Assembly (NCBI GenBank): GCA_934654605.1
Contig: CAKUGH010000001.1
Span: forward strand, 1-64,000
DNA: 64,000 nucleotides
Direction: 5' to 3'
Source: an uncultured Collinsella sp.
Lineage (GTDB): Bacteria; Actinomycetota; Coriobacteriia; Coriobacteriales; Coriobacteriaceae
The position numbers and the translations under genes were made by a program. Below the pieces are notes generated by a model that was not told the origin of the DNA, made no database searches, and saw nothing but the letters and a program-made list of their open reading frames with translations. Of the stretch, positions 1 to 64,000 are shown piece by piece; positions within the stretch are counted from its first letter, which is position 1, and every line of letters starts with the position of its first letter.

Positions 1-168
1 AAGATTGCCTGCGATTACGTGGTGATGGCCGTGGGCTCCAAGGCCAACGCGTTTGACCTGGACGGCGTGACGGTGCCCGTGACCTGCGTGGGCGACTGCT
101 CGGGCGAGCGCACTGCCGACATCGCGAGCGCCATCCGCACGGCGTATCACGCGGCCAACGAGCTCTAG
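1..168 (+). CDS. FAD/NADH-dependent oxidoreductase, C-terminal 55 residues (gene cut by window start)
   Basis: The open frame runs from base 1 to a TAG at 166-168. The peptide has the pattern of the last FAD-contacting segment of class I flavin disulfide/NADH:flavin oxidoreductases: a strand with AVGSKAN, then VTCVGDC, then an alanine-rich helix beginning ADIASAIRTAYHAA. This arrangement closes the flavin domain in the Old Yellow Enzyme/2,4-dienoyl-CoA reductase fusion family and in related pyridine nucleotide-disulfide oxidoreductases. The upstream part is outside the window, so the substrate and exact family cannot be decided. No terminator with a T-run follows; the first structure downstream is the hairpin at 213-256. 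Confidence 0.7.
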   Translation, partial: KIACDYVVMAVGSKANAFDLDGVTVPVTCVGDCSGERTADIASAIRTAYHAANEL

Positions 169-212
169 GCAAGAAAGCTATCGCGCACGTTTGATCGGGC
201 GGGGCAGGCTAG

Positions 213-343
213 CTTAACCTCATCTTTACCTCAAATGAGGCGAAGATGAGGTTAAGATGAGGCAAGCAAACAACTGGGCAAACGCTGAAATGTCGCCATC
301 GTTGACCTCAAAATGAGGTCAAGATGAGGTTAAGGTGAGGCAA
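213..343. repeat. GATGAGGTTAA word array with two hairpins
   Basis: Bases 213-233 and 236-256 form an inverted repeat (19 of 21 positions match, 2-base spacer). A second hairpin, perfect over nine pairs, lies at 302-310/314-322. The right sides, 243-265 and 321-343, are direct copies of each other (22 of 23), both built from the words AAGATGAGGTTAAG and GTGAGGCAA or ATGAGGCAA. No T-run follows, so this is not a classical intrinsic terminator. It resembles the block at 16253-16363 in architecture but not in sequence. Confidence 0.75.
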
Positions 344-421
344 AGCTTGAACGGGCGGGGAGTGCCGTTATCGGTGCTCTCCGCCTTTTTGCCAATGAGA
401 GCGCCCTGACCAGCGGGTTCA

Positions 422-536
422 GAAAATCCGAATCTCGAGCGACCGAAAATCCGAACTTCTGGAACATGAAAATCCGAATCTCAAGTGCACGAAAATCCGA
501 ATCGTAACCACCCGAAAATCCGAATTTGATACAGTG
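422..536. repeat. Five direct repeats with exact 23-bp period upstream of ATPase gene
   Basis: The 11-mer GAAAATCCGAA starts at 422, 445, 468, 491 and 514, that is every 23 bases without exception. Four of the five copies continue with T (GAAAATCCGAAT). The remaining 11-12 bases of each unit differ. The array ends about 50 bp before the ATPase start at 586, so it occupies the promoter or leader position of that gene. Because 23 is not a multiple of three, the repeat is not selected as protein. Identical sites at a fixed spacing of slightly over two helical turns look like a cooperative protein-binding array; what binds is unknown. Confidence 0.85.
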
Positions 537-585
537 GAATAGAAGCATCGAAAAGCTAGACCTAGGAATCTGCGGAGGGTGGCTC

Positions 586-1890
586 ATGACGGGTGAGAGA
601 CTGCATCGGGATGGATACATTCCACGCATCGTGGATGCACAAATTGAGCGCTACCTTCGTGTTTTTGGCGCGGTCGAGATTGCGGGCACCAAGTGGTGTG
701 GCAAGACGTGGGCTGCACTAGAGCACGGGGCGTCCGTCTCGTATGTCGATGAGAGTCTCGACCTCGCTCGTGCCGACCCGGCGATGATGTTGCTGGGTGA
801 CCGTCCGCATATTATTGACGAGTGGCAGCGCGTTCCTCAGATTTGGGACTACGTTAGACATGAGATCGACCGTGCCCGGGGTACGCGTGGCGCCTATATC
901 CTCACGGGTTCCGCCACGCCTGCGTTTGGCTCAAAGGCAGAAGCGCCCGCGCATAGCGGGGCCGGCCGCATCGGCCGCGTCCGCATGCACCCCATGACAC
1001 TCGCCGAGACAGGCGAGTCCAACGGCAAAGTGAGCCTGGCGGGTCTGTTCGAGCATCGTTTTGAGCCCTGCCGATGCGATGGCGATACGCCGGAGCTTGT
1101 CGAGGCCGCTTGCCGCGGCGGTTGGCCCGAGGCGATCGATATGGCTTCGGATGACGCCCAGCTCATCGCTCGCGAATATCTCAACACCACGTTTTTAAGC
1201 AGTTTCCCGGCGGTCGGTCTCGATCCGGACATCGCTCGCCGAGTCTCCGCATCGATCGCGCGCAATCTGGGACAGGCGACCACGTATAAAACGATTCTTA
1301 TGGATATGTTTGGTGCCGAGGAGGATCCCGCAGCGTTTGCCGACGAGACCAAGGTGCGCAGGTACCTGGATGCCCTCAAGGGCATGTTCATTCTCGAGGA
1401 GGTCCCCGGTTGGGTTCCCGCGGCGCGCGACAAGCGGCGCTTTACCGTCAAGCCCAAGCGCTATCTGGCGGATCCGAGCCTTGCCTGCGCCTTGTTGGGG
1501 ATGTCCTCGCGGGCGCTGGTTGCCGACTGGCAGACATTTGGTTTGGTGTTTGAGAATTTGGTTATGCGCGACCTTTCGGTCTACGCTCGTTCGCTCGATC
1601 TGCTGGATAGCACGCCCGTGCGCTATTATCGCGACGATTCGGGCCTTGAGTGCGATGCTATTGTGCAGCTAGCCGACGGACGGTGGGCGGCCTTTGAGAT
1701 TAAGGTGAGCGAAGATAAGGCGAGCGCTGGCGTTGAGAGCCTCAAACGCGTTCGCAAGAAAGTGTGCGGAAATCCTCGCTCACGCACGCGCGAGCCGGAG
1801 TTTATGGCCGTGATCGTGGGAGTGGGAGAGTATGCCCGCGAGGCCGAGGACGGTATCTACGTGATTCCCGTGCGCGCGCTGGGGTGTTAG
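586..1890 (+). CDS. AAA-type ATPase with DUF4143/PD-(D/E)XK-like C-terminus
   Basis: This 434-residue protein has a P-loop GTKWCGKT near residue 35, a Walker B segment HIIDEWQ near residue 70, an LTGSA sensor-like motif, and a C-terminal nuclease-like fold with ECDAIVQL and AFEIKVS, spaced like a D-x(n)-E-x-K site. This is the domain order of the widespread AAA_14 plus DUF4143 family, whose cellular role is not established. The start at 586 is preferred over an in-frame ATG at 526 because GGAGG at 574-578 sits at proper distance and the shorter form begins with the conserved GYIPRIVD segment. The gene is alone, directly behind the 23-bp repeat array. A second family member is at 25103-26275, with low apparent similarity. 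Confidence 0.88.
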   Translation: MTGERLHRDGYIPRIVDAQIERYLRVFGAVEIAGTKWCGKTWAALEHGASVSYVDESLDLARADPAMMLLGDRPHIIDEWQRVPQIWDYVRHEIDRARGTRGAYILTGSATPAFGSKAEAPAHSGAGRIGRVRMHPMTLAETGESNGKVSLAGLFEHRFEPCRCDGDTPELVEAACRGGWPEAIDMASDDAQLIAREYLNTTFLSSFPAVGLDPDIARRVSASIARNLGQATTYKTILMDMFGAEEDPAAFADETKVRRYLDALKGMFILEEVPGWVPAARDKRRFTVKPKRYLADPSLACALLGMSSRALVADWQTFGLVFENLVMRDLSVYARSLDLLDSTPVRYYRDDSGLECDAIVQLADGRWAAFEIKVSEDKASAGVESLKRVRKKVCGNPRSRTREPEFMAVIVGVGEYAREAEDGIYVIPVRALGC

Positions 1891-2074
1891 GGGGCGCACG
1901 CTTTGCTACCGCTGCCCCTTGCACCAAGGGCTTGACTTTTTAAGACATCATTAAGGCTTGCGTTGTGGAGCAAGCCGCAGGTCAATGCTATTCTTTTACT
2001 TTATCGTACGGTGTTGTATTCTGCCTGAATTCTCTACCTGCGATCAACGGATTAAGCGCGACCGAGCGGAAAGG

Positions 2075-3133
2075 ATGGCACGCCCGCAAGCAGGGCAAAC
2101 GCAAGCGATGAGTGGCATGGACCGACATAGCGAGCCCCAGCAGCACAAGACGGCGGCCGAATACCGCCAAGCTGCCGACGAGCACGTGCGGACCCTCAAG
2201 GATTTCTGGAAGGATTTCCTAGTGAGCGGTCTGTTTGTGCTGGCCGCCATCGTCGCCATCTTTGCGTGTCTGGCCTGGTTTGCCGCGAACAATCGAGTGA
2301 GCGCTACGGGGAGCACGATCGGGACGAAGGCGGATCGGTACACGTTGACCGCCAAGGGCGAGGGTGAGTCCGGTGCGCACACCGGGTATTACGAGCGAAC
2401 GAACAATGGTGCCGTGATTGGCACGGGTGAGAAGGACGCCTCGGGCAAGGTAGATCCCAAGCTAGATATCTCCGACGCCATGACGGTAACGCTCGCTTCT
2501 AACCTCAACAACGAGACCGCTGGTTCCCTGTATCCGGGTGCCCGCGGCAAGATTACGTTTACGGTGACGCCGCTCACGGATAACCTTGGCGATATCACGA
2601 TCAATCTGTCACGCGTGCTTAAGGTTAAGGACAACATATATAAGGAAGCCGATGGTAATCTGCCGGCTAATGCGAGCACGCTGCTCAACCTGGTAAAGGG
2701 CCACCTGCTGTTCTTTACGAGCTGCCAGAACGGCTATTACTCCGGTCGCGTGGAAAACAGCCAAATCAAGATTCCAAAGAGCGACTTTTGCGAAGACGGC
2801 AAAACGACCAACCCCACAAACAAGTCCGTCCCCGTTACGCTGTACTGGGTATGGCCGGAGTACTTCCAGAACTTTGTCCTTACGGGCAACACGAATTACT
2901 ACAAAAACCTGTTCGCGACAGAGGGCGAAGACTACGGCGCCCTGAAAACAAACGTGAACAGCAATAAAGCGCACTACTTCTATAGCACCTCGGGCAGCAC
3001 GGCCGCCACGGACGCCTACGCCAACGCGGACGCCTACTCCTCGCTCTACAACAACGCGGACGAGAAGATCGGTAACGAGGTCATTTCCATCCAGCTTAGA
3101 ATAACCGCGCAGGAGGGTACCACCAATGGATAA
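2075..3133 (+). CDS. Membrane-anchored extracellular protein, first gene of surface locus
   Basis: The protein has a cytoplasmic segment of about 47 residues, one hydrophobic helix at roughly 49-70 ending in AWFAANN, and about 280 outward-facing residues rich in T, N, G and S with no recognised enzyme motif. The helix-then-aromatic-then-N/D pattern recalls the export signals of TasA/CalY-like fibre proteins, but I see no SipW-type peptidase nearby, so this is only a resemblance. Start choice: ATG 2075 follows GGAAAGG closely; ATG 2108 is possible, and an upstream in-frame start would lack a ribosome site. The stop overlaps the next gene by 8 bases, so translation is probably coupled. It appears to be co-transcribed with the two following anchored proteins and the giant secreted protein. 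Confidence 0.7.
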   Translation: MARPQAGQTQAMSGMDRHSEPQQHKTAAEYRQAADEHVRTLKDFWKDFLVSGLFVLAAIVAIFACLAWFAANNRVSATGSTIGTKADRYTLTAKGEGESGAHTGYYERTNNGAVIGTGEKDASGKVDPKLDISDAMTVTLASNLNNETAGSLYPGARGKITFTVTPLTDNLGDITINLSRVLKVKDNIYKEADGNLPANASTLLNLVKGHLLFFTSCQNGYYSGRVENSQIKIPKSDFCEDGKTTNPTNKSVPVTLYWVWPEYFQNFVLTGNTNYYKNLFATEGEDYGALKTNVNSNKAHYFYSTSGSTAATDAYANADAYSSLYNNADEKIGNEVISIQLRITAQEGTTNG

Positions 3134-3932
3134 CATCCGCGCACATATGACTGCCGCCCACGATTGGGTCGAGAATCACCGCGCACAGACCCTCGCGGTT
3201 TTGGTACTGCTCGCGGCCATCATTTTTATCATCGGTCTTACCATGACATGGTTCGTAAGCGGCAAAAGCCTGTCCACGGTGGGCAAGATTCAAACGCCGG
3301 CACAGCTCAAGATCTTGGGTCCCAACCAGACGAGCATCGAGCCTATCGAGATTTCGTATGACGAGTCGCGTGGCGATGTTAAAAACACCGATGGCACCGT
3401 CTCTGTCCGTCGCGCATTTTGCGTAAAGAGTAACAACGACGATAACAATGACGGCGGCCAAGCGTTTGAGCTGCAGGTGGCAAATACCACCAATATCAAG
3501 GGCCTTGTTATTAAGGTGTACAAGGTAGAGGATACGACGGCGTCGGGCAAAGGCGATGTGGCCGGCCTGGATGGCGCTGGTAATAGGTATGCGTGGACCA
3601 AACAGCCCAAGGCGATTTCCTTTGAGTTGATTAACCCTGCCACGGCCGGTGATGCCTCGCTTGCCAAAGATCTTGAACAAGTCGACCCAACCTATCAGGA
3701 ATACAAAAACGTCCAGCAGAACGCTCGTCCGTTGTACCGGTACCACAAGTTCGCAAAGAAAGACCTCGACGGTTACAACGAAGAGACCAATAAGGCCAAC
3801 GATGCCACGAACTTCATCATCGAATGCACGTGGAATCCGGGCGTTGTGACCAACGCAGACGGTACCAAGGTCTCAAACGTCAAAGAGACCGACATGGTCT
3901 ACCTAATCGCTCGCGGCACAAGCAGCAATTAA
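3126..3932 (+). CDS. Membrane-anchored extracellular protein, second gene of surface locus
   Basis: This 268-residue protein has a short basic or polar N-terminus, one membrane helix at about 22-44 (ending MTWFVSGKS) and an exported portion without a recognised domain. The exported part contains an AFCVKSNNDDNNDGG stretch and mixed beta-strand-like segments. The start overlaps the preceding gene by 8 bases and has GGAGGGTACCACC just upstream. Like its neighbours, it keeps an aromatic residue (WF) at the outer face of the helix, which suggests the three proteins share an export or assembly route. No LPXTG motif or C-terminal anchor is present. The function is unknown; the context suggests a structural or anchoring role for the giant protein encoded downstream. 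Confidence 0.72.
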   Translation: MDNIRAHMTAAHDWVENHRAQTLAVLVLLAAIIFIIGLTMTWFVSGKSLSTVGKIQTPAQLKILGPNQTSIEPIEISYDESRGDVKNTDGTVSVRRAFCVKSNNDDNNDGGQAFELQVANTTNIKGLVIKVYKVEDTTASGKGDVAGLDGAGNRYAWTKQPKAISFELINPATAGDASLAKDLEQVDPTYQEYKNVQQNARPLYRYHKFAKKDLDGYNEETNKANDATNFIIECTWNPGVVTNADGTKVSNVKETDMVYLIARGTSSN

Positions 3933-3953
3933 CGCAGGAAGGGAGGACGTCAC

Positions 3954-4991
3954 ATGACAGAGGACAAGAACAAACAACTCGATAATGCCGAGGGCTTGGT
4001 TTGCGACCAGCCGGATCGGACGGCTGCGTCTGAGCAGACGCCTCCCGCCGAGCCCTCCCGCCGCAAACGCCCGTTTTGCCTGGGATCCAAAGCCCGCAAA
4101 CGCCTGTGGACGGTTGCGGTGCTGCTGTGCGTCGTTGTGATGGCGACGGGCACCTACCTTACCTACACGGCGTTTTTGGGCGGCGACTTCCTTAAGTCGG
4201 TCGTTGTTTCGGGCACGTCGCAGGCGCTGTTTGCCTCGGACATGCTCACGGGGTATACGGAAACGGTGGCGGATGCAGACATCGCCACCAACAGTATCGT
4301 GGTCGACACGAGTGGGGATACTTGCTCCTTTACCTTCCGTATTTATAACTACCTGTTGGGCGACAAGAACAAAGTCAACGATAAGGACGTCAACGCGACG
4401 CTGAGCGTGACGGCGAAGGACGTGGAGGGCACCTGGGGCGGCACCTGGAGCGTCAACGGTATGCCCGCGCAGGCGGCGGGCGACACGGTCAGCCTTTCCT
4501 TCCCTGCCAACAAGGCGACCATGTATACCTACACGGTTACGTTTGCAAAAACGGACCTCAACAAGGCGTCCTTCCTTGTTAAAGCGCAGGTCGACGCCAA
4601 TAGCCCCGGCACCAACCTTAAACTGCTCGCGGCCAAGATTGCGCCAGCCGAGCGTGCGGAGGTAACGGCTTCGGGCGTTTCGGGCGAGTGGGTCGATAAG
4701 AATTCGGATGATACAAATGTCGGCGACTTCGACGCTTACAACTATCGCGTGACCGTAACAGGCACTACGACCAGGGTGAAGCTCACGTGGGGAGATGGGG
4801 TCGAGCTCGACCCGTTCTTTCCGCAGAACCACAAGAACGGTGATGCGCAGGCGGCCGTCAACGGCAACTCGGTCACATACGATGCGTCCCCTGGCTCGGA
4901 AATCATTACCTTCTACCGGAAGGGCGATTCAAAGCCGACCAGCTGGGACGAGGACGGTATTAAGGTTTCATGTTCGCCCGCGACAAGCTAG
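3954..4991 (+). CDS. Membrane-anchored extracellular protein, third gene of surface locus
   Basis: This 345-residue protein has a cytoplasmic N-terminus of about 50 residues that ends in a basic patch (RRKRP, KARKR), one membrane helix at about 51-72, and an exported region of about 270 residues. The exported part shows repeated threonine/valine beta-strand patterns such as ATLSVTAKD and YRVTVTGTTT, consistent with Ig-like or beta-sandwich folds, and one cysteine pair is possible. A strong GGAAGGGAGG ribosome site lies at 3936-3945. The next gene, the 3627-residue secreted protein, starts 69 bp downstream with no terminator between. No enzyme motif is visible. Confidence 0.72.
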   Translation: MTEDKNKQLDNAEGLVCDQPDRTAASEQTPPAEPSRRKRPFCLGSKARKRLWTVAVLLCVVVMATGTYLTYTAFLGGDFLKSVVVSGTSQALFASDMLTGYTETVADADIATNSIVVDTSGDTCSFTFRIYNYLLGDKNKVNDKDVNATLSVTAKDVEGTWGGTWSVNGMPAQAAGDTVSLSFPANKATMYTYTVTFAKTDLNKASFLVKAQVDANSPGTNLKLLAAKIAPAERAEVTASGVSGEWVDKNSDDTNVGDFDAYNYRVTVTGTTTRVKLTWGDGVELDPFFPQNHKNGDAQAAVNGNSVTYDASPGSEIITFYRKGDSKPTSWDEDGIKVSCSPATS

Positions 4992-5060
4992 CCGCAACGA
5001 GCCGCAAGCATAGATTTTGAGACACAGCACGGGGCAAGAGATAGAACGAGGTAGGACCAG

Positions 5061-8000
5061 ATGAGAACGGCAAAGCGCATAACAACCGCATGCCTGACTG
5101 CGATCATGATTTTCCAGGCGCTTGCACCCTCCACAGAGGTGTTCGCGCAAGAGCTCGACGCCGTGATGGAGGCGTCTGTCTCCGCCGCGCGTGCCGCGGG
5201 CAACACCGCACGCTCCGTACAGGATGCCGTGGCCACCGCTTTGGAAAATGCCGACCAGGCTACATCTGATGATGCCGCGACGGCTCCGGGAGCCGATGCG
5301 GGTGCCACCGAGGACGGCAACGGTTCTACCGGCACCGATGGCTCGCAGGATTCCACGACCGATGGAGCCACCAACGGCGATGCCTCAACGGAGGGCGATG
5401 CATCCCAAGACGATACGACTGCCGATGACGGCACCGCCGACGAAGGGCAAGCGGATGACGCGGACGCGGATGCCGATGCTCGGGCAGATGCCGCCTATGC
5501 GTACAACACGGTTGAGGAGCTGAAGGACAAAGGAAAAGTCACAAAAATTACTGAGGAAAACGGCACCGTTACGCAGATCGTGTTTGCCAACGAGGCAGAT
5601 CTCATCAAGATATCTAACACCAATCCAACTGTTTACCAGAATGCCGTAATCAGTAGAGAACCAAACACGGGCAGCGAGTTCAAGCTGGACAGTGCGATCG
5701 TCGATAATAATTTGAAATTCAGAGGCTTCGGTGGCGAAAACGTCCCCTTCAAGGGGTCGCTTGACATGAAGGGGAGCACCCTTGTCGTGAGCCATACCCT
5801 CTATAACAACATTCAACTTAGTGATGCGAATAGAACGGTGACGGTGACATGGAAGGGCACGGATGCCCAGCCTGTTATCGCTTCTAAAATTAATGGCAAT
5901 GATCAAACGCTCGTTGCCAATGTAGCGGTTGCCAATGTGAGCGCGGATAAGGCGACGCTCAAATCACCGTTGCTGGGTGAAGTCGATGGGGTTCTCACGC
6001 TTGAGGCGGCTTATTCGGTTGATGCGGGCAAGACCCTTGCAGTGGATATCAACTCGGACTTGGGAAACGTCGGTTTGCTGGCGAACACTGTAAAGGCCAG
6101 TGCGTCCTTTACCATTGCTAAGCTCGAGGGATTGCCATCGAGCGGGACGCAGACTGTTGCAACCACCAAAGATGGAGCTAGCGCTGGCGGCTTGATCGGT
6201 CTCTGCAAGGATGGCGTGACTGTTTCGCTCGCTAATCCGATCGACCTATCCAATTTCACTGTTGTTGGCAAAGCAGCCAGCGGTGGCTTCATCGGCAAAG
6301 CAACCAAGCTCACCTTGGACACAGACAACAAGAAGTTCACCTGCCCCGCCACCGTTGGTGATGCGAGCAGCCAAAGCTCCGGCGGCTTCATCGGCGACGT
6401 TAGTTTTGCCAGCCCGGTCGAATTCACCAACAACGACCAAATCGATACTGGCTTGGGCGTGAAGCTTGGCCAAAGTGGAGACATGGGCGCGGGCGGCGTG
6501 TTCGGTCTTCTGGATACAACGAACGGCGATGTCACAATATCGGGTGGCTCGTATGCCAGCAAGCTGGTGGCGGGCTCCGGCTCCATCTATGGTGGTCTGG
6601 TCGGTAGAGTTCAGGATGTGACCAGTACAGAGACGCCGAACAATACTCTTCATATAAAGACAGATGGTGAGGGCAATCGCTGCTCGGTCGACACTACGTG
6701 CAGCGTCGCTCCGCGACTGGCGGGAGGTCTGGTCGGCTGGGTGGCAAAGAGCAACAATACCGGAGGCGTTGTAATCGTTGACGGTGCGGATGTCACGTGC
6801 CATTCTCCGCAAGTAACTGGAAAGAACTGCGGGTTTGGCGGTGTTGTTGGCGCCTTGGATAGCGGCTACAGCGTGGGCGGGCGTTCGCGTTTTGGAATTT
6901 TGGATTGCGGGGACATTCGCGTTACAGCCGATACACCAATCGCATGCGGCGCCGGAATTGTGGGTTCGGCATGGAACGGCGTCTTGCGCTTGCGTGGGAC
7001 TACCGATTTGTCTGAGTGCAAGCTCGAGGCCAACGGTAATACCAACCAAATTCTTAGATCCTTGGATGGATGCTCTCCATTGGTGTTTGCTTTGGGTTCG
7101 GGATCGGATGCTAAGACGACGAGTAATGATTATTGGATTTACAAACGTCCTGCTGCGGCGAAGATCGATGACCTGACCTATAACCAGGTTATCCGTCTGA
7201 CCGGAGAGAAGGGCAAGCTCAGCAAGGATCTTATTAAACTTGATAAAAGCACCTTTTATCAGCCGTTGTGCAACCTGAGTGGTGCTGAAGATGCTGGTAG
7301 CAGTGCGGGCTATTCATGGGGCAGACAGCTTCAGCCCCAAGAGGGTAAAGTGAAGTCGGGTACGTACCTCATTAATGATGCGGATACATTCGCATGTATT
7401 GCCATGACGGTCCAAACGCACGGCTACTTTGGTGGCGTCTTCGGCATCGGCACAGGTAGCAGCCTTAAAAACTGGTATGGCAATAGAGGGAATACTTTCT
7501 TAATTACTTCCAACATTGATCTACGGGGTACGGGTCTTGAAGGCCTTGCGTGTGATGGGTCCTGGCAAGTCAATACCTTCGGAGGTGCTGTCGAAGGAAA
7601 CCGGCGCACCGTTACCCTGGCGATTGGTGAACCATTTGGCACACGCAATGACGTTGCGCTCGGCGCAAATGATCCGTCTGAAGGCAATGGCAAGATTTAT
7701 CGCCACAGCCGCCTGGGTCTTTTCAACGCCGTTGGTGGTGGCGCGACGGCGAATGACTCTACTGCGAAGGTTAGCAACCTCACTATCGATGGCATTGTGA
7801 ACTTTGATAACGGTCTGGCTGTTGATGCCGGATCGCTTGCGGCGACCATCGCGGGTAACGTAACGCTCAGCGGCGTTACGTGCGAGCCAAAGCTTACCTG
7901 CGATGACACGTTCGGCAACGATGTCAACATGGGCGGCATCGCGGGCAGCGTGAGGGGCGCCGGAACCGTTTCTTTCGAAGGCGGCGCAAAGGCGCGGGCG

Positions 8001-11000
8001 ATCATCAACACGGGCTCCACTCTCAAAGGCAACACGCGCATTGGTGGCGCTATCGGCTATGTGGCGGATGTTGCCGCCACTGTCAATGTGGCGAGCCTCG
8101 AGATCGGTGGCGAGATTGCTGCGAGTAACAGCGCGAGCGGTAAGAAAGCTCAGGTCGGCGGCTTTATCGGCTGCATCATGCAGAGTACTTATAAAGAAGG
8201 GAAAATAGCCAGTTCGGCTGAAAAGAACGTTAGCATTACGGGACTTTCGTTCAGCTCGTTCGACATGACCGTGGGTAAGAGCGGCGACGCGAAGAACGGC
8301 GCGGGCGGCCTTCTGGGCTACAGCTGGGGCAATGCCGTCGTCACCATCGGAGATGGCAGCGTTAACAAGGACGCAAACTCTTATGCCCTAAAGACAACCA
8401 ACGCCTCCATAACCGCGAACAGCTCAGGTGAGCTCGGCGGTCTCGTATATGCCGCCAGCGGCCACTGGATTATCAACGACCACGCCATTGATCTTTCTGG
8501 CACGACCATTAAAGCGGAGAATGCTACGACGCTGGGCCTACTCGTTGGCCGTGGTAGCAAGGTAGCTGCTGGGGTATATGGCTCCGAGTCGTATACGGGC
8601 TTATACCTGGAAGACAGGGCTTATTGGGGCACTGCATACAACGTTTCTGGCATCACAGTCACGGCGTTCAAGGTAACGACCTTCGACGAGTGGGTGGGTA
8701 ACGGCGTAAGGCCCGGCAGCAAGCTTATGGACGGTGAATGGAACACGGTTGTTTCGCTGCACACCGAAGGCGCCACGTTGAACATGAGCGGCAAAGCGGA
8801 GGAAGACAACAGCTACAAGAATCGCTCGGCTTTTGGCCAAAGCAAAAATACGGTTTCTAGTAAAAGCTACGATCTCAATAAAAACAGCAGCACGCGTTAT
8901 TACTACAACCTTGATCGTGCGTACAGCGACATGAAAGCCAGCGGGAATGACTACACGGTGACGAAAATTATCCACCTCAGCACCCCTCAAGAGTTGCTTT
9001 TGTGGTCAGCTTGTCGCTACGCTCCTGCGGAAATACAGACGTACATTGCTCCCGGGATGACTGGGGAAAATGCCGGCGACAGAAATGCCGGGCTTAATAG
9101 CTATACGGTTTATATCAATAAAGGCTCGGACACGAGCGCAGGGCAAAAACCCATCGATTTAAGCGGTTATAGCTATTATCCGGCACAGCCCAAGGGGCAT
9201 GTATACGTTCAAAATGCGAATATCAAGTTCTGCTACTCGGATATCAAATGTACATTTGCCAACAACAAATCCAACGCGGCCGGCACGCAGCACGAGAACA
9301 TGCATTGCGGACTTTTGCGTACGATTAATGCGAACCTTTCGGTAAACAATGTCACGCTGGGCGGCACTGTCGGGATTGCAGTTAACGATGGCGATACGAG
9401 TAAGGCAGGACCTGGCGGCACTGTGTCAGGTGCTTTGGTGTGTCGCTATGTGAGCTGGTCTTCGGGAGTGGACAGGCAGATTTCCATCAATAATCTGACT
9501 CTCAATGGCTTGGCTGTCGATGGCGTAACCGATGAAACCGGCTATGCGCCTTTGCTCATCAATGAAATGCAGACGCACGTGAAGCTGAACGCGAAGAACA
9601 TTTCGACTACGGGATACGCAGACAACACCAAGGCGGCGACGTCGCTGTTTGGCAAACTTGGCGTTGGCAGCACGGCCGACCAGGTAACGGCGATATTTAG
9701 CCTTATCAATCTCCCCAGCGCAACAGACGACTCGATCTTCACGCGTGCAAGCTTGCTTGAGAGCTTCGGTTACGGCAAAGGTAATACGGGCTCTGCGGTG
9801 TATACGTTTTTCAAGGCTGACCAAACCAACGATGCGCAGACCAACAAGGTCACGTTCGGCAAAGAGATCGATGCCAATGACGCCGACAAAAATGAGTACA
9901 TAGGCAAGCAGCTTTGGTATTACGACGAGGACGGCTACGGAACCGATGGCAACCTCGTGACAGTTGGATCCACGGTAGCTGATAAGACGGGTAAGTCTCC
10001 GAAGTTCGGAGGTTATCTTCCGTATGTGAAAAAGGGCAAGGCAAACGAAAGCGATGTTCAATACCATGAAATCAAGGTTAACCAACGCGTGCCCAATCTT
10101 GCGATGGGTTGCGGCACCTATGGTGACCCCTATGCCATAACCAAGGCAACGGAGTTCAACACGGTTGCTGAGTACATCAATACTCAGAATCCAAGCGACG
10201 GCTGGGAAGTTACGATTGCGGCTAATCAGGAAGAGTTGTGCCGGCGTCGTTCGTCTAGCAACAATACTGATAACGAAGTGACGTACGTCTACAATCTGGC
10301 GAAGAAAACGTGGGAGAAAAAGACCGGGACTAACACTATCGACTCCACGGATACGCTTGACGACGCGACGATGCATAGCTATCTCCAGAGTGCCTACTAC
10401 AGCATCGAACCGGTTGATAACAAGGGAAATAGCATCGATACGCTTGTGCTCGATATCACTGCTTTCCAAGGCTTGGGTAATCAAGGCAATCCGTTCCGCG
10501 GCGTTATTGTTGGCAACCTGCGTGGGACGCAAAAGGTCGATTCGTCGGCGACCATCAAAATCGACAACACCGGCAGCACGAGTGCGCCTAAGGGCTTGAT
10601 CCCGTATAGCTACGGCAGCGTTGTGAGTAATCTAAACATTGAATACTCGGGCAACGCAGCCTCAATTGCGCATAAGAAGGTAGATACCTCTGGTGTACCG
10701 GGCGCGTTCTTTGGCGGCGTGATTGGGTGCATCATGGGTGGCGACAATATCATCGACGGCGTGTCGGTGAGTGCGAGTGGTGGCTTTAGCGTTGCGGGTA
10801 CGGCTGGCGATAAAGGCGCACACCTTGTGCCCGTTGGCGGGTATGTGGGTGCCATTGCGGGTGGCGGCGTTATCTTCCGCAACTCCTCGAACGTGAGCGG
10901 CGCGCTCAACAAGTGGCATAACGCCGGCACTTCCCTCTATGACAACCCGTATGTTGGCCGTGTTATCGATGGCTATGCGTTCAGCGAGCTTGCCGGTAAC

Positions 11001-14000
11001 GGGATTCTCGAAAACACTGACCGCAACTACAGGGTGAACAATCTGGACACTACGGATAAGAAATGCATAGAGACGGGTGAAACGCAGGGCCGCTATAGGG
11101 GTAACGGGACCACGAACAACCTCGCTATAACCACGACCGTTAATGACTCACAGGGCCTGCTCGTGCTTTCAGCCATCATCAGCAGCGGCGCGGCTGGTGG
11201 CTCGGCGAATACGACAACAGCCAACGAATCATACGGCACGTACGCCGGATCACGCGCGTATCTGGGCGGCAATACATCGACGAACAAAAAGGGATACAAA
11301 TTCGGCAATCAGAATTACGGCAAGGTACGCAACGCGAAATATGATAATGTCGGCCAGCCGGCGAGCGCGGCGACAGATTTTGACGTTGCGACCAAGGACG
11401 ACACGCTGAGTCCGGGCAGCCAGAATGCTGCCGCGCTCGATCAGACTGATGGCAGCAAGGTGAACTCCCCTTACCTGGTGTCGAAATACGCCACGTGGCA
11501 GACGGGCAACATCTGCGCCGCGCAGGCCTCGGGCATAGATTTGCGATTCGTGAACACGGCCGAGAAAATTGACTATGACATGATGCCTTACGGCACGGGT
11601 TATACGGGCCTTTCGGGCCGCTATTACTCCAACGCGTGCGCATCAAATAAGGGCGCCGATCGCGACCGCATCGTGCCCTTCGTCGCGACCATCAACGGCA
11701 ACGGTGCAACTATCAGGGTCGGCAGCAACGGAAGCGACGAAAGCGATAACGGTAAGAAGAATCCGTACGACATCCAGGAATACACCGACGACGACTACAA
11801 GCTCACCGGCGCGGGCGCCCTCTTTGGCACCGTAACGTACACTTCGGAAAACGTGTCGGAGAGCATCGGCACTCCGGCAACGGATGGAGCTGTCGCCACA
11901 GGCAACAGCGGCTACACCGTCCAGAACCTGAATTTCTACGACTGCAACATCTCGCTAAGGTACGTAAGCTATAGCGAAATCGCTACTGTCGACAATAATA
12001 TTGCGACGGTGGCGACTGACTTGGCGAATGAGGTTGGTGTCGGTCTGCTTGCGGGCACCACGGCGAACGCGAATTCGCTCGGGAGCTATGGTAAATACAG
12101 CACGGTCGATATGACGAAGTGCAGCGTTAACGGGCCTACCAACGTTGGCGGTCTAATTGGTACGTCAGGCTATGGGGCTCGTAGCACTGACAAAAGCGAT
12201 ACCACCTGGGTGGTCAACCGAACGGGCGGACAGTCGTCCCCGGTAAAACTTTACGACTGCTCGTATGACGAAATGGCTGTCAACGGCGGCGAAAACGTTG
12301 GTGGCTTCGTCGGCAAGCTCAATGCGGGCTCGCGGGGTGGCGTTTGGACGACGATAAATAAAGACGTAGCTAAAGACTCTACGATCGAATCGACTTCGGC
12401 CGGTCCAAGAGTTGGCGGCATAATCGGCGTTAATGATGATGCGGTATATGTGAATATGGACCCTGCCAACAACGAGCCGACTGCTGGCGGAAAGGCGACC
12501 ATCAAAAATGTGACATTAAGTGTGCTTCCGAGCGCTGGCGCTTCGGGCGGAGTTGGTGGTATTGTCGGTAAAGCTGAGAACAGCGTATATGCCCACAATC
12601 TCGTTGTGACAAGCGATGCGGACAAAGAGATAATATTCGGCGCCAAAAATACCAACTCTCTTAAAAACGTTGGTGGTATCGCAGGTAATATAACGAGCGG
12701 TAGCGAGTTCAAGTTAGATTCTTGCGAAGTCAGCAACATCCACCTTGAATCCCGCGAAGTGTCCGGCGGTATTTCGGGCAACATTTCCAATGAACCGACT
12801 GTGACGTGCAACGACGTTGTGATCAGTAGCAACAACTTTAATAGTTCGTATGCTGGCGGTATTAACGGTTCACTGAGCGGAGCGCCGAAGTTCAACATCA
12901 CGAACACGGTGATCAAGAACAATGTGTTCGTAAATATTAGAAATAAGTGGGAGGATCAGAGCGGTGGCAACAAGAGTCGTTCTGGCGGACTCGGTGGCGA
13001 CGGAAGGGGCGTCTACAAGCTTGCAAACGTCCTGTTCGACAGCAGCGACTTTCAAGGTAAAGACGGCCAGGGCATCTTCTTTGGCGATGCTAAGAGCGGT
13101 CTAAAAATATATGCGGCAGGCATAGACATTAAGCCTGGTAACAAAAAGACCCGTGATGACTTGCCGCCGTTGCTGTTCGATACGACTTCGGGCAGCACGG
13201 TTAAAGATATTAATAAGGTTTCCTATGTTGCGTTTGCTGACTACAAAGACACGTTTGCCACATTCGATGCAAATACGACGTTGTACAGTGACGACTCCTC
13301 CAGTAACAAGACAGTTGCCGCCTATCCTTATGTCACCACGAGCCCTGCGAGCAAAATCGCGGTACGCGTGTCCGACACTGACACCGCTGACCGTTACCTT
13401 TTTGGCGATGGTGCAAATGTTGGACTGGCTGAGACTATCAAAAAGGAGGCCAAGGCCGGTCAGAGCGAGTTCGGCAGCTATACCTACACCAACATCGGCG
13501 GCCGCGATGACTCTGGTGCGTATCAGAATAATGTGAGTGGCTTCGATGAGAATTCTCCTGTCGGAACATTCAACGGAAACAATGAAAGCAAGAAGGTGGC
13601 TGAGGACAAGAACTTCAACGTCCTCGTCCTCTCCGGTGGTGATACCACGACGGTGGAGAGCTATCTCAATATTGTGACGAACGGTGGCTATTCGGATGCG
13701 AAGCGCCTTAACCGTGTGACCGCAAATATTGAGACGTTTACGATCGACGAGAACAAGCATTTTGTGAAAGATGCGACTGCAACGTCTACAGTTTCGATCG
13801 AAAATAAGAATACCCAGCAAATGAAGTTCCGCGCGAGCGGATCGGCATGGGACAACGAGAAGGGCCGCTTTAACCTGTTGACCGTCACCTTTACCGAGGC
13901 AGGCCGGAGCTACAAGGTCCAGGTGCCCATCATCGTCAAGCGCATGCTCGAGATTGACTTTACGGCAACCTTTGTCGAGGGGTCCAACTTTAAGTCGAGT

Positions 14001-15944
14001 AGCTATAACGGGCGTGGTGCTAACGCGCACGTGCTGATCGGCGGCGGCGAAACCATGACGGGATATCTCACCTGGACATATGGCCAGGCGTACGGCAAGG
14101 CGACTAGCTACGGTTGGAATACGTACCTTGTGAGTGGCGGCTCCATGGGACCGTTGCAGAAAAAGATTAAGTTCCTGGGCGATGGTACCAAGGGAACATT
14201 GCCGGCTGGTACCCAACTTACGCTGGTGGATACAGCAAATAACAACAAGGAATATCACTATACGGTCGGCGCAAATGGAACTGACTCGCTGAGTCTGTCC
14301 GATTTTATACACGCCAAGAGTGAGACCGAGAATGAGAAGTACACCGAGCCTTGGCTGAGCGAGGAGGTTGGCGTAACAGCGAACGAGGACAACGCCGCAG
14401 GTACGTGGGTCGAGACGACTGTCAGTGACGCTACCGCTAAGGTCGGAGGCAAATACTACCGCCCCAAGACGGCAGAAGACGTTAAAGCCAATAAGAAGCT
14501 GTATGCCCTGAGCGTGTCTGAGGAAAACCCGGTGACCGAGAACTTCTATCTGGTAGTTCGAACGCCGAGTAACTCTGCTAGCGTAAATGGCTACACCGCC
14601 ACAGAGATTGGCAACAAGAGCGTCAACACGCGCGTCAATTACGTGTTGCGAACGGGTAGCGATGGGCTGGACGAAGACGATCACCATAACACCGCTTCGA
14701 CGTACAGTATCGCGTCGAACTATACGCACCGTTTGGAGGATAAGAAATCTGGCACTAATCAGATGACGATGAAGGGCACGACCTATCCTCTCGAGATGAA
14801 AGTGATCGATACCATTAGCTTTAGCGAGCAGGAGTACACAAGCTCCGACGCGCTGTACTACCAGTTGGATTCCTCGCTGGTGAACTACGTTGGCGGTGCA
14901 GCTGCAGGTGCGCATGGATACCCGACTGGAACTTTGGGCACGTATTCGTTCTACGTGACGGTGGGGGGTCACTACTACACGTGGGAGAATTCCGGGTGGG
15001 TAGATGTCGGCACGAAGGAAACGCCGGTGGTTGCTGATGCCAAAACCTGGTCATCTACAACTGGTGGCGACATGTCGCTTGTGCTCGCCGATGCCAGCGG
15101 TAAACCTATTGATCTTTCCGGCATTCGCGAGAAGGCCAAGGCAAATGGCAGCGAGTTCACCATCACCATGAGGGCGAGCCTTACCATGACCGAGCCCGCG
15201 TGCCAGACTGGTATTATCGCGTCGCAGAAAAGCGGCAGCGATAAGTACACGAAGCCCAACTACCGTGCCTACCTTTCCACGCATGCCGATACGCTCAGCA
15301 CCAGCAGCAACTCGGCATACAGCGACGGCAACGCTGGATACTACCGCGCGGATGTTGGCTCCTCGACCATTGCGCTCGAGGCTTCCAAGAAGTCGCAGTT
15401 GGGTATTAACATCGATGACCTCAAGTCCGCCGACGGCTGGATCGCGCTGCTGGGAACGTATGACTTCTCAAAGCTCACGGGTGCCGATGCCATGATTTCT
15501 AAGGCCACTAAGGTGAGGTACACGTTGAGCTTGCAGCGGCGCAACGACAAAGGCACGTATGATGCGGTGACCGATATCTCGAAGTACATCACAGAACTTC
15601 GTAGTGACAAACCGGGTGCGGACTCTTGGAGCGACAGCGGCAACAGCTACGTATTTACCGATAGCAAGGGCACTGACGGCACGTTCGCCACGCGCGATGG
15701 AAACAGCCTTGCCTTTAAGCATGCTTTCCTCGTTAAGGTGAACACGGACGTTGAGGGTGAGAAGAAACAAACCTACGCAAACTACCGCTTGGTTCTGACG
15801 GCCCAGCTGATGACCGGCAGCGACATCGTCGACACGCCGGTCAACGTTAGCAACCTCGATGGCTATCGGAATTCCGACTACGTGACGTACACGCTAGCGC
15901 GCATCAACACCGAGGGCATTCAACACGGTTCCACGACCAACTGA
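5061..15944 (+). CDS. Giant secreted GLUG-repeat surface protein (3627 residues)
   Basis: A Sec signal peptide occupies about residues 1-29 (basic RTAKR start, hydrophobic core, FAQ end). Residues about 60-150 are low-complexity and rich in D, T, G and A. From about 370 to 2650 the sequence repeatedly shows GLUG-type turns: GGLIGLCKDG, GGFIGKA, GGLVGRV, GGVVGALDSGY, GGAIGYV, VGGLIGTSGYG, VGGFVGKL, VGGIIGVND and VGGIVGKA. Such motifs occur in long beta-helical adhesins. The last 950 residues are beta-rich without clear repeats. There is no LPXTG motif and no C-terminal membrane helix, so the protein is not sortase-anchored in the usual way; the three membrane proteins encoded upstream are candidate anchors. 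GAGGTAGGA precedes the start. The gene looks less GC-rich than its neighbours, which could indicate transfer. Confidence 0.82.
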   Translation: MRTAKRITTACLTAIMIFQALAPSTEVFAQELDAVMEASVSAARAAGNTARSVQDAVATALENADQATSDDAATAPGADAGATEDGNGSTGTDGSQDSTTDGATNGDASTEGDASQDDTTADDGTADEGQADDADADADARADAAYAYNTVEELKDKGKVTKITEENGTVTQIVFANEADLIKISNTNPTVYQNAVISREPNTGSEFKLDSAIVDNNLKFRGFGGENVPFKGSLDMKGSTLVVSHTLYNNIQLSDANRTVTVTWKGTDAQPVIASKINGNDQTLVANVAVANVSADKATLKSPLLGEVDGVLTLEAAYSVDAGKTLAVDINSDLGNVGLLANTVKASASFTIAKLEGLPSSGTQTVATTKDGASAGGLIGLCKDGVTVSLANPIDLSNFTVVGKAASGGFIGKATKLTLDTDNKKFTCPATVGDASSQSSGGFIGDVSFASPVEFTNNDQIDTGLGVKLGQSGDMGAGGVFGLLDTTNGDVTISGGSYASKLVAGSGSIYGGLVGRVQDVTSTETPNNTLHIKTDGEGNRCSVDTTCSVAPRLAGGLVGWVAKSNNTGGVVIVDGADVTCHSPQVTGKNCGFGGVVGALDSGYSVGGRSRFGILDCGDIRVTADTPIACGAGIVGSAWNGVLRLRGTTDLSECKLEANGNTNQILRSLDGCSPLVFALGSGSDAKTTSNDYWIYKRPAAAKIDDLTYNQVIRLTGEKGKLSKDLIKLDKSTFYQPLCNLSGAEDAGSSAGYSWGRQLQPQEGKVKSGTYLINDADTFACIAMTVQTHGYFGGVFGIGTGSSLKNWYGNRGNTFLITSNIDLRGTGLEGLACDGSWQVNTFGGAVEGNRRTVTLAIGEPFGTRNDVALGANDPSEGNGKIYRHSRLGLFNAVGGGATANDSTAKVSNLTIDGIVNFDNGLAVDAGSLAATIAGNVTLSGVTCEPKLTCDDTFGNDVNMGGIAGSVRGAGTVSFEGGAKARAIINTGSTLKGNTRIGGAIGYVADVAATVNVASLEIGGEIAASNSASGKKAQVGGFIGCIMQSTYKEGKIASSAEKNVSITGLSFSSFDMTVGKSGDAKNGAGGLLGYSWGNAVVTIGDGSVNKDANSYALKTTNASITANSSGELGGLVYAASGHWIINDHAIDLSGTTIKAENATTLGLLVGRGSKVAAGVYGSESYTGLYLEDRAYWGTAYNVSGITVTAFKVTTFDEWVGNGVRPGSKLMDGEWNTVVSLHTEGATLNMSGKAEEDNSYKNRSAFGQSKNTVSSKSYDLNKNSSTRYYYNLDRAYSDMKASGNDYTVTKIIHLSTPQELLLWSACRYAPAEIQTYIAPGMTGENAGDRNAGLNSYTVYINKGSDTSAGQKPIDLSGYSYYPAQPKGHVYVQNANIKFCYSDIKCTFANNKSNAAGTQHENMHCGLLRTINANLSVNNVTLGGTVGIAVNDGDTSKAGPGGTVSGALVCRYVSWSSGVDRQISINNLTLNGLAVDGVTDETGYAPLLINEMQTHVKLNAKNISTTGYADNTKAATSLFGKLGVGSTADQVTAIFSLINLPSATDDSIFTRASLLESFGYGKGNTGSAVYTFFKADQTNDAQTNKVTFGKEIDANDADKNEYIGKQLWYYDEDGYGTDGNLVTVGSTVADKTGKSPKFGGYLPYVKKGKANESDVQYHEIKVNQRVPNLAMGCGTYGDPYAITKATEFNTVAEYINTQNPSDGWEVTIAANQEELCRRRSSSNNTDNEVTYVYNLAKKTWEKKTGTNTIDSTDTLDDATMHSYLQSAYYSIEPVDNKGNSIDTLVLDITAFQGLGNQGNPFRGVIVGNLRGTQKVDSSATIKIDNTGSTSAPKGLIPYSYGSVVSNLNIEYSGNAASIAHKKVDTSGVPGAFFGGVIGCIMGGDNIIDGVSVSASGGFSVAGTAGDKGAHLVPVGGYVGAIAGGGVIFRNSSNVSGALNKWHNAGTSLYDNPYVGRVIDGYAFSELAGNGILENTDRNYRVNNLDTTDKKCIETGETQGRYRGNGTTNNLAITTTVNDSQGLLVLSAIISSGAAGGSANTTTANESYGTYAGSRAYLGGNTSTNKKGYKFGNQNYGKVRNAKYDNVGQPASAATDFDVATKDDTLSPGSQNAAALDQTDGSKVNSPYLVSKYATWQTGNICAAQASGIDLRFVNTAEKIDYDMMPYGTGYTGLSGRYYSNACASNKGADRDRIVPFVATINGNGATIRVGSNGSDESDNGKKNPYDIQEYTDDDYKLTGAGALFGTVTYTSENVSESIGTPATDGAVATGNSGYTVQNLNFYDCNISLRYVSYSEIATVDNNIATVATDLANEVGVGLLAGTTANANSLGSYGKYSTVDMTKCSVNGPTNVGGLIGTSGYGARSTDKSDTTWVVNRTGGQSSPVKLYDCSYDEMAVNGGENVGGFVGKLNAGSRGGVWTTINKDVAKDSTIESTSAGPRVGGIIGVNDDAVYVNMDPANNEPTAGGKATIKNVTLSVLPSAGASGGVGGIVGKAENSVYAHNLVVTSDADKEIIFGAKNTNSLKNVGGIAGNITSGSEFKLDSCEVSNIHLESREVSGGISGNISNEPTVTCNDVVISSNNFNSSYAGGINGSLSGAPKFNITNTVIKNNVFVNIRNKWEDQSGGNKSRSGGLGGDGRGVYKLANVLFDSSDFQGKDGQGIFFGDAKSGLKIYAAGIDIKPGNKKTRDDLPPLLFDTTSGSTVKDINKVSYVAFADYKDTFATFDANTTLYSDDSSSNKTVAAYPYVTTSPASKIAVRVSDTDTADRYLFGDGANVGLAETIKKEAKAGQSEFGSYTYTNIGGRDDSGAYQNNVSGFDENSPVGTFNGNNESKKVAEDKNFNVLVLSGGDTTTVESYLNIVTNGGYSDAKRLNRVTANIETFTIDENKHFVKDATATSTVSIENKNTQQMKFRASGSAWDNEKGRFNLLTVTFTEAGRSYKVQVPIIVKRMLEIDFTATFVEGSNFKSSSYNGRGANAHVLIGGGETMTGYLTWTYGQAYGKATSYGWNTYLVSGGSMGPLQKKIKFLGDGTKGTLPAGTQLTLVDTANNNKEYHYTVGANGTDSLSLSDFIHAKSETENEKYTEPWLSEEVGVTANEDNAAGTWVETTVSDATAKVGGKYYRPKTAEDVKANKKLYALSVSEENPVTENFYLVVRTPSNSASVNGYTATEIGNKSVNTRVNYVLRTGSDGLDEDDHHNTASTYSIASNYTHRLEDKKSGTNQMTMKGTTYPLEMKVIDTISFSEQEYTSSDALYYQLDSSLVNYVGGAAAGAHGYPTGTLGTYSFYVTVGGHYYTWENSGWVDVGTKETPVVADAKTWSSTTGGDMSLVLADASGKPIDLSGIREKAKANGSEFTITMRASLTMTEPACQTGIIASQKSGSDKYTKPNYRAYLSTHADTLSTSSNSAYSDGNAGYYRADVGSSTIALEASKKSQLGINIDDLKSADGWIALLGTYDFSKLTGADAMISKATKVRYTLSLQRRNDKGTYDAVTDISKYITELRSDKPGADSWSDSGNSYVFTDSKGTDGTFATRDGNSLAFKHAFLVKVNTDVEGEKKQTYANYRLVLTAQLMTGSDIVDTPVNVSNLDGYRNSDYVTYTLARINTEGIQHGSTTN

Positions 15945-15951
15945 TTCTGCC

Positions 15952-15993
15952 AAAGGGGGCGGCAACCATCCGGTTGCCGCCCCCTTTCTTGCT
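15952..15993 (+). terminator. Intrinsic terminator of surface locus
   Basis: A perfect 16-bp stem (AAAGGGGGCGGCAACC, with its complement) closes a 4-base loop, and the 3' arm ends in TTTCTT. It lies 8 bases after the giant gene's stop, as expected for an intrinsic terminator of the whole surface operon. Confidence 0.93.
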
Positions 15994-16020
15994 TAAGCGG
16001 GGCCGTCTGAAGACCCCACT

Positions 16021-16221
16021 GGACAGTTGGTTCAGATTTGTATAAATCCAAGTCCCGCCAGACGGTCCTGACGCTCGTTTTGGAGCAAAAAGTAGTCCAA
16101 AACTAAGGTTCCGTAGCCGAATGGGCTCGATTTGCGTGCAAGAGATCGCCGATGATGCCTTTTAGGAGGTAGGAATGCAGCTTCGACCGCGTCATATAAT
16201 ACAAATCTGAACTAACTGTCC
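16021..16221. mobile_element. 201-bp MITE-like element with 23-bp terminal inverted repeats
   Basis: Bases 16021-16043 (starting GGACAGTTGGTTCAG) and 16199-16221 are inverted copies with a single mismatch. The interior has no start-to-stop frame of useful length, so it cannot be autonomous. No clear target duplication is seen at the edges. The size and ends fit a miniature inverted-repeat element or the collapsed remains of an insertion sequence. It lies between the surface-locus terminator and a lone HTH gene. Confidence 0.7.
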
Positions 16222-16252
16222 ATCCGCCGTTAGAAGAGGGCGTTCCGGCTTC

Positions 16253-16363
16253 CCACTTAACTTTCCAACTTTCCACTTAACTTACCACCTAAGGTGGAAA
16301 GCTGGAAAGTTAGATGGAAAGTTGGAATGTTAAGTGGAAAGCTGGAAAGTAAGTGGAAAGCTG
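16253..16363. repeat. GTGGAAAGCTGGAAAGTTA word array with inverted left part
   Basis: The block is made of the word GGAAAG(C/T)TGGAAAGTTA repeated about four times on the right side. Its complement (CTTAACTTTCCAACTTTCC) is on the left, pivoting around the palindrome CCACCTAAGGTGG at about 16286-16298. It can fold into a long imperfect hairpin. No gene is seen from 16222 to 16628; the remainder (16364-16628) is AT-rich sequence in which only promoter-like stretches are visible, none strong enough to call. Confidence 0.75.
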
Positions 16364-16628
16364 ACGTGTTAGCTGGGAGATGGGGAGGGGTTAATAATTA
16401 CGCCTTCAGCCCAAAATGACCAAAAGAGTACCAATTTGGCTGGCAATTCATTCCCAACTAGCCGCGCGCTAACTACCTGCGTAAATAAAAGATGAAGATA
16501 TTCCTCACGAACGTCTTAAATGCCCGTATACCGATGTTGCGATTTTCAATTAACTGTTACGCGCAAACAGCAAAATGCTACTATCTAACATGCACGTTAG
16601 AAAACAGGTAAACGTTTAGGGCTAAGAA

Positions 16629-17033
16629 GTGGCAGGTATGTCAGAAGCAACAAGGACTCGCACGCATGCGCCCGAGGTCAGGCAGCGCGCCGTCGAGGTC
16701 CTCCAAGAGGGGGTCGGTCATCGTGCCCTCGCCGCGGAGCTCGGCATTCCCCAGGCCACGGCTCGTCAGTGGGCCCGAGCATATGCCGTGGGCGGTGCCG
16801 AAGCCGTGCTCAACGCGGGTTCTCATCACCGAACGTATTCGTATGACGTCAAGCTTGCCGTGGTTAAGGATCGCCTGGAAAACGGCCTGACGGTTCGCGA
16901 GGCTATGATCAAGCACAAGATTCCCAGCGAGTCTTCGGTCAAGGCTTGGTGCCGTCAGTATCGCGATGGCGGTGCGGATGCGCTGGTCGATAAGCCGCGT
17001 GGTCGCAAGCCGCGCGCTAAGCAGGCAGAGTAG
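16629..17033 (+). CDS. Helix-turn-helix protein resembling transposase OrfA/insertion-element repressor
   Basis: This 134-residue basic protein consists of two helix-turn-helix units, one about residues 15-60 (HRALAAELGIPQATARQW) and one about 75-115 (TVREAMIKHKIPSESSVKAW). The double HTH resembles the N-terminal half of IS3-group OrfA and HTH_29 proteins. It ends in a basic tail, RGRKPRAKQAE. No OrfB/DDE partner lies downstream, so it is a domesticated regulator or the remains of an insertion sequence. The start may be GTG 16629 or ATG 16638; both have weak ribosome sites. Whether it acts on the nearby inverted-repeat element at 16021-16221 is unknown. Confidence 0.75.
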   Translation: MAGMSEATRTRTHAPEVRQRAVEVLQEGVGHRALAAELGIPQATARQWARAYAVGGAEAVLNAGSHHRTYSYDVKLAVVKDRLENGLTVREAMIKHKIPSESSVKAWCRQYRDGGADALVDKPRGRKPRAKQAE

Positions 17034-17209
17034 CAAGAGGGTGCGCCCACGGGGCGCATTTTTCTTGCCGCGCCACTGCTCCAAAGCGGACAGACTCCTT
17101 ACCCCGTACGCCTAAAACTCCCCAGTTGACCGAAAACCTGCCGCCGCTACTCCTCAATTGAGCTATAACGTTAAACAATTGCAGCGTTTTTGCATGGGGG
17201 AGTGATGGT

Positions 17210-20092
17210 ATGACGCTACTGTATTTCCTTACCTTGTTTCCGCTGGTACCGGCGTTGGGCATGTTGCTCGCGCGCGGCGACCGCGCCCGCGATGCGGTGG
17301 GGCTGGTAGGCTCTGGCATCATTATGGCGGTGACGGTTGTAGTCGCCGGTTTATTTTTTGGCACGGGTCCGCAGAGCTTTGAGGTTGCCCCCGGCACCTC
17401 GTCTACGCTCTCGACCATCATCTCCGCCATCGACGTGATCTTGTGCGACGTCATCCTGTACAACGCGCGCAAATTTAAGAGCACGCTCGCCACGGTGCTC
17501 GGTACAGTCCAGCTGGCGGGCTCGGTCGCCTTCGCGGCCATGACGCTGCCCGCGGCCGAGGTCGTCACCGCCACGCCGCTCTACCTGGACTACATGAGCG
17601 TGATCATGGTGCTTGCCGTCGGCATCGTCGGCAGCCTGATCTGCGTGTATGCCCTGGGCTACATGAAGGACTTCCAGGCCCACGACGAGCACGAGGCCGC
17701 GCTGCGCGGGCAGACCGCGCCCGACCGTCGCCCGCAGTTCCTGGCGCTTATGTTCCTGTTCCTCTCGGCCATGTTCGTCATCGTGACGAGCGACAACCTG
17801 GAGTGGCTGTTCTGCGGCTGGGAAATCACCACCGTGTGCTCGTTCCTCATGATTGGCTACACGCGCACGCCCGAGGCCATCAAAAACGCCTTTACCCAGA
17901 TCATCCTCAACATGTTGGGCGGCATCGCGTTTTTGGCGGGCCTAATGTATCTGCACGTTAACGGCATGCCGCTGACCATCTCGGGCATGATCGAGCTTTC
18001 CGGCGCCGGCACCGCGCAGTCCGCGCTGCTGGTGATGCCGGTCGTCCTGCTATCGCTCGCCGCCCTTACCAAGGCCGCGCAGATGCCGTTCCACACCTGG
18101 CTGCTCGGCGCCATGGTCGCCCCCACGCCCACGAGCGCCCTGCTGCACTCGTCCACCATGGTCAAGGCCGGCGTGTTCCTGATGGTCAAGCTCAGCCCGC
18201 TCTACGCCACCTATCCCGTGACGGGCTTTATGGTCACGAGCGTGGGTGCCATTACGTTTTTGCTCGCTGCCCTCATGGCGATCTCGCAGAGCAACGCCAA
18301 ACGCGTGCTTGCGTACTCCACCATTTCCAACTTGGGCCTCATCAGTGCCTGCTTGGGTGTCGGCGCGCCCGAGGCCGTATGGGCGGCCATCTTCCTAATC
18401 TTGTTCCACACGGTGGCCAAGTCTCTGCTGTTCCTGTGCGTGGGTACCGCCGAGCACCATATCGGCAGCCGCAACATCGAGGACATGGACGGCATGTTCA
18501 GCCGCATGCCGCACCTGACGCGCCTGATGATGCTGGGCATTATGGGCATGTTCGTGGCGCCGTTTGGCATGCTCGTGTCCAAGTGGGGCGCCCTGGTGGC
18601 GTTCGCGCAGACCGGCAACGTGCTCATGATCATGGTGCTGGCCTTTGGCTCGGCCGCGACGTTTTACTTCTGGGGCAAGTGGCTTGCCAAGCTTTCGGGC
18701 GTCGACCCCACGGCTCAAAACGTTGAGGTCAATGTCCATAAGACCGAATGGATGGCGCTTAACACCATCGCCGCGCTGCTGATTCTGTGCTGCGTGGCGT
18801 TCCCGGTTATCTCGAGCGGTCTGGTGTCGCCTTACTTGGCCATGGTATTTGGCCGCGTACCGTACGTTATTGGCAAGGACGCCATGTATCTGATGGTGGT
18901 TATCGTGGCGTTTATCGCCGTGGTGCTGCTGACTTCATTCCGCGTGAGCAACAAACCGCACGTCAACGTGTACCTTTCGGGCGTGGGAACCGACAAATAT
19001 CGCCATTTCCGCGGTTCGATGGGACACGAGGTGAAGGCCGAAAAGCGCAATTGGTACTCGGAGGACGCCCTTGGCGAGAAGCGTATTGGCCCCGCGGGTA
19101 GCGTCGTGTGCTGCAGCATTATCGTGTTTGCGCTGCTGTGTTGCGCGTGGATTGGGCCCGAGCGGCTTGCCATGAGTGCGCCCTCGGTGCTGCGCGGCAA
19201 GTATTTCGAAGGTTCGGGCGTCGTGGGCATTTTTATTGGCACCGTGGCGTTTGCCCTAATCGCGCCGCTTGTGGGCGGTCTGATTGACGGCCTTGACCGT
19301 AAGCTTTCGGCCCGTATGCAGGGCCGCGTGGGACCGCGTCTGCTGCAGCCGTTCTACGATGTGGCCAAGCTCCTGCGCAAAGCCCCTGCCAGCGTAAACA
19401 CCATGGACGATACCTATATGGCATGTGCGCTCATCTTTACCGTGGTGGGCGGTGGCATCTTTGTGTCGGGCTCCAACACGCTGCTGTGCGCCTTTATGGT
19501 TACGCTCGCCGCGATCTTTGTGGTGCTGGCGTCCGCCTCGACGCAAAGCCCGTTTGCGCAGGTCGGTGCCGACCGCGAGCTGCTTCAGGTTATGAGCTAC
19601 GAGCCCGCCGTTTTGCTGATGAGCGTGGGCCTGTATCTCGCCACCGATAGCTTCGATTCCATCGCCGTGACCGGGCAGTCGGTCCCCATCATCGTGTACA
19701 GTGCGCCCATTTTCCTCGCGCTGCTTGCGGTGCTCACCATCAAACTGCGCAAGTCGCCGTTCGACCTTTCGTATTCGCATCACGCGCATCAGGAGATCGT
19801 CCAGGGCGTCGCCACCGAGATGAGCGGCGGCACGCTGGCCAAGATGACCCTCATGCACTGGTGCGAGACCGTGCTGTTTTTGATGTGGGTGGGCATGTTC
19901 TTTGTCTGGGATAACCCGGTGAGCTGGGTTGTTGCCCTGGTCGTGATGGCCGCGACGTATTTTGTCGAGGTGCTGATCGATAACACCTTCGCCCGCAGTA
20001 CCTGGCGCAGCTGCTTTAAGCTCGGCTGGGGCGTGGCGCTGGTGTTTGGCCTGCTCAACCTTATGCCCATCCTCGTTGACGTGTTTATTTAG
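17210..20092 (+). CDS. Ech-type hydrogenase membrane subunit, EchA-EchB fusion
   Basis: This 960-residue protein has a NuoL/HyfB/EchA-like antiporter part at about 1-625. It includes the GWEITTVCSFLMIGYTR segment, the ALTKAAQMPFHTWL lysine/histidine helix near 287 and HSSTMVKAGV near 312, and ends in a loop typical of EchA (GSMGHEVKAEKRNWYSED). After a linker helix, residues about 670-960 are NuoH/HycD/EchB-like, with DRKLSARMQGRVGPRLLQPF near 693. In described Ech operons these are separate genes; here no stop or internal start separates them. The role is proton or sodium translocation coupled to ferredoxin-dependent H2 chemistry. The start has GGGGGAG at 17196-17202. It is the first gene of a five-gene operon ending at 22833. 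Confidence 0.92.
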   Translation: MTLLYFLTLFPLVPALGMLLARGDRARDAVGLVGSGIIMAVTVVVAGLFFGTGPQSFEVAPGTSSTLSTIISAIDVILCDVILYNARKFKSTLATVLGTVQLAGSVAFAAMTLPAAEVVTATPLYLDYMSVIMVLAVGIVGSLICVYALGYMKDFQAHDEHEAALRGQTAPDRRPQFLALMFLFLSAMFVIVTSDNLEWLFCGWEITTVCSFLMIGYTRTPEAIKNAFTQIILNMLGGIAFLAGLMYLHVNGMPLTISGMIELSGAGTAQSALLVMPVVLLSLAALTKAAQMPFHTWLLGAMVAPTPTSALLHSSTMVKAGVFLMVKLSPLYATYPVTGFMVTSVGAITFLLAALMAISQSNAKRVLAYSTISNLGLISACLGVGAPEAVWAAIFLILFHTVAKSLLFLCVGTAEHHIGSRNIEDMDGMFSRMPHLTRLMMLGIMGMFVAPFGMLVSKWGALVAFAQTGNVLMIMVLAFGSAATFYFWGKWLAKLSGVDPTAQNVEVNVHKTEWMALNTIAALLILCCVAFPVISSGLVSPYLAMVFGRVPYVIGKDAMYLMVVIVAFIAVVLLTSFRVSNKPHVNVYLSGVGTDKYRHFRGSMGHEVKAEKRNWYSEDALGEKRIGPAGSVVCCSIIVFALLCCAWIGPERLAMSAPSVLRGKYFEGSGVVGIFIGTVAFALIAPLVGGLIDGLDRKLSARMQGRVGPRLLQPFYDVAKLLRKAPASVNTMDDTYMACALIFTVVGGGIFVSGSNTLLCAFMVTLAAIFVVLASASTQSPFAQVGADRELLQVMSYEPAVLLMSVGLYLATDSFDSIAVTGQSVPIIVYSAPIFLALLAVLTIKLRKSPFDLSYSHHAHQEIVQGVATEMSGGTLAKMTLMHWCETVLFLMWVGMFFVWDNPVSWVVALVVMAATYFVEVLIDNTFARSTWRSCFKLGWGVALVFGLLNLMPILVDVFI

Positions 20093-20104
20093 GAGGCGGC
20101 GACT

Positions 20105-20692
20105 ATGGATAATAAAATGTCGCGCTCGCCGTGGGTCATTCATTACGACGGCTCGAGCTGCAACGGATGCGATATCGAGGTGCTGGCCTCGCTCACGCCG
20201 CTGTTCGATGCGGAGCGCTTTGGCGTGGTCAACACCGGCAACCCCAAGCATGCGGATATCTTTTTGGTGACGGGTTCGGTCAACGCGCAAAACCTGCCCG
20301 TCGTGCGCCAGATCTACAACCAGATGCTCGAGCCCAAGTGCGTGGTGGCGTGCGGCATCTGCGCGTGCTCGGGCGGCGTGTTCCGCGATGCCTACAACGT
20401 GATCGGCGGCGTGGACCGCGCGATTCCCGTGGACGTGTACGCGCCCGGATGCGCCATTCGCCCCGAGACGGTGATCGATGCCATCGTGGAGGCGTGCGGC
20501 ATCCTGGACCAGAAAGAGGCCGTGATGCGTGCTGGCGGTGACCCGCTTACCGTGGGCGGCGCCGCAACTTGGGACGGTGGCGTTGAGCTGGGCGAGGACG
20601 GGTTTGTAGCTGCTGGGGTCGGGGATGGGGCCGGCGCGCCCGCCGCGCCTGCCGGGTCTGCCGCGCCCGCCGCTGCAAAGGAGGCCGAGTAA
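20105..20692 (+). CDS. echC: Ech-type hydrogenase small subunit (NuoB/EchC-like)
   Basis: This 195-residue protein has the NuoB/20-kDa cysteine pattern for the proximal [4Fe-4S] cluster: C19 and C22 in SSCNGC, one further cysteine in ACGICACSGG and one in YAPGCAIRP. It transfers electrons between the ferredoxin-like subunit and the NiFe site. The last 30 residues are a glycine/alanine-rich extension not needed in the family. AGGAGGCGGCGACT provides the ribosome site, and the stop overlaps the next gene's ATG (TAATG). Confidence 0.92.
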   Translation: MDNKMSRSPWVIHYDGSSCNGCDIEVLASLTPLFDAERFGVVNTGNPKHADIFLVTGSVNAQNLPVVRQIYNQMLEPKCVVACGICACSGGVFRDAYNVIGGVDRAIPVDVYAPGCAIRPETVIDAIVEACGILDQKEAVMRAGGDPLTVGGAATWDGGVELGEDGFVAAGVGDGAGAPAAPAGSAAPAAAKEAE

Positions 20693-21390
20693 TGCAAAAG
20701 GCAATCTATACCACCGTCGGGATCGATGAGCTGTTGCCGCATGTGCAGGCGCTCAAGGGCGCCGGCGCGCGCTTTGTGCAGATGCATGCCGAGCGCTGTG
20801 TGGACGACGGATTGTATCGCCTGGTCTATACGTTTATCAATGTTCGTGCTGCTCAGGAGCATATTGCACAGGACGGCAGCTATGCGATTGAGAACCTGGT
20901 AGTCGAGGGCATCGAACAATATCAGGAGATTCCGTCCATCAGCTCGTACTATCCGGCGGTGTTCCCGTTTGAGAATGAGGTCCACGACCTGTTTGGTCTT
21001 GCCATTACCGACATGCAGATTGACTTTAAGGGCTTTTTCTACCAGGTCTCGACTGCCGAACCCATGAGCGTCATCACGCCCGAGGTGAAGGCTGCGCGCG
21101 AGAAGGCCATGAAGGTCCGTGCCGCTGCCGAGGCCAAGGCGCGCAAGGCCGCAGCCGAGAAGGCCGCTGCCGCTGCTGCTGCGGGGGAGGGCGCTGCGGG
21201 CGTTGCTGCCGCCCAGCCCGCTGCGGCTGCCGGCTCCGATGCTCAGCATGACGATGCCGCTGCCAAGGCCGCGCTCAAAGCCGCCGAGCTGGAGGCAAAG
21301 CTCGCCGCCATGGATCCCGAGAAAGCGGCCAAGGTCCGCGCGGCGCTTGCCGCCAAGGCCGCCCGCGACAAGCAGAAAAAGGAGGCGTAA
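20692..21390 (+). CDS. echD: Ech-type hydrogenase subunit D (NuoC-like) with alanine/lysine-rich tail
   Basis: Residues 1-125 match the NuoC/30-kDa fold: YRLVYTFINVRA, a SISSYYPAVFPFENEVHDLFGL segment (the conserved PSI..ximity and E-R/V-E-x-x-D-L-F-G motif) and a short C-terminal strand. Residues about 125-232 are an alanine, lysine and glutamate-rich helical tail, probably a charged coiled coil, which roughly doubles the usual EchD length. The start overlaps the preceding stop and an AAAAAGGAGG site precedes the following gene. It is a structural subunit contacting the large and small subunits. Confidence 0.88.
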   Translation: MQKAIYTTVGIDELLPHVQALKGAGARFVQMHAERCVDDGLYRLVYTFINVRAAQEHIAQDGSYAIENLVVEGIEQYQEIPSISSYYPAVFPFENEVHDLFGLAITDMQIDFKGFFYQVSTAEPMSVITPEVKAAREKAMKVRAAAEAKARKAAAEKAAAAAAAGEGAAGVAAAQPAAAAGSDAQHDDAAAKAALKAAELEAKLAAMDPEKAAKVRAALAAKAARDKQKKEA

Positions 21391-21395
21391 GGTCC

Positions 21396-22484
21396 ATGGC
21401 ACATCGCTCCGTTATTCCGTTTGGCCCGCAGCACCCGGTGCTGCCCGAGCCGCTTCATCTGGACCTGGTGATCGAGGACGACCGCGTCATCGAGGCAATT
21501 CCGCAGATCGGCTTTGTGCACCGCGGGCTCGAGAAGCTCACCGAAAAGCGCGACATGCACCAGTTTGGCTACATCGCCGAGCGCATCTGCGGCATCTGCG
21601 CCGTGGGCCACAGTTGCGGCTATGCCAGCGCCTGCGAGCGCATGCTCGACATCGAGGTGCCCGGCCGCGTGCAGTATATCCGCACCATTTTGCACGAGCT
21701 TTCTCGTATTCACTCGCATCTGCTGTGGCTGGGCCTGCTCGCCGATGCCTTTGGTTTTGAGGCGCTGTTCTACCGTTCGTGGACGCTGCGCGAACAGATT
21801 CTCAAGATTTTTGAGAGCACTTGCGGCGGCCGCGTGATCCTGTCGATTAACGAGATTGGCGGCCTTAAGCACGACATCGAGGACTCCGAGCTGGCGGGCA
21901 TTGTCCAGACGCTCGATGCCATGCGTCCCGACTACGAGGCTCTGGTGCATACGTTTTTGGACGACGACAGCTGCGGCGAGCGTCTGCATGGCGTGGGTGT
22001 GATCAGCAAGAAGGACGCGCTGGAGCTTTCGATGGTCGGTCCGTTCGGGCGCGCCTCGGGCGTGGACTACGACGTGCGCATGTTCGGCGACGGTGCCTAT
22101 GCGGATCTGGCCGCGTTTGAGCCCATCGTGGCGACCGACGGCGACTGCTATGCCCGCTGCCAGGTGCGTTGCGCCGAGGTCACACAGGCCATGGACATTA
22201 TCAAGGAGCTTGTGGGCAAGATTCCGCACGACGGAATCGGCGGGCGCACCAAGCTCACGCCGGCCGACGGCGTGCGCGGCGAGGTTGTGATTGAGCAACC
22301 GCGCGGCGAGGCGTACTACTATGTGCGCGGCAACGGCACCAAGAACCTGGACCGCTTCCGCGTGCGCACGCCGACGTCGCAGAACCTGGCGGGCCTGACG
22401 CACGCGCTGCAGGGCGTGCTCATCGCCAACGTGCCCATGATTATCCTGACCATCGACCCCTGCATTAGCTGCACAGAAAGGTAG
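21396..22484 (+). CDS. echE: [NiFe] hydrogenase large subunit, group 4 Ech type (EchE/NuoD-like)
   Basis: This 362-residue catalytic subunit carries both nickel-binding motifs: RICGICAVGH near residue 64 (C-x2-C-x3-H) and DPCISCTER at the extreme C-terminus (C-x2-C). The protein ends immediately after the arginine, so it lacks the C-terminal extension that a HycI-type protease removes in HycE-like enzymes, and maturation should not need that cleavage. No hyp maturation genes are in the window. It lies 6 bases after echD and 8 bases before echF. Confidence 0.94.
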   Translation: MAHRSVIPFGPQHPVLPEPLHLDLVIEDDRVIEAIPQIGFVHRGLEKLTEKRDMHQFGYIAERICGICAVGHSCGYASACERMLDIEVPGRVQYIRTILHELSRIHSHLLWLGLLADAFGFEALFYRSWTLREQILKIFESTCGGRVILSINEIGGLKHDIEDSELAGIVQTLDAMRPDYEALVHTFLDDDSCGERLHGVGVISKKDALELSMVGPFGRASGVDYDVRMFGDGAYADLAAFEPIVATDGDCYARCQVRCAEVTQAMDIIKELVGKIPHDGIGGRTKLTPADGVRGEVVIEQPRGEAYYYVRGNGTKNLDRFRVRTPTSQNLAGLTHALQGVLIANVPMIILTIDPCISCTER

Positions 22485-22491
22485 GCGTGGC

Positions 22492-22833
22492 ATGAGTTTG
22501 CTGACATTTGCCAAGACGGCCTTGGGCTCTATGGTCAAGCAGCCGGTCACGGTGTGCTATCCGCAGGAGGAGCTGGCGGCGCCCGAGCGCCTGCGCGGGC
22601 ATATCGTCAACGATATGGACGTGTGCATCTGCTGCGGCATGTGCGCACGTCGCTGCCCCGCCGGCGCCCTTGCGGTTGACCGCAAGGGTGGAACGTGGTC
22701 GATCGACCCGTACGCTTGCGTGGTGTGCGGCGAGTGCATCGAAAGCTGTCCCAAGCATTGCCTGAGTATGGACACCGCCCGCACTCCAGTTGCGGCGGAT
22801 AAGACTCCCACGGTAGAAACCAAGCCGGAATAG
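22492..22833 (+). CDS. echF: Ech-type hydrogenase 2[4Fe-4S] ferredoxin subunit (NuoI/EchF-like)
   Basis: This 113-residue protein has two classical [4Fe-4S] motifs, CICCGMCARRCP and CVVCGECIESCP, in the spacing of NuoI/EchF. It delivers electrons from soluble ferredoxin to the EchC cluster. The C-terminal 20 residues are polar and variable. It is the last gene of the hydrogenase operon and is followed by a strong GC hairpin at 22855-22888. Confidence 0.92.
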   Translation: MSLLTFAKTALGSMVKQPVTVCYPQEELAAPERLRGHIVNDMDVCICCGMCARRCPAGALAVDRKGGTWSIDPYACVVCGECIESCPKHCLSMDTARTPVAADKTPTVETKPE

Positions 22834-22854
22834 CGCTGGAACAGAGCTGGGATA

Positions 22855-22888
22855 GGGGCCGGCGGGGCAAAAATGCCCCGCCGGCCCC
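22855..22888 (+). terminator. GC-rich hairpin after hydrogenase operon
   Basis: A perfect 15-bp stem (GGGGCCGGCGGGGCA and complement) encloses a 4-base loop 21 bases after the echF stop. There is no T-run behind it, so it may be a weak or factor-assisted terminator or simply a 3'-end stabiliser. Confidence 0.7.
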
Positions 22889-22920
22889 GCGCTTGAGCGC
22901 GCGGTTAGGTTGCCGAGAAC

Positions 22921-23072
22921 AAAACTATGTCGGATTACGGGGCTGGATAGCGAACCCCCGACCATACCGGAAATCGCGAAATCAAAACCGCAGGTAGACG
23001 GCTTGCGGTTTTCCAAAAATAGGGGGTATGGATGAGGGCTCCGACTTTTGCCCCGTAAACCGGCATAGTTTT
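22921..23072. repeat. 152-bp element with 23-bp terminal inverted repeats and nested hairpin
   Basis: Bases 22921-22943 (AAAACTATGTCGGATTACGG...) and 23050-23072 are inverted copies with two mismatches. Inside, AAAACCGCAGG/CTTGCGGTTTT forms another hairpin at about 22984-23012, flanked by CCCCCGACCATACC versus AGGGGGTATGG, so the whole element can fold as one long rod. It lies in the gap between the convergent echF and response-regulator genes and has no coding frame. Confidence 0.75.
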
Positions 23073-23133
23073 AAAATGGCATTAAATCGGTAGCAGCCAT
23101 TTAGCTATGCCGGGGTGGTCGGACGTTGGTTGA

Positions 23134-23763
23134 TTACCCTCGCAGGTAGGCGATGGCGATTTGGGTGCGGTTGCGTAGGCCCATTTTGGCCAGGATCGAG
23201 CTGATGTGGTTTCGCACGGTGCCTTCGCCCATATAGGCGGTGGCTGCAATCTCCTTGTTATCGAGGCCGCGGGCAATGAGCTCGGCGACCTCGAACTCGC
23301 GGTCGGTCAGGCCGGCAAAGGCTGCGGGCCGGCGGGGCGTGCCGGCCTCGGCGTCCGTCCCATCAAAATCGACGTCCTCGATTGCCTTGCCCTCCAGCAC
23401 GCGCTTGCCGTCCATGACCTGCGCCAACGCTGGAGGAATGGCGGCGACATCGGTTTTGATCAGGTAGCCGCGGGCGCCCAACTTGAGTGCCGACACAATG
23501 TACTCGTCATCTGAAAACGTGGTCAGGAACACCACGCGTGCCGCGGGGTCGCGCTCAAGGATCTCGCGGGCCGCCGAAAGGCCGTCACGCTCCGGCATCT
23601 GGATGTCGAGCAGCGCGATATCGGGCGCGTGCTCGGTGTAGAGCGCCACCGCATCGTTGCCGTCGGCGCCGGTGCCCACCACTTCAATCTGCGGCTGGGC
23701 GCCCAGGATAATCTTGAGCGAATCGACTACCAGGCGATCGTCATCGACAACTATGAGTCTCAT
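23134..23763 (-). CDS. NarL/LuxR-family response regulator
   Basis: This 209-residue protein has an N-terminal receiver domain (acidic pocket VDDD at 6-9, phosphoacceptor D53 in LLDIQMP, conserved K103 in YLIK) and a C-terminal LuxR helix-turn-helix (LTDREFEVAELIARGLDNKE, then GTVRNHISSILAKMGLRNRT). Translation is coupled to the upstream kinase gene by a 4-base ATGA overlap. Its target genes are not evident from the window; it neither faces nor shares a promoter with the hydrogenase operon. Confidence 0.93.
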   Translation of the reverse strand: MRLIVVDDDRLVVDSLKIILGAQPQIEVVGTGADGNDAVALYTEHAPDIALLDIQMPERDGLSAAREILERDPAARVVFLTTFSDDEYIVSALKLGARGYLIKTDVAAIPPALAQVMDGKRVLEGKAIEDVDFDGTDAEAGTPRRPAAFAGLTDREFEVAELIARGLDNKEIAATAYMGEGTVRNHISSILAKMGLRNRTQIAIAYLRG

Positions 23764-24905
23764 CGGGCCTCATCTCCTTGCTGTTTGGGAACGGTGGCAA
23801 ACACGCGCCAGCCGGCGGCGCCGGCGCGCGGACCGGCGGTGAAGGTGCCGCCAAGCGCCTCGACGCGCTCGCGCATGGAGCCGAGCCCCATGCCTTCCGC
23901 GGTGCCGCGGCCGCCCGTCGGGGTCTCGCCCGTGCCATCGTCGGTAACGATGAGCTGGTAAAACGACGGATGCTCCATGCATCGCACGGTGACGGTCTGG
24001 GCGTGGGCATGGCGCAGGGTGTTGGAGAGCGCCTCGCGAAGGACCGCTGCAAAGCAGCTGGCGACGTTGGCGGGCGCATGCTCGGCCAAAACCTCAAGCT
24101 CAATCTGCGGACCGACGTCCGAGCGCGCGTCCTCAACAATGCGTTCGAGTTGCACGGAGAGGTCGGCGGCGTTGTCATTAAGCGCGTGGACGCTGGCGCG
24201 CACAAGCTGGAGTGCCTCGTCAACGGTGTGCTTGACGTCGGCGAAGTCGGCGGCGACGCCGGGCTCGTTGGCGTGGACCACGCGCAGGGCCTCGGTCTGT
24301 AGCGAGGCGCGCGTGAGCTGGTGGCCGACGTTATCGTGGATCTCGCGCGCAATGCGGGCGCGCTCGGCGAGCGTCGCGAGTTCGACCTCGTAGTCCTGGC
24401 GGTCGGCAAGGTCGCGGTTGCGCGCCTCGAGCGCGAGGGCTCGTTCCTGCAGTTCGTCACGGGTGCGACGCATGCGCTCCTGCTCACGTTCCAACTGGGC
24501 GGTGCGCAACGACAGTAAGGTGGCGGCGACCGAAAGGATGGCGGTCAACAGCAGCGCACGGGTGGGAAGCGCGCCGGTGCGATAATCCGCAACGAGCGCG
24601 AAGACAAAAGTGGCGGCTACGCCCAGTGCGGGCCATGCGTGCTCGCGGCGCACATGTTGCGCGATGTCATAGAAGGCGAGGGGTGCAAACGGCACAAAGG
24701 ACGGCACAAAGACGGCCGCGATGATGTAAGCGTAGCTCGCGGCCTCGCTGGCGCGGCGGGCGCGCTCGCCTTGCGCGACCTCGGTCAGCGCGGCGATGAC
24801 GACGCCAAGGCAAAATGCCGCAACCAAGCGGGCGTCCACAGCAAGGCCCAAGGCGGCCGCGATGCAGCACGCCAGCACGATCGATTTGTCGAATAGCCTG
24901 TTCAT
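23760..24905 (-). CDS. Membrane sensor histidine kinase (HisKA_3 type)
   Basis: This 381-residue protein has about five hydrophobic segments in residues 1-140, a coiled-coil linker, the dimerisation/phosphoacceptor box RIAREIHDNVGHQL with H190, and a HATPase domain (REALSNTLRHAHA, then DDGTG, then GMGLGSMRERV). This layout is that of NarX/DesK-like kinases partnered with NarL-type regulators. No large extracellular domain is present, so it probably senses a membrane or intramembrane signal. It forms an operon with the response regulator downstream (23134-23763). Confidence 0.92.
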   Translation of the reverse strand: MNRLFDKSIVLACCIAAALGLAVDARLVAAFCLGVVIAALTEVAQGERARRASEAASYAYIIAAVFVPSFVPFAPLAFYDIAQHVRREHAWPALGVAATFVFALVADYRTGALPTRALLLTAILSVAATLLSLRTAQLEREQERMRRTRDELQERALALEARNRDLADRQDYEVELATLAERARIAREIHDNVGHQLTRASLQTEALRVVHANEPGVAADFADVKHTVDEALQLVRASVHALNDNAADLSVQLERIVEDARSDVGPQIELEVLAEHAPANVASCFAAVLREALSNTLRHAHAQTVTVRCMEHPSFYQLIVTDDGTGETPTGGRGTAEGMGLGSMRERVEALGGTFTAGPRAGAAGWRVFATVPKQQGDEAR

Positions 24906-25027
24906 ACGGGTATTGTACGCGATGGCGTGCGCGGGGGAGGCCCCACCGGGAGCAACCGTGACATTTGTCCCAGCAAGGGGGACCGCGACTATATCTCGCC
25001 GACAATCATTTCACCTGAACATTTTTG

Positions 25028-25063
25028 ATAGCTGTATCTATCATTTTTGCTAGATACAGCTAT
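25028..25063. promoter_or_regulatory. Palindromic operator-like site before second ATPase gene
   Basis: A perfect 13-bp inverted repeat (ATAGCTGTATCTA at 25028-25040 and its complement at 25051-25063) is followed by a further partial copy, TTTTTGCTAGATAG, ending at 25080. These AT-rich repeats lie just before the ribosome site AAAGGAGG (25089-25096) of the ATPase gene and could be a repressor site or an RNA hairpin. Confidence 0.65.
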
Positions 25064-25102
25064 TATTTTTTGCTAGATAGATTTATCAAAAGGAGGCTCT
25101 AG

Positions 25103-26275
25103 GTGTATAGGCGCAAGATATCGACCGTGTTACAGCAAAGACTCATGGGGCCGCGTTCCTTTATTCAGGTGGTTATGGGTCCCAGACAAACTGGCAAGAC
25201 CACGGCCATCAAGCAGGCGGTCAAGGCTTGCGGGCTTCCGTGTCGCGTGGCGAGTGCCGACTCGCCGCGCGAACTCGCGGGGGATTGGATCGACCTTGAG
25301 TGGCGCCAGGCTCGGCAGCTGACAAGTAATGGCTCGCGTGCCATCCTTGTGCTCGACGAGATACAAAAGGTTACGGGTTGGTCCGAGACGGTCAAGGCCC
25401 TGTGGGACGAAGACTCTTGGAACGACACCGAGCTTCTTGTGGTGCTGTCCGGTTCGTCGAGCTTGCTTCTCGGCAGTGGGCTGACCGAATCGCTTGCGGG
25501 GCGATTTGAGCTACTGCGTTCGACGCATTGGAGCCTGTCTGAGATGTCCGAGGCGTTTGGCTATAGCTTCGAGGATTATCTGATGTTTGGCGGGTATCCG
25601 GGTGCCGCGATTCTCAAGAGCGATGTCAATCGTTGGCGAGAGTATATGCGCGATTCGATCGTGGAATCGACGATTTCGCGTGACGTATTGCAGATGGAAG
25701 ACGTGCGCAAGCCGGCGCTCATGCGAGCCCTCTTTGAGCTGGGTGCGCAGTATTCGGCGCAGGAGATATCGTATCGAAAACTGCTGGGGCAGCTCGACGA
25801 TAAGGGAAACACTGATACCGTGCGCCATTATCTTGATCTGCTGTCCAAGGCGGGCATGATGAGCGGGTTGCAAAAATACGACGCCAAGCAGGTGAGGTCG
25901 AGGGCAAGCTCGCCGCGACTGCTTGTGCATGATCCCTCATTAATGTTCTCGATGTGGCGCGGGACGGGTGACTTGTTGGCTGATTCTGCCCTGCGAGGGC
26001 ATTTGGTCGAAACTGCGGTGGGCGCCCGGCTCATCGCGCGTGCTCAAACAGAAGGCTTTGAGCTGTATTGGTGGCGTGAGGGTAATCTCGAGGTGGACTT
26101 TGTGGCGAAGCGCGGCGATGACGCCCTTGCGGCGGTCGAGGTGAAAAGCGGCCGCGTGTCCAAGAGCGGTATGACTGAGTTTTTGGCGCAGAACCCTCAG
26201 GCGAAGCCGATGATTGTGGGCGATCGTAACGTTTCGGTTGAGCAGTTCTTGCGGGATGAGGTGGAGCTGTTTTAG
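25103..26275 (+). CDS. AAA-type ATPase with DUF4143/PD-(D/E)XK-like C-terminus (second copy of family)
   Basis: This 390-residue protein has a P-loop GPRQTGKT near residue 28, a Walker B ILVLDEIQKV near 83 and an LSGSSS sensor-like motif. A middle helical domain (DUF4143) contains VRHYLDLLSKAGM, and a C-terminal nuclease-like site reads LEVDFVAKRG and AAVEVKSGR. A GTG start is chosen because AAAGGAGG lies 6 bases upstream. It is the same broad family as the gene at 586-1890, but the two share only motif-level similarity. Members are often annotated as ATPases of unknown or putative toxin/defence-related role; nothing here settles that. It stands alone with its own repeat-containing upstream region. 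Confidence 0.88.
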   Translation: MYRRKISTVLQQRLMGPRSFIQVVMGPRQTGKTTAIKQAVKACGLPCRVASADSPRELAGDWIDLEWRQARQLTSNGSRAILVLDEIQKVTGWSETVKALWDEDSWNDTELLVVLSGSSSLLLGSGLTESLAGRFELLRSTHWSLSEMSEAFGYSFEDYLMFGGYPGAAILKSDVNRWREYMRDSIVESTISRDVLQMEDVRKPALMRALFELGAQYSAQEISYRKLLGQLDDKGNTDTVRHYLDLLSKAGMMSGLQKYDAKQVRSRASSPRLLVHDPSLMFSMWRGTGDLLADSALRGHLVETAVGARLIARAQTEGFELYWWREGNLEVDFVAKRGDDALAAVEVKSGRVSKSGMTEFLAQNPQAKPMIVGDRNVSVEQFLRDEVELF

Positions 26276-26343
26276 CTGGTGATTGCTACGGCGCGGACGG
26301 GTCAAAGTGATCAGAAATGCAAGCCCCACTTACTTAAGATTTG

Positions 26344-26370
26344 GGACAAACAAATCTGATTACTTTGTCC
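26344..26370. repeat. Small hairpin with CTGATTACTTTGT core
   Basis: GGACAAA and TTTGTCC pair around a 13-base loop. The segment CTGATTACTTTGT recurs in the hairpin at 42221-42265, so this is probably a member of a short dispersed palindromic repeat family. No gene is seen in 26276-26485. Confidence 0.5.
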
Positions 26371-26485
26371 TGTGGCGATGCCGGTTCTGTTGGCGCCGCA
26401 CTCGTGACAAAGCTCACTGGCGCGCCCCACCCGCTCCTGCGATGATGCAATCGTACCGGGCCGCGATCAACAGAAGGGCCGCCTC

Positions 26486-27424
26486 ATGACAGACATCGTC
26501 CACGTCGAAAATCTCGTCAAGCGCTATGACGACCTTATTGCGCTCGATCACTTTAATCTGAGCATCGCCCCCGGCGAGATCTTTGGCCTGCTGGGCCCCA
26601 ACGGCTCGGGCAAGACCACGTCCATCAACTGCATCCTGCAGCTGCTCGCCTATGACAAGGGCACCATCGAGCTGTTCGGCGAGCCCATGACGCCCACCCG
26701 CTACGACCTTAAGCGCCGCATTGGCGTGGTGCCGCAGCAAGTGGCGGTGTTCGACGAGCTCACCGTGCGCGAGAACATCGACTACTTCTGCAGCCTCTAC
26801 GTCAACGACCGCAAGCGCCGCCGCGCGCTGGTGGATGAGGCGATCGACTTTGTCGGCCTGGGCGACTTTACCAAGTTCCGCCCCGGCAAGCTTTCGGGCG
26901 GCCTGGCGCGTCGCCTTAACATCGCCTGCGGTATCGCGCACAAGCCCGAGCTCATCTTCTTCGACGAGCCCACGGTGGCGGTCGACCCGCAAAGCCGCAA
27001 CGCCATCCTGGAGGGCATCTGCCGCCTGCGCGACGAAGGCGCCACGGTGGTGTATACCAGCCATTACATGGAGGAAGTCGAGCAGATCTGCAGCCGCATC
27101 ATGATCATGGACGGCGGACGCGTGCTGGCGCAGGGCACCAACGACGAACTCAAGCGCATGATCCAGATGGGCGAGCGCGTGACCGTCGAGGTCGGCACCG
27201 TCGAGCCCGCCACGGTCGAGCGGCTGCGCGCCCTCGAGCACGTGCTCAGCGTTGAGCTGTCCGGTGGCGAGCTCGTCTGCACCTGCGAAGCGAGCCCGCA
27301 CAACCTGGTCGACATCCTCGACACGCTGCGCGCCGCCGACGTGGCGCTCGGCCGCGTGTGGAGCGAGCCGCCGACCCTCAACGACGTGTTCCTCGAGATC
27401 ACCGGCCGCGAGCTGCGCGACTAG
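26486..27424 (+). CDS. ABC-2 exporter ATP-binding protein
   Basis: This 312-residue ATPase has Walker A GPNGSGKT near residue 38, Q-loop VVPQQV, signature LSGGLARR (L in place of the usual Q), Walker B LIFFDEPT and the switch TSHYMEEVE. The C-terminal ~80 residues are the regulatory extension seen in DrrA/CcmA-like exporters. It is followed after 9 bases by two permease genes, so the three form one exporter, likely for a drug, peptide or lipid. Confidence 0.92.
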   Translation: MTDIVHVENLVKRYDDLIALDHFNLSIAPGEIFGLLGPNGSGKTTSINCILQLLAYDKGTIELFGEPMTPTRYDLKRRIGVVPQQVAVFDELTVRENIDYFCSLYVNDRKRRRALVDEAIDFVGLGDFTKFRPGKLSGGLARRLNIACGIAHKPELIFFDEPTVAVDPQSRNAILEGICRLRDEGATVVYTSHYMEEVEQICSRIMIMDGGRVLAQGTNDELKRMIQMGERVTVEVGTVEPATVERLRALEHVLSVELSGGELVCTCEASPHNLVDILDTLRAADVALGRVWSEPPTLNDVFLEITGRELRD

Positions 27425-27433
27425 GGGGCGGCC

Positions 27434-28621
27434 ATGTTCAACACCATCATCATCACGCTCAAGACACTGTTGCGTCGGCCGAGCACGTGGGTCTGGGGTG
27501 CGGTCTTTCCCGTTGCGCTTTCCACGATGTTCATGTTTATGTTTGCGAACCTGAGCTCCGACGGCAAGGTCGACCCGGTGCCGGTTGCCGTTGTCGCCGA
27601 CGAAGCCTGGGACGCTTCGACCTTTAAGGATGTGGCGACATCGCTCGCCAAGGAGGGCGACGATCAGCTGCTCGATGTGGGCGAGTACGAAGACTTGGCT
27701 GCCGCGCGCAAGGCGCTCAAGGCCGGCGAAGTCGCGGGCATCTACGCGGTCGATGCCGCGGGCACGCCCAAGCTCACGCTGCTCTCGAGCTACGACAGCT
27801 CGCGCGCGTCCACGGTGCTCGTCGACCGCAGCATTCTGGAAACGGTGGCAAGCTCCTATACGCAAAATGCCGAGCTCATGGCACAGATTGCCCAAGACGA
27901 TCCGGCGGCGCTTGCCGATCCGGAGGCGGTCGCCCGCGCCCTGTCGCTCGAGGGCGGAACCCGTCGCGTGAGTCTGACGCGCACCACGCCCGACGGCACG
28001 ACCATTTACTATTACGCGCTCTTTGGTCTGGTCGCGATGATGTCTGCCGAGTTTGCCGCCTTGAGCGTCGTCGACCTGCAGCCCAATCTGTCGGGCCTTG
28101 GCGCGCGCCGCTGCGTGGGTGGTCTTTCCAAGACGGCGTCGCTGTCCGGTATCTTTATCGGCTCGTGGCTTGTCTCCTTTGCCTCGATGGCGGTCGCGAT
28201 TGGCTACGTGCGTCTGGTCGTTGACGTCGACTTTGGCGGGCGCGAGGGGCTGTGCCTGGTGGGCGGCGCCGCATCCGCGCTTGCGGCGACGGGCCTGGGG
28301 CTCTTTGTGGGCACGCTGCCCGTTAAGGGAGGCAAGGCGTCCAAGTCGGGCATCCTCACGGGTTTCGCCACCACGTGCGCCCTGTTCGCCGGCCTCTACG
28401 GCGAGCCGGCGATGGCGCTTGCCGACGACGTCGCCCGCGCCTGCCCGGCCGAGTGCTGGCTCAACCCCGTCAAGCTCATCTGTGACATGTTCAACCGCCT
28501 GTATTTCTTTGAGGACCTGGGGCCGTTTGCCGTGCGCGCTGGCGCGCTTGTCCTTATGACCCTGGTGTTTGTCGTCGCCGCTACGCTGATCTTTGGAAGG
28601 AGCCGCTATGAGCACCTTTAA
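27434..28621 (+). CDS. ABC-2 type transporter permease 1
   Basis: This 395-residue protein has one N-terminal membrane helix (about 18-38), an extracellular domain of about 150 residues, then five C-terminal helices (about 190-395). This is the ABC2_membrane_3 arrangement of YhgE/Pip-like and drug-exporter permeases. It ends in a basic FGRSRYEHL tail and overlaps the next gene by 14 bases, so the two permeases are probably made in equal amounts and pair as a heterodimer. Confidence 0.88.
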   Translation: MFNTIIITLKTLLRRPSTWVWGAVFPVALSTMFMFMFANLSSDGKVDPVPVAVVADEAWDASTFKDVATSLAKEGDDQLLDVGEYEDLAAARKALKAGEVAGIYAVDAAGTPKLTLLSSYDSSRASTVLVDRSILETVASSYTQNAELMAQIAQDDPAALADPEAVARALSLEGGTRRVSLTRTTPDGTTIYYYALFGLVAMMSAEFAALSVVDLQPNLSGLGARRCVGGLSKTASLSGIFIGSWLVSFASMAVAIGYVRLVVDVDFGGREGLCLVGGAASALAATGLGLFVGTLPVKGGKASKSGILTGFATTCALFAGLYGEPAMALADDVARACPAECWLNPVKLICDMFNRLYFFEDLGPFAVRAGALVLMTLVFVVAATLIFGRSRYEHL

Positions 28622-29813
28622 GACTGCGCTTCGCATGGCGCTGGCGCACCCGTTCTACCTGCTCATCTATACGGTGTTCATCTCGCTCATGGGCGTGTTC
28701 ATCGCGGCATCGGTGAGCTGGAACTCGTCGCAGCTCACCGAATACAAGCCCTACGACGCCAACGTGATCGTGGTCGATCGCGACAACAGCGACCTTTCGC
28801 GTGCGCTCACCAAGCACCTGGGTGCACGCTTTGAACTGGTCACGGGCGTCGGCGACGACACGTACGACCTTGCGGACGCGCTCTCCAAAAGCAATAGTGC
28901 CAAGGGCAGCGCCGACTGCGTGTTCTTTATTCCGGAGGGGTTTGAGGACGATCTTGTTGCGGCCGCCCGTGCGGGGGAGGCCCTGCCCAAGCTCGATGTG
29001 ACCTACGGCGCCGGCACCATGGCGGCAGCGCTCTCGTCTGCCGAGGCCTCGCGCTGGATCTCGCTTGCGGGTGCTGCGGCGGCACTTGAGCCAGCTGTCT
29101 CCAACGGTGACGTCGCCAAGGCCGCCGAGCATGCTGCCGCCAAGCGCGCCGAGGTCCAGATCGAGCAGGTCAAGGTCGAATCGACTGCCGTCGCCCCACT
29201 CGAGTCGTATTTTAACTTTGGCGCGTACGCGATCATCTCGTCGGTCATCGTGTCGGTGGGATTGGTGTTCTCGGGCATGAACGAGCCCGAGCGCGTGCGC
29301 CGTATGGAGGCCGGTCCTGTCTCCGAGCGCCAACGTTCGCTCGCCGTGTTCGCGGCCGCCGCGGTGCTCACCGTCTGCATCTGGTTTGTGTCGAGCATGA
29401 TGGGCGTCGTGGGCTTTGCCGGCGCGGTTGCCGAGGTCGGCGTGGGTCGTGTGTGTCTGGCGCTGGCGGCGACGTTTGCCCTGGCGTGCATGCCGCTGGC
29501 CGTTGGCTTTACGCTGTCGAGCTTGGGCGCGCGCGAGGAGCTGCTCAACGGCGTGGGCAATCTGCTCGGCATGCTCATGACGTTTTTGGGCGGCGCCTGG
29601 ATGCCGCTGTCGCTCATGGGCTCGGCCGTGCAGACCGCGGCGCATTTTGTGCCGACGTATTGGGTGAACGACGCGATTGGCAAGGCGCTCGCCGCGGACC
29701 TGACGCCTGCCGTGCTGGGCGACATCGCCTGCGACCTGGGCGTCACCGTGCTCTTCGCCGCCGCCATCGCCGCCGTAGGCCTAGCCCTCACCCACACCAA
29801 AGCCCGAGCCTAG
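28608..29813 (+). CDS. ABC-2 type transporter permease 2
   Basis: This 401-residue protein has the same topology as its neighbour: an N-terminal helix (about 12-35), an extracellular domain with several acidic stretches, and C-terminal helices from about 210. The ATG at 28608 is chosen for its GGAAGGAG site inside the end of the preceding gene; the frame is open further upstream but without a ribosome site. It is the third gene of the exporter operon. A REP-like repeat block follows the stop. Confidence 0.88.
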   Translation: MSTFKTALRMALAHPFYLLIYTVFISLMGVFIAASVSWNSSQLTEYKPYDANVIVVDRDNSDLSRALTKHLGARFELVTGVGDDTYDLADALSKSNSAKGSADCVFFIPEGFEDDLVAAARAGEALPKLDVTYGAGTMAAALSSAEASRWISLAGAAAALEPAVSNGDVAKAAEHAAAKRAEVQIEQVKVESTAVAPLESYFNFGAYAIISSVIVSVGLVFSGMNEPERVRRMEAGPVSERQRSLAVFAAAAVLTVCIWFVSSMMGVVGFAGAVAEVGVGRVCLALAATFALACMPLAVGFTLSSLGAREELLNGVGNLLGMLMTFLGGAWMPLSLMGSAVQTAAHFVPTYWVNDAIGKALAADLTPAVLGDIACDLGVTVLFAAAIAAVGLALTHTKARA

Positions 29814-29822
29814 CCATCGGGT

Positions 29823-29994
29823 ACTCATTGGGGACAGACTTAAACGACTAGTCATTGGGGACGGTCTTTGCCAATCCGCCGGCTTGCCGGTCGGGTTGGC
29901 AAAGACTGTCCCCATCTGCCGGCCTTTGGGAACCACTCATTGGGGACAGACTTAAATGAGCGATTTCACTCATTTAAGTCTGTCCCCAATGAGT
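29823..29994. repeat. REP-like palindromic repeat cluster (GGGGACAG family)
   Basis: ACTCATTGGGGACAGACTTAA occurs at 29823 and 29935 and inverted at 29969-29994. The last two form a hairpin with perfect 26-bp arms and an 8-base loop. Between them, 29852-29914 is a second large hairpin starting TCATTGGGGACGGTC. The same units reappear at 33480-33721. They lie between two transporter operons and may act as a transcript end. Confidence 0.8.
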
Positions 29995-30089
29995 AGGTTG
30001 GAAAAAATCCTGCCCGCCGCTTAAAAATAGTTCGCCGGGGTTTACTATTACCCTAGAAAAGTAGCAACAGGCTAACAATGGGGAATAGC

Positions 30090-30803
<714 letters not shown>

Positions 30804-30811
30804 GCGGCGCC

Positions 30812-33478
30812 ATGTCACCTCTCGCAAAACGACTCCCGCGCGAGCTGCGCCGCAATATCGGCAAGTACCTGGGCATCTTCTTGCTTATGTGCGGAAGCAT
30901 CGCCCTCACGTCGGGCTTTTTGCTCGCGGCACATTCCATCGGCTGCCTTATCGACGACATGCGCGACGCGTACACGATCGAGGACGGTCGTCTGACCACG
31001 GCGTTCGAGGCCACTGACGACCAGCTCAAGGCTGCTGAGGACGCGGCCAACGACGTCGGTGGCATCACGCTCTACAAGGACTTCTCCATCGATGCCATCA
31101 TCAAAAAGGCGTCCGGCGATGACGGCACCAAGCGCACCCTGCGCACCTACGCGCACCGCACCAAGGTCAACATCGCGTCCTACTGCGAAGGCAAGCAGCC
31201 CCGCGCGGACGATGAGGTGGCCATCGACCGCGTCTTTGCCACCAACAACGATCTTGCCGTGGGCGATAAGGTGAAGCTCGAGGGACGCACCTACACCATC
31301 TGCGGCATCATGACCCAGCCCGATAGCCAAGCGCTGTTCCTCAACAATTCCGACTTTACGGTGAACACCATCACCTATGGCGTGGCCGAGGTCACCGACG
31401 CCGGTTTTGCCGCGCTCGAGGACGCCGGCGGCGCGCCCGCCTACACCTACTCCTTTACCTTTAGCGACCGCGACCTCTCCACTGCGGACCGTATCGATGC
31501 CGAGCAGGATATGGTCGAGGCGCTGACGGATGCCGATGCGCGCGTGGACGACCTGACCGATGCCGATTCCAACCAGGGCATTGGCTATGCGCGCGACGAC
31601 GTGGACGGCGACTCCATGATGTGGACGACGCTGCTTGACATCATCATCGTGATCATGGCGTTCGTCTTTGTGGTGCTCACCGACGCCACCATCGAGGAGG
31701 AGAGTGCCATCATCGGCACGCTGCTCGCCAGCGGCTATCGCCGCCGCGAGATTGTGCTGCACTACCTTGCGCTTCCCGCCATTGTGGGCGTGCTCGCGTC
31801 GCTGTTGGGCACCGCGCTCGGCGTTGCGTTCTTTACCGAGCCCATGCGCAGCCTCTATTACGGCTCGTACAGCCTGCCGCCCTTCCAGGTGTACTGGAGC
31901 TGGGAGATCTTTGTGAAGTGCGCCGTGGTTCCCGCCGCCGCGCTCATCCTCATTACGCTCGTGGGCCTGATGCGCAAGATGGGCAAGACCCCGCTGCAGT
32001 TTCTTCGTCACGAGGCAGGCGGCAAGTCGGGCACCAAGCGCGGTTTTCAGCTTCCGGAGCGCATGGGCTTTGTCTCTCGCTTCCGCCTGCGCATCTTCCT
32101 GCGCAACCTGGGCAACTTCGCCACGCTCTTCGTAGGAATAGCGTTTGCGTCGCTGCTGCTCCTCTTTGGCCTGGCGATTCTGCCCACGATGACCCACTAC
32201 GCGGATAATCTGGAAACGAGCCTGGTTGCCGAGCATCAGTACACGCTCAAGGCGCCGCTGGAGCTTGAGGGCACCGCCGAGGAGCGCGAACAGTGGTCGG
32301 CGCTCGAGCGCTTGCGGTCGGTCGACGGCGCGCTGCTTTCTGCCGCTCAGGATGCAGATGACGAGCTTGACGACGCGGTCGATGCCGCGCAGACGGCTGC
32401 CGATGCCGCGACCAACTCTCCGTCTGCCGAGAACCTGGCCGCGGCGCAGGACGCGCTCGCAACGGTTCAGGATAAGAAGGACGCGCTTTACGCATGCCTC
32501 GACGATCTTGCCTATGCTCTTGGCTGCGACCGCGACGAGACCATCAATCTGATCGACAAGGCCTCTAAGATCGACACTGACAACGACGATATCCACCCGG
32601 TCAATACGACTGACAACGGCGCGGGCGCAATCGCGCAGGCCGAGAAATATGCCGTTTACCAGCTGCAATACGGCCGCGGCGATGATAATGGCGAGGAGAC
32701 GATTTCTGTCTACGGCATCTCGGCAAACTCGCGCTACTGGAAGGGCCTCAACATCGGCGACGGACACGTCGTCTTTGGCGGCGGCCTGCTCGATAAGTTT
32801 GGCTGGAGCGAGGGACAGAAGGTCGAGCTTCGCGACAAGTACGAGGCTCGGGATTATTCCCTTGAGTACGCGGGCAAGGACTGTGCCTGGGGCTCCAAGT
32901 CGGACATGAATATCTATATGAGTATCGACGACTTTAACGAGCTGTTCGGCAACGACGCCGCCTACTTTAACGGCTATGTGAGCGACGAGAAGCTCGACCT
33001 CGATGCTCGTTACTTTGCCGGCGACACCACGCCCGACGACATGCGCGCCGTGGGTGATCAGTTCATCGGCATGATGAGCAAAATGATCGGAATGATGATC
33101 GGGCTCGCGGTGTTTATCTTCCTGCTGTTTATGTATCTGCTGACCAAAGCGGTGATCGACCATAGCGCCCGGTCGATCAGCTACATGAAGGTCTTTGGCT
33201 ATCGCGATGGCGAGATTTCGCACCTGTACATCCGCTCGATCACGCTGTGCGTGGCGGCGTCGCTCGTGCTGAGCCTGCCCGTGATCATCGGCTCGCTTAC
33301 GGCCATCTTCCGCTCTATGCTGCTCGCCTACAACGGCAATATCGAGATCTACGTGCCCGCTTGGTCCATGGCGGCGTGTGTGGGCATTGGCTTTGCGACC
33401 TACCTGGTCGTGGCGCTGCTGCACACGCGCTCCATCAAACGCGTCCCCCTGGCCGAGGCCCTCAAGGTGCAAGAGTAG
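30812..33478 (+). CDS. FtsX-like ABC permease (888 residues)
   Basis: The protein has an N-terminal helix (about 18-42), an exported domain, a first FtsX block of three helices (about 270-395), a second single helix near 430-455, a long exported region and a final three-helix FtsX block (about 755-885). The second exported region contains a 90-residue alanine/aspartate-rich coiled-coil stretch (DDELDDAVDAAQTAADAA). This duplicated layout is found in permeases for lipoprotein release, antimicrobial-peptide resistance or cell-wall signalling. It is paired with the ATPase just upstream; no two-component system is adjacent. Confidence 0.9.
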   Translation: MSPLAKRLPRELRRNIGKYLGIFLLMCGSIALTSGFLLAAHSIGCLIDDMRDAYTIEDGRLTTAFEATDDQLKAAEDAANDVGGITLYKDFSIDAIIKKASGDDGTKRTLRTYAHRTKVNIASYCEGKQPRADDEVAIDRVFATNNDLAVGDKVKLEGRTYTICGIMTQPDSQALFLNNSDFTVNTITYGVAEVTDAGFAALEDAGGAPAYTYSFTFSDRDLSTADRIDAEQDMVEALTDADARVDDLTDADSNQGIGYARDDVDGDSMMWTTLLDIIIVIMAFVFVVLTDATIEEESAIIGTLLASGYRRREIVLHYLALPAIVGVLASLLGTALGVAFFTEPMRSLYYGSYSLPPFQVYWSWEIFVKCAVVPAAALILITLVGLMRKMGKTPLQFLRHEAGGKSGTKRGFQLPERMGFVSRFRLRIFLRNLGNFATLFVGIAFASLLLLFGLAILPTMTHYADNLETSLVAEHQYTLKAPLELEGTAEEREQWSALERLRSVDGALLSAAQDADDELDDAVDAAQTAADAATNSPSAENLAAAQDALATVQDKKDALYACLDDLAYALGCDRDETINLIDKASKIDTDNDDIHPVNTTDNGAGAIAQAEKYAVYQLQYGRGDDNGEETISVYGISANSRYWKGLNIGDGHVVFGGGLLDKFGWSEGQKVELRDKYEARDYSLEYAGKDCAWGSKSDMNIYMSIDDFNELFGNDAAYFNGYVSDEKLDLDARYFAGDTTPDDMRAVGDQFIGMMSKMIGMMIGLAVFIFLLFMYLLTKAVIDHSARSISYMKVFGYRDGEISHLYIRSITLCVAASLVLSLPVIIGSLTAIFRSMLLAYNGNIEIYVPAWSMAACVGIGFATYLVVALLHTRSIKRVPLAEALKVQE

Positions 33479-33479
33479 T

Positions 33480-33721
33480 CATCGGGGACGTTCTTAAACG
33501 ACTAGTCGTTGGGGACAGTCTTTGCCAGATCGTCGGCTCGCCGGTCGGGCTGGCAAGGACTGTCCCCAACTGCCGGCAGGAAGGGAACGTCCCTGGCTGC
33601 CAGGTGGCGGGTGGCGAAAGAGCGTCCCTACTCATTTAAGTCTGTCCCCAATGAGTGGTTTCAGTCATTTAAGTCTGTCCCCAATGAGTGCCGGCAGGAA
33701 AGGAACGTCCCTAACTGCCGG
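33480..33721. repeat. REP-like palindromic repeat cluster, second copy
   Basis: The cluster contains the same units as 29823-29994: a hairpin at 33508-33570 (GTTGGGGACAGTC with its complement) and two direct copies of CATTTAAGTCTGTCCCCAAT (near 33633 and 33666). It also has two copies of GGAACGTCCCT followed by a GCCGG word. No coding frame with a ribosome site is present in the 334-bp gap before the next gene. Confidence 0.8.
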
Positions 33722-33812
33722 ATGGCCCGTCGCCGTGCTTGACTTCGACCCCACTCCAATGGGTACCATCCTCTTATGTCTGTAACGTCATATAGACCGA
33801 GGGGATAGATCT

Positions 33813-35018
33813 ATGACCGCAACTGCACCCGCCGCGCCGGCCAAGGTGTACTTCACCAACCTGCGCACGCATGCTCGCGAGAGCCAGCTCGACAAGCTCA
33901 AGCGCCTCATCCGTCGCGCTGGCATCGAGCAGATTGACTTTGAGAACAAGTTCGTCGCCATCAAGATTCACTTTGGCGAGCTGGGCAACCTGAGCTTTTT
34001 GCGCCCCAACTACGCCCGCGCCGTCGCGGACGTCGTGAAGGAGCTGGGCGGCAAGCCCTTCCTTACCGACTGCAACACGCTCTACGTCGGCAGCCGCAAA
34101 AATGCGCTCGAGCACATCGACACCGCCTATCAGAATGGCTTCACCCCGTACGCCACGGGCTGTCAGATCATCATCGCCGACGGCCTCAAGGGCACCGACG
34201 AGGCGCTCGTCCCGGTCGAGGGCGGCGAGTATGTGCACGAGGCCAAGATCGGCCAGGCGCTCATGGATGCCGATATCGTGATCAGCCTCACCCATTTTAA
34301 GGGCCATGAGCAGGCCGGCTTTGGCGGCGCCATGAAGAACCTGGGCATGGGCGGCGGCAGCCGCGCCGGCAAGATGGAGCAGCACGCCGCCGGCAAGCCG
34401 AGCGTCGATATCACCAACTGCGTGGGCTGCCGTGCCTGCGAGCGCATCTGCGCGCACAACGCCATCTCGTTTGACGACACGCGCGAGCGTGAGCTTGCCA
34501 ACGGCAGCACCCGCACGGTTCACGTTGCCGCCATTGACCACGATCGCTGCGTGGGCTGCGGACGCTGCATTGCGGCGTGCAATCAGGATTGCATCAAGCC
34601 CGACTATGACGCCGCGGCCGACGTGCTCAACTACAAGATCGCCGAGTACACCAAGGCCATCGTCGACGGTCGCCCGAGCTTCCACATCTCGCTCGCCATG
34701 GACATTAGCCCCAACTGCGATTGCCATCCCGAGAACGACACGCCCATCGTCAACGACATCGGCATGTTCGCGAGCTTCGACCCGGTTGCCATCGACCAGG
34801 CCTGCGCCGATGCCGTCATGGCATCCGAGCCCCTGCCCAACACCGAGCTCACCGACAGCGCCGCTAAGATGGAGCACAACCACGAGCGCCTGGAGGGCGA
34901 GCAGGCACACGACCCCTTCTGCATCACGCATCCCGACACCGACTGGCGCGCGTGCATCGCGCACGCCGAGAAGATCGGCCTGGGCACGAGCGAGTACGAG
35001 CTCATCGAGGTCAAGTAG
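33813..35018 (+). CDS. DUF362-domain protein with two [4Fe-4S] ferredoxin motifs
   Basis: This 401-residue protein has an N-terminal DUF362 domain (FVAIKIHFGELGN, HFKGHEQAGFGGAMKNLGMG) and an inserted 2[4Fe-4S] ferredoxin at about 195-260 (CVGCRACERIC and CVGCGRCIAAC). A C-terminal half follows with DISPNCDCH and FDPVAIDQAC. The family is common in anaerobes and its substrate is undefined. GGGGATAGATCT before the ATG is a weak ribosome site. It is a single gene closed by the terminator at 35067-35104. Confidence 0.9.
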   Translation: MTATAPAAPAKVYFTNLRTHARESQLDKLKRLIRRAGIEQIDFENKFVAIKIHFGELGNLSFLRPNYARAVADVVKELGGKPFLTDCNTLYVGSRKNALEHIDTAYQNGFTPYATGCQIIIADGLKGTDEALVPVEGGEYVHEAKIGQALMDADIVISLTHFKGHEQAGFGGAMKNLGMGGGSRAGKMEQHAAGKPSVDITNCVGCRACERICAHNAISFDDTRERELANGSTRTVHVAAIDHDRCVGCGRCIAACNQDCIKPDYDAAADVLNYKIAEYTKAIVDGRPSFHISLAMDISPNCDCHPENDTPIVNDIGMFASFDPVAIDQACADAVMASEPLPNTELTDSAAKMEHNHERLEGEQAHDPFCITHPDTDWRACIAHAEKIGLGTSEYELIEVK

Positions 35019-35066
35019 CGCCAGACTATTGGACAAATCGCGCACTTTTGTTGCGTAACGTAAACT

Positions 35067-35104
35067 AAAACCGCCCGTGAGCGCTGCGCTCACGGGCGGT
35101 TTTT
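35067..35104 (+). terminator. Intrinsic terminator after DUF362 gene
   Basis: AAAACCGCCCGTGAGCGC pairs with its complement around a short loop and runs into TTTTT. The stem of about 17 bp and both A- and T-tails make it a likely bidirectional terminator between the converging genes. Confidence 0.92.
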
Positions 35105-35231
35105 CGGAAGTGCGGGGAAAAATCGAATACCGCCGACCACAAGCCCATTTTTGACAACAAAACCCCTGATAAATTGTTGGTAAAACCGCGGTCTGGTCGA
35201 GCTCTCCGAGATTTTCCCCGCACTTCCGAAA
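35102..35231. repeat. 130-bp element with 20-bp perfect terminal inverted repeats
   Basis: Bases 35102-35121 (TTTCGGAAGTGCGGGGAAAA) are the exact complement of 35212-35231. A nested partial hairpin (TTTTGACAACA versus TGTTGGTAAAA) lies near 35149-35185. There is no coding frame. It directly abuts the terminator and lies in a convergent gene gap, like two other elements in this window. Confidence 0.75.
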
Positions 35232-35269
35232 TCATAGGGTCATGAAGGGTCGCAGACGCTGCTATTTGC

Positions 35270-36235
35270 CTAGAAATTCTTGTCGAGGAAGCCGTTGACC
35301 GTGCTCCAGTAGAGCTCGGGGTCGACCTGCGCACTCTTGGCGTGGGCGGCGCCGTGGATGGTGAGCTTTTGTTTGACCTTGCTGGCGCACGCCTCGTAGT
35401 TTTGGTCGAGCATGCTGTACGGCACAAAGGTATCCTGGTCGCCGTGGATAAAGAGCATGGGAACCGTTGCACGCTTGAGCTGCTCCACGCTGCTGGCCTT
35501 ATGAAAGTCGTAGCCTGCACGTACGTTGCACACCAGATTGGCCACATCGAGCAACGGAAAACTGGGCAAGCCAAATACGTCCTTGAGCTGCAGGGAGAAC
35601 TCGTCCCAAACGCTCGTGTAGCCGCAGTCCTCGATAATGCACTTCACGTTTGCCGGCAGAGGTTCCCCCGCCACGTTCATGGCGGTTGCCGCGCCCATCG
35701 ACTCGCCAAAGACCAGGATGCGCGCCTCGGGATCTGCCGCAACAATCTGCCCGATCCACGCGACGACGTCGAACCGTTCGGGCCAGCCCATGCCGATGTA
35801 GTCGCCGCCGGAGCGCTCGTGGGCACGAGCGGCGGGCGCGAGCACGTTCATGCCCCGGTCGTGGAAACGCTTGACGTATCGTGCCATGCCGATGGGCTCG
35901 TTGGTGTATCCGTGCAGGCAGACGGCGTAGTCGTTGGTGCTCTCCGGTGCGGCAAAATACCAAGCGGCAAGCTCGGTCCCGTCATCCGCGGTGAGGCTGC
36001 TGCTCTCGCGGCGCTCCTTAAACCACGCCCGTGCCTCGGTCTCCTCGGCATCCATCTGCTCGCCTTTTTCGGCGTCCTTGCCGTCCTGCATCATCTTCAT
36101 GGTGTACGGCGCTTGGGGGTTCAGGGCAAAGTCGAATAGGAAGTTGCCGGCAAACCCGAGCAGCGCGACAACAAGCGCCAGCGCAACGACGCCGGCTATC
36201 TTCAACTTTCGATAAGAACGTGCGTTTTGAGACAT
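35270..36235 (-). CDS. Membrane-anchored alpha/beta hydrolase
   Basis: This 321-residue protein has an N-terminal membrane helix (about 12-35) and an exported or membrane-associated hydrolase domain. Catalytic features are the nucleophile elbow FGESMG (serine near 175), an oxyanion region CLHGYTN, an aspartate in FIHGDQDTFVP and a histidine in HGAAHAKS. It resembles the YqkD/BEM46-like group of serine hydrolases; the substrate is unknown. It is transcribed alone from a promoter region shared with the divergent hemolysin III gene. Confidence 0.9.
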   Translation of the reverse strand: MSQNARSYRKLKIAGVVALALVVALLGFAGNFLFDFALNPQAPYTMKMMQDGKDAEKGEQMDAEETEARAWFKERRESSSLTADDGTELAAWYFAAPESTNDYAVCLHGYTNEPIGMARYVKRFHDRGMNVLAPAARAHERSGGDYIGMGWPERFDVVAWIGQIVAADPEARILVFGESMGAATAMNVAGEPLPANVKCIIEDCGYTSVWDEFSLQLKDVFGLPSFPLLDVANLVCNVRAGYDFHKASSVEQLKRATVPMLFIHGDQDTFVPYSMLDQNYEACASKVKQKLTIHGAAHAKSAQVDPELYWSTVNGFLDKNF

Positions 36236-36256
36236 AAAGAAGCTTTCCTATAAGAT

Positions 36257-36315
36257 GTTAATACATCAACATTTAATGCAAGCGCATTATGGATGTTCGC
36301 CGTTGATGCGTCAAC
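36257..36315. promoter_or_regulatory. Divergent control region with two GTTRATRCRTCAAC sites
   Basis: GTTAATACATCAAC (36257-36270) and GTTGATGCGTCAAC (36302-36315) are near-identical dyads 45 bp apart. Between them lies another palindrome, TAATGC-AAGC-GCATTA (36274-36289). They sit just upstream of the minus-strand hydrolase start (36235) and within 110 bp of the plus-strand hemolysin III start, so a dimeric repressor of TetR or MarR type could bind there. Confidence 0.6.
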
Positions 36316-36422
36316 AAGCAAAGAATGGGTAAACAAAGGGTCACGTAAGGTGCAAATTTCGCACGTACCCAGACGCTTTGATATAGTGTTGAGAACTATT
36401 TATGTTGGAGGATGTAACCGGC

Positions 36423-37106
36423 ATGTCCGATTCGAGCGACAGTTCCAAGCCGCGACCTAAGGCCGCGGCCGTTCCGCACTACACGGTGGGCGAGGAGATC
36501 ATGAACTCCGTCACCCATGGTGTCGGCTGCCTGCTGGGCATCGCAGCACTTGTGCTTCTGATTGTGTTCGCCGCCCTGCGTGGCGGCGGTCCGACTCATA
36601 TGGCCGCAGCAATTGTCTATGGCGTCAGTATCATCCTCGAATACCTAGCCTCCACGCTCTACCACGCGATTCAGCCCGAGCGCGCCAAGCGCGTGTTCCG
36701 CATTATCGACCACAGCTGCATCTACCTGCTCATTGCGGGCAGCTATACGCCGTTTTGCCTCATCACGCTCGCAAACGAAGGCGGCCCTGCGCTGTTCTTT
36801 GCGGTATGGGCCATCGCCATTATCGGCATCGCGCTCGAGTGCTTTATGCGCGAGCGTCAGCCGCACTGGGTAAGCGGCCTGGTCTACCTGTTAATGGGCT
36901 GGCTCGTTGTCTTTAAACTACCTGCGCTCGTGGCGCTGCTGAACCCCGTCGCGTTGGCGCTGCTCGCCGTCGGCGGCGTGTGCTACACCGTGGGCGTGCC
37001 GTTCTATATCGCCAAAAACGTGCGCTATCTGCACAGTGTTTTCCACTTGTGGGTGCTCGCCGGCAGCATCTTCCAGTTCATGGCGGTGATCCTCTTCGTA
37101 ATCTAG
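36423..37106 (+). CDS. Hemolysin III family (YqfA/PAQR-like) membrane protein
   Basis: This protein of about 227 residues has seven membrane helices and the family motifs NSVTHGVGCLLG, STLYHAI and DHSCIYLLIAGSYTPF, with a C-terminal HLWVLAGSIFQF. The conserved histidines and aspartate form the predicted metal site of the PAQR/HlyIII fold. The biochemical role is not established. ATG 36423 is preferred, with TTGGAGG at 36405-36411; an in-frame ATG at 36402 lacks a ribosome site. Confidence 0.92.
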   Translation: MSDSSDSSKPRPKAAAVPHYTVGEEIMNSVTHGVGCLLGIAALVLLIVFAALRGGGPTHMAAAIVYGVSIILEYLASTLYHAIQPERAKRVFRIIDHSCIYLLIAGSYTPFCLITLANEGGPALFFAVWAIAIIGIALECFMRERQPHWVSGLVYLLMGWLVVFKLPALVALLNPVALALLAVGGVCYTVGVPFYIAKNVRYLHSVFHLWVLAGSIFQFMAVILFVI

Positions 37107-37217
37107 CGATCGCGACTATGCCCGCGGCATCCAAACGGCCGTCGGGCGCAATTGCCCTATCCGTCACCTACGCTTACTACCCAACGTCCCGAATCTTGGA
37201 GGTTCGAGAAACTCCCG

Positions 37218-38591
37218 ATGGACATAACCATCTCCCTTATTACCACGCTCGTCCTGACGCTTATCAACGGCTACTTCTCCATGTCCGAGATGGCGCTCAC
37301 CACGGCCAAGCGCGCCGTGCTGGAGCACGAGGCCGAGGAGGGCGACAAACGCGCCGAGCGCGCCATTAAGCTGGCCGCCGACTCCGACCAGTTGCTGGCC
37401 ACCATCCAGGTCGCCATCACGCTCGTGGGCTTCGCCTCGTCCGCCGTTGCCTCGACGAGCCTGTCCGACCCGCTCGCCGCGTGGCTCATGAGCTTTGGCA
37501 TCGCGCCGCTCTCCGCCATCGCGCGCGGCCTGGCGCCGGTCATCATCACCGTCGCGGTCGCCTTCGTGTCCATCGTGATCGGCGAGCTCGTGCCCAAGCG
37601 CATCGGCCTCGCCAACGCCGAAGGTGTATCCAAGCAAGTCGTGGGGCCGCTCTCCGTGTTCCAAAAGATCGCCCGCCCGCTCGTGTGGCTGACCGGCGCC
37701 TGCTCCGACGGCCTGGCCCGCATCCTGCGCATCAAGAGCGCCGACGATCGCCAGAACGTCTCGGAAGAAGAGATCAAGTACATGGTCTCGGAGCAGGACG
37801 ACCTGCTCGACGAGGAAAAGCGCATGATCCACGAGATCTTCGACCTGGGCGACACCGTGGCCCGCGAGGTCATGGTGCCGCGCGTGGATACCACCATGTG
37901 CGAGGACGACGAGACGGTCGCCCATGTGCTATCCACCATGCGCCAAACCGGCTTCAGCCGTATCCCCGTCTATCACGAGGATCCCGATAACGTCGCAGGC
38001 ATCGCGCACATCAAGGACCTGATTCAGCCCGCGCTCGACGGCAAGGGCGACCAGCCCATCGCCGGCTTTTTGCGCGATGCCACCTTTGTGCCCGATACCA
38101 AGGACATCCTGCCGCTGCTGTCCGAGATGCAGACCTCGCACGACCAGATCGTGGTGGTCGTGGACGAGTACGGCGGCACGGCCGGCATCATCACCATCGA
38201 GGACATCGTCGAGGAGATCGTCGGCGAGATCGAGGACGAGTTCGACCCCGACAACAAGTACCTCACGCGCCTTTCGCGCCGCGAGTGGCTCGTCGATGGG
38301 CGTTTTTCGTGCGATGACGCGATTGAGCTTGGTTGGCCGCTCGAGGAAAGCGATGATTATGAGACCATCGCCGGCTGGATTTTGGAGCTTTGCGACTCGG
38401 TGCCCGACATCGGAGAGGTGTTTGAGGTCGCGGGGTACAAGTTTAAGGTGCAGTCGATGCGTGGCCAGCGTATCTCGCTCATTCGCGTGATCGCTCCGGC
38501 CGAAACCGATAAGAAGGATTCCGAGTCCTCGGCGGAGAAGCCGGCGGCGTCGGGCGCGGGTCTTGCGGATCCGCACGATGGCGACGAGTAG
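37218..38591 (+). CDS. CNNM/CorC-HlyC family membrane protein with CBS pair
   Basis: This 457-residue protein has a DUF21 membrane domain (about 1-180; NGYFSMSEMALTTAKRA near the start), a CBS pair (about 200-320; MVPRVDTTM, GFSRIPVYH, VVVDEYGGTAGIITIEDIVE) and a C-terminal CorC_HlyC domain (about 340-425) with an acidic, variable tail. The family is linked to Mg2+/Co2+ export or homeostasis, which fits the MgtE and NRAMP-type genes a few kb downstream. The start at 37218 follows TTGGAGG. Confidence 0.92.
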   Translation: MDITISLITTLVLTLINGYFSMSEMALTTAKRAVLEHEAEEGDKRAERAIKLAADSDQLLATIQVAITLVGFASSAVASTSLSDPLAAWLMSFGIAPLSAIARGLAPVIITVAVAFVSIVIGELVPKRIGLANAEGVSKQVVGPLSVFQKIARPLVWLTGACSDGLARILRIKSADDRQNVSEEEIKYMVSEQDDLLDEEKRMIHEIFDLGDTVAREVMVPRVDTTMCEDDETVAHVLSTMRQTGFSRIPVYHEDPDNVAGIAHIKDLIQPALDGKGDQPIAGFLRDATFVPDTKDILPLLSEMQTSHDQIVVVVDEYGGTAGIITIEDIVEEIVGEIEDEFDPDNKYLTRLSRREWLVDGRFSCDDAIELGWPLEESDDYETIAGWILELCDSVPDIGEVFEVAGYKFKVQSMRGQRISLIRVIAPAETDKKDSESSAEKPAASGAGLADPHDGDE

Positions 38592-38615
38592 GACAAGGAC
38601 GAGTAGGGGAGAGTT

Positions 38616-39449
38616 ATGGCAGGCCTGTTCAACATCCTTAAGGTCACCGTCAGCGAGGACAAGATTTGCGCGCACGTGCTGGTGAATCCCGGCATGCCGC
38701 TCATGACCTCGGAGGATATCGAGGCCACGGCGCGCGTGTACTATCTGGTGCCCGCGATTGCCAAGCACCTGTGCCTGGGCGATTCGGGCCGCGAGTTCCA
38801 GGACTGCATGGGCCAGACTGAGCTTTGCCACCTGCTGGAGCACGTGACGGTCGAGCTCATGAATGAGACCGGTCTTGCTGGCAGCATCTCGTGCGGTCGC
38901 ACGCGCGTGAGCGAGCATGACGAGCGTGTCTTTGAGGTTGAGCTTTCGTGCCCCGACGACGCGTTGGCCATTGGCGCGCTGTCGTCGGCGACCTTTATGA
39001 TGGACTGGGCGTACCTGCATGCCGACCAGCCGGCCCCCGATGTGGACGGCACGGTCGCGGGCCTGCGCAACCTGGTGCTGGGAATGCGTGCCGAGGCCGA
39101 GGGCAAGGATCCGCACGAGGCCGTCGCCGCTGCGAACGGCGAGGACGTGGCCGAGGATGCGGTCGAGGGCGACACTCCTGCCGCCGACGCCGCCGAGCCT
39201 GTTGTCGATGCCACCGCCGAGCCCGTTTCCGCCGAGCCGCAGGGCGTCCCCAGCTTTGACGACGAGCCGCAGATGGCAATCGATACCGAGGGTGCGGTCG
39301 CCGAGAACCACGAGGCCCCCGCTGCCGTCTTTGGCGGCGCGGCGACCGTTCCGGCGGGACCCGCACACGAGGGCAGCCTGCCGCTCGTGGACGGTGCCGG
39401 TGAGGACCCGGCCGCCACGATGGCCATGCCCACCATGCCCCAGGAGTAG
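38616..39449 (+). CDS. Protein with cyanophycin-synthetase N-terminal-like domain and acidic tail
   Basis: This is a 277-residue protein. Residues about 1-145 contain CHLLEHVTVELMNETGLAG, then GRTRVSEHDERVFEVEL, then a segment with DDALAIGALSSAT. This order, an H-x-x-EHV-x-x-E-L helix followed by a G-R-T-R turn and a strand, is what I know from the N-terminal domain of cyanophycin synthetase (CphA). The ATP-grasp and Mur-ligase domains are absent. Residues 145-277 are alanine, glutamate and proline-rich and look disordered. The stand-alone role is unknown. GGGGAGAGTT precedes the start, and the gene follows the CorC/HlyC gene by 24 bases. Confidence 0.65.
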   Translation: MAGLFNILKVTVSEDKICAHVLVNPGMPLMTSEDIEATARVYYLVPAIAKHLCLGDSGREFQDCMGQTELCHLLEHVTVELMNETGLAGSISCGRTRVSEHDERVFEVELSCPDDALAIGALSSATFMMDWAYLHADQPAPDVDGTVAGLRNLVLGMRAEAEGKDPHEAVAAANGEDVAEDAVEGDTPAADAAEPVVDATAEPVSAEPQGVPSFDDEPQMAIDTEGAVAENHEAPAAVFGGAATVPAGPAHEGSLPLVDGAGEDPAATMAMPTMPQE

Positions 39450-39585
39450 GTTCACTCGCTTATCACCATCATGTACCTGCGCTTTTACCGTACGCAGATG
39501 AGCGGAACGGCAAGTGTTGCGCTGCGGGTATAATGGACAGCATTCAAACGGTGGGCATTGAGGTGCCCGCAGGAGAGGAATGATC

Positions 39586-39975
39586 ATGGGAAAGACTTTC
39601 AGCTTTGTCTCCGGTGCGCTCTTTGGTGCTGCTGCCGGCGCTATCATCGGCGTTGCCCTGGCCCCGCGCTCGGGTGCCGAGACCCGCGCCATGGCTGCCG
39701 ATATCGCCAACGACGCCTGGGACAACATGCGTGACACCTACGAGCACAGCGCCGAGGAGGCCCGTGCCGCGGTCAACGACTTTGGTCCGATGGTCGACGC
39801 CAAGACCGATGACCTGCGCGCCAAGGTCGACCTGGCCCGCGAGCGCATGGACCAGCTGCGCGAGCAGCTCAACGACGCCATCTCGGGCGGCAACGTAACG
39901 CCCGCTGCCGACGTCGTGGTCGAGAACGCCACCGAGGCCGATACCGAGGCCACGGAGCCCTCGACCGAGGCATAA
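39586..39975 (+). CDS. YtxH-like membrane-anchored small protein
   Basis: This protein of about 129 residues has an N-terminal glycine/alanine-rich helix (FVSGALFGAAAGAIIGVALAP) followed by the RSGAETRA turn and a long amphipathic helix, which is the YtxH/general-stress-like layout. AGGAGAGG at 39571-39578 favours ATG 39586 over 39580. The stop overlaps the next start (TAATG), so it is coupled to the PRC-barrel gene. Confidence 0.8.
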   Translation: MGKTFSFVSGALFGAAAGAIIGVALAPRSGAETRAMAADIANDAWDNMRDTYEHSAEEARAAVNDFGPMVDAKTDDLRAKVDLARERMDQLREQLNDAISGGNVTPAADVVVENATEADTEATEPSTEA

Positions 39976-40730
39976 TGCGCGCAGGGGATTTTGTCGGCGT
40001 CAAGGTTTATCGCAAGCCTGCCGAAGACAAGCGCACCAAAAAGGACGGCACGCCGCGCAGCCCCAAAAAGCTCGGCAAGATTCACTTTCCCGTCTTTACT
40101 CCGGGCGGCACGCGCGTGGTGGGCTTTATGGTCCGCCAGTCCGATATCGCGGGCATGATCGAGCGTCCCGACCGCTTTGTGGCGCTCGATGCCATTGGCG
40201 TCTATGAGGGCGCTGTCGCGGTCGACGACGTCAAGGGCACCTATGATGCCGCCGCGGCCAAGCGCCTCGATATCAACCTGGACGATTGCATCATCTGGGT
40301 CGGCATGGACGTGCGCACGGAATCGGGCGATGTCGTGGGCTATTGCTCGGACGTTGAGTTTAAGCCGCGCTCGGGTATCGTGCAGGCGTTCTATGTGACC
40401 GCCGGCACCGCTTCGAGCGTGCTGGTGGGCGACACGCAGGTGCCGCCGACGATGCTGCGCGGCTACGAGAACGGCGCGATGATTGTCTCGGACGAGGTCA
40501 AGGCGCTCGGGTATTCGGGCGGTGCGGCCGCCAAGGCTGCCGAGGCCAGTGTCGTGGTGGGCGATAAGGTCAAGAAGGGCGCCAAGGTGCTCGATGACAA
40601 GGGATCGGTCGCCGTGGACAAGGGCAGTCGCGCACTGGGCAAGCAGCTCGGCAAGACGCGCGGTATGTTCAAGGCCTTTAAGGACGAATATCAAAAGGCG
40701 AGCGGGGGCTCGTCAAAAGCTAGCAAATAG
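39975..40730 (+). CDS. PRC-barrel domain protein
   Basis: This 251-residue protein has two PRC-barrel-like segments: one at about 25-95 (GKIHFPVFTPGGTRVVGFMV) and one at about 105-165 (VRTESGDVVGYCSDVEFKPRSG). A basic C-terminal region rich in K and G follows. PRC barrels occur in ribosome-maturation and membrane-adaptor proteins; here the partner is probably the YtxH-like protein encoded just upstream in an overlapping gene. Confidence 0.78.
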   Translation: MRAGDFVGVKVYRKPAEDKRTKKDGTPRSPKKLGKIHFPVFTPGGTRVVGFMVRQSDIAGMIERPDRFVALDAIGVYEGAVAVDDVKGTYDAAAAKRLDINLDDCIIWVGMDVRTESGDVVGYCSDVEFKPRSGIVQAFYVTAGTASSVLVGDTQVPPTMLRGYENGAMIVSDEVKALGYSGGAAAKAAEASVVVGDKVKKGAKVLDDKGSVAVDKGSRALGKQLGKTRGMFKAFKDEYQKASGGSSKASK

Positions 40731-40802
40731 CGACGTACCAAATGATGGGAGGCGAGCCGGAGACATGTTGCTCCGGCTCGCTGTGTTTATGGGGGAGGGC
40801 AC

Positions 40803-42209
40803 ATGCGCCAAAACGGATCCAACTTAAACGGGCGCTCCGGTGCGCGTCCGACGGCTCGCCGCGACCTGGGGCAGCTGCCCAGCGGTCAGCGTCGACGTCG
40901 CCGTAAGCCCGGCGCGGTGTACCTCAACCATAGCCGCGGGTTTAGCGACCGCAGCGCGCGCATTGGCAACGGACGCACACCGCGCCGGCCGTCCCGTCTG
41001 CCCTATGCGCTCATCGCCGTGGGCTGCGCGCTCGTGCTGTTTATCGCTGCCGTCGTGGGCTACGTCAACCGCAGCGTGGACGTTGTGCTTAACGGCCAGG
41101 AGACCGCGGTACGCGTGGGTTCTACGCTGCAGAATCTTATCGACGACCAAGGCCTGACCGAAACGTACGACGCCGGCGACCTGCTGGCCGTCGACGATAG
41201 CGTGCTCAAGCGCCATGGCGGCGAAAAGCTGTCGGTGAAGGTTGACGGTAAGCGCGTGAAGCAGGGCAAATGGGATAGTCGCGAGCTTACGGGCGGCGAG
41301 AAAGTGACGGTCAAGGACGGCCGCAACACCTACGAGAAGCACGAGGTCCAGGCCACGACTATCGAGCCAAAGCTCAAGGTCGAGGGCACGGGTGCCATTG
41401 AGTATGTCAAAACTTGGGGCGTCCAGGGCCGCTCCGAGGTGTGGGTTGGCGAGCAGTCGGGCAAGACGCAGGACCGCGGCGAGGTTGTGCCCGCCACCGA
41501 CTGCGTAGTCGAGTGCGCAAGCGTAGCGCCCAAGGGCAACGAAAAGTGCGTGGCCCTGACGTTTGACGAGGGCCCGAGTGGTGCGACCAAGCAGATCTTG
41601 CAGGTGCTCAAGGAAAAGGGCGTGAGCGCCACGTTCTTCCTTTCGGGCGATGCGGCCGAAGCCTCGCCCGCTACCGCCAAGGCGATTGTCGATGCCGGGT
41701 GCGAGATCGGCTCCAACAGTTACAGCGACGATTCGCTCAAGGGCGAAGATCGCGAGACGGTGCGCAATCAGATCTCGAAGGGCACCGAGGCGATTAAGTC
41801 GGCGACCGGCGTTGAGACGATGCTGTTGCGCGCTCCCTACGCCGCGTTTGACGAGCAAAACTGGATCGACTCGATGGACCTGGTGTCCGCCGTGGTCTCG
41901 TGGAATATCGACTCGGGCGACTGGCTGCTCAACGGTGCCGACGAGCAGGTCTCGACGGTGCTCGATTCGGTGACGCCGGGCAACATTGTGCTGCTCACCG
42001 ATAGCGACGAGTGCGCTGAACAGACGCTCGAGGCGCTGCCGCAGATTATCGACGGCCTTGTTGCCGACGGCTACAAGATCGTGACGCTCAGCGACTTGGT
42101 CAAGACGGACACGTCGCTGAGCAAAAAGCTCACCTCGCTGACGAAGGTCACGATGCCCAAAAGCGCCGTGTTCCCCCAACTCGCCGAGGACGACGACACC
42201 ACGGAGTAG
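40803..42209 (+). CDS. Membrane-anchored NodB-fold protein lacking the usual metal ligands
   Basis: This is a 468-residue protein with a basic, cytoplasmic N-terminus (RRRRRK), a membrane helix at about 70-90 and a beta-rich extracellular segment with repeated VRVGSTLQNLIDDQ-like and GEKVTVKDGR strands. A NodB/polysaccharide-deacetylase fold follows at about 245-450. Motif 1 is TFDEGP instead of TFDDGP; motif 2 is SNSYSDD where the zinc-binding H-(S/T)-x-x-H is expected; motif 3 RAPY and the SWNIDSGDW motif remain; motif 5 is LLTDSD rather than LLHD. The metal-binding residues thus appear lost, and the protein is likely a non-catalytic binder or uses another chemistry. GGGGGAGGG precedes the ATG. 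Confidence 0.8.
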   Translation: MRQNGSNLNGRSGARPTARRDLGQLPSGQRRRRRKPGAVYLNHSRGFSDRSARIGNGRTPRRPSRLPYALIAVGCALVLFIAAVVGYVNRSVDVVLNGQETAVRVGSTLQNLIDDQGLTETYDAGDLLAVDDSVLKRHGGEKLSVKVDGKRVKQGKWDSRELTGGEKVTVKDGRNTYEKHEVQATTIEPKLKVEGTGAIEYVKTWGVQGRSEVWVGEQSGKTQDRGEVVPATDCVVECASVAPKGNEKCVALTFDEGPSGATKQILQVLKEKGVSATFFLSGDAAEASPATAKAIVDAGCEIGSNSYSDDSLKGEDRETVRNQISKGTEAIKSATGVETMLLRAPYAAFDEQNWIDSMDLVSAVVSWNIDSGDWLLNGADEQVSTVLDSVTPGNIVLLTDSDECAEQTLEALPQIIDGLVADGYKIVTLSDLVKTDTSLSKKLTSLTKVTMPKSAVFPQLAEDDDTTE

Positions 42210-42220
42210 CTCAAGCGAGT

Positions 42221-42265
42221 GGCACGGTGGGGCAAATACTACTGATTACTTTGTTCTACCGTGCC
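42221..42265. repeat. Hairpin repeat after NodB-fold gene
   Basis: GGCACGGT and ACCGTGCC pair around a 29-base interior, which carries CAAA/TTTG pairing and the 13-mer CTGATTACTTTGT seen also at 26353-26368. It follows the stop by 11 bases and may serve as a transcript end, but no T-run follows. Confidence 0.55.
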
Positions 42266-42375
42266 TGCCCAGCTCTATGTCACGGATACGTCAACGTTTG
42301 GTATGCCTGCAATGTGCAGCGCATAAATTCGGTGCCGCAGCGCAATGCTGATGCTATAGTTACTGCGGTTAATGA

Positions 42376-42571
42376 GGGTCAAGAGAAAGGTTACAGGTGA
42401 AATCCAAACCTCGACCATACAGTCGATGACCCCATGCAGGTGCTTTTTGCGCATGCACGGGGTGTGAGCGTCGAGCGGCGTGCCGCCCGCGCATGCGTAT
42501 ACATATCAAACAATCCACGGATAGCGTGCCCGCATGCACGCGATCCGAAGGAATAATGATGGGGAGCACCA
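42376..42571 (+). promoter_or_regulatory. Structured leader upstream of mgtE, candidate RNA switch
   Basis: GGGTCA (42376-42381) pairs with TGACCC (42427-42432). Inside are two small stems: AGGTT (42388-42392) with AACCT (42407-42411), and TCGAC (42411-42415) with GTCGA (42422-42426). A competing stem pairs CCCCATGCA (42430-42438) with TGCACGGGG (42454-42462), sharing bases 42430-42432, so the two folds exclude each other. The consensus sequences of the Mg2+ M-box riboswitch are not recognisable. The rest of the leader is G/C-rich without further clear pairs. Confidence 0.45.
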
Positions 42572-42588
42572 TTGAATTATCTGAGTGA
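42556..42588 (+). CDS. 10-codon upstream ORF overlapping mgtE start
   Basis: After GAAGGA (42548-42553), ATGATG begins a frame encoding MMGSTIELSE and ending in TGA at 42586-42588. It overlaps the TTG start of mgtE (42572) by 17 bases in another frame. Translating this peptide would affect initiation at the mgtE start. The small size limits confidence. Confidence 0.4.
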   Translation: MMGSTIELSE

Positions 42589-44416
42589 GATGCTCAAATT
42601 GCCGGTCTTGGACGTCGACGGCGAAAAGCTCGGCGTGGTCAACGATTTTGGCATTGCTACCGGCGAAGTTTTTCCGCACGTGACGTCGCTCGCGTTCCGC
42701 GGTCCCGGCAAGACGCCGTTTATGATCAGCTGGCGCAAGTGGGTCGACCGTATCGACGAGACGGGTGTGTACCTCAAGACGTCGGCCACCGAAATCCGCT
42801 TTTCGTACCTGCAGCCGACCGAGCTGTTGCTGGCGCGCGATGTTCTCAACAAGCAGATCGTCGACACGCAGGGCATGAAGGTCGTGCGCGTAAACGACAT
42901 CAAGTTCTCCATGTCGGGCGAAAACCAGCTGCGCCTGCTGGGTGCCGAGGTCGGTGCCCGCGGCCTGCTGCGCGCGATTAGCCCCGCGCTCGAGCATGTC
43001 GTCGAGGGCTTTATGAAACATCTGGGCAAGCCGCTCAGCGAGGACATCATCGCCTGGTCCTACATGGACCTGCTTGACCGTTCGACTAAGAACATCCAGC
43101 TCTCGGTGTCGCACAAGACGCTTGGCGAGCTGCACCCCGCCGACATCGCTGACATTATCGAGCAGCTCGACCCGCGCCTGCGTGCGCAGGTGTTCGCGCA
43201 GCTCGATACGGCCCAGGCCGCCGAGGCCATCTCGGAGTTCGATGACGACGAGCTCATGACCGAGATGCTCGAGGGCCTGTCCGACACGGACGCATCGTCG
43301 ATGCTGGCCATGATGGACCCGGACGACGCCGCCGACCTGATCGACGAGCTCAGCTACGAGAAGGCCGAGAAGCTCCTGCGCCTGATGGGCGTCAAGGAGG
43401 AGAAGGCGATTCGTAACCTGCTGGGCTACGAGGAAAACACCGCCGGACGTATCATGACCTCGGAGTTTGTCGCCCTGCCCGCCACGGCGACTGTCGCCGA
43501 CGCCATCGAGGCCATCCGCAAGCTCGACGAGGACTTCGAGAGCGTCTACTACGTCTACACCGAGGACCCGAGCGGCATGCTGACGGGCGTGCTTTCGTTG
43601 CGCACGCTGATCGTGGCCGACCGCGACGCCACGCTGGGGCAGCTCGCCTATCGCGACCTGGTCTATGTATCGCCCGACGAGGACCAGGAAGACGTAACGG
43701 ACGAGATGACCAAGTACGACCTGGTCGCCATTCCCGTCTGCGACGAGAACCGCCATATCCTGGGCATCGTAACCTTCGACGACGCCATGGACGTTATCGC
43801 CGAGGAGCATCAAGAGGACCTGCAGATCGCCGGCATCGGCTCGGGCGACAGCGCGTCGGACGACTCGACGAACGTGCTCAGCTGGTTTGTGCATCGCCAG
43901 TACTGGGTTGTCGTGTGGGGCATCGCCTCGTGCATCATGGCAACGGTGCTGGGGACGGCGCTGGGCTCTGCACATCTGGTGGTGTTTCCCATGTGTGCCA
44001 TGCCGCTCGTGTTGCTGGCCGCCTCGCGCATGGTGTCGTTCGTCAAGAACTACTTCCTCGAGTATGACGGCCACGACGACGAGCCCAAACCGTACCTGGG
44101 ATTCTTCTTCCAGAGCACGGGCATGGGTCTGATCCTTTCGCTCGTGACCTACCTGTGCGCGCAGTTGGTGCGCACTGCCGCGTTCCCCGATGCCCCCATG
44201 TTCGAGGAGCAGCTCTTTACCGGGTGCTTTAACCTTGCGGCCATCATCTGCCTGGTCAGCAACATGAGTGCCGTGATTTATCTGATGGTGCTGTTCTGGC
44301 GCGATGAGCACGACCTCAATACGTCGGGTACCGCCATGAACGTCATCGCCGTCATGATCTCGTGCGTGGCGTACTGCACCGCCGCGGTGCTGCTCACCAT
44401 GTCGGTCATGGGATAG
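42572..44416 (+). CDS. mgtE: MgtE-type magnesium transporter
   Basis: This 614-residue protein has an N-terminal PRC-barrel-like segment (about 1-110), the MgtE_N helical domain (about 175-295; EQLDPRLRAQVFAQL, DPDDAADLIDELS), a CBS pair (about 295-415; GRIMTSEFVAL, IPVCDENRHILGIVTFDD) and five membrane helices in the last 175 residues. The PRC-like extension is additional to the classical MgtE. TTG is chosen as start because the conserved protein begins NYLSEMLKLPVLD and no in-frame ATG lies nearby. It is 8 bases before the NRAMP-family gene, so the two are probably co-transcribed. Confidence 0.9.
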   Translation: MNYLSEMLKLPVLDVDGEKLGVVNDFGIATGEVFPHVTSLAFRGPGKTPFMISWRKWVDRIDETGVYLKTSATEIRFSYLQPTELLLARDVLNKQIVDTQGMKVVRVNDIKFSMSGENQLRLLGAEVGARGLLRAISPALEHVVEGFMKHLGKPLSEDIIAWSYMDLLDRSTKNIQLSVSHKTLGELHPADIADIIEQLDPRLRAQVFAQLDTAQAAEAISEFDDDELMTEMLEGLSDTDASSMLAMMDPDDAADLIDELSYEKAEKLLRLMGVKEEKAIRNLLGYEENTAGRIMTSEFVALPATATVADAIEAIRKLDEDFESVYYVYTEDPSGMLTGVLSLRTLIVADRDATLGQLAYRDLVYVSPDEDQEDVTDEMTKYDLVAIPVCDENRHILGIVTFDDAMDVIAEEHQEDLQIAGIGSGDSASDDSTNVLSWFVHRQYWVVVWGIASCIMATVLGTALGSAHLVVFPMCAMPLVLLAASRMVSFVKNYFLEYDGHDDEPKPYLGFFFQSTGMGLILSLVTYLCAQLVRTAAFPDAPMFEEQLFTGCFNLAAIICLVSNMSAVIYLMVLFWRDEHDLNTSGTAMNVIAVMISCVAYCTAAVLLTMSVMG

Positions 44417-44424
44417 GTGGTCGC

Positions 44425-45687
44425 GTGCAAAACACGAAGCAAAAGGCGAGCACCAAGCAAAAGCTAACCATCGCGGCCATCTTTGGCGCCATGGGCCCCG
44501 GTCTGCTGGCAGCGCTTTCGGGCAACGATGCCGGTGGCATCGCCACGTATTCCAGTGCGGGCGCCAGCTATGGCTACAAGATGCTGTGGATGCTCCCCGT
44601 TATGACCGTGCTGCTTATCGTGACGCAGGAGACTGCCGCCCGTTGCGGTTGCGTGACGGGTAAGGGCTTGGCATCGCTCATCCGCGAACGCTTTGGCGTG
44701 CGCAAGAGCGTGCTGGCCATGGCGGCGCTGTTGATCGCCAACACGGCCGTGACCATCTCGGAGTTCGCGGGTATCGCGAGCGGCCTTGCTCTTTTTGGCG
44801 TCCCGGCGAGCATCTCGGTGCCGCTTGTGGCGCTGCTGGTGTGGATGCTTACCATGTCGGGCAGTTTCCAGCGTATCGAGAAGATTTTGCTGCTGGTAAG
44901 CTGCGTGTTCGTGACCTATATCGTCGCCGCGTTTATGGCTGGCCCCAACTGGGGCGAGGTCGCGGTCGACTTGGTCGTGCCCAATATTCAGAATGATCCC
45001 AACTACGTGTCGCTGGTGGTCGCAACAATCGGTACCACCATCGCACCGTGGATGATCTTCCTGGCGCAGAACAACGTGGTCGATAAGAACGCGGGCGAGG
45101 ACGATATCGTGCTGCAGCGTATCGATACCGTAAGCGGCTCGATTGCTGCCGACATCATCGCCGGCTTCATTATCATCACGACCGGTACGGTGCTGTTCCC
45201 GGCGGGTATTCAGATTAGCGATGCTGCCGACGCCGCTCGCGCGTTGGAGCCCATCGCCGGTCAGTGGTCCACGGTGCTGTTCGCCTCGGGCCTGGTCGCC
45301 GCGAGCTTCTTAGCCGCCTGCGTGCTGCCGGGTGTTACGTCGAGTGCCATTTGCGAGGCATTTGGCTGGGAGCGCGGCGCCGACCGCAGCTGGGATGAGG
45401 CTCCGGTCTACCGCGGCATCATTACGGCCATTATCGGTATCTCTGCCGTGCTGGTACTCATGCCCGGTGTCGATCTGTTCCAGATTATGATGACCTCGCA
45501 GGTCATTAACGGTGTGCTACTGCCTGTGGTTCTGGTGTTCCAGGTAGTTATTGCCGCCGATCGACACATTATGGGTGCCAACCGCAACGGCCGCGTATGG
45601 AACGTGCTCACGTGGGCGACCATCGGCGTGATCACGGTGCTGACGGTTGTCATGTTTGTGCTGCAGGCGATGGGTTACAGCGCTTAA
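44425..45687 (+). CDS. NRAMP/SLC11-family transporter with magnesium-type motifs
   Basis: This protein of about 420 residues has eleven predicted helices. Helix 1 carries ALSGNDAGGIA where NRAMP Mn2+/Fe2+ transporters have DPGN, and helix 6 carries TIAPWM where the methionine-containing MPH motif would be. From family knowledge, loss of the methionine and the DPGN asparagine is a mark of the NRAMP-related Mg2+ transporters (NRMT), described from another Coriobacteriia member, Eggerthella. The mgtE neighbour supports that. GTG start, with AGGTGG upstream. A terminator follows at 45708-45740. Confidence 0.85.
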   Translation: MQNTKQKASTKQKLTIAAIFGAMGPGLLAALSGNDAGGIATYSSAGASYGYKMLWMLPVMTVLLIVTQETAARCGCVTGKGLASLIRERFGVRKSVLAMAALLIANTAVTISEFAGIASGLALFGVPASISVPLVALLVWMLTMSGSFQRIEKILLLVSCVFVTYIVAAFMAGPNWGEVAVDLVVPNIQNDPNYVSLVVATIGTTIAPWMIFLAQNNVVDKNAGEDDIVLQRIDTVSGSIAADIIAGFIIITTGTVLFPAGIQISDAADAARALEPIAGQWSTVLFASGLVAASFLAACVLPGVTSSAICEAFGWERGADRSWDEAPVYRGIITAIIGISAVLVLMPGVDLFQIMMTSQVINGVLLPVVLVFQVVIAADRHIMGANRNGRVWNVLTWATIGVITVLTVVMFVLQAMGYSA

Positions 45688-45707
45688 CGCTCCTTTTTGC
45701 TTCCGGA

Positions 45708-45740
45708 CAGGCCGCAGCGATGGGCTGCGGCCTGTTTTTT
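45708..45740 (+). terminator. Intrinsic terminator of mgtE/NRAMP operon
   Basis: CAGGCCGCAG pairs with CTGCGGCCTG around a 7-base loop, followed by TTTTTT, 20 bases after the stop. Confidence 0.93.
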
Positions 45741-45770
45741 GCTTGCTATAGGGGGTTAGTTATATGGTAG

Positions 45771-45998
45771 TGGGCAAAAAATGCCAAATATGAGTACTGT
45801 TGCTAAGACGATAGCATTTACGGCTAGGAAGATAATGGACATAATAAATAGTATGCTCATTAAAATGAGCCTCAACTGGCCTTAGACCAGCCAATCCAGC
45901 TGCCTTAAGGGCGCGCGGAGATCGCTCGGACGCCATTTTGGGCGATTTAGCCTGCTACTAAAATGGTAACAGTACTCATATTTGCCCTTTTTTGCCCA
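45771..45998. mobile_element. 228-bp element with 31-bp terminal inverted repeats
   Basis: Bases 45771-45801 (TGGGCAAAAAATGCCAAATA...) and 45968-45998 are inverted copies, identical at about 28 of 31 positions. Interior short palindromes include GCTCATTAAAATGAGC at about 45855-45870. No coding frame is present. It sits in the convergent gap between the NRAMP-family and acyltransferase genes. Size and ends fit a non-autonomous MITE-like element. Confidence 0.72.
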
Positions 45999-46075
45999 CG
46001 ACACTTCGACACGATGCAAAAAGCCGCCCCTGGACTGGAATTGACAGCCCAGGGGCGGCTTTCGCTTGTCGCAGG

Positions 46076-46122
46076 AGTGTCCCCAAGTGCCGGCCGAAAA
46101 GGAACGTCCCCAAGTGCCGGGT
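46076..46122. repeat. GTCCCCAAGTGCCGG direct repeat (REP-like)
   Basis: TGTCCCCAAGTGCCGG and CGTCCCCAAGTGCCGG are direct copies 28 bases apart, the second preceded by AAAGGAACG. The unit GGAACGTCCC(C/T)AA(G/C)TGCCGG also closes the repeat cluster at 33480-33721. Confidence 0.6.
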
Positions 46123-48365
46123 TATTTGTCGGTACCCAGCTTGTGTGGCTTGTAGGTGAGGGCGTTGACCAGCGCGTCGGCGGCGGATTTGACGGCTGCC
46201 GGCTGTGGATCGTTGACGTGGTCCTCGGGATGCACGGGTAGGTCCTTCTTGACGGCATCGTGGATCAGGTTGAGGTACTCGGCCACGCCGGTGGTCGACA
46301 GGTGCGTGCCGTCGCCATCGAACAGGTCGTTGCGGTTGGCGCTGTGCCCGTACCAGTCGATAACGCGCACATTCTTGTAGCGCGTGGCGGCGTTGGCGAT
46401 GGCCTGGTTGGTGGATCCGACCCACGGCTGCGGACTGCGCGTGTTCACAAACACGACAATGCGCTGCTCGCCGGCGTCGGCCATGATCGCGTCGACTTGG
46501 GCGTCCGTTACCAAACCGTTGGTGCCCAGGGCAAAGACCACGATTTTGCCGGCAAGGTTCTGCTGGATATAGCCCTCAAATGTCGCGCGGCCCGCATCGA
46601 ACTGGCGGCCCTTTTCGGCATCGATATGGCTGTGCGGGAACACGCCGTCAAAGGAATCCACGGCGCGTAGCGACACGGAGTCACCGATCATCAGCAGGTC
46701 GTAGGAGCCATCGGGGAAGCCGTCGTTGTCCTTGTCGGTGTCGTCGGCCGCCTGCTGGTCCGTGGGCGCGGTGTTTTTGGCTTCCTTGTTCAGAACTTCT
46801 GCGCCCTCGCCGCTCAGCGCAGACGTCTCGGGCACAAAGATCAGGCCGCCCAGCGCGATGACGAGCACGATGCCACAAGCGGCGCACACGGGAACGTGCG
46901 CGCGTGCCCAGTTGGCGGGCGTGGTGGTGCCATCGCGGAATTCGGCGACGGTGCGGCCGAAGGCGCCCTTCCTAAACGGCGTTTCGATAAAGCGATAGGA
47001 GCACTCGGCTACGGCGACCACCAGCAGCACCTGCAAAATATACTGCCACCAGGGCGTATCGTTGATGTTGGCGACCGGGTTCATGAGCAACAGCAGCGGA
47101 TAGTGCCACAGGTAGATGCTGTACGAGCGCTTGCCAACCCACACGAGCGGCTCGGCGGACAGCGCGCGGGCAACCATTCCCTGGGGCTGCACGCAGGCCG
47201 CGATGACCATGAGCGTGAGGATGGAACATAACAGCGTGCCGCCGCGATACTGGAACGCGGTGTAGCCGTTGGTGAGCGCGACCATGGCGGCAAGGCCAAC
47301 CAGACCCACGACGCCCAACACATCGATGGATGCGGGCGAGGACCAAAAGCGCACGAGGGCACTCGGCTGCATCGGGGCGGTCTCGGCTGCATCGTCGGCC
47401 GTCGTGCCCTGTTTGCTCTCGGCGTTCTTACCACGTTTGGCAGCGTCGACCAGGCGGTCGAGGCCCAAGCGATGGGCGAGACGCACCGGCGCCAGGTCAC
47501 GATCGGGGATAAAGGCCATCCAGGCACCCAGCAACAGCGAGAACACGCGGGTGTCGGTGCCGTAGTACACGCGGCTGGGATCGGCGGCGGGGTTGTAGAG
47601 CACCATCATGGCGACGGCGGAAACCGCGGCAAGGCCCAGAACCACGCGGCGCGTGTTGGGTTTGCTCACATGCATGGATACCATGGCAAACAGCAGCGGC
47701 GGCCAGATGAGGTAGAACTGCTCCTCGATGGCAAGCGACCAAAAGTGCGTGAGCGGCGAGGGGTCGCCCAGGGCATTGAAGTACGAGACGTCCTGGGCGA
47801 TCTGCCACCAGTTGTTAAAGAACAGCAGCGACGGCAGGATGTCGGGGCGCATCTTGGTGAGCATCACGTGGTTAAAGATCGTGCACAGCGCGCAGGTTAC
47901 GAATACCACCGTTACCACGGCGGGGAACAGGCGGCGGATGCGGCGAATCCAGAAGCTCTTGAGGTCGATGCGTCCGGTCTTGGCGACTTCGTTGAGCAGC
48001 AGGCGCGTGATTAGATAGCCCGAAAGCACAAAGAAGATCGTGACGCCGAGCAGGCCGCCCTGAGCCCACGTGAGGTTAAGGTGATAGAGCACCACCGCGA
48101 CGACGGCGAGCGTACGCAGGCCGTCGAGCGCGGGAATGTAACGGGATTTGGGGCGAGCGGTCGTCTGCTGGTCGGTAGCGGGCGAGCGTGTGGCGCCGAT
48201 GTTGGTCTTGGCTGCATGGGAGCCCTTGTTGGTGGGCGTTCGATGCGGGCTCGGGCCGCGTCGCGACTCGCCGGTGCGGCGGTCGGCGCGCGGGCGTTCG
48301 TGCGGCGCCGGCTCGTTGCCCGTGCGGCGTCGACCGCGTGGGCTCGATTGTGGGAATTGTTCCAT
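46122..48365 (-). CDS. Acyltransferase-3 membrane protein with C-terminal SGNH hydrolase domain (OatA-like)
   Basis: The 747-residue protein has a basic, disordered N-terminus (about 1-75) and ten membrane helices of the acyltransferase-3 fold (about 75-500). Motifs there are YIPALDGLRTLAVVAVVLYH with the catalytic histidine, FFVLSGYLIT and HFWSLAIEEQFYLIWP. The extracellular SGNH domain (about 555-740) carries the blocks IGDSVS, ALGTNG and DGTHLS. This is the OatA layout for O-acetylation of peptidoglycan or another wall polymer. It lies alone on the minus strand; start at ATG 48365. Confidence 0.93.
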   Translation of the reverse strand: MEQFPQSSPRGRRRTGNEPAPHERPRADRRTGESRRGPSPHRTPTNKGSHAAKTNIGATRSPATDQQTTARPKSRYIPALDGLRTLAVVAVVLYHLNLTWAQGGLLGVTIFFVLSGYLITRLLLNEVAKTGRIDLKSFWIRRIRRLFPAVVTVVFVTCALCTIFNHVMLTKMRPDILPSLLFFNNWWQIAQDVSYFNALGDPSPLTHFWSLAIEEQFYLIWPPLLFAMVSMHVSKPNTRRVVLGLAAVSAVAMMVLYNPAADPSRVYYGTDTRVFSLLLGAWMAFIPDRDLAPVRLAHRLGLDRLVDAAKRGKNAESKQGTTADDAAETAPMQPSALVRFWSSPASIDVLGVVGLVGLAAMVALTNGYTAFQYRGGTLLCSILTLMVIAACVQPQGMVARALSAEPLVWVGKRSYSIYLWHYPLLLLMNPVANINDTPWWQYILQVLLVVAVAECSYRFIETPFRKGAFGRTVAEFRDGTTTPANWARAHVPVCAACGIVLVIALGGLIFVPETSALSGEGAEVLNKEAKNTAPTDQQAADDTDKDNDGFPDGSYDLLMIGDSVSLRAVDSFDGVFPHSHIDAEKGRQFDAGRATFEGYIQQNLAGKIVVFALGTNGLVTDAQVDAIMADAGEQRIVVFVNTRSPQPWVGSTNQAIANAATRYKNVRVIDWYGHSANRNDLFDGDGTHLSTTGVAEYLNLIHDAVKKDLPVHPEDHVNDPQPAAVKSAADALVNALTYKPHKLGTDK

Positions 48366-48551
48366 AAAACATCATCCAATGACGAGAATAATCAGCACAT
48401 ATTCATTGTAGCTGCCTGCTCCTGTGAATGCTTGCTGCTGGCGCAACCTCAAGGGCGCGTTCACATCAAAGTGAACTAAAGTTATAGGGGTGCGAAAGCG
48501 CACAATCGACGGCCGACGGTGGGCATAAGGCCCGCAGATGAGGAGGTTTCC

Positions 48552-49514
48552 ATGGCAGATCGCGGCATCGTTGCGGTGTTCGGCAGTATGAACATGGACC
48601 TTTCGGTGGCGTGTGAGCGCATGCCGCGCGCGGGCGAGACCGTTGGCGGTAGCGGTTTTATCACCAATGCCGGTGGTAAGGGCGCCAACCAGGCCGTGGC
48701 AGCTGCGCGCATGGGCGCGCGCACGTGCATGATCGGTGCCGTCGGGTGCGACCCGTTTGGCGATGCGCTCGTGGCGGGCCTCCAAGATGCCGGCGTGGGC
48801 GTTGAGTTTGTGGCGCGTCGCGACGACGTGGAGACCGGCACCGCGACCATCATTCGTTGCGAGGGCGATAATCGCATCGTGCTGTCGCCGGGCGCTAACC
48901 ATGCGCTTGCGGGCGAGGACGTGGCCTGCGCGCTGCGCTATATGGTGGCTGACGAGCTCGATGGCGATGTCTGCGAGCTTGCCCCGGCGGCCGGCAGTGT
49001 CTTTGTCGCCCAGGGCGAATGCGACCTGGTGGCAACGGCTGCGGCGCTCTCTTGCGCCCATGGGCTGGGGTTCTATACGGTCTTTAACCCGGCGCCCGCC
49101 TGCGATCTGCCGGCAGGAGCGTGGCCGGCGGTCGACCTGGTCTGCCCCAACGAGACCGAGTGCCAGGTGCTGACGGGCATCCTGCCCACAGACGATGAGA
49201 GTTGCGTCGCCGCACTCAATGCCCTGCTCGCCAAGGGTGCCGGAGCCGCGGTCATCACGCTGGGCGGTGCCGGCTCGGTTGCGCTCGGCGATGATGGCGA
49301 GCTGCTGCGCATGCCGGCGCTTTCGAGCGCGGTGGTCGACACCACGGCTGCGGGCGACACGTTTATCGGCGCGCTTGCAGCGGCTCGTCTAGAGGGCCTG
49401 CCGCTTTTTGAGTGCATGGCCGCGGGCGCTCGCGCCTCGGCGGTGACGGTGTCGCGCTTGGGCGCGCAGCAATCGATTCCCACGCGCGCCGAAGTTGAAC
49501 ATTGGTTTGGTTAA
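48552..49514 (+). CDS. rbsK: Ribokinase (PfkB family)
   Basis: This 320-residue sugar kinase has the PfkB signatures GGKGANQAVAAARMG near residue 38 and DTTAAGDTFIGA near 260 (catalytic aspartate), an N-terminal GSMNMDLS strand and the QGE active-site loop. D-ribose is the likely substrate because a nucleoside hydrolase gene follows 30 bases downstream. AGGAGG at 48540-48545 sets the start at 48552. Confidence 0.9.
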   Translation: MADRGIVAVFGSMNMDLSVACERMPRAGETVGGSGFITNAGGKGANQAVAAARMGARTCMIGAVGCDPFGDALVAGLQDAGVGVEFVARRDDVETGTATIIRCEGDNRIVLSPGANHALAGEDVACALRYMVADELDGDVCELAPAAGSVFVAQGECDLVATAAALSCAHGLGFYTVFNPAPACDLPAGAWPAVDLVCPNETECQVLTGILPTDDESCVAALNALLAKGAGAAVITLGGAGSVALGDDGELLRMPALSSAVVDTTAAGDTFIGALAAARLEGLPLFECMAAGARASAVTVSRLGAQQSIPTRAEVEHWFG

Positions 49515-49544
49515 ACGATAAAGACGGAGAAGCGGAGTAGAACA

Positions 49545-50519
49545 ATGGCAACCAAGAAGCTGATCCTTGATCTGGACATGGGTGTGGACGATGCGATGGC
49601 GCTCGCCTATGCCATCGCGAGCCCCGAGGTTGAGCTCGTCGGCATTACCACATGCTTTGGCAACGTACGTGTTGAGCAGTCGGCACATAACTGCCTGGCG
49701 GTGCTCGACCTGATGGGCCGTCCCGAGGTGCCGGTGTACCTGGGTGCTGATCGCCCCATTAAGGCGACCGAGCCCTATACGCCGCCGGCGTCCACCACGC
49801 TCATCCACGGCAAAAACGGCATTGGCGGCGCGAGCGTGCCCGCGTCGCCGTACGAGCCGGTGGGCGCGACGTCGGCCGACGGCAACGCAGCGGTCGATTA
49901 CCTGATCGATGCCGCACACACTTATGGACCCGACCTGGTCTATGTGGCGACCGGTCCGCTCTCTAACTTGGCGCTCGCCCTTGAGCGCGACGCGGCGGCG
50001 ATGATGTCTATTGGCCGCGTGGTGGTGATGGGCGGCGCCCTTACCGTGCCTGGCAACGTGAGCGCAGGTGCCGAGGCCAACATGGCGAGCGACCCCGAGG
50101 CCGCCGACGCGGTGCTGCGCTCGGGCCGTAAGCTCACCATGGTTGGTCTGGACGTGACGCATCGCGTGGTGCTTACGCGTCGCGATGTCGCCGGTTGGAC
50201 GGGTTCGGGCACCATGGCCGGTTGCGCGTTTGCGAGCATGGTCGAGCACTACATTGGCTCGTACGAGATGAACGCCCCCTACCTGGGCGGTTGTGCGCTG
50301 CACGATCCGCTTGCCGTTGCCGTGGCGATTGACCCCACGCTCGTGGGCGCGCTCGGCTGTAACCTGCGCGTCGACCTGCTGGGCGAGTATCGCGGCCGCA
50401 CCATCTGCGACGAGCACCGCCTGTCCGATCCGGACAAGAGCGCGCTTGTGGCGCTGACTGTGGATGCCCCACGCTTCCTGTCCGAGTTCAAGGCGCGCAT
50501 GGCCCGCGTCCTGGGCTAA
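49545..50519 (+). CDS. Inosine-uridine-type ribonucleoside hydrolase
   Basis: This 324-residue enzyme has the calcium-binding N-terminal motif in the form DLDMGVDDAMA (family D-x-D-x-G-x-DD), a VATGPLSNLALAL segment, GGALTVPGNVS and the C-terminal HDPLAVAVA motif. It hydrolyses nucleosides to base and ribose; the ribokinase upstream would phosphorylate the ribose. AAGCGGAGTAGAAC precedes the start. A terminator follows at 50531-50568. Confidence 0.92.
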   Translation: MATKKLILDLDMGVDDAMALAYAIASPEVELVGITTCFGNVRVEQSAHNCLAVLDLMGRPEVPVYLGADRPIKATEPYTPPASTTLIHGKNGIGGASVPASPYEPVGATSADGNAAVDYLIDAAHTYGPDLVYVATGPLSNLALALERDAAAMMSIGRVVVMGGALTVPGNVSAGAEANMASDPEAADAVLRSGRKLTMVGLDVTHRVVLTRRDVAGWTGSGTMAGCAFASMVEHYIGSYEMNAPYLGGCALHDPLAVAVAIDPTLVGALGCNLRVDLLGEYRGRTICDEHRLSDPDKSALVALTVDAPRFLSEFKARMARVLG

Positions 50520-50530
50520 ATGATTTTCAC

Positions 50531-50568
50531 GCCCCGCCCCATGTAGTCAATTTGGGACGGGGCTTTTT
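50531..50568 (+). terminator. Terminator after nucleoside hydrolase gene, shared repeat
   Basis: GCCCCG and CGGGGC, extended by CCCA/TGGG, pair with a 9-11 base loop and end in TTTTT. The 3' part, GTCAATTTGGGACGGGGCT, recurs inverted at about 56853-56873, so the terminator belongs to a dispersed repeat family. Confidence 0.85.
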
Positions 50569-50616
50569 AGCTACCGAGTAAATGCGCCCGTTGGGGGAAT
50601 AGTTGTGCCGCTTTGC

Positions 50617-50662
50617 TTGACAACAGGCTAAACTAGCTAATAAACATTTACTATTCTGTTTA
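50617..50662 (+). promoter_or_regulatory. Promoter with TGTTTA-type operator before LacI gene
   Basis: TTGACA at 50617-50622 is a consensus -35. TAATAA (50638-50643) or TAAACA (50641-50646) could be the -10 box. TAAACA (50641-50646) and TGTTTA (50657-50662) form an inverted repeat, similar to those before the isomerase gene, suggesting autoregulation by the LacI protein. Confidence 0.55.
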
Positions 50663-50746
50663 GATTGAATTTGCGGTCGTTTAGGTGCCGAGCCACGGGG
50701 CAGTCAAGCCACGATGCGCGGCCGCGACCGTTGCTAGGGGGGAACG

Positions 50747-51757
50747 ATGGCTAAAGCAAGTGTCCGCGAGATCAGCCGCATCACCGGCTTTTCGCCCGCG
50801 ACCGTGTCCAACGCGCTCAACCGCAAGCGCAGCGTGAGCGAGGAGACCGCCAAGGTCATCCTGGAATGTGCGCAGTCGCTCGGCTACCAGCAGTCGACGC
50901 AGCTCGAGAGCATCCAGTTTGTGCTCGCGCGCAAGACGGGCGCCATCCTGGACGAGAGCACCTTCCATCCCGCGGTCATCGAGGGCGTGGAGCGTCAGGC
51001 TCGTCGCCACGGCATGAGCACGAGCTTTGTCTCGCTCGACTTTAGCGACCTAGACGCCGTGCGTCCGCAGGTCGAGGGCCTGATCGCCGATCCGTCCGCT
51101 GCTATCGTGCTGATGGGTACCGAGCTGGGTGAGGAAGACTACGCCTTGTTTGCCAACGCTGCCGCTCACCTGATCGTGCTCGACGGCTGGAGCGACCGCC
51201 AGTACTTCGACGCCGTGGTCATCGCCAACACCGATTCGGTGCTGCGCGCCGTGGATTACCTTATCGAGAAGGGCCACAAGCAGATCGGTTATCTGGCGGG
51301 CGACCTTCGCATCCGCAACTTTAAGGACCGCGAGCGCGGCTATCGCCAAGCGCTTGAGGATGCGGGCCTCGAGGCCAATCCGGAATGGCGTGTCACGCTG
51401 GGCACCACGCTCGAGGGCGCTTATCGCGACATGGGCGTGTGGCTCGACAATGTCTCGCGCGATGATCTGCCGACGGCTTTCTTTGCCGAAAACGACGTGC
51501 TCGCCGTGGGTGCCATGCGCGCGCTCAACGAGCACGGTATTCGCGTGCCCGAGGATGTTTCGATCATCGGCTTTGACGACCTGTCTTTGGGCGCCTTCTC
51601 CAACCCGCCGCTCACCACGGTGCATGTTCCCAAGCACGAGGTGGGCGAGATCGCGGTGCGTCGCCTGGTGGGCAATATCCGCAATCCCAAGAGCTATACC
51701 TGCAAGACGGCCGTCTCGACCTACTTTGTCGAGCGCCAGAGCGTACGCGAGCTCTAG
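50747..51757 (+). CDS. LacI-family transcriptional regulator
   Basis: This 336-residue protein has an N-terminal helix-turn-helix (VREISRITGFSPATVSNALN) with the hinge helix region near 50, then a periplasmic-binding-protein-like sensor domain (about 60-330), including FAENDVLAVGAMRALNEHG and VSIIGFDDLSLG. It probably controls the isomerase/transketolase/kinase operon 260 bp downstream, since GTTTAC/GTAAAC motifs appear in both control regions. AGGGGGGAACG precedes the start. Confidence 0.93.
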   Translation: MAKASVREISRITGFSPATVSNALNRKRSVSEETAKVILECAQSLGYQQSTQLESIQFVLARKTGAILDESTFHPAVIEGVERQARRHGMSTSFVSLDFSDLDAVRPQVEGLIADPSAAIVLMGTELGEEDYALFANAAAHLIVLDGWSDRQYFDAVVIANTDSVLRAVDYLIEKGHKQIGYLAGDLRIRNFKDRERGYRQALEDAGLEANPEWRVTLGTTLEGAYRDMGVWLDNVSRDDLPTAFFAENDVLAVGAMRALNEHGIRVPEDVSIIGFDDLSLGAFSNPPLTTVHVPKHEVGEIAVRRLVGNIRNPKSYTCKTAVSTYFVERQSVREL

Positions 51758-51824
51758 GCGAAAGCGACGCCTGCTCGCGTTAGATGCGCCCGCGCCGCGG
51801 GTGGACACACAGAACGTCGCAGAT

Positions 51825-51850
51825 AGAGGGCCCTTCGGGGCCCTCTTTTT
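51825..51850 (+). terminator. Intrinsic terminator after LacI gene
   Basis: GAGGGCCC and GGGCCCTC pair around a TTCG loop and end in TTTTT. Confidence 0.95.
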
Positions 51851-51867
51851 GTTCCCCTTGTATGTTC

Positions 51868-51990
51868 AGAATGTTTACATACCGTTTAGGCTGATTTCTC
51901 TACCGTTTACGGGTCTTTCGCGCTAAACTACTAAACAAAAGAGTAAAACATTTAGTAAACAGAACAAAACGAAACATGCGTCTGTTTACT
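51868..51990 (+). promoter_or_regulatory. Control region with repeated GTTTAC/GTAAAC motifs before isomerase operon
   Basis: GTTTAC or GTTTAG occurs three times within about 35 bases (51871-51910). AGTAAACAGA (51954-51963) and TCTGTTTACT (51981-51990) form a perfect inverted repeat. AAAACATTTAGTAAAC resembles the site before the LacI gene. They are the best candidate operators for the LacI regulator. Confidence 0.6.
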
Positions 51991-52016
51991 GAACATGTGA
52001 TTAGGGGAGGACGTAC

Positions 52017-53417
52017 ATGGATAAGATCAAGCTCGGCTTTGTGCCCACGCGCCGCAGCATCTTTAGCGCGCCGGACGCAATCAAGTATCGCGGCCTGACG
52101 GCTGATCGCCTGCGCGAGATTGGCGTCGACATTGTGGATATCGACGACATCAACGACGAGGGCTTGCTGTTCGACGACAGCCATATCGCGCCTATCGTCG
52201 AGAAGTTCCGCGCCGAGGGCGTCGACGGCATCATGCTCTGCCACGCCAACTTTGGTACCGAGTACGTCTGCGCCCGCCTTGCCCGCGAGCTCGGTCTGCC
52301 CGTGCTGCTGTGGGGCCCGCGCGACGAGCGCCCCGAGCCCGATGGTACCCGCCTGCGCGACAGCCAGTGCGGCCTGTTCGCCACCGGCAAGGTCCTGCGC
52401 CGCTTCCAGGTTCCCTTCACCTACATGACCAACTGCCGCCTGACCGATCCCGAGTTCGAGCGCGGCGTCTGGGACTTTTTGGCCGTGTGCAACGTGGTCA
52501 AGACCTTCAAGCACACCCGTATTCTGCAGATGGCCACCCGTCCGTTCGACTTCTGGTCGACCATGTGCAACGAGGGCGAGCTGCTCGAGAAGTTCAACAT
52601 CCAGCTTTCGCCCATCCCCATGACCGAGCTTGTCCAGGCCGTGCGCGACGCCCAGGCCGACGAGCAGGCCATGGCAGCCATGCTCGCCCACATTAGCGAC
52701 AGCTTTGAGATCTGCATCCCCGAGGACAAGGTCCCCGCGGTCGCTGGACTCGCCATCGCCATGAAGCGCCTGGTCGAGAAGTACGGCTGCAACGCCGGCG
52801 CCATCCAGTGCTGGAACGCCCTGCAGGACGAGCTGGGCATTATGCCCTGCGCCGCCAACGCCATCCTCAACGAGATGGGCATCCCCGTCGTCTGCGAGAC
52901 CGACATCCACGGCGCCATCACCGCGCTCATGGTCGAGGCGGCCGACCTGGGCCGTCACCGCGGCATGTTCGCCGACTGGACCGTCCGTCACCCCGACAAC
53001 GAGAACGGCGAGCTGCTGCAGCACTGCGGCCCCTGGCCCTGCAGCTGCGCGGCGGTCAAGCCCAAGCTCACCTACCCGCTGGCCTTCGATCACCCCGGCG
53101 CGCTGACGGCCGAGGCCAAGCACGGCGACCTCACCCTTGCCCGCTTTGACGGCGACAACGGCGAGTACTCGCTGCTGCTGGGCAACGCCCGCGGCATCGA
53201 CGGCCCGGCCGGTATGGGCACCTACCTGTGGGTCGAGGTCGAGAACCTCAAGCGCCTCGAGGCCAAGATCGTCGAGGGCCCCTACATCCACCACTGCGTG
53301 GCCATCCATGCCAACGTGGTGCCGGTGCTCTACGAGGCATGCAAGTACATCGGCATTGCCCCCGACCTGTACGACCCCATCGAAGAAGACGTCAAAGCCT
53401 ACCTGCGAGGAGAGTAG
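52017..53417 (+). CDS. L-fucose/L-arabinose isomerase-fold sugar isomerase
   Basis: This 466-residue protein resembles COG2407-type isomerases: an N-terminal Rossmann-like part (KLGFVPTRR, GIMLCHANFGTE, LLWGPRDERPE), a central region with GAIQCWNAL and a VCETDIHGAITALM segment that provides the glutamate/aspartate metal ligand, and a C-terminal HHCVAIHANV with the metal-binding histidine. It would convert an aldose to a ketose. AGGGGAGGACGTAC precedes the start. It is the first gene of an operon with split transketolase and kinase genes. The substrate cannot be read from the sequence. Confidence 0.85.
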   Translation: MDKIKLGFVPTRRSIFSAPDAIKYRGLTADRLREIGVDIVDIDDINDEGLLFDDSHIAPIVEKFRAEGVDGIMLCHANFGTEYVCARLARELGLPVLLWGPRDERPEPDGTRLRDSQCGLFATGKVLRRFQVPFTYMTNCRLTDPEFERGVWDFLAVCNVVKTFKHTRILQMATRPFDFWSTMCNEGELLEKFNIQLSPIPMTELVQAVRDAQADEQAMAAMLAHISDSFEICIPEDKVPAVAGLAIAMKRLVEKYGCNAGAIQCWNALQDELGIMPCAANAILNEMGIPVVCETDIHGAITALMVEAADLGRHRGMFADWTVRHPDNENGELLQHCGPWPCSCAAVKPKLTYPLAFDHPGALTAEAKHGDLTLARFDGDNGEYSLLLGNARGIDGPAGMGTYLWVEVENLKRLEAKIVEGPYIHHCVAIHANVVPVLYEACKYIGIAPDLYDPIEEDVKAYLRGE

Positions 53418-53419
53418 AA

Positions 53420-54256
53420 ATGGCAACTATCGAAGAGCTTGAGTCCCTGCGCTGGGACCTCCGCCGCGATTGCGTCGACATCATCATGGCTGGTGCCGGC
53501 GGCCACATCGGCGGCGACATGTCGGTCATCGATGCGCTCATGACCCTCTACGCCAACCACCTCAACATTACGCCCGAGACCGTCGACGATCCCAACCGCG
53601 ATCGCTTCGTCCTCTCTAAGGGCCACGCCATGGAGGCCTACTACGCGGTGCTCTGCCACGAGGGCTACCTGGACCTCGACGACGTCAAGGCCCGTTTCTC
53701 CAAGTTCGGCAGCCCCTATATCGGCCATCCCAACAACAAGCTCAAGGGCATCGAGATGAACTCGGGTTCGCTCGGTCACGGCCTGCCCGTGGCGGTGGGA
53801 ATGGCGCTCGCCGGCAAGATGGACGGCCGCGACTACCGCGTCTACACCATCATGGGCGACGGCGAGCTTGCCGAGGGCTCGGTCTGGGAGGGCGCCATGA
53901 GCGGCGGCAACTACCAGCTCGATAACCTGTGCGCGCTCGTGGACCGCAACCGCCTGCAGATCAGCGGCAGCACCGAGGACGTCATGAAGCAGGACTCGCA
54001 GGAGGAGCGCTGGGCCGCCTTCGGTTGGAACGTGCTGTCCATTCCGGGCAACGACGTCCAGGCCATCGACGCCGCGCTGACGCTTGCGGCCGAGACCAAG
54101 GGTAAGCCCACGGTCATCATCCTCAACACGGTGAAGGGCTATGGCTCGCCCATCATGGAGGACAAGGCCGGCTGGCATCACCATCTGCCCAACGACGAGG
54201 AATATGCCCAGATCATCGCCGATTTCGCTGCCCACAAGGAGGCCATCAATGGCTAA
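53420..54256 (+). CDS. Transketolase N-terminal subunit (split transketolase)
   Basis: This 278-residue protein is the thiamine diphosphate-binding half: GGHIGGDMS, SKGHAMEAYYAVL, GSLGHGLPVAVGMAL, the GDGELAEGSVWEGAM motif (GDG-x(n)-N type) and LVDRNRLQISG. It forms a heterodimer or heterotetramer with the protein encoded next. GAGGAGAG precedes the start, and the stop overlaps the next gene by 8 bases. In some bacteria a split transketolase of this kind handles apulose-4-phosphate. Confidence 0.93.
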   Translation: MATIEELESLRWDLRRDCVDIIMAGAGGHIGGDMSVIDALMTLYANHLNITPETVDDPNRDRFVLSKGHAMEAYYAVLCHEGYLDLDDVKARFSKFGSPYIGHPNNKLKGIEMNSGSLGHGLPVAVGMALAGKMDGRDYRVYTIMGDGELAEGSVWEGAMSGGNYQLDNLCALVDRNRLQISGSTEDVMKQDSQEERWAAFGWNVLSIPGNDVQAIDAALTLAAETKGKPTVIILNTVKGYGSPIMEDKAGWHHHLPNDEEYAQIIADFAAHKEAING

Positions 54257-55190
54257 CAAGATCGCCAACCGCAAGGTTATCTGCGACACGCTGCTCGAGG
54301 CCGCCGCAACCGACAAGGACATCGTCGTCCTGTGCTCCGACTCCCGTGGCTCCGCGTCGCTCACGCCGTTCTTCGATCAGTATCCCCAGCAGTCCGTTGA
54401 GGTCGGCATTGCCGAGCAGGACCTGGTGAGCATCGCCGCCGGCATGGCTTCGTGCGGCAAGAAGGCCTGGGCCGCCTCGCCGGCGTCCTTTGTGACCACG
54501 CGTTCGTATGAGCAGTGCAAGGTCGACGTTTCGTACTCCAACACCAACGTCAAGCTCATCGGCATCTCGGGCGGCGTGTCCTACGGCGCCCTGGGTATGA
54601 GCCACCACTCCGCGCAGGATATCGCTGCCATGAGCGCGATCCCCAACATGCGCGTGTATCTGCCGAGCGACCGCTTCCAGACCGCCGAGCTCGTGCGCGC
54701 GCTGGTCGCCGACAATAAGCCGGCCTACATCCGCGTGGGTCGCAACCCGGTCGAGGACGTGTACACCGAGGACGAGTGCCCGTTCCAGATGGACCGCGCC
54801 ACCTGGGTGCGCCGTGGCACCGATGTGACGATCGTCGCCACCGGCGAGATGGTCCGCCACGCCGTGGACGCCGCCGACCTGCTGGCCGAGCAGGGCATCT
54901 CGGCAACGGTGCTCGACATGTACTGCGTCAAGCCGCTCGACGCCGAGGCCGTGATCGAGGCCGCCGGTGCCACGCGTGCTGTCGTGACCGTCGAGGAGCA
55001 CAGCCCCTTCGGTGGCCTGGGTTCCATGGTCGCGCAGGTCGTGGGCGAGCATTGCCCGCGTCCGGTCAAGTGCCTGAGCCTGCCCGACGCGCCGGTCATC
55101 ACCGGCACGAGCCCCGAGGTCTTCGCGCATTACGGGCTGACGGGTGCCGGAATCGCGCAGACCGTCGCCGAGTTCCTTCCCGCAGAGTAA
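54249..55190 (+). CDS. Transketolase C-terminal subunit (split transketolase)
   Basis: This 313-residue protein carries the pyrimidine-binding domain (VEVGIAEQDLVSIAAGMA with the catalytic glutamate) and the C-terminal domain (VTVEEHSPFGGLGSMVAQ). GISGGVSYGALGMSHHSAQD fits the DXS/transketolase C-subunit group. It starts inside the end of the N-subunit gene. After it a 35-base hairpin lies before the kinase gene. Confidence 0.92.
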   Translation: MANKIANRKVICDTLLEAAATDKDIVVLCSDSRGSASLTPFFDQYPQQSVEVGIAEQDLVSIAAGMASCGKKAWAASPASFVTTRSYEQCKVDVSYSNTNVKLIGISGGVSYGALGMSHHSAQDIAAMSAIPNMRVYLPSDRFQTAELVRALVADNKPAYIRVGRNPVEDVYTEDECPFQMDRATWVRRGTDVTIVATGEMVRHAVDAADLLAEQGISATVLDMYCVKPLDAEAVIEAAGATRAVVTVEEHSPFGGLGSMVAQVVGEHCPRPVKCLSLPDAPVITGTSPEVFAHYGLTGAGIAQTVAEFLPAE

Positions 55191-55193
55191 TTG

Positions 55194-55228
55194 GAATGTG
55201 ACAAAGGGACAGTCCCTTTGTCACATTC
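55194..55228. repeat. Perfect hairpin repeat inside operon (GGGACAG loop)
   Basis: GAATGTGACAAAGGGA and its exact complement form a 16-bp stem around CAG. It lies between the transketolase and kinase genes, only 19 bases before the kinase start, and may lower kinase expression or stabilise the upstream message. The GGGACAG motif links it to other repeats in the window. Confidence 0.8.
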
Positions 55229-55246
55229 GTTTTGAAAGGGGTGGCC

Positions 55247-56737
55247 ATGGGCCGCTACATCATCGGAATCGATCAGTCTACGCAGGGCACTAAGGCGCTG
55301 CTGGTGGACGAGGGCGGCCATCTGATTCACCGTGCCGACCGCTCGCATCGCCAGATTGTCAACGAGGCCGGTTGGGTGAGCCATGATCCGGCCGAGATCG
55401 CGGCCAACGTGCTGGCCGTGGCGCGTGCCGTGGTGGAGGAGACGGGTGTCGATCCGGCAGACGTCGCCGGCATCGGCATCTCCAACCAGCGCGAGACCAC
55501 CGTTGCCTGGAACCGTGCGACGGGCGAGCCGCTGTGCGACGCCGTGGTGTGGCAGTGCGCCCGCGCTCGCGAGCTGTGCGACGAGCTTGCCGCACGCGAG
55601 GGCGTGGCCGAGCTGGTGCGCGACACGACGGGCCTGGTGCTCTCGCCCTACTATCCGGCGGGCAAGATGGCCTGGATTCTCGCAAACGTGCCGGCGGCAG
55701 CCGAGGCTGCTGCGGCGGGCGAGCTGTGCCTGGGCACGATTGACGCCTGGGTGGTCTGGACGCTCACGGGCGGCGCCGAGTTCCGCTGCGACTGGTCCAA
55801 CGCCAGCCGCACGCAGCTGTTCGACCTGTGCCGTGGCTGCTGGAGCGAGCCGGTGTGCCAGGCCTTTGGCATCGATGCTGCCTGCCTGCCGCAGGTGACC
55901 GATTCCGACGGCCTGTTCGGCACAACGGACCTAGGCGGCTTTTTGCCGGAACCCGTGCCCGTGCACGGCGTGCTCGGCGATAGCCACGCCGCCCTGTTTG
56001 CGCAGGGCTGCCACAGCCGTGGCATGGCCAAGGCGACCTATGGCACCGGCAGCTCGGTCATGATGAACGTCGGCGACGAGTTTGTCGCCAGCTCGCATGG
56101 GCTTTCGAGCTCGCTCGCGTGGCGCATGGACGGCGTGACCGAGTACGTGCTCGAGGGCAACGTGAGCTATGCCGGCGCCGTCAAGACGTGGCTGCGCGAC
56201 GATCTGGAGCTCATCAACAACCCCGAAGAGGTCACCGACCTGTGCTATGCCGCCAACCCGGCGAGCCGCGTCTACTTTGTGCCGGCGTTTACCGGTCTGG
56301 GCGCGCCGCACTGGGCGAGCGATGCCGAGGGCTGCGTCTTTGGCATGACGCGCACCACGGGCCGCGCGGAGTTCGTAAAGGCCGCCGACGAGTCGATCGC
56401 CTATCAGATTTTTGACGTCATCGATGCGATGGTCGAGGATTCGGGCGCGGCGCTGGCCGAACTTCGTGTTGACGGCGGCCCCACGCGTGACGCGTACCTG
56501 ATGCAGTTTGAGAGCGACTTGGTTGGCTCGCCCATCCGCATTGCGAGCAACGACGAGATGAGCGGTCTGGGCGCGGCCTGGGCCTGCGGCATTGCGCTGG
56601 GCATGTACACGCGCGATGTCGTCGACGTCTACGGTGCCCGCGGCATCGTGGAGCCGTCGATGCCTGCCGACGTACGCGCAGAGAAGATCGCCGGCTGGCG
56701 CCACGCGGTCAAATCGACGATCGCCTACACGGCCTAA
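55247..56737 (+). CDS. FGGY-family carbohydrate kinase, glycerol-kinase-like
   Basis: This 496-residue protein follows the glycerol kinase pattern: GIDQSTQGTKALLVDE at the start, NQRETTVAWNR, GTIDAWVVWTLTG with SNASRTQLFDL, GDSHAALFAQGC, VPAFTGLGAPHW and LRVDGGPTRDAYLMQFESD. The first motif is more like that of xylulokinases. In this operon the substrate is probably the ketose produced by the isomerase and the product the phosphate used by the transketolase. GAAAGGGG precedes ATG 55247. Confidence 0.9.
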   Translation: MGRYIIGIDQSTQGTKALLVDEGGHLIHRADRSHRQIVNEAGWVSHDPAEIAANVLAVARAVVEETGVDPADVAGIGISNQRETTVAWNRATGEPLCDAVVWQCARARELCDELAAREGVAELVRDTTGLVLSPYYPAGKMAWILANVPAAAEAAAAGELCLGTIDAWVVWTLTGGAEFRCDWSNASRTQLFDLCRGCWSEPVCQAFGIDAACLPQVTDSDGLFGTTDLGGFLPEPVPVHGVLGDSHAALFAQGCHSRGMAKATYGTGSSVMMNVGDEFVASSHGLSSSLAWRMDGVTEYVLEGNVSYAGAVKTWLRDDLELINNPEEVTDLCYAANPASRVYFVPAFTGLGAPHWASDAEGCVFGMTRTTGRAEFVKAADESIAYQIFDVIDAMVEDSGAALAELRVDGGPTRDAYLMQFESDLVGSPIRIASNDEMSGLGAAWACGIALGMYTRDVVDVYGARGIVEPSMPADVRAEKIAGWRHAVKSTIAYTA

Positions 56738-56739
56738 AA

Positions 56740-56868
56740 TGATTTTTCTGGGACGGGGATTAAAAACTCATTGGTCTCCGTCCTGGGCAGCTCATTTGGG
56801 ACGGGGCTTTTTTGACTGGTATGATTGGTGCAACCATTCCAACCAGCTAAAAGAGCCCCGTCCCAAAT
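56740..56868. terminator. Hairpin terminator/repeat region between kinase and luxS
   Basis: GGGACGGGG units occur at 56750 and 56798. ATTTGGGACGGGGCT at 56794 is followed by a T-run, and its complement lies at 56849-56868, so a 76-base hairpin (56794-56868) forms, with further pairing GACTGGT/ACCAGCT. The right arm continues as the inverted copy of the repeat at 50544-50563. The hairpin ends only 21 bases before luxS, so its transcript must begin within or just beyond the structure. Confidence 0.7.
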
Positions 56869-56889
56869 TGACTACCGAGAGGATCTGCC

Positions 56890-57378
56890 ATGGAGCGCAT
56901 TGCGAGCTTTTCTGTCGATCATCTGCTGCTTGAGCCCGGCGTGTACGTGAGCCGCATCGACCGCGACCCGGCGACCGGCGCCACCGTCACCACCTTTGAC
57001 CTGCGCCTGACCACGCCCAACAAGGAGCCGGTCATGAACACGGCCGAGTGCCACACCATCGAGCACCTGGGCGCGACGTTTCTGCGCAATCATGTCGAGT
57101 GGTCGAGCCGTATCGTCTACTTTGGCCCCATGGGCTGCCGCACGGGCTTTTACCTGGTCGTGTTTGGCGAGGTGACGAGCGAGGAGATTTTGCCGCTCGT
57201 CCGCGAGTTGTTTGAATTCGTCGCCGGCTTTGAGGGCGATGTTCCCGGTGCCGCTCCCGAGGAGTGCGGCAACTATCTGGATCAGAACCTGCCGATGGCC
57301 AACTGGCTCGCGCGCCGCTATCTCGACCGCGACTTGGCCGATATCGACGAGAAGCACCTGCACTACCAGCAGGCATAG
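56890..57378 (+). CDS. luxS: S-ribosylhomocysteine lyase (LuxS)
   Basis: This 162-residue enzyme has the metal ligands H55 and H59 in HTIEH and C126 in EECGNY, and the family segments FDLRLTTPNKEPVMNTAECH and FGPMGCRTGFYL. It cleaves S-ribosylhomocysteine to homocysteine and DPD, the AI-2 precursor. It is a single gene ended by the terminator at 57409-57441. Confidence 0.97.
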   Translation: MERIASFSVDHLLLEPGVYVSRIDRDPATGATVTTFDLRLTTPNKEPVMNTAECHTIEHLGATFLRNHVEWSSRIVYFGPMGCRTGFYLVVFGEVTSEEILPLVRELFEFVAGFEGDVPGAAPEECGNYLDQNLPMANWLARRYLDRDLADIDEKHLHYQQA

Positions 57379-57408
57379 GGCTGCTCGTAGGATCAACGAT
57401 TGCAATGG

Positions 57409-57441
57409 AAGCGCCTCCGCACTTTGCGAGGGTGCTTTTTT
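57409..57441 (+). terminator. Intrinsic terminator after luxS
   Basis: AAGCGCCTCCGC and GCGAGGGTGCTT pair with a few G-T or mismatched positions and are followed by TTTTTT. Confidence 0.75.
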
Positions 57442-57512
57442 GCCGAGCGTTCAAAATCGCTCGTGTTTGTTCTAGAATGTTTGTATAGTCACAATTATGA
57501 ACAGGAGTGAAC

Positions 57513-58157
57513 ATGCATATCTACTCTGTCAACGATTCCGAGTTCAAACTCTACGGCCGCGTGTGGGACGACGTGCCCTCCAGCCTGACCGCCCCGCTTG
57601 TCGAGGCGCTCTCCGCCACGCCCATTCCCGAGGGCAGCAAGTACGTGGCCACCGCGCCCGAGCTCGAGCAAGTCGAAGGTGCCGACATACTTGGGCTGCT
57701 CATGTACGGCGGCCGTCCCTTCCAGCTGGGCTGGTGTAACGGCCACAACACGCAGCTCAACTGCCTGGAGTATCACCGCGCCAGCGAGTTTAACCTGGGT
57801 GCCCGCGACTTTATCCTGCTGCTTGCCAAGCGTGAGCAGATCGTCGACGGCAAGCTCGACACCGCGCAGGTCAAGGCCTTCCGCGCGCCCGCCGGCACGC
57901 TCGTCGAGGTCTACGCCACGACGCTGCACTACACGCCGTGCATGGTCGACGATGGCGGCTTCCAGGTGATGGTAGCGCTGCCCGCTGGCACCAACGGCCC
58001 CCGTCCCGAGGCCGCAGCCGACATGCCCGCGGCCGGCGACAGCTACTGCTACTGGAAGGCCGACAAGTGGGTTCTCTGCCACGCCGACAGCCCCAAGGCA
58101 GCCGAGGGCGGCTACGTGGGCCTCATCGGCAAGAACCTCGACATCACCGTGGACTAG
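57513..58157 (+). CDS. DUF4867 family protein
   Basis: This 214-residue protein matches the DUF4867 pattern as I know it: HIYSVNDSEFKLYGRV, GRPFQLGWCNGHNTQLNCLEYH, GARDFILLL, APAGTLVEVYATTLHYTPC and VGLIGKNLDI. It looks like a cupin-type fold with possible metal ligands H and E in NCLEYH. Members usually sit with sugar-metabolism genes. CAGGAG at 57502-57507 sets ATG 57513; a promoter TTGTTT/TATAGT-like pair lies just upstream. Confidence 0.85.
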   Translation: MHIYSVNDSEFKLYGRVWDDVPSSLTAPLVEALSATPIPEGSKYVATAPELEQVEGADILGLLMYGGRPFQLGWCNGHNTQLNCLEYHRASEFNLGARDFILLLAKREQIVDGKLDTAQVKAFRAPAGTLVEVYATTLHYTPCMVDDGGFQVMVALPAGTNGPRPEAAADMPAAGDSYCYWKADKWVLCHADSPKAAEGGYVGLIGKNLDITVD

Positions 58158-58170
58158 CGCTTCGTCCAAA

Positions 58171-58479
58171 ACCACCACAAAGGGGACAGGCACCTTTGTG
58201 GTGGTTTTCCTATACAGAACACCTGCACGACTCCTTTCTTTTCTTTCCTATTTTTTCCTTTTTTTCCTATTGAGGCGCGGTTCGATTTCCGTTTGTCTCG
58301 TTCTGTAACATCTAGCAGGCAAAATCGTCTCTATCTGTTACAGAACGAGACAAACTGCAGGGGCTGCCCGAAAATCTCGATCTGTAAAAGTAAGTCCGGT
58401 TTTGACGGCCTAGCTGTTACAGATCGAGACAAACCGACCAAAACCACCACAAAGGTGCCTGTCCCCTTCGTGGTGGTTT
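58171..58479. repeat. REP-like cluster with accaccacaaagg hairpins and GTCTCGTTCTGTAACA palindromes
   Basis: The hairpin at about 58168-58209 (ACCACCACAAAGGGGACAGG...) returns inverted at about 58438-58479. Between them lie a perfect 20-bp inverted repeat (58291-58310 and 58336-58355; GTTTGTCTCGTTCTGTAACA) and a second, shorter pair (58375-58387 and 58417-58429). A 40-base pyrimidine tract (58231-58270) precedes them. No gene is seen from 58158 to 58629. Confidence 0.8.
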
Positions 58480-58626
58480 GGCCGGCGGGTATCAGAAAGT
58501 GTCAGGCTCGGGCGGCTGCTGGGCGCCTGCGTGCGAAAAGAAGTGTCGACCTGCGCTGCCGTCGTTGAGCGGCGTCCCGTTTGCGGGGATACTGAAACCA
58601 CGACAAGCAGCGTGTGAAAGGATTGA

Positions 58627-60060
<1,434 letters not shown>

Positions 60061-60092
60061 GCTTCTCCAGCTACCACAGCCTCCTAACCAAG

Positions 60093-60127
60093 GCGCCCGG
60101 CGAGCAATTCACGCTCGCTGGGCGCTT
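60093..60127 (+). terminator. Intrinsic terminator after GH1 gene
   Basis: GCGCCCGGCGAGC and GCTCGCTGGGCGC pair (one G-T) around a 6-base loop and end in TTTGTT. Confidence 0.88.
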
Positions 60128-60131
60128 TGTT

Positions 60132-60183
60132 AAAAGAAGTGAAAGAAAGCAAAAGAAGTTAAAGCTTGCAAAAGAAGTGAAAG
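60132..60183. repeat. Three 14-bp direct repeats with 19-bp period upstream of 7TM gene
   Basis: AAAAGAAGTGAAAG (60132), AAAAGAAGTTAAAG (60151) and AAAAGAAGTGAAAG (60170) start exactly 19 bases apart. They lie about 100 bp before the membrane-sensor operon and may be activator sites. Confidence 0.7.
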
Positions 60184-60283
60184 GGAATAGGACTCAATAT
60201 CGACAAGAGACGTTCTGCCGTCCACGGATTTTGGGACATGTGGCCCGTTTTTTGAGCCTACCTGTCGGTACACTAAAAGCACT

Positions 60284-62167
60284 ATGGGTACCCGTGAGCG
60301 ACATATCGGCCACACGGCCGCCCGATCCGCGCCGGCGGCGGATCCCAGGGGTGGCAGGCTCTTCGCCATGCCGCGATTCCTCGTTGGCATAACGCACCTG
60401 GTGTACCGTCGCCGCGCCTTCGTCATTGCCGGCGTCATAACCGCACTATTTCTTCTGCTTTTGGCGGTCTTGCCGGCGTTATTCGCCTCTGATCCCAAGC
60501 TCTCCAGCATCGTGCCTGCCTATAGCGAGGTGTCCAAAGAAGTCGTGGACGGGCTTATCCATTCGAGCTCGATTCCGTTGCTTGTCGCTGCGATCACCTT
60601 TTCAATCTGGGGCGTGCTGGTCTACCTGCGCTGTTTGGATTACGTTTTGCGCCGGCGCCTCGTTGCCGTTGCCACCATCTGCGCCCTGTGGATGATCGAG
60701 GTCATCCTCAAGTACAAGTCGTTTACGCCGTTCTATGCCACCATACTGTGGTACCTGTACTACGTGCCCATGACGCTCATTCCACTGCTCTATCAGCTGT
60801 GCGGCCTGCGTCTTGCGGGGGTGGAGCAGCATCGCACGGGCCGCCGCTACCGCAGCATCCTGTGGATTGTGGCCATCCTACTTATCGGTTTTGTGCTCAC
60901 CAACGATTTTCACCGGCAGGTATTCCACTTTGACCGCGCAAGCGACACCTGGAGCAACGACTACACGTACGGCTGGGGCTATTTCGCTGTCTTGGTGTGG
61001 ACGGCCTTCAACTTTGTCGCCTTCTTCATTTTGGTAGGTCGGTCCTCGTCCTATCGTATCCAGCGCTTTTCGGGCACGGCGGCACTCGTGCTGCTGGGCG
61101 GCGCGTTCTTTGCCATCTCATACGCCCTACGCGTGCCTTGGGCGTGGAAACTCAACTTTTCGCTCGTCTACTGCGTGCTGTGCGTGGTGACGCTCGAGAT
61201 TTGCCTCGATTGCGGCGTTATCCCGTCGTATCACGATATCGCCGGCATCTTCGACACGCTGCCGCTCGATCTTAAAGTGCTGACGCGCGACCTGCGGGAA
61301 GTCTATGCCACGCCGGTGTCAAAGCCAATGCCGGAGGGTGTGCGCGAGGAGCTGCGGGCCCAGGAGCATGGGCATGCCCACGCCTTTGCCGTGGCGCCCG
61401 ATCCCGATGTGATGTATCGCGCCTTTCCGCTGTTGGGCGGATCGGCCCTGCTTGCCCAGGACGTGTCGGAACTCAATGAGCTCAACCGTGAGCTGGCGCA
61501 TCGTCGCATGGAATTGCAACGCCAAAATGAACTGCTCACGGCCGACTACGACCTTAAGACGCATCTGGCAGACCAAGAGGCCGAGACCCTGCTGGTCCAA
61601 GACGTTGACCAGGCGCTTGCCCGCGCACTCGACGAGATGTACGACCTGCTGAGCTCGCTGCCGCCGTTGACCGACGAGACGTCTTCGCACAAGCGCTACC
61701 GCATGCTGCAGTGCGCCAAGATGCTCGTTGCCTATTGCAAACGCAAGGGGTCGCTCACCTTGGCGCAGCACGGAGAGAGCGGCTTTGACCGCGACCGGAT
61801 CCAGCTGATCGCCAATGAGCTGGCAAGTGACCTGCGCACTATCGATATCGACTGCGCCTCGATCATCGCCATACGACGCCCGATGCACGCCAGCGCGGTG
61901 AGCGCGCTGTACGACTGCGTGTACGATTTTGCGTTCTTCGCCTACACCACCGACCATCCGGCGCTCATGTATCACCTGAGCGATCATGACCGGTGCAGTG
62001 TCGAGCTGCGTGCCACGCTCTTTTCCGATGACGAGGAAGACTTGTCGCAGACGCCGGCCGCCCACGAACTCGAAAGCGCGCTGCAGGGGCGCAACGTGGC
62101 GTATCGTCTTGAGGGCGAACCCGGCCAGCTACGCATGATTGTCTTGATGCCGCGGGCGGGTGAGTGA
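60284..62167 (+). CDS. 7TM membrane sensor protein without recognisable kinase domain
   Basis: This 627-residue protein has a basic N-terminus, a first helix near 48-70 and six more helices to about 325. It has the LYYVPMTLIPLLYQLCGLRL and LTNDFHRQVFHF features known from the N-terminal 7TM region of some histidine kinases. After a coiled coil at about 400-430, the C-terminal 200 residues show no H-box and no N/G-box, so phosphotransfer is unlikely; the domain may be degenerate. It overlaps the following kinase gene by a few bases. The start could instead be ATG 60368, where a hydrophobic domain soon begins; neither start has a strong ribosome site. Confidence 0.75.
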   Translation: MGTRERHIGHTAARSAPAADPRGGRLFAMPRFLVGITHLVYRRRAFVIAGVITALFLLLLAVLPALFASDPKLSSIVPAYSEVSKEVVDGLIHSSSIPLLVAAITFSIWGVLVYLRCLDYVLRRRLVAVATICALWMIEVILKYKSFTPFYATILWYLYYVPMTLIPLLYQLCGLRLAGVEQHRTGRRYRSILWIVAILLIGFVLTNDFHRQVFHFDRASDTWSNDYTYGWGYFAVLVWTAFNFVAFFILVGRSSSYRIQRFSGTAALVLLGGAFFAISYALRVPWAWKLNFSLVYCVLCVVTLEICLDCGVIPSYHDIAGIFDTLPLDLKVLTRDLREVYATPVSKPMPEGVREELRAQEHGHAHAFAVAPDPDVMYRAFPLLGGSALLAQDVSELNELNRELAHRRMELQRQNELLTADYDLKTHLADQEAETLLVQDVDQALARALDEMYDLLSSLPPLTDETSSHKRYRMLQCAKMLVAYCKRKGSLTLAQHGESGFDRDRIQLIANELASDLRTIDIDCASIIAIRRPMHASAVSALYDCVYDFAFFAYTTDHPALMYHLSDHDRCSVELRATLFSDDEEDLSQTPAAHELESALQGRNVAYRLEGEPGQLRMIVLMPRAGE

Positions 62168-62169
62168 CG

Positions 62170-63663
62170 ATGCAGATCCCGCTTATCCTTCCCCAGATTG
62201 TCGCACTTGACGTCGTCTTTGCCCTAGCGGCGTGCCTGCAGACCATTCACGTTCCGCTCATCGCATCGCGCCGCTCGTCCTACAACCGCAAGGTGATTTG
62301 CGTCTACGAGGCGAGCCTTGTGCTGCACTTGATTATCTCGGCTGCCGTCCCGTTTGCGCTGTCTGGCTCGTATTTGGTGGCGCCGCCTCACGTCGCCGCC
62401 GAGGCGGCGGGCGCGCTGCTATGGCTCAACGCTGCGATCTTTTTCTACGGCGCGGTGCTTATGGTGCACTATCGTCACCCCGTTATGTTGGCCGAACTGC
62501 TGCTCGTTGCCGCCGTGACGCCGCCAGTGGTTTATGCCATGGGCCCGGCATGGACCGCGGTCCTCATCGCGGAGGGCGCGTTCTTCCTGTTCCGCTCCGT
62601 CGCGGCGCTTTTGATGGATGTGCGCAACCGCCAGGAGGACATCACGGCGTTCTCGACGATCGAGACTATCAACGTGATTCCCGTGGGCATCCTGTATCTG
62701 GATCCTAAGGGCCGCCCGTTGCTCATGAATCGCTGCATGCGCAAGAACCTCGTGGAGCTTCACATGCCTACCGACCTGCACGACATGAGCGATACGTGGA
62801 GCGGCCTTCGAAAACTCAGCACGCAGATGCCCGAGAGCAGCAAAAACCGCGTTCGAATCGACTTGGACCGCTTTGGGGAGGCGCGTGCGGTGATCGAGAT
62901 TTCTTCCGCCGAGATTCGCCTATTTGTGCGCGACGATGTTATGGTTTCAGGTCGCCCCTTCGAGCGCATTATTGGCTTGGACGTGACGGAGTACGCGCAT
63001 GCCCACGACCGTCTGGCGCAGGCCAATCACCTGCTTGAGCTTGCGGGCCAAGAACTTCAGGCTCAGATCGAAGAGGTCAAGAAGGTTGCCGACAATGCGG
63101 CCTACCTGCGCATGCGTGCTCGCGTGCACGACGTGATCGGCCAGCGCCTGTCCATCCTCCATCGATATCTGGAAGAGGGACGCCTGGACGACGAATCGCT
63201 CGAGCAGATTGACCCACTGCTGCGCTCGATTGCCGCCGACCTGCGTAGCGGTGGCGACAGCGAGCCGGCGGAGCAGCTCGGCGATATCATTCATGCCTTT
63301 GGCCTGGTGAGCGTTCAGATCGATGTAGATGGATCGCTTCCGGACGATGTGCACGTTGCTGCCGCCTTTTTGCAGATTATCCGCGAGGCATCGACCAATG
63401 CCACCAAGCATGCGCAGGCCCACCAGGTCCAAGTACGCTTGTGGCAGGAGGCGCCGGACAGATGCGCCGTCGCGCGCATGACCATTTCCAACGACGGCGC
63501 ACCCGCTCCCGTATCGTATCGCGAGGGAACGGGTATCCCTGGTATGAGGCATGTCGCACAAGATCTGGGCGGTAGCCTGGAGGTCCACGCCGCCCCGCCC
63601 TTTACGCTTGAGGTATCCATCCCGCTGAGCCCCGACGTCACGGTCCAAAGGAGAAGCTCATGA
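62170..63663 (+). CDS. Membrane sensor histidine kinase (NarL-system type)
   Basis: This 497-residue protein has about six membrane helices (1-150), a PAS-like region (about 165-275; IETINVIPVGILYLDPKG) and a coiled coil. The phosphoacceptor box RARVHDVIGQRLSIL has H320, and the ATPase domain shows REASTNATKHAQA and GTGIPGMRHVAQDLGG. ATG 62170 is chosen; a GTG at 62164, overlapping the preceding stop, is also possible. It is coupled by an ATGA overlap to the response regulator. Confidence 0.9.
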   Translation: MQIPLILPQIVALDVVFALAACLQTIHVPLIASRRSSYNRKVICVYEASLVLHLIISAAVPFALSGSYLVAPPHVAAEAAGALLWLNAAIFFYGAVLMVHYRHPVMLAELLLVAAVTPPVVYAMGPAWTAVLIAEGAFFLFRSVAALLMDVRNRQEDITAFSTIETINVIPVGILYLDPKGRPLLMNRCMRKNLVELHMPTDLHDMSDTWSGLRKLSTQMPESSKNRVRIDLDRFGEARAVIEISSAEIRLFVRDDVMVSGRPFERIIGLDVTEYAHAHDRLAQANHLLELAGQELQAQIEEVKKVADNAAYLRMRARVHDVIGQRLSILHRYLEEGRLDDESLEQIDPLLRSIAADLRSGGDSEPAEQLGDIIHAFGLVSVQIDVDGSLPDDVHVAAAFLQIIREASTNATKHAQAHQVQVRLWQEAPDRCAVARMTISNDGAPAPVSYREGTGIPGMRHVAQDLGGSLEVHAAPPFTLEVSIPLSPDVTVQRRSS

Positions 63664-64000
63664 TTCGCGTCCTTATAGTCGAAGATCAGGCCATCTTGCG
63701 CGAGAGCCTTGCGCGCTCCGTTGGCGACCAGCCCGATATGACCGTTGTCGCCGCGATTGCCGATGCGTCCGACGCCCTCGACGTTGTGCTCAAGGAGCGT
63801 CCGGACATGATATTGATGGACGTGTGCACCGAGCACGATTCCAACGGCATCGTGGCGGCGGCGCGCATCAAGGAGCAGCTGCCCGAGTGCCGCATCATTA
63901 TCATGACGGGCATGCCCGAGATTACGTTTGTGGACCAAGCGCGCGAGGCCGGCGTCGACAGCTTTGTGTACAAAAATGTCGGCATCGACGAGCTGTTTGC
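63660..64000 (+). CDS. Response regulator receiver (cut by window end)
   Basis: The first 113 residues are visible: VEDQ acidic pocket, phosphoacceptor D54 in LMDVCTEHDSNG, T in IIMTGMP and K in FVYKN near 105. The extra residues after D54 (TEHDSNG) are characteristic of a NarL subgroup. A LuxR-type output domain is expected but lies outside. The ATG overlaps the kinase stop. Confidence 0.9.
   Translation, partial: MIRVLIVEDQAILRESLARSVGDQPDMTVVAAIADASDALDVVLKERPDMILMDVCTEHDSNGIVAAARIKEQLPECRIIIMTGMPEITFVDQAREAGVDSFVYKNVGIDELF

Follow-up and report, generated by a model that had tools for sequence, protein, structure and literature searches.

Periodic repeat arrays before DUF4143 (PDC-S01) ATPase genes, from a Collinsella locus to the wider family

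Introduction

PDC-S01, a single-gene phage-defence candidate in PADLOC, reportedly stems from a 2024 preprint by Payne. In excerpts of a survey across prokaryotes it ranks fourth in frequency among defence types, with 29,494 bacterial and 9,986 archaeal cases, and validation is described there as pending for most such defence candidates (PMC12988326). Excerpts of another study give a DUF4143 gene of Thermus as up 6.6-fold with plasmid when Argonaute was present (PMC4406477). The two DUF4143 genes identified in the window, that is, the whole stretch of 64,000 bp from an uncultured Collinsella sp. that was analyzed, both match PDC-S01 profiles, but the locus differs from PDC-S01 as it appears in the excerpted literature by its arrays of short repeats. 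No report of such arrays was found in the excerpts on DUF4143, PDC-S01, related ATPases, and repeats or autoregulation in defence, a scope outside which the Payne 2024 preprint fell. The first-pass annotation had held that repeats plus ATPase, if conserved as a unit, would be a new kind of system; the ATPase being already catalogued as PDC-S01, the arrays are rather a new property of a known family.

The archaeal ATPases 2qen (PABY2304) and 2fna (SSO1545), whose folds are solved, match the predicted structure of the window ATPase. The alignments run only to residue 304-305 and leave most of the nuclease-like part described below uncovered, and we know of no array for either of them. Plant NLRs, CED-4, Apaf-1 and Avs proteins differ from the window ATPase, which is without their long C-terminal repeat sensor and has a C-terminal nuclease-like domain and a DNA array at its gene. 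To our knowledge, the winged-helix domain of NLRs and CED-4 is not a DNA reader, a point that counts against binding of the array by the ATPase. MalT and similar STAND activators are STAND ATPases acting at promoters with repeated sites, and MalT uses a LuxR-type HTH to activate operons other than its own. The present locus shares with MalT a STAND ATPase (here predicted) and repeated promoter sites, but the places seen with its exact 23-bp repeat pair in genomes of the class are next to DUF4143 genes or where a contig ends. RptR, in the excerpted description, is a separate small regulator of a restriction-modification island with a 6-bp palindrome and direct repeats in the promoter (PMC12255303). 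On that description, direct repeats in a defence promoter and a local regulator are common to both cases, the difference being that here the candidate reader would be the putative defence protein itself (PMC12255303).

The repeat array and its ATPase gene

Five exact copies of the 11-mer GAAAATCCGAA occupy positions 422..524 of the forward strand, with starts at 422, 445, 468, 491 and 514 and a period of 23 bp, and a search of both strands found no further exact copy in the window. The periodic self-match score of the region 300-600 was 41.6, against a best value of 16.4 in 1000 dinucleotide shuffles, and no other 350-bp tile, taken along the window in steps of 100 and scored at periods 18-60, reached as much. 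With up to two mismatches, GAAAATCCGAA has 10 matches in the window for 12.7 expected, neither rarer nor commoner than chance, so that the unusual feature is the ordered arrangement. Exact-match counts and shuffles thus confirm the five 11-mers at fixed spacing before a DUF4143 ATPase gene that had been noticed in the first-pass annotation. That annotation had carried the feature on to 586; the repeats stop at 524, and 586 is the likely ATG of the ATPase gene, 61 bp past the end of the array and preceded at 7 bp by a GGAGG ribosome-binding site (574..578, forward strand). The filler between repeats, described as unrelated, is so in the window but is conserved in some relatives (L027 and L044). 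Protein binding on one face of the DNA had also been suggested; with 10.5 bp to each turn of B-DNA, a period of 23 bp makes 2.19 turns, so that the sites line up on one face only roughly.

In CRISPR arrays the repeats measure about 23-50 bp and alternate with unique spacers of comparable size, which 11-bp repeats with 12-bp filler do not fit. An iteron plasmid origin was likewise rejected, the adjacent gene matching only AAA_14 and DUF4143 and no Rep family in Pfam.

The ATPase gene (586..1890, forward strand) encodes a PDC-S01 protein of 434 aa, in which PF13635 (DUF4143) scored 94.3 bits and PF13173 (AAA_14) 35.7 bits, both above their gathering cut-offs (28.1 and 27, respectively). The PADLOC PDC-S01 profile PDLC04790 matches residues 10-432 of the 434 at 1.5e-53. 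Residues G34, G39 and K40 of the Walker A motif (codons 34-41, positions 685..708, forward strand) are invariant in 60 of 60 sequences, as are the Walker B residues D78 and E79 and, in the PD-(D/E)XK motif (codons 357-373, positions 1654..1704, forward strand), D357, E371 and K373. The AF2 model, with a pLDDT of 93.6, has 2qen, 2fna, RPP1 and CED-4 as its top VIA matches, and in this fold of the whole protein the predicted nuclease-like part comprises strands 340-349, 355-362 and 367-375 followed by helix 376-395, with the motif residues placed on the core sheet. Pfam, PADLOC and AF2 together lead to a predicted NLR/CED-4-like (STAND) ATPase of NBD-HD-WHD architecture, with a C-terminal domain predicted to be PD-(D/E)XK nuclease-like and to keep its catalytic motif intact. 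A sequence search for relatives of solved structure returned none up to E 1, NCBIfam gave a single match (E 0.021) far under its cut-off, and a viral structure library yielded AAA-type matches, the best with E 9.9e-05 and TM 0.36. The ATPases of three uncultured Collinsella MAGs (L041, L072 and L077) are 96% identical to that of the window.

The gene upstream of the unit is present in 21 of 43 genomes of the genus. Within 1.1-1.5 kb past this neighbour gene, ATPase and array were both found in three of the 21 and neither in the other 18, and a repeat with at most one mismatch was kept there in 0 of those 18. Window positions 169-16381 (16.2 kb) replace 193 bp of a genome without the unit (G149), and the stretch also contains an open frame of 3627 aa and others that look like surface proteins. 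Array and ATPase are thus linked, though at this site other sequence accompanies them.

Arrays at orthologs and GAAAATCCGAA pairs elsewhere

Matches to the window ATPase at E 1e-120 or better occur in 72 of 396 genomes of the class. At the 70 of 89 places examined, mostly the closer ones, with proteins 47-96% identical to that of the window, a significant 5' array was found in 65 orthologs (63 of them at 22, 23, 44 or 46 bp), and a 3' array in 11 of 69. The joint presence or absence of array and ATPase in the 21 relatives supports the core of the first-pass interpretation. GAAAATCCGAA is recognizable (best pair with at most four mismatches) in 33 of the 70, against 0 of 350 shuffles. Among the 16 orthologs whose best pair has at most two mismatches, the orientation is reverse in 11 and forward in five, and sites in either orientation argue for double-stranded DNA as the substrate. 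When five protein regions were compared with the repeat sequence in 60 orthologs, none could be tied to it: partial correlations were +0.34 for the NBD (the wrong sign), -0.25 for the nuclease part and -0.06 for the winged-helix part. At one locus (L225/L333, G037:C1:2480190) a GAAAATCCGAA-type array also stands right after the DUF4143 stop codon.

Contigs from genomes and from viruses (95 and 10 stretches, respectively) were scanned for two exact GAAAATCCGAA copies 13-43 bp apart. In the scanned range, 105 loci had two exact copies, and in 98 of them consecutive copies lay 13-43 bp apart. A DUF4143-family frame starting within 600 bp of the pair was found in these stretches at 7 of 14 loci with spacing 23, at one of five with spacing 22 (L066, itself one of the seven), and at four of nine with spacing 32, from Bacteroidales MAGs; at all other spacings such a frame occurred in 0 of 75 locus-spacing cases, and none was near any pair of the 10 viral loci. 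Loci with spacing 23 or 32 counted as misses were L010, L020, L001, L068, L085, L052, L055, L031, L033 and L034, where no DUF4143 frame was found, and also L027 and L048, which are contig ends with arrays resembling those of L044 and L066. GAAAATCCGAA faces the opposite way to the gene in L044, L049 and L054, and the DUF4143 gene of L049 appears as two tblastn pieces. An exact 23-bp GAAAATCCGAA pair occurs in six of the 396 genomes of the class, the places seen being beside DUF4143 genes or at the end of a contig. The first-pass annotation had predicted DUF4143 genes as the neighbours of 23-bp-spaced arrays, and frames within 600 bp at spacings 23, 22 and 32 only are as predicted. The repeat sequence is not universal, subfamilies and paralogs having their own.

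Arrays across the DUF4143 family

PF13635 genes were collected from bacterial and archaeal genomes, gene models were made, and 350 bp around each start and stop were scored at periods 18-60, an array being called significant when its score exceeded all 100 shuffles. Six of 88 loci lacked a gene model and were dropped, and of 130 genes five were removed because they reached 80% identity. Among the resulting 125 genes below 80% identity, significant arrays were found at 78 starts vs. 12 stops. The tree set of 119 excludes six genes outside the BLAST-connected family, membership being by BLAST connection and not by PF13635 gene by gene; all 78 genes with a 5' array fall within it. The other 41 of the 119 have no detectable array, and one subclade of 20 members is nearly devoid of them (17 of 20). 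Periods were 23 bp in 22 genes, 32 in 17 and 33 in 22, the remainder being scattered, and arrays reach up to about 10 units (L107). Archaeal cases include a Methanomassiliicoccaceae MAG (L117) with period 23 and a Methanosarcina genome (L173) with period 33, the latter borderline, being above all 100 shuffles in the scan and matched by 1 of 60 in a separate set.

On the protein tree, spacing goes with clade. Of the 28 genes in the window clade (support 1.0), 22 have arrays at 22-24 or 46 bp, two at other periods and none at 31-34 bp, and four are without array; of the 44 in the other large clade (support 0.914), 34 have arrays at 31-34 bp, one at 23 and two at other periods, and seven are without array. 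Parsimony on the 66 of 119 genes labelled 22/23/46 or 31-34 required three changes of period, against at least 14 in 1000 shuffles, an agreement suggesting that each protein recognizes the repeats at its own gene.

The repeat words differ greatly among genes (CTCGAAAATCGAGT, ACCGTGAAAATGGT, AAAGTGGGATTTTT, TCCCATTTCGTGAT and others). In 28 arrays of three paralog-rich genomes, exact repeated 9-mers recurred at other paralogs 14 times vs. 9.0 expected from shuffles. The repeats thus appear largely private to their gene, and words shared so little above chance make one common regulator unlikely, whereas for a gene-specific array the ATPase would be the natural reader. In a Mantel comparison of 55 genes, repeat similarity did not significantly follow protein similarity (Spearman 0.038, with 216 of 2000 permutations as high), its mean increasing only above 50% protein identity. 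Single Coriobacteriia genomes may hold many members, with 25 and 21 PF13635 matches in G037 and G027, respectively.

In a control scan with the same scoring and a simple longest-frame rule for gene starts, arrays were found at 43 of 86 DUF4143 starts (five stops), three of 29 Fic starts, four of nine starts of ATPase_2 genes over the cut-off, and nine of 20 starts of genes with weak PF01637 matches. The ATPase_2 signals were weak and of mixed periods, so that ATPase_2/DUF234 is not convincing as a second array family; in this the genes differ from those described here. PDC-S27 combines these two domains, and one scanned gene (L260) matches ATPase_2, wHTH and DUF234. Several of the genes with weak PF01637 matches encode AAA ATPases of about 350-375 aa (AAA_16/ATPase_2-like; L266, L269, L270, L272, L275 and L276) and have tandem repeats with a period of 19-20, some built of 10-bp units, immediately ahead of the start codon; in L267 the period is 29. 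Arrays at ATPases with PF01637 matches indicate that self-arrays are not special to DUF4143.

The promoter region

Just past the last repeat of the window lies an extended -10-like TGATACAGT (527..535, forward strand), a putative promoter element judged from the sequence and its relatives, and in three near relatives (L317-L319) a -10-like TACAGT (extended TGCTACAGT) begins 4 bases past the periodic segment. A plain sigma-70 scan of the window found no promoter. In the stretch that runs from the last 25 bases of the array to the start codon, a -10-like score of at least 6 was reached in 23 of 67 orthologs, for 3.0 expected. The 50 matches scoring at least 5 are scattered, 17 starting 0-9 bases past the array, 19 within its last 20 bases and 14 further downstream, and this scatter is a point against the operator reading. 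If TGATACAGT is the promoter element, the array overlies the promoter and not the 5' UTR. The last repeat, here as in the three nearest relatives, would then lie on the promoter spacer, a position from which a bound protein would be expected to block RNA polymerase. The array thus sits at the likely promoter, with the putative -10-like element just after the repeats, in line with the earlier remark that it lies where an operator of the ATPase gene would be.

Possible function of the arrays

The array is very probably a functional site coupled to its ATPase, and it is probably also bound by that adjacent protein, to judge from spacing and gene-specificity. A role mainly in autorepression, as operator of its own ATPase gene, is favoured with moderate confidence; repression rather than activation, and the link of the ATPase to defence, are inferred. 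The array would be a cis-acting double-stranded DNA operator belonging to the neighbouring gene, whose product would be a STAND-like ATPase in which nucleotide-binding, helical and winged-helix domains are joined to a nuclease-like domain of the PD-(D/E)XK type. Several ATPase molecules may bind successive repeats, with a spacing set by the geometry of the subfamily (about 23 or 32-33 bp), and the bound molecules would sit over the promoter and hold down expression of their own gene. Upon invasion, depletion of the ATPase or a change of its state could free both promoter and nuclease. Against the operator reading speak, besides the scatter of the -10-like matches, the 41 of 119 genes lacking a detectable array, the lack of an overall correlation between repeat and protein similarity, the search in which no protein region could be tied to the repeat sequence, the 3' arrays (11 of 69 orthologs, and the motif past the stop codon of L225/L333) and the arrays at a further group of ATPases.

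A main role as an iteron-like loading or tethering platform, where the ATPase binds the array and the nuclease is stored, sensed or licensed while regulation is secondary, is unlikely but would explain why an array may grow to about 10 units, beyond the need of a simple operator, why one gene (L225/L333) has its own motif on both sides, why sites occur in either orientation, and why the nuclease motif is intact in all 60 sequences. The mostly 5' location of the arrays (78 of 125 starts vs. 12 of 125 stops) and the enrichment of -10-like elements there speak against it. Binding by a different host factor, such as a silencer or general regulator, seems improbable: many repeats do contain an A or T run flanked by G/C, which would suit AT-seeking silencers, but the sharing of repeat words among paralogs within a genome barely exceeds chance and the spacing tracks the clade of the ATPase protein.

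It is still harder to regard the array as a site of recombination or insertion by which the cassette is mobilized. The gene does lie within a 16.2-kb accessory island absent from relatives, and the gene flanked on both sides (L225/L333) might be read in the same way, but in the 1.1-1.5 kb past the neighbour gene a repeat with at most one mismatch was retained in none of the 18 relatives without the unit, and gene and array together make up only a small part of the island. An RNA leader element is the least credible alternative; the repeats precede the gene and all run in the same direction in the window, but there and in the nearest relatives they lie upstream of a -10-like element, and 11 of the 16 best-matching orthologs have the motif in reverse orientation.

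The operator reading may be carried further, though only as a doubtful conjecture: PDC-S01 might be a large class of NLR-like nucleases, many with a private DNA address, whose clade-spaced, array-bound state would be a resting, self-inhibited immune receptor, with invader DNA, altered supercoiling or host shut-off releasing both transcription and nuclease. Were this resting state real, the protein would be a guard watching its own locus. Real and recurrent, the arrays are a testable trait of a major family that awaits explanation. Private arrays give a predicted DNA ligand, readable from sequence alone, for each array-bearing PDC-S01 protein; they offer a molecular handle on this common family, allowing tests of binding, repression and specificity swaps, and a DNA signature by which its members may be sorted.

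Other repeats of the window

A second array, of different sequence (units containing TTTTTG[A/C]TAG, period 22), lies at 25018..25070 on the forward strand, before the second DUF4143/AAA_14 gene (25103..26275, forward strand; 390 aa), which is also a PDC-S01 member (PDLC04791 at 3.7e-164). Its score of 18.4 compares with at most 14.4 in 1000 shuffles. Intergenic 19-bp tandem repeats were also seen at 60132-60183 and 58235-58271, with no recognised DUF4143 frame beside them. Positions 205-346 (142 bp), absent from the close relatives G001 and G113, are flanked by near-identical 14-bp direct repeats (191-204 and 347-360) and filled with CTTAACCTCA/TGAGGTTAAG inverted repeats of 11-bp period, and have the look of a small repeat element that was inserted. 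Towards the opposite end of the island, positions 16241-16363 contain a similar phased palindromic element with the unit GTGGAAAGCTGGAAAGTTA and a period of 20.
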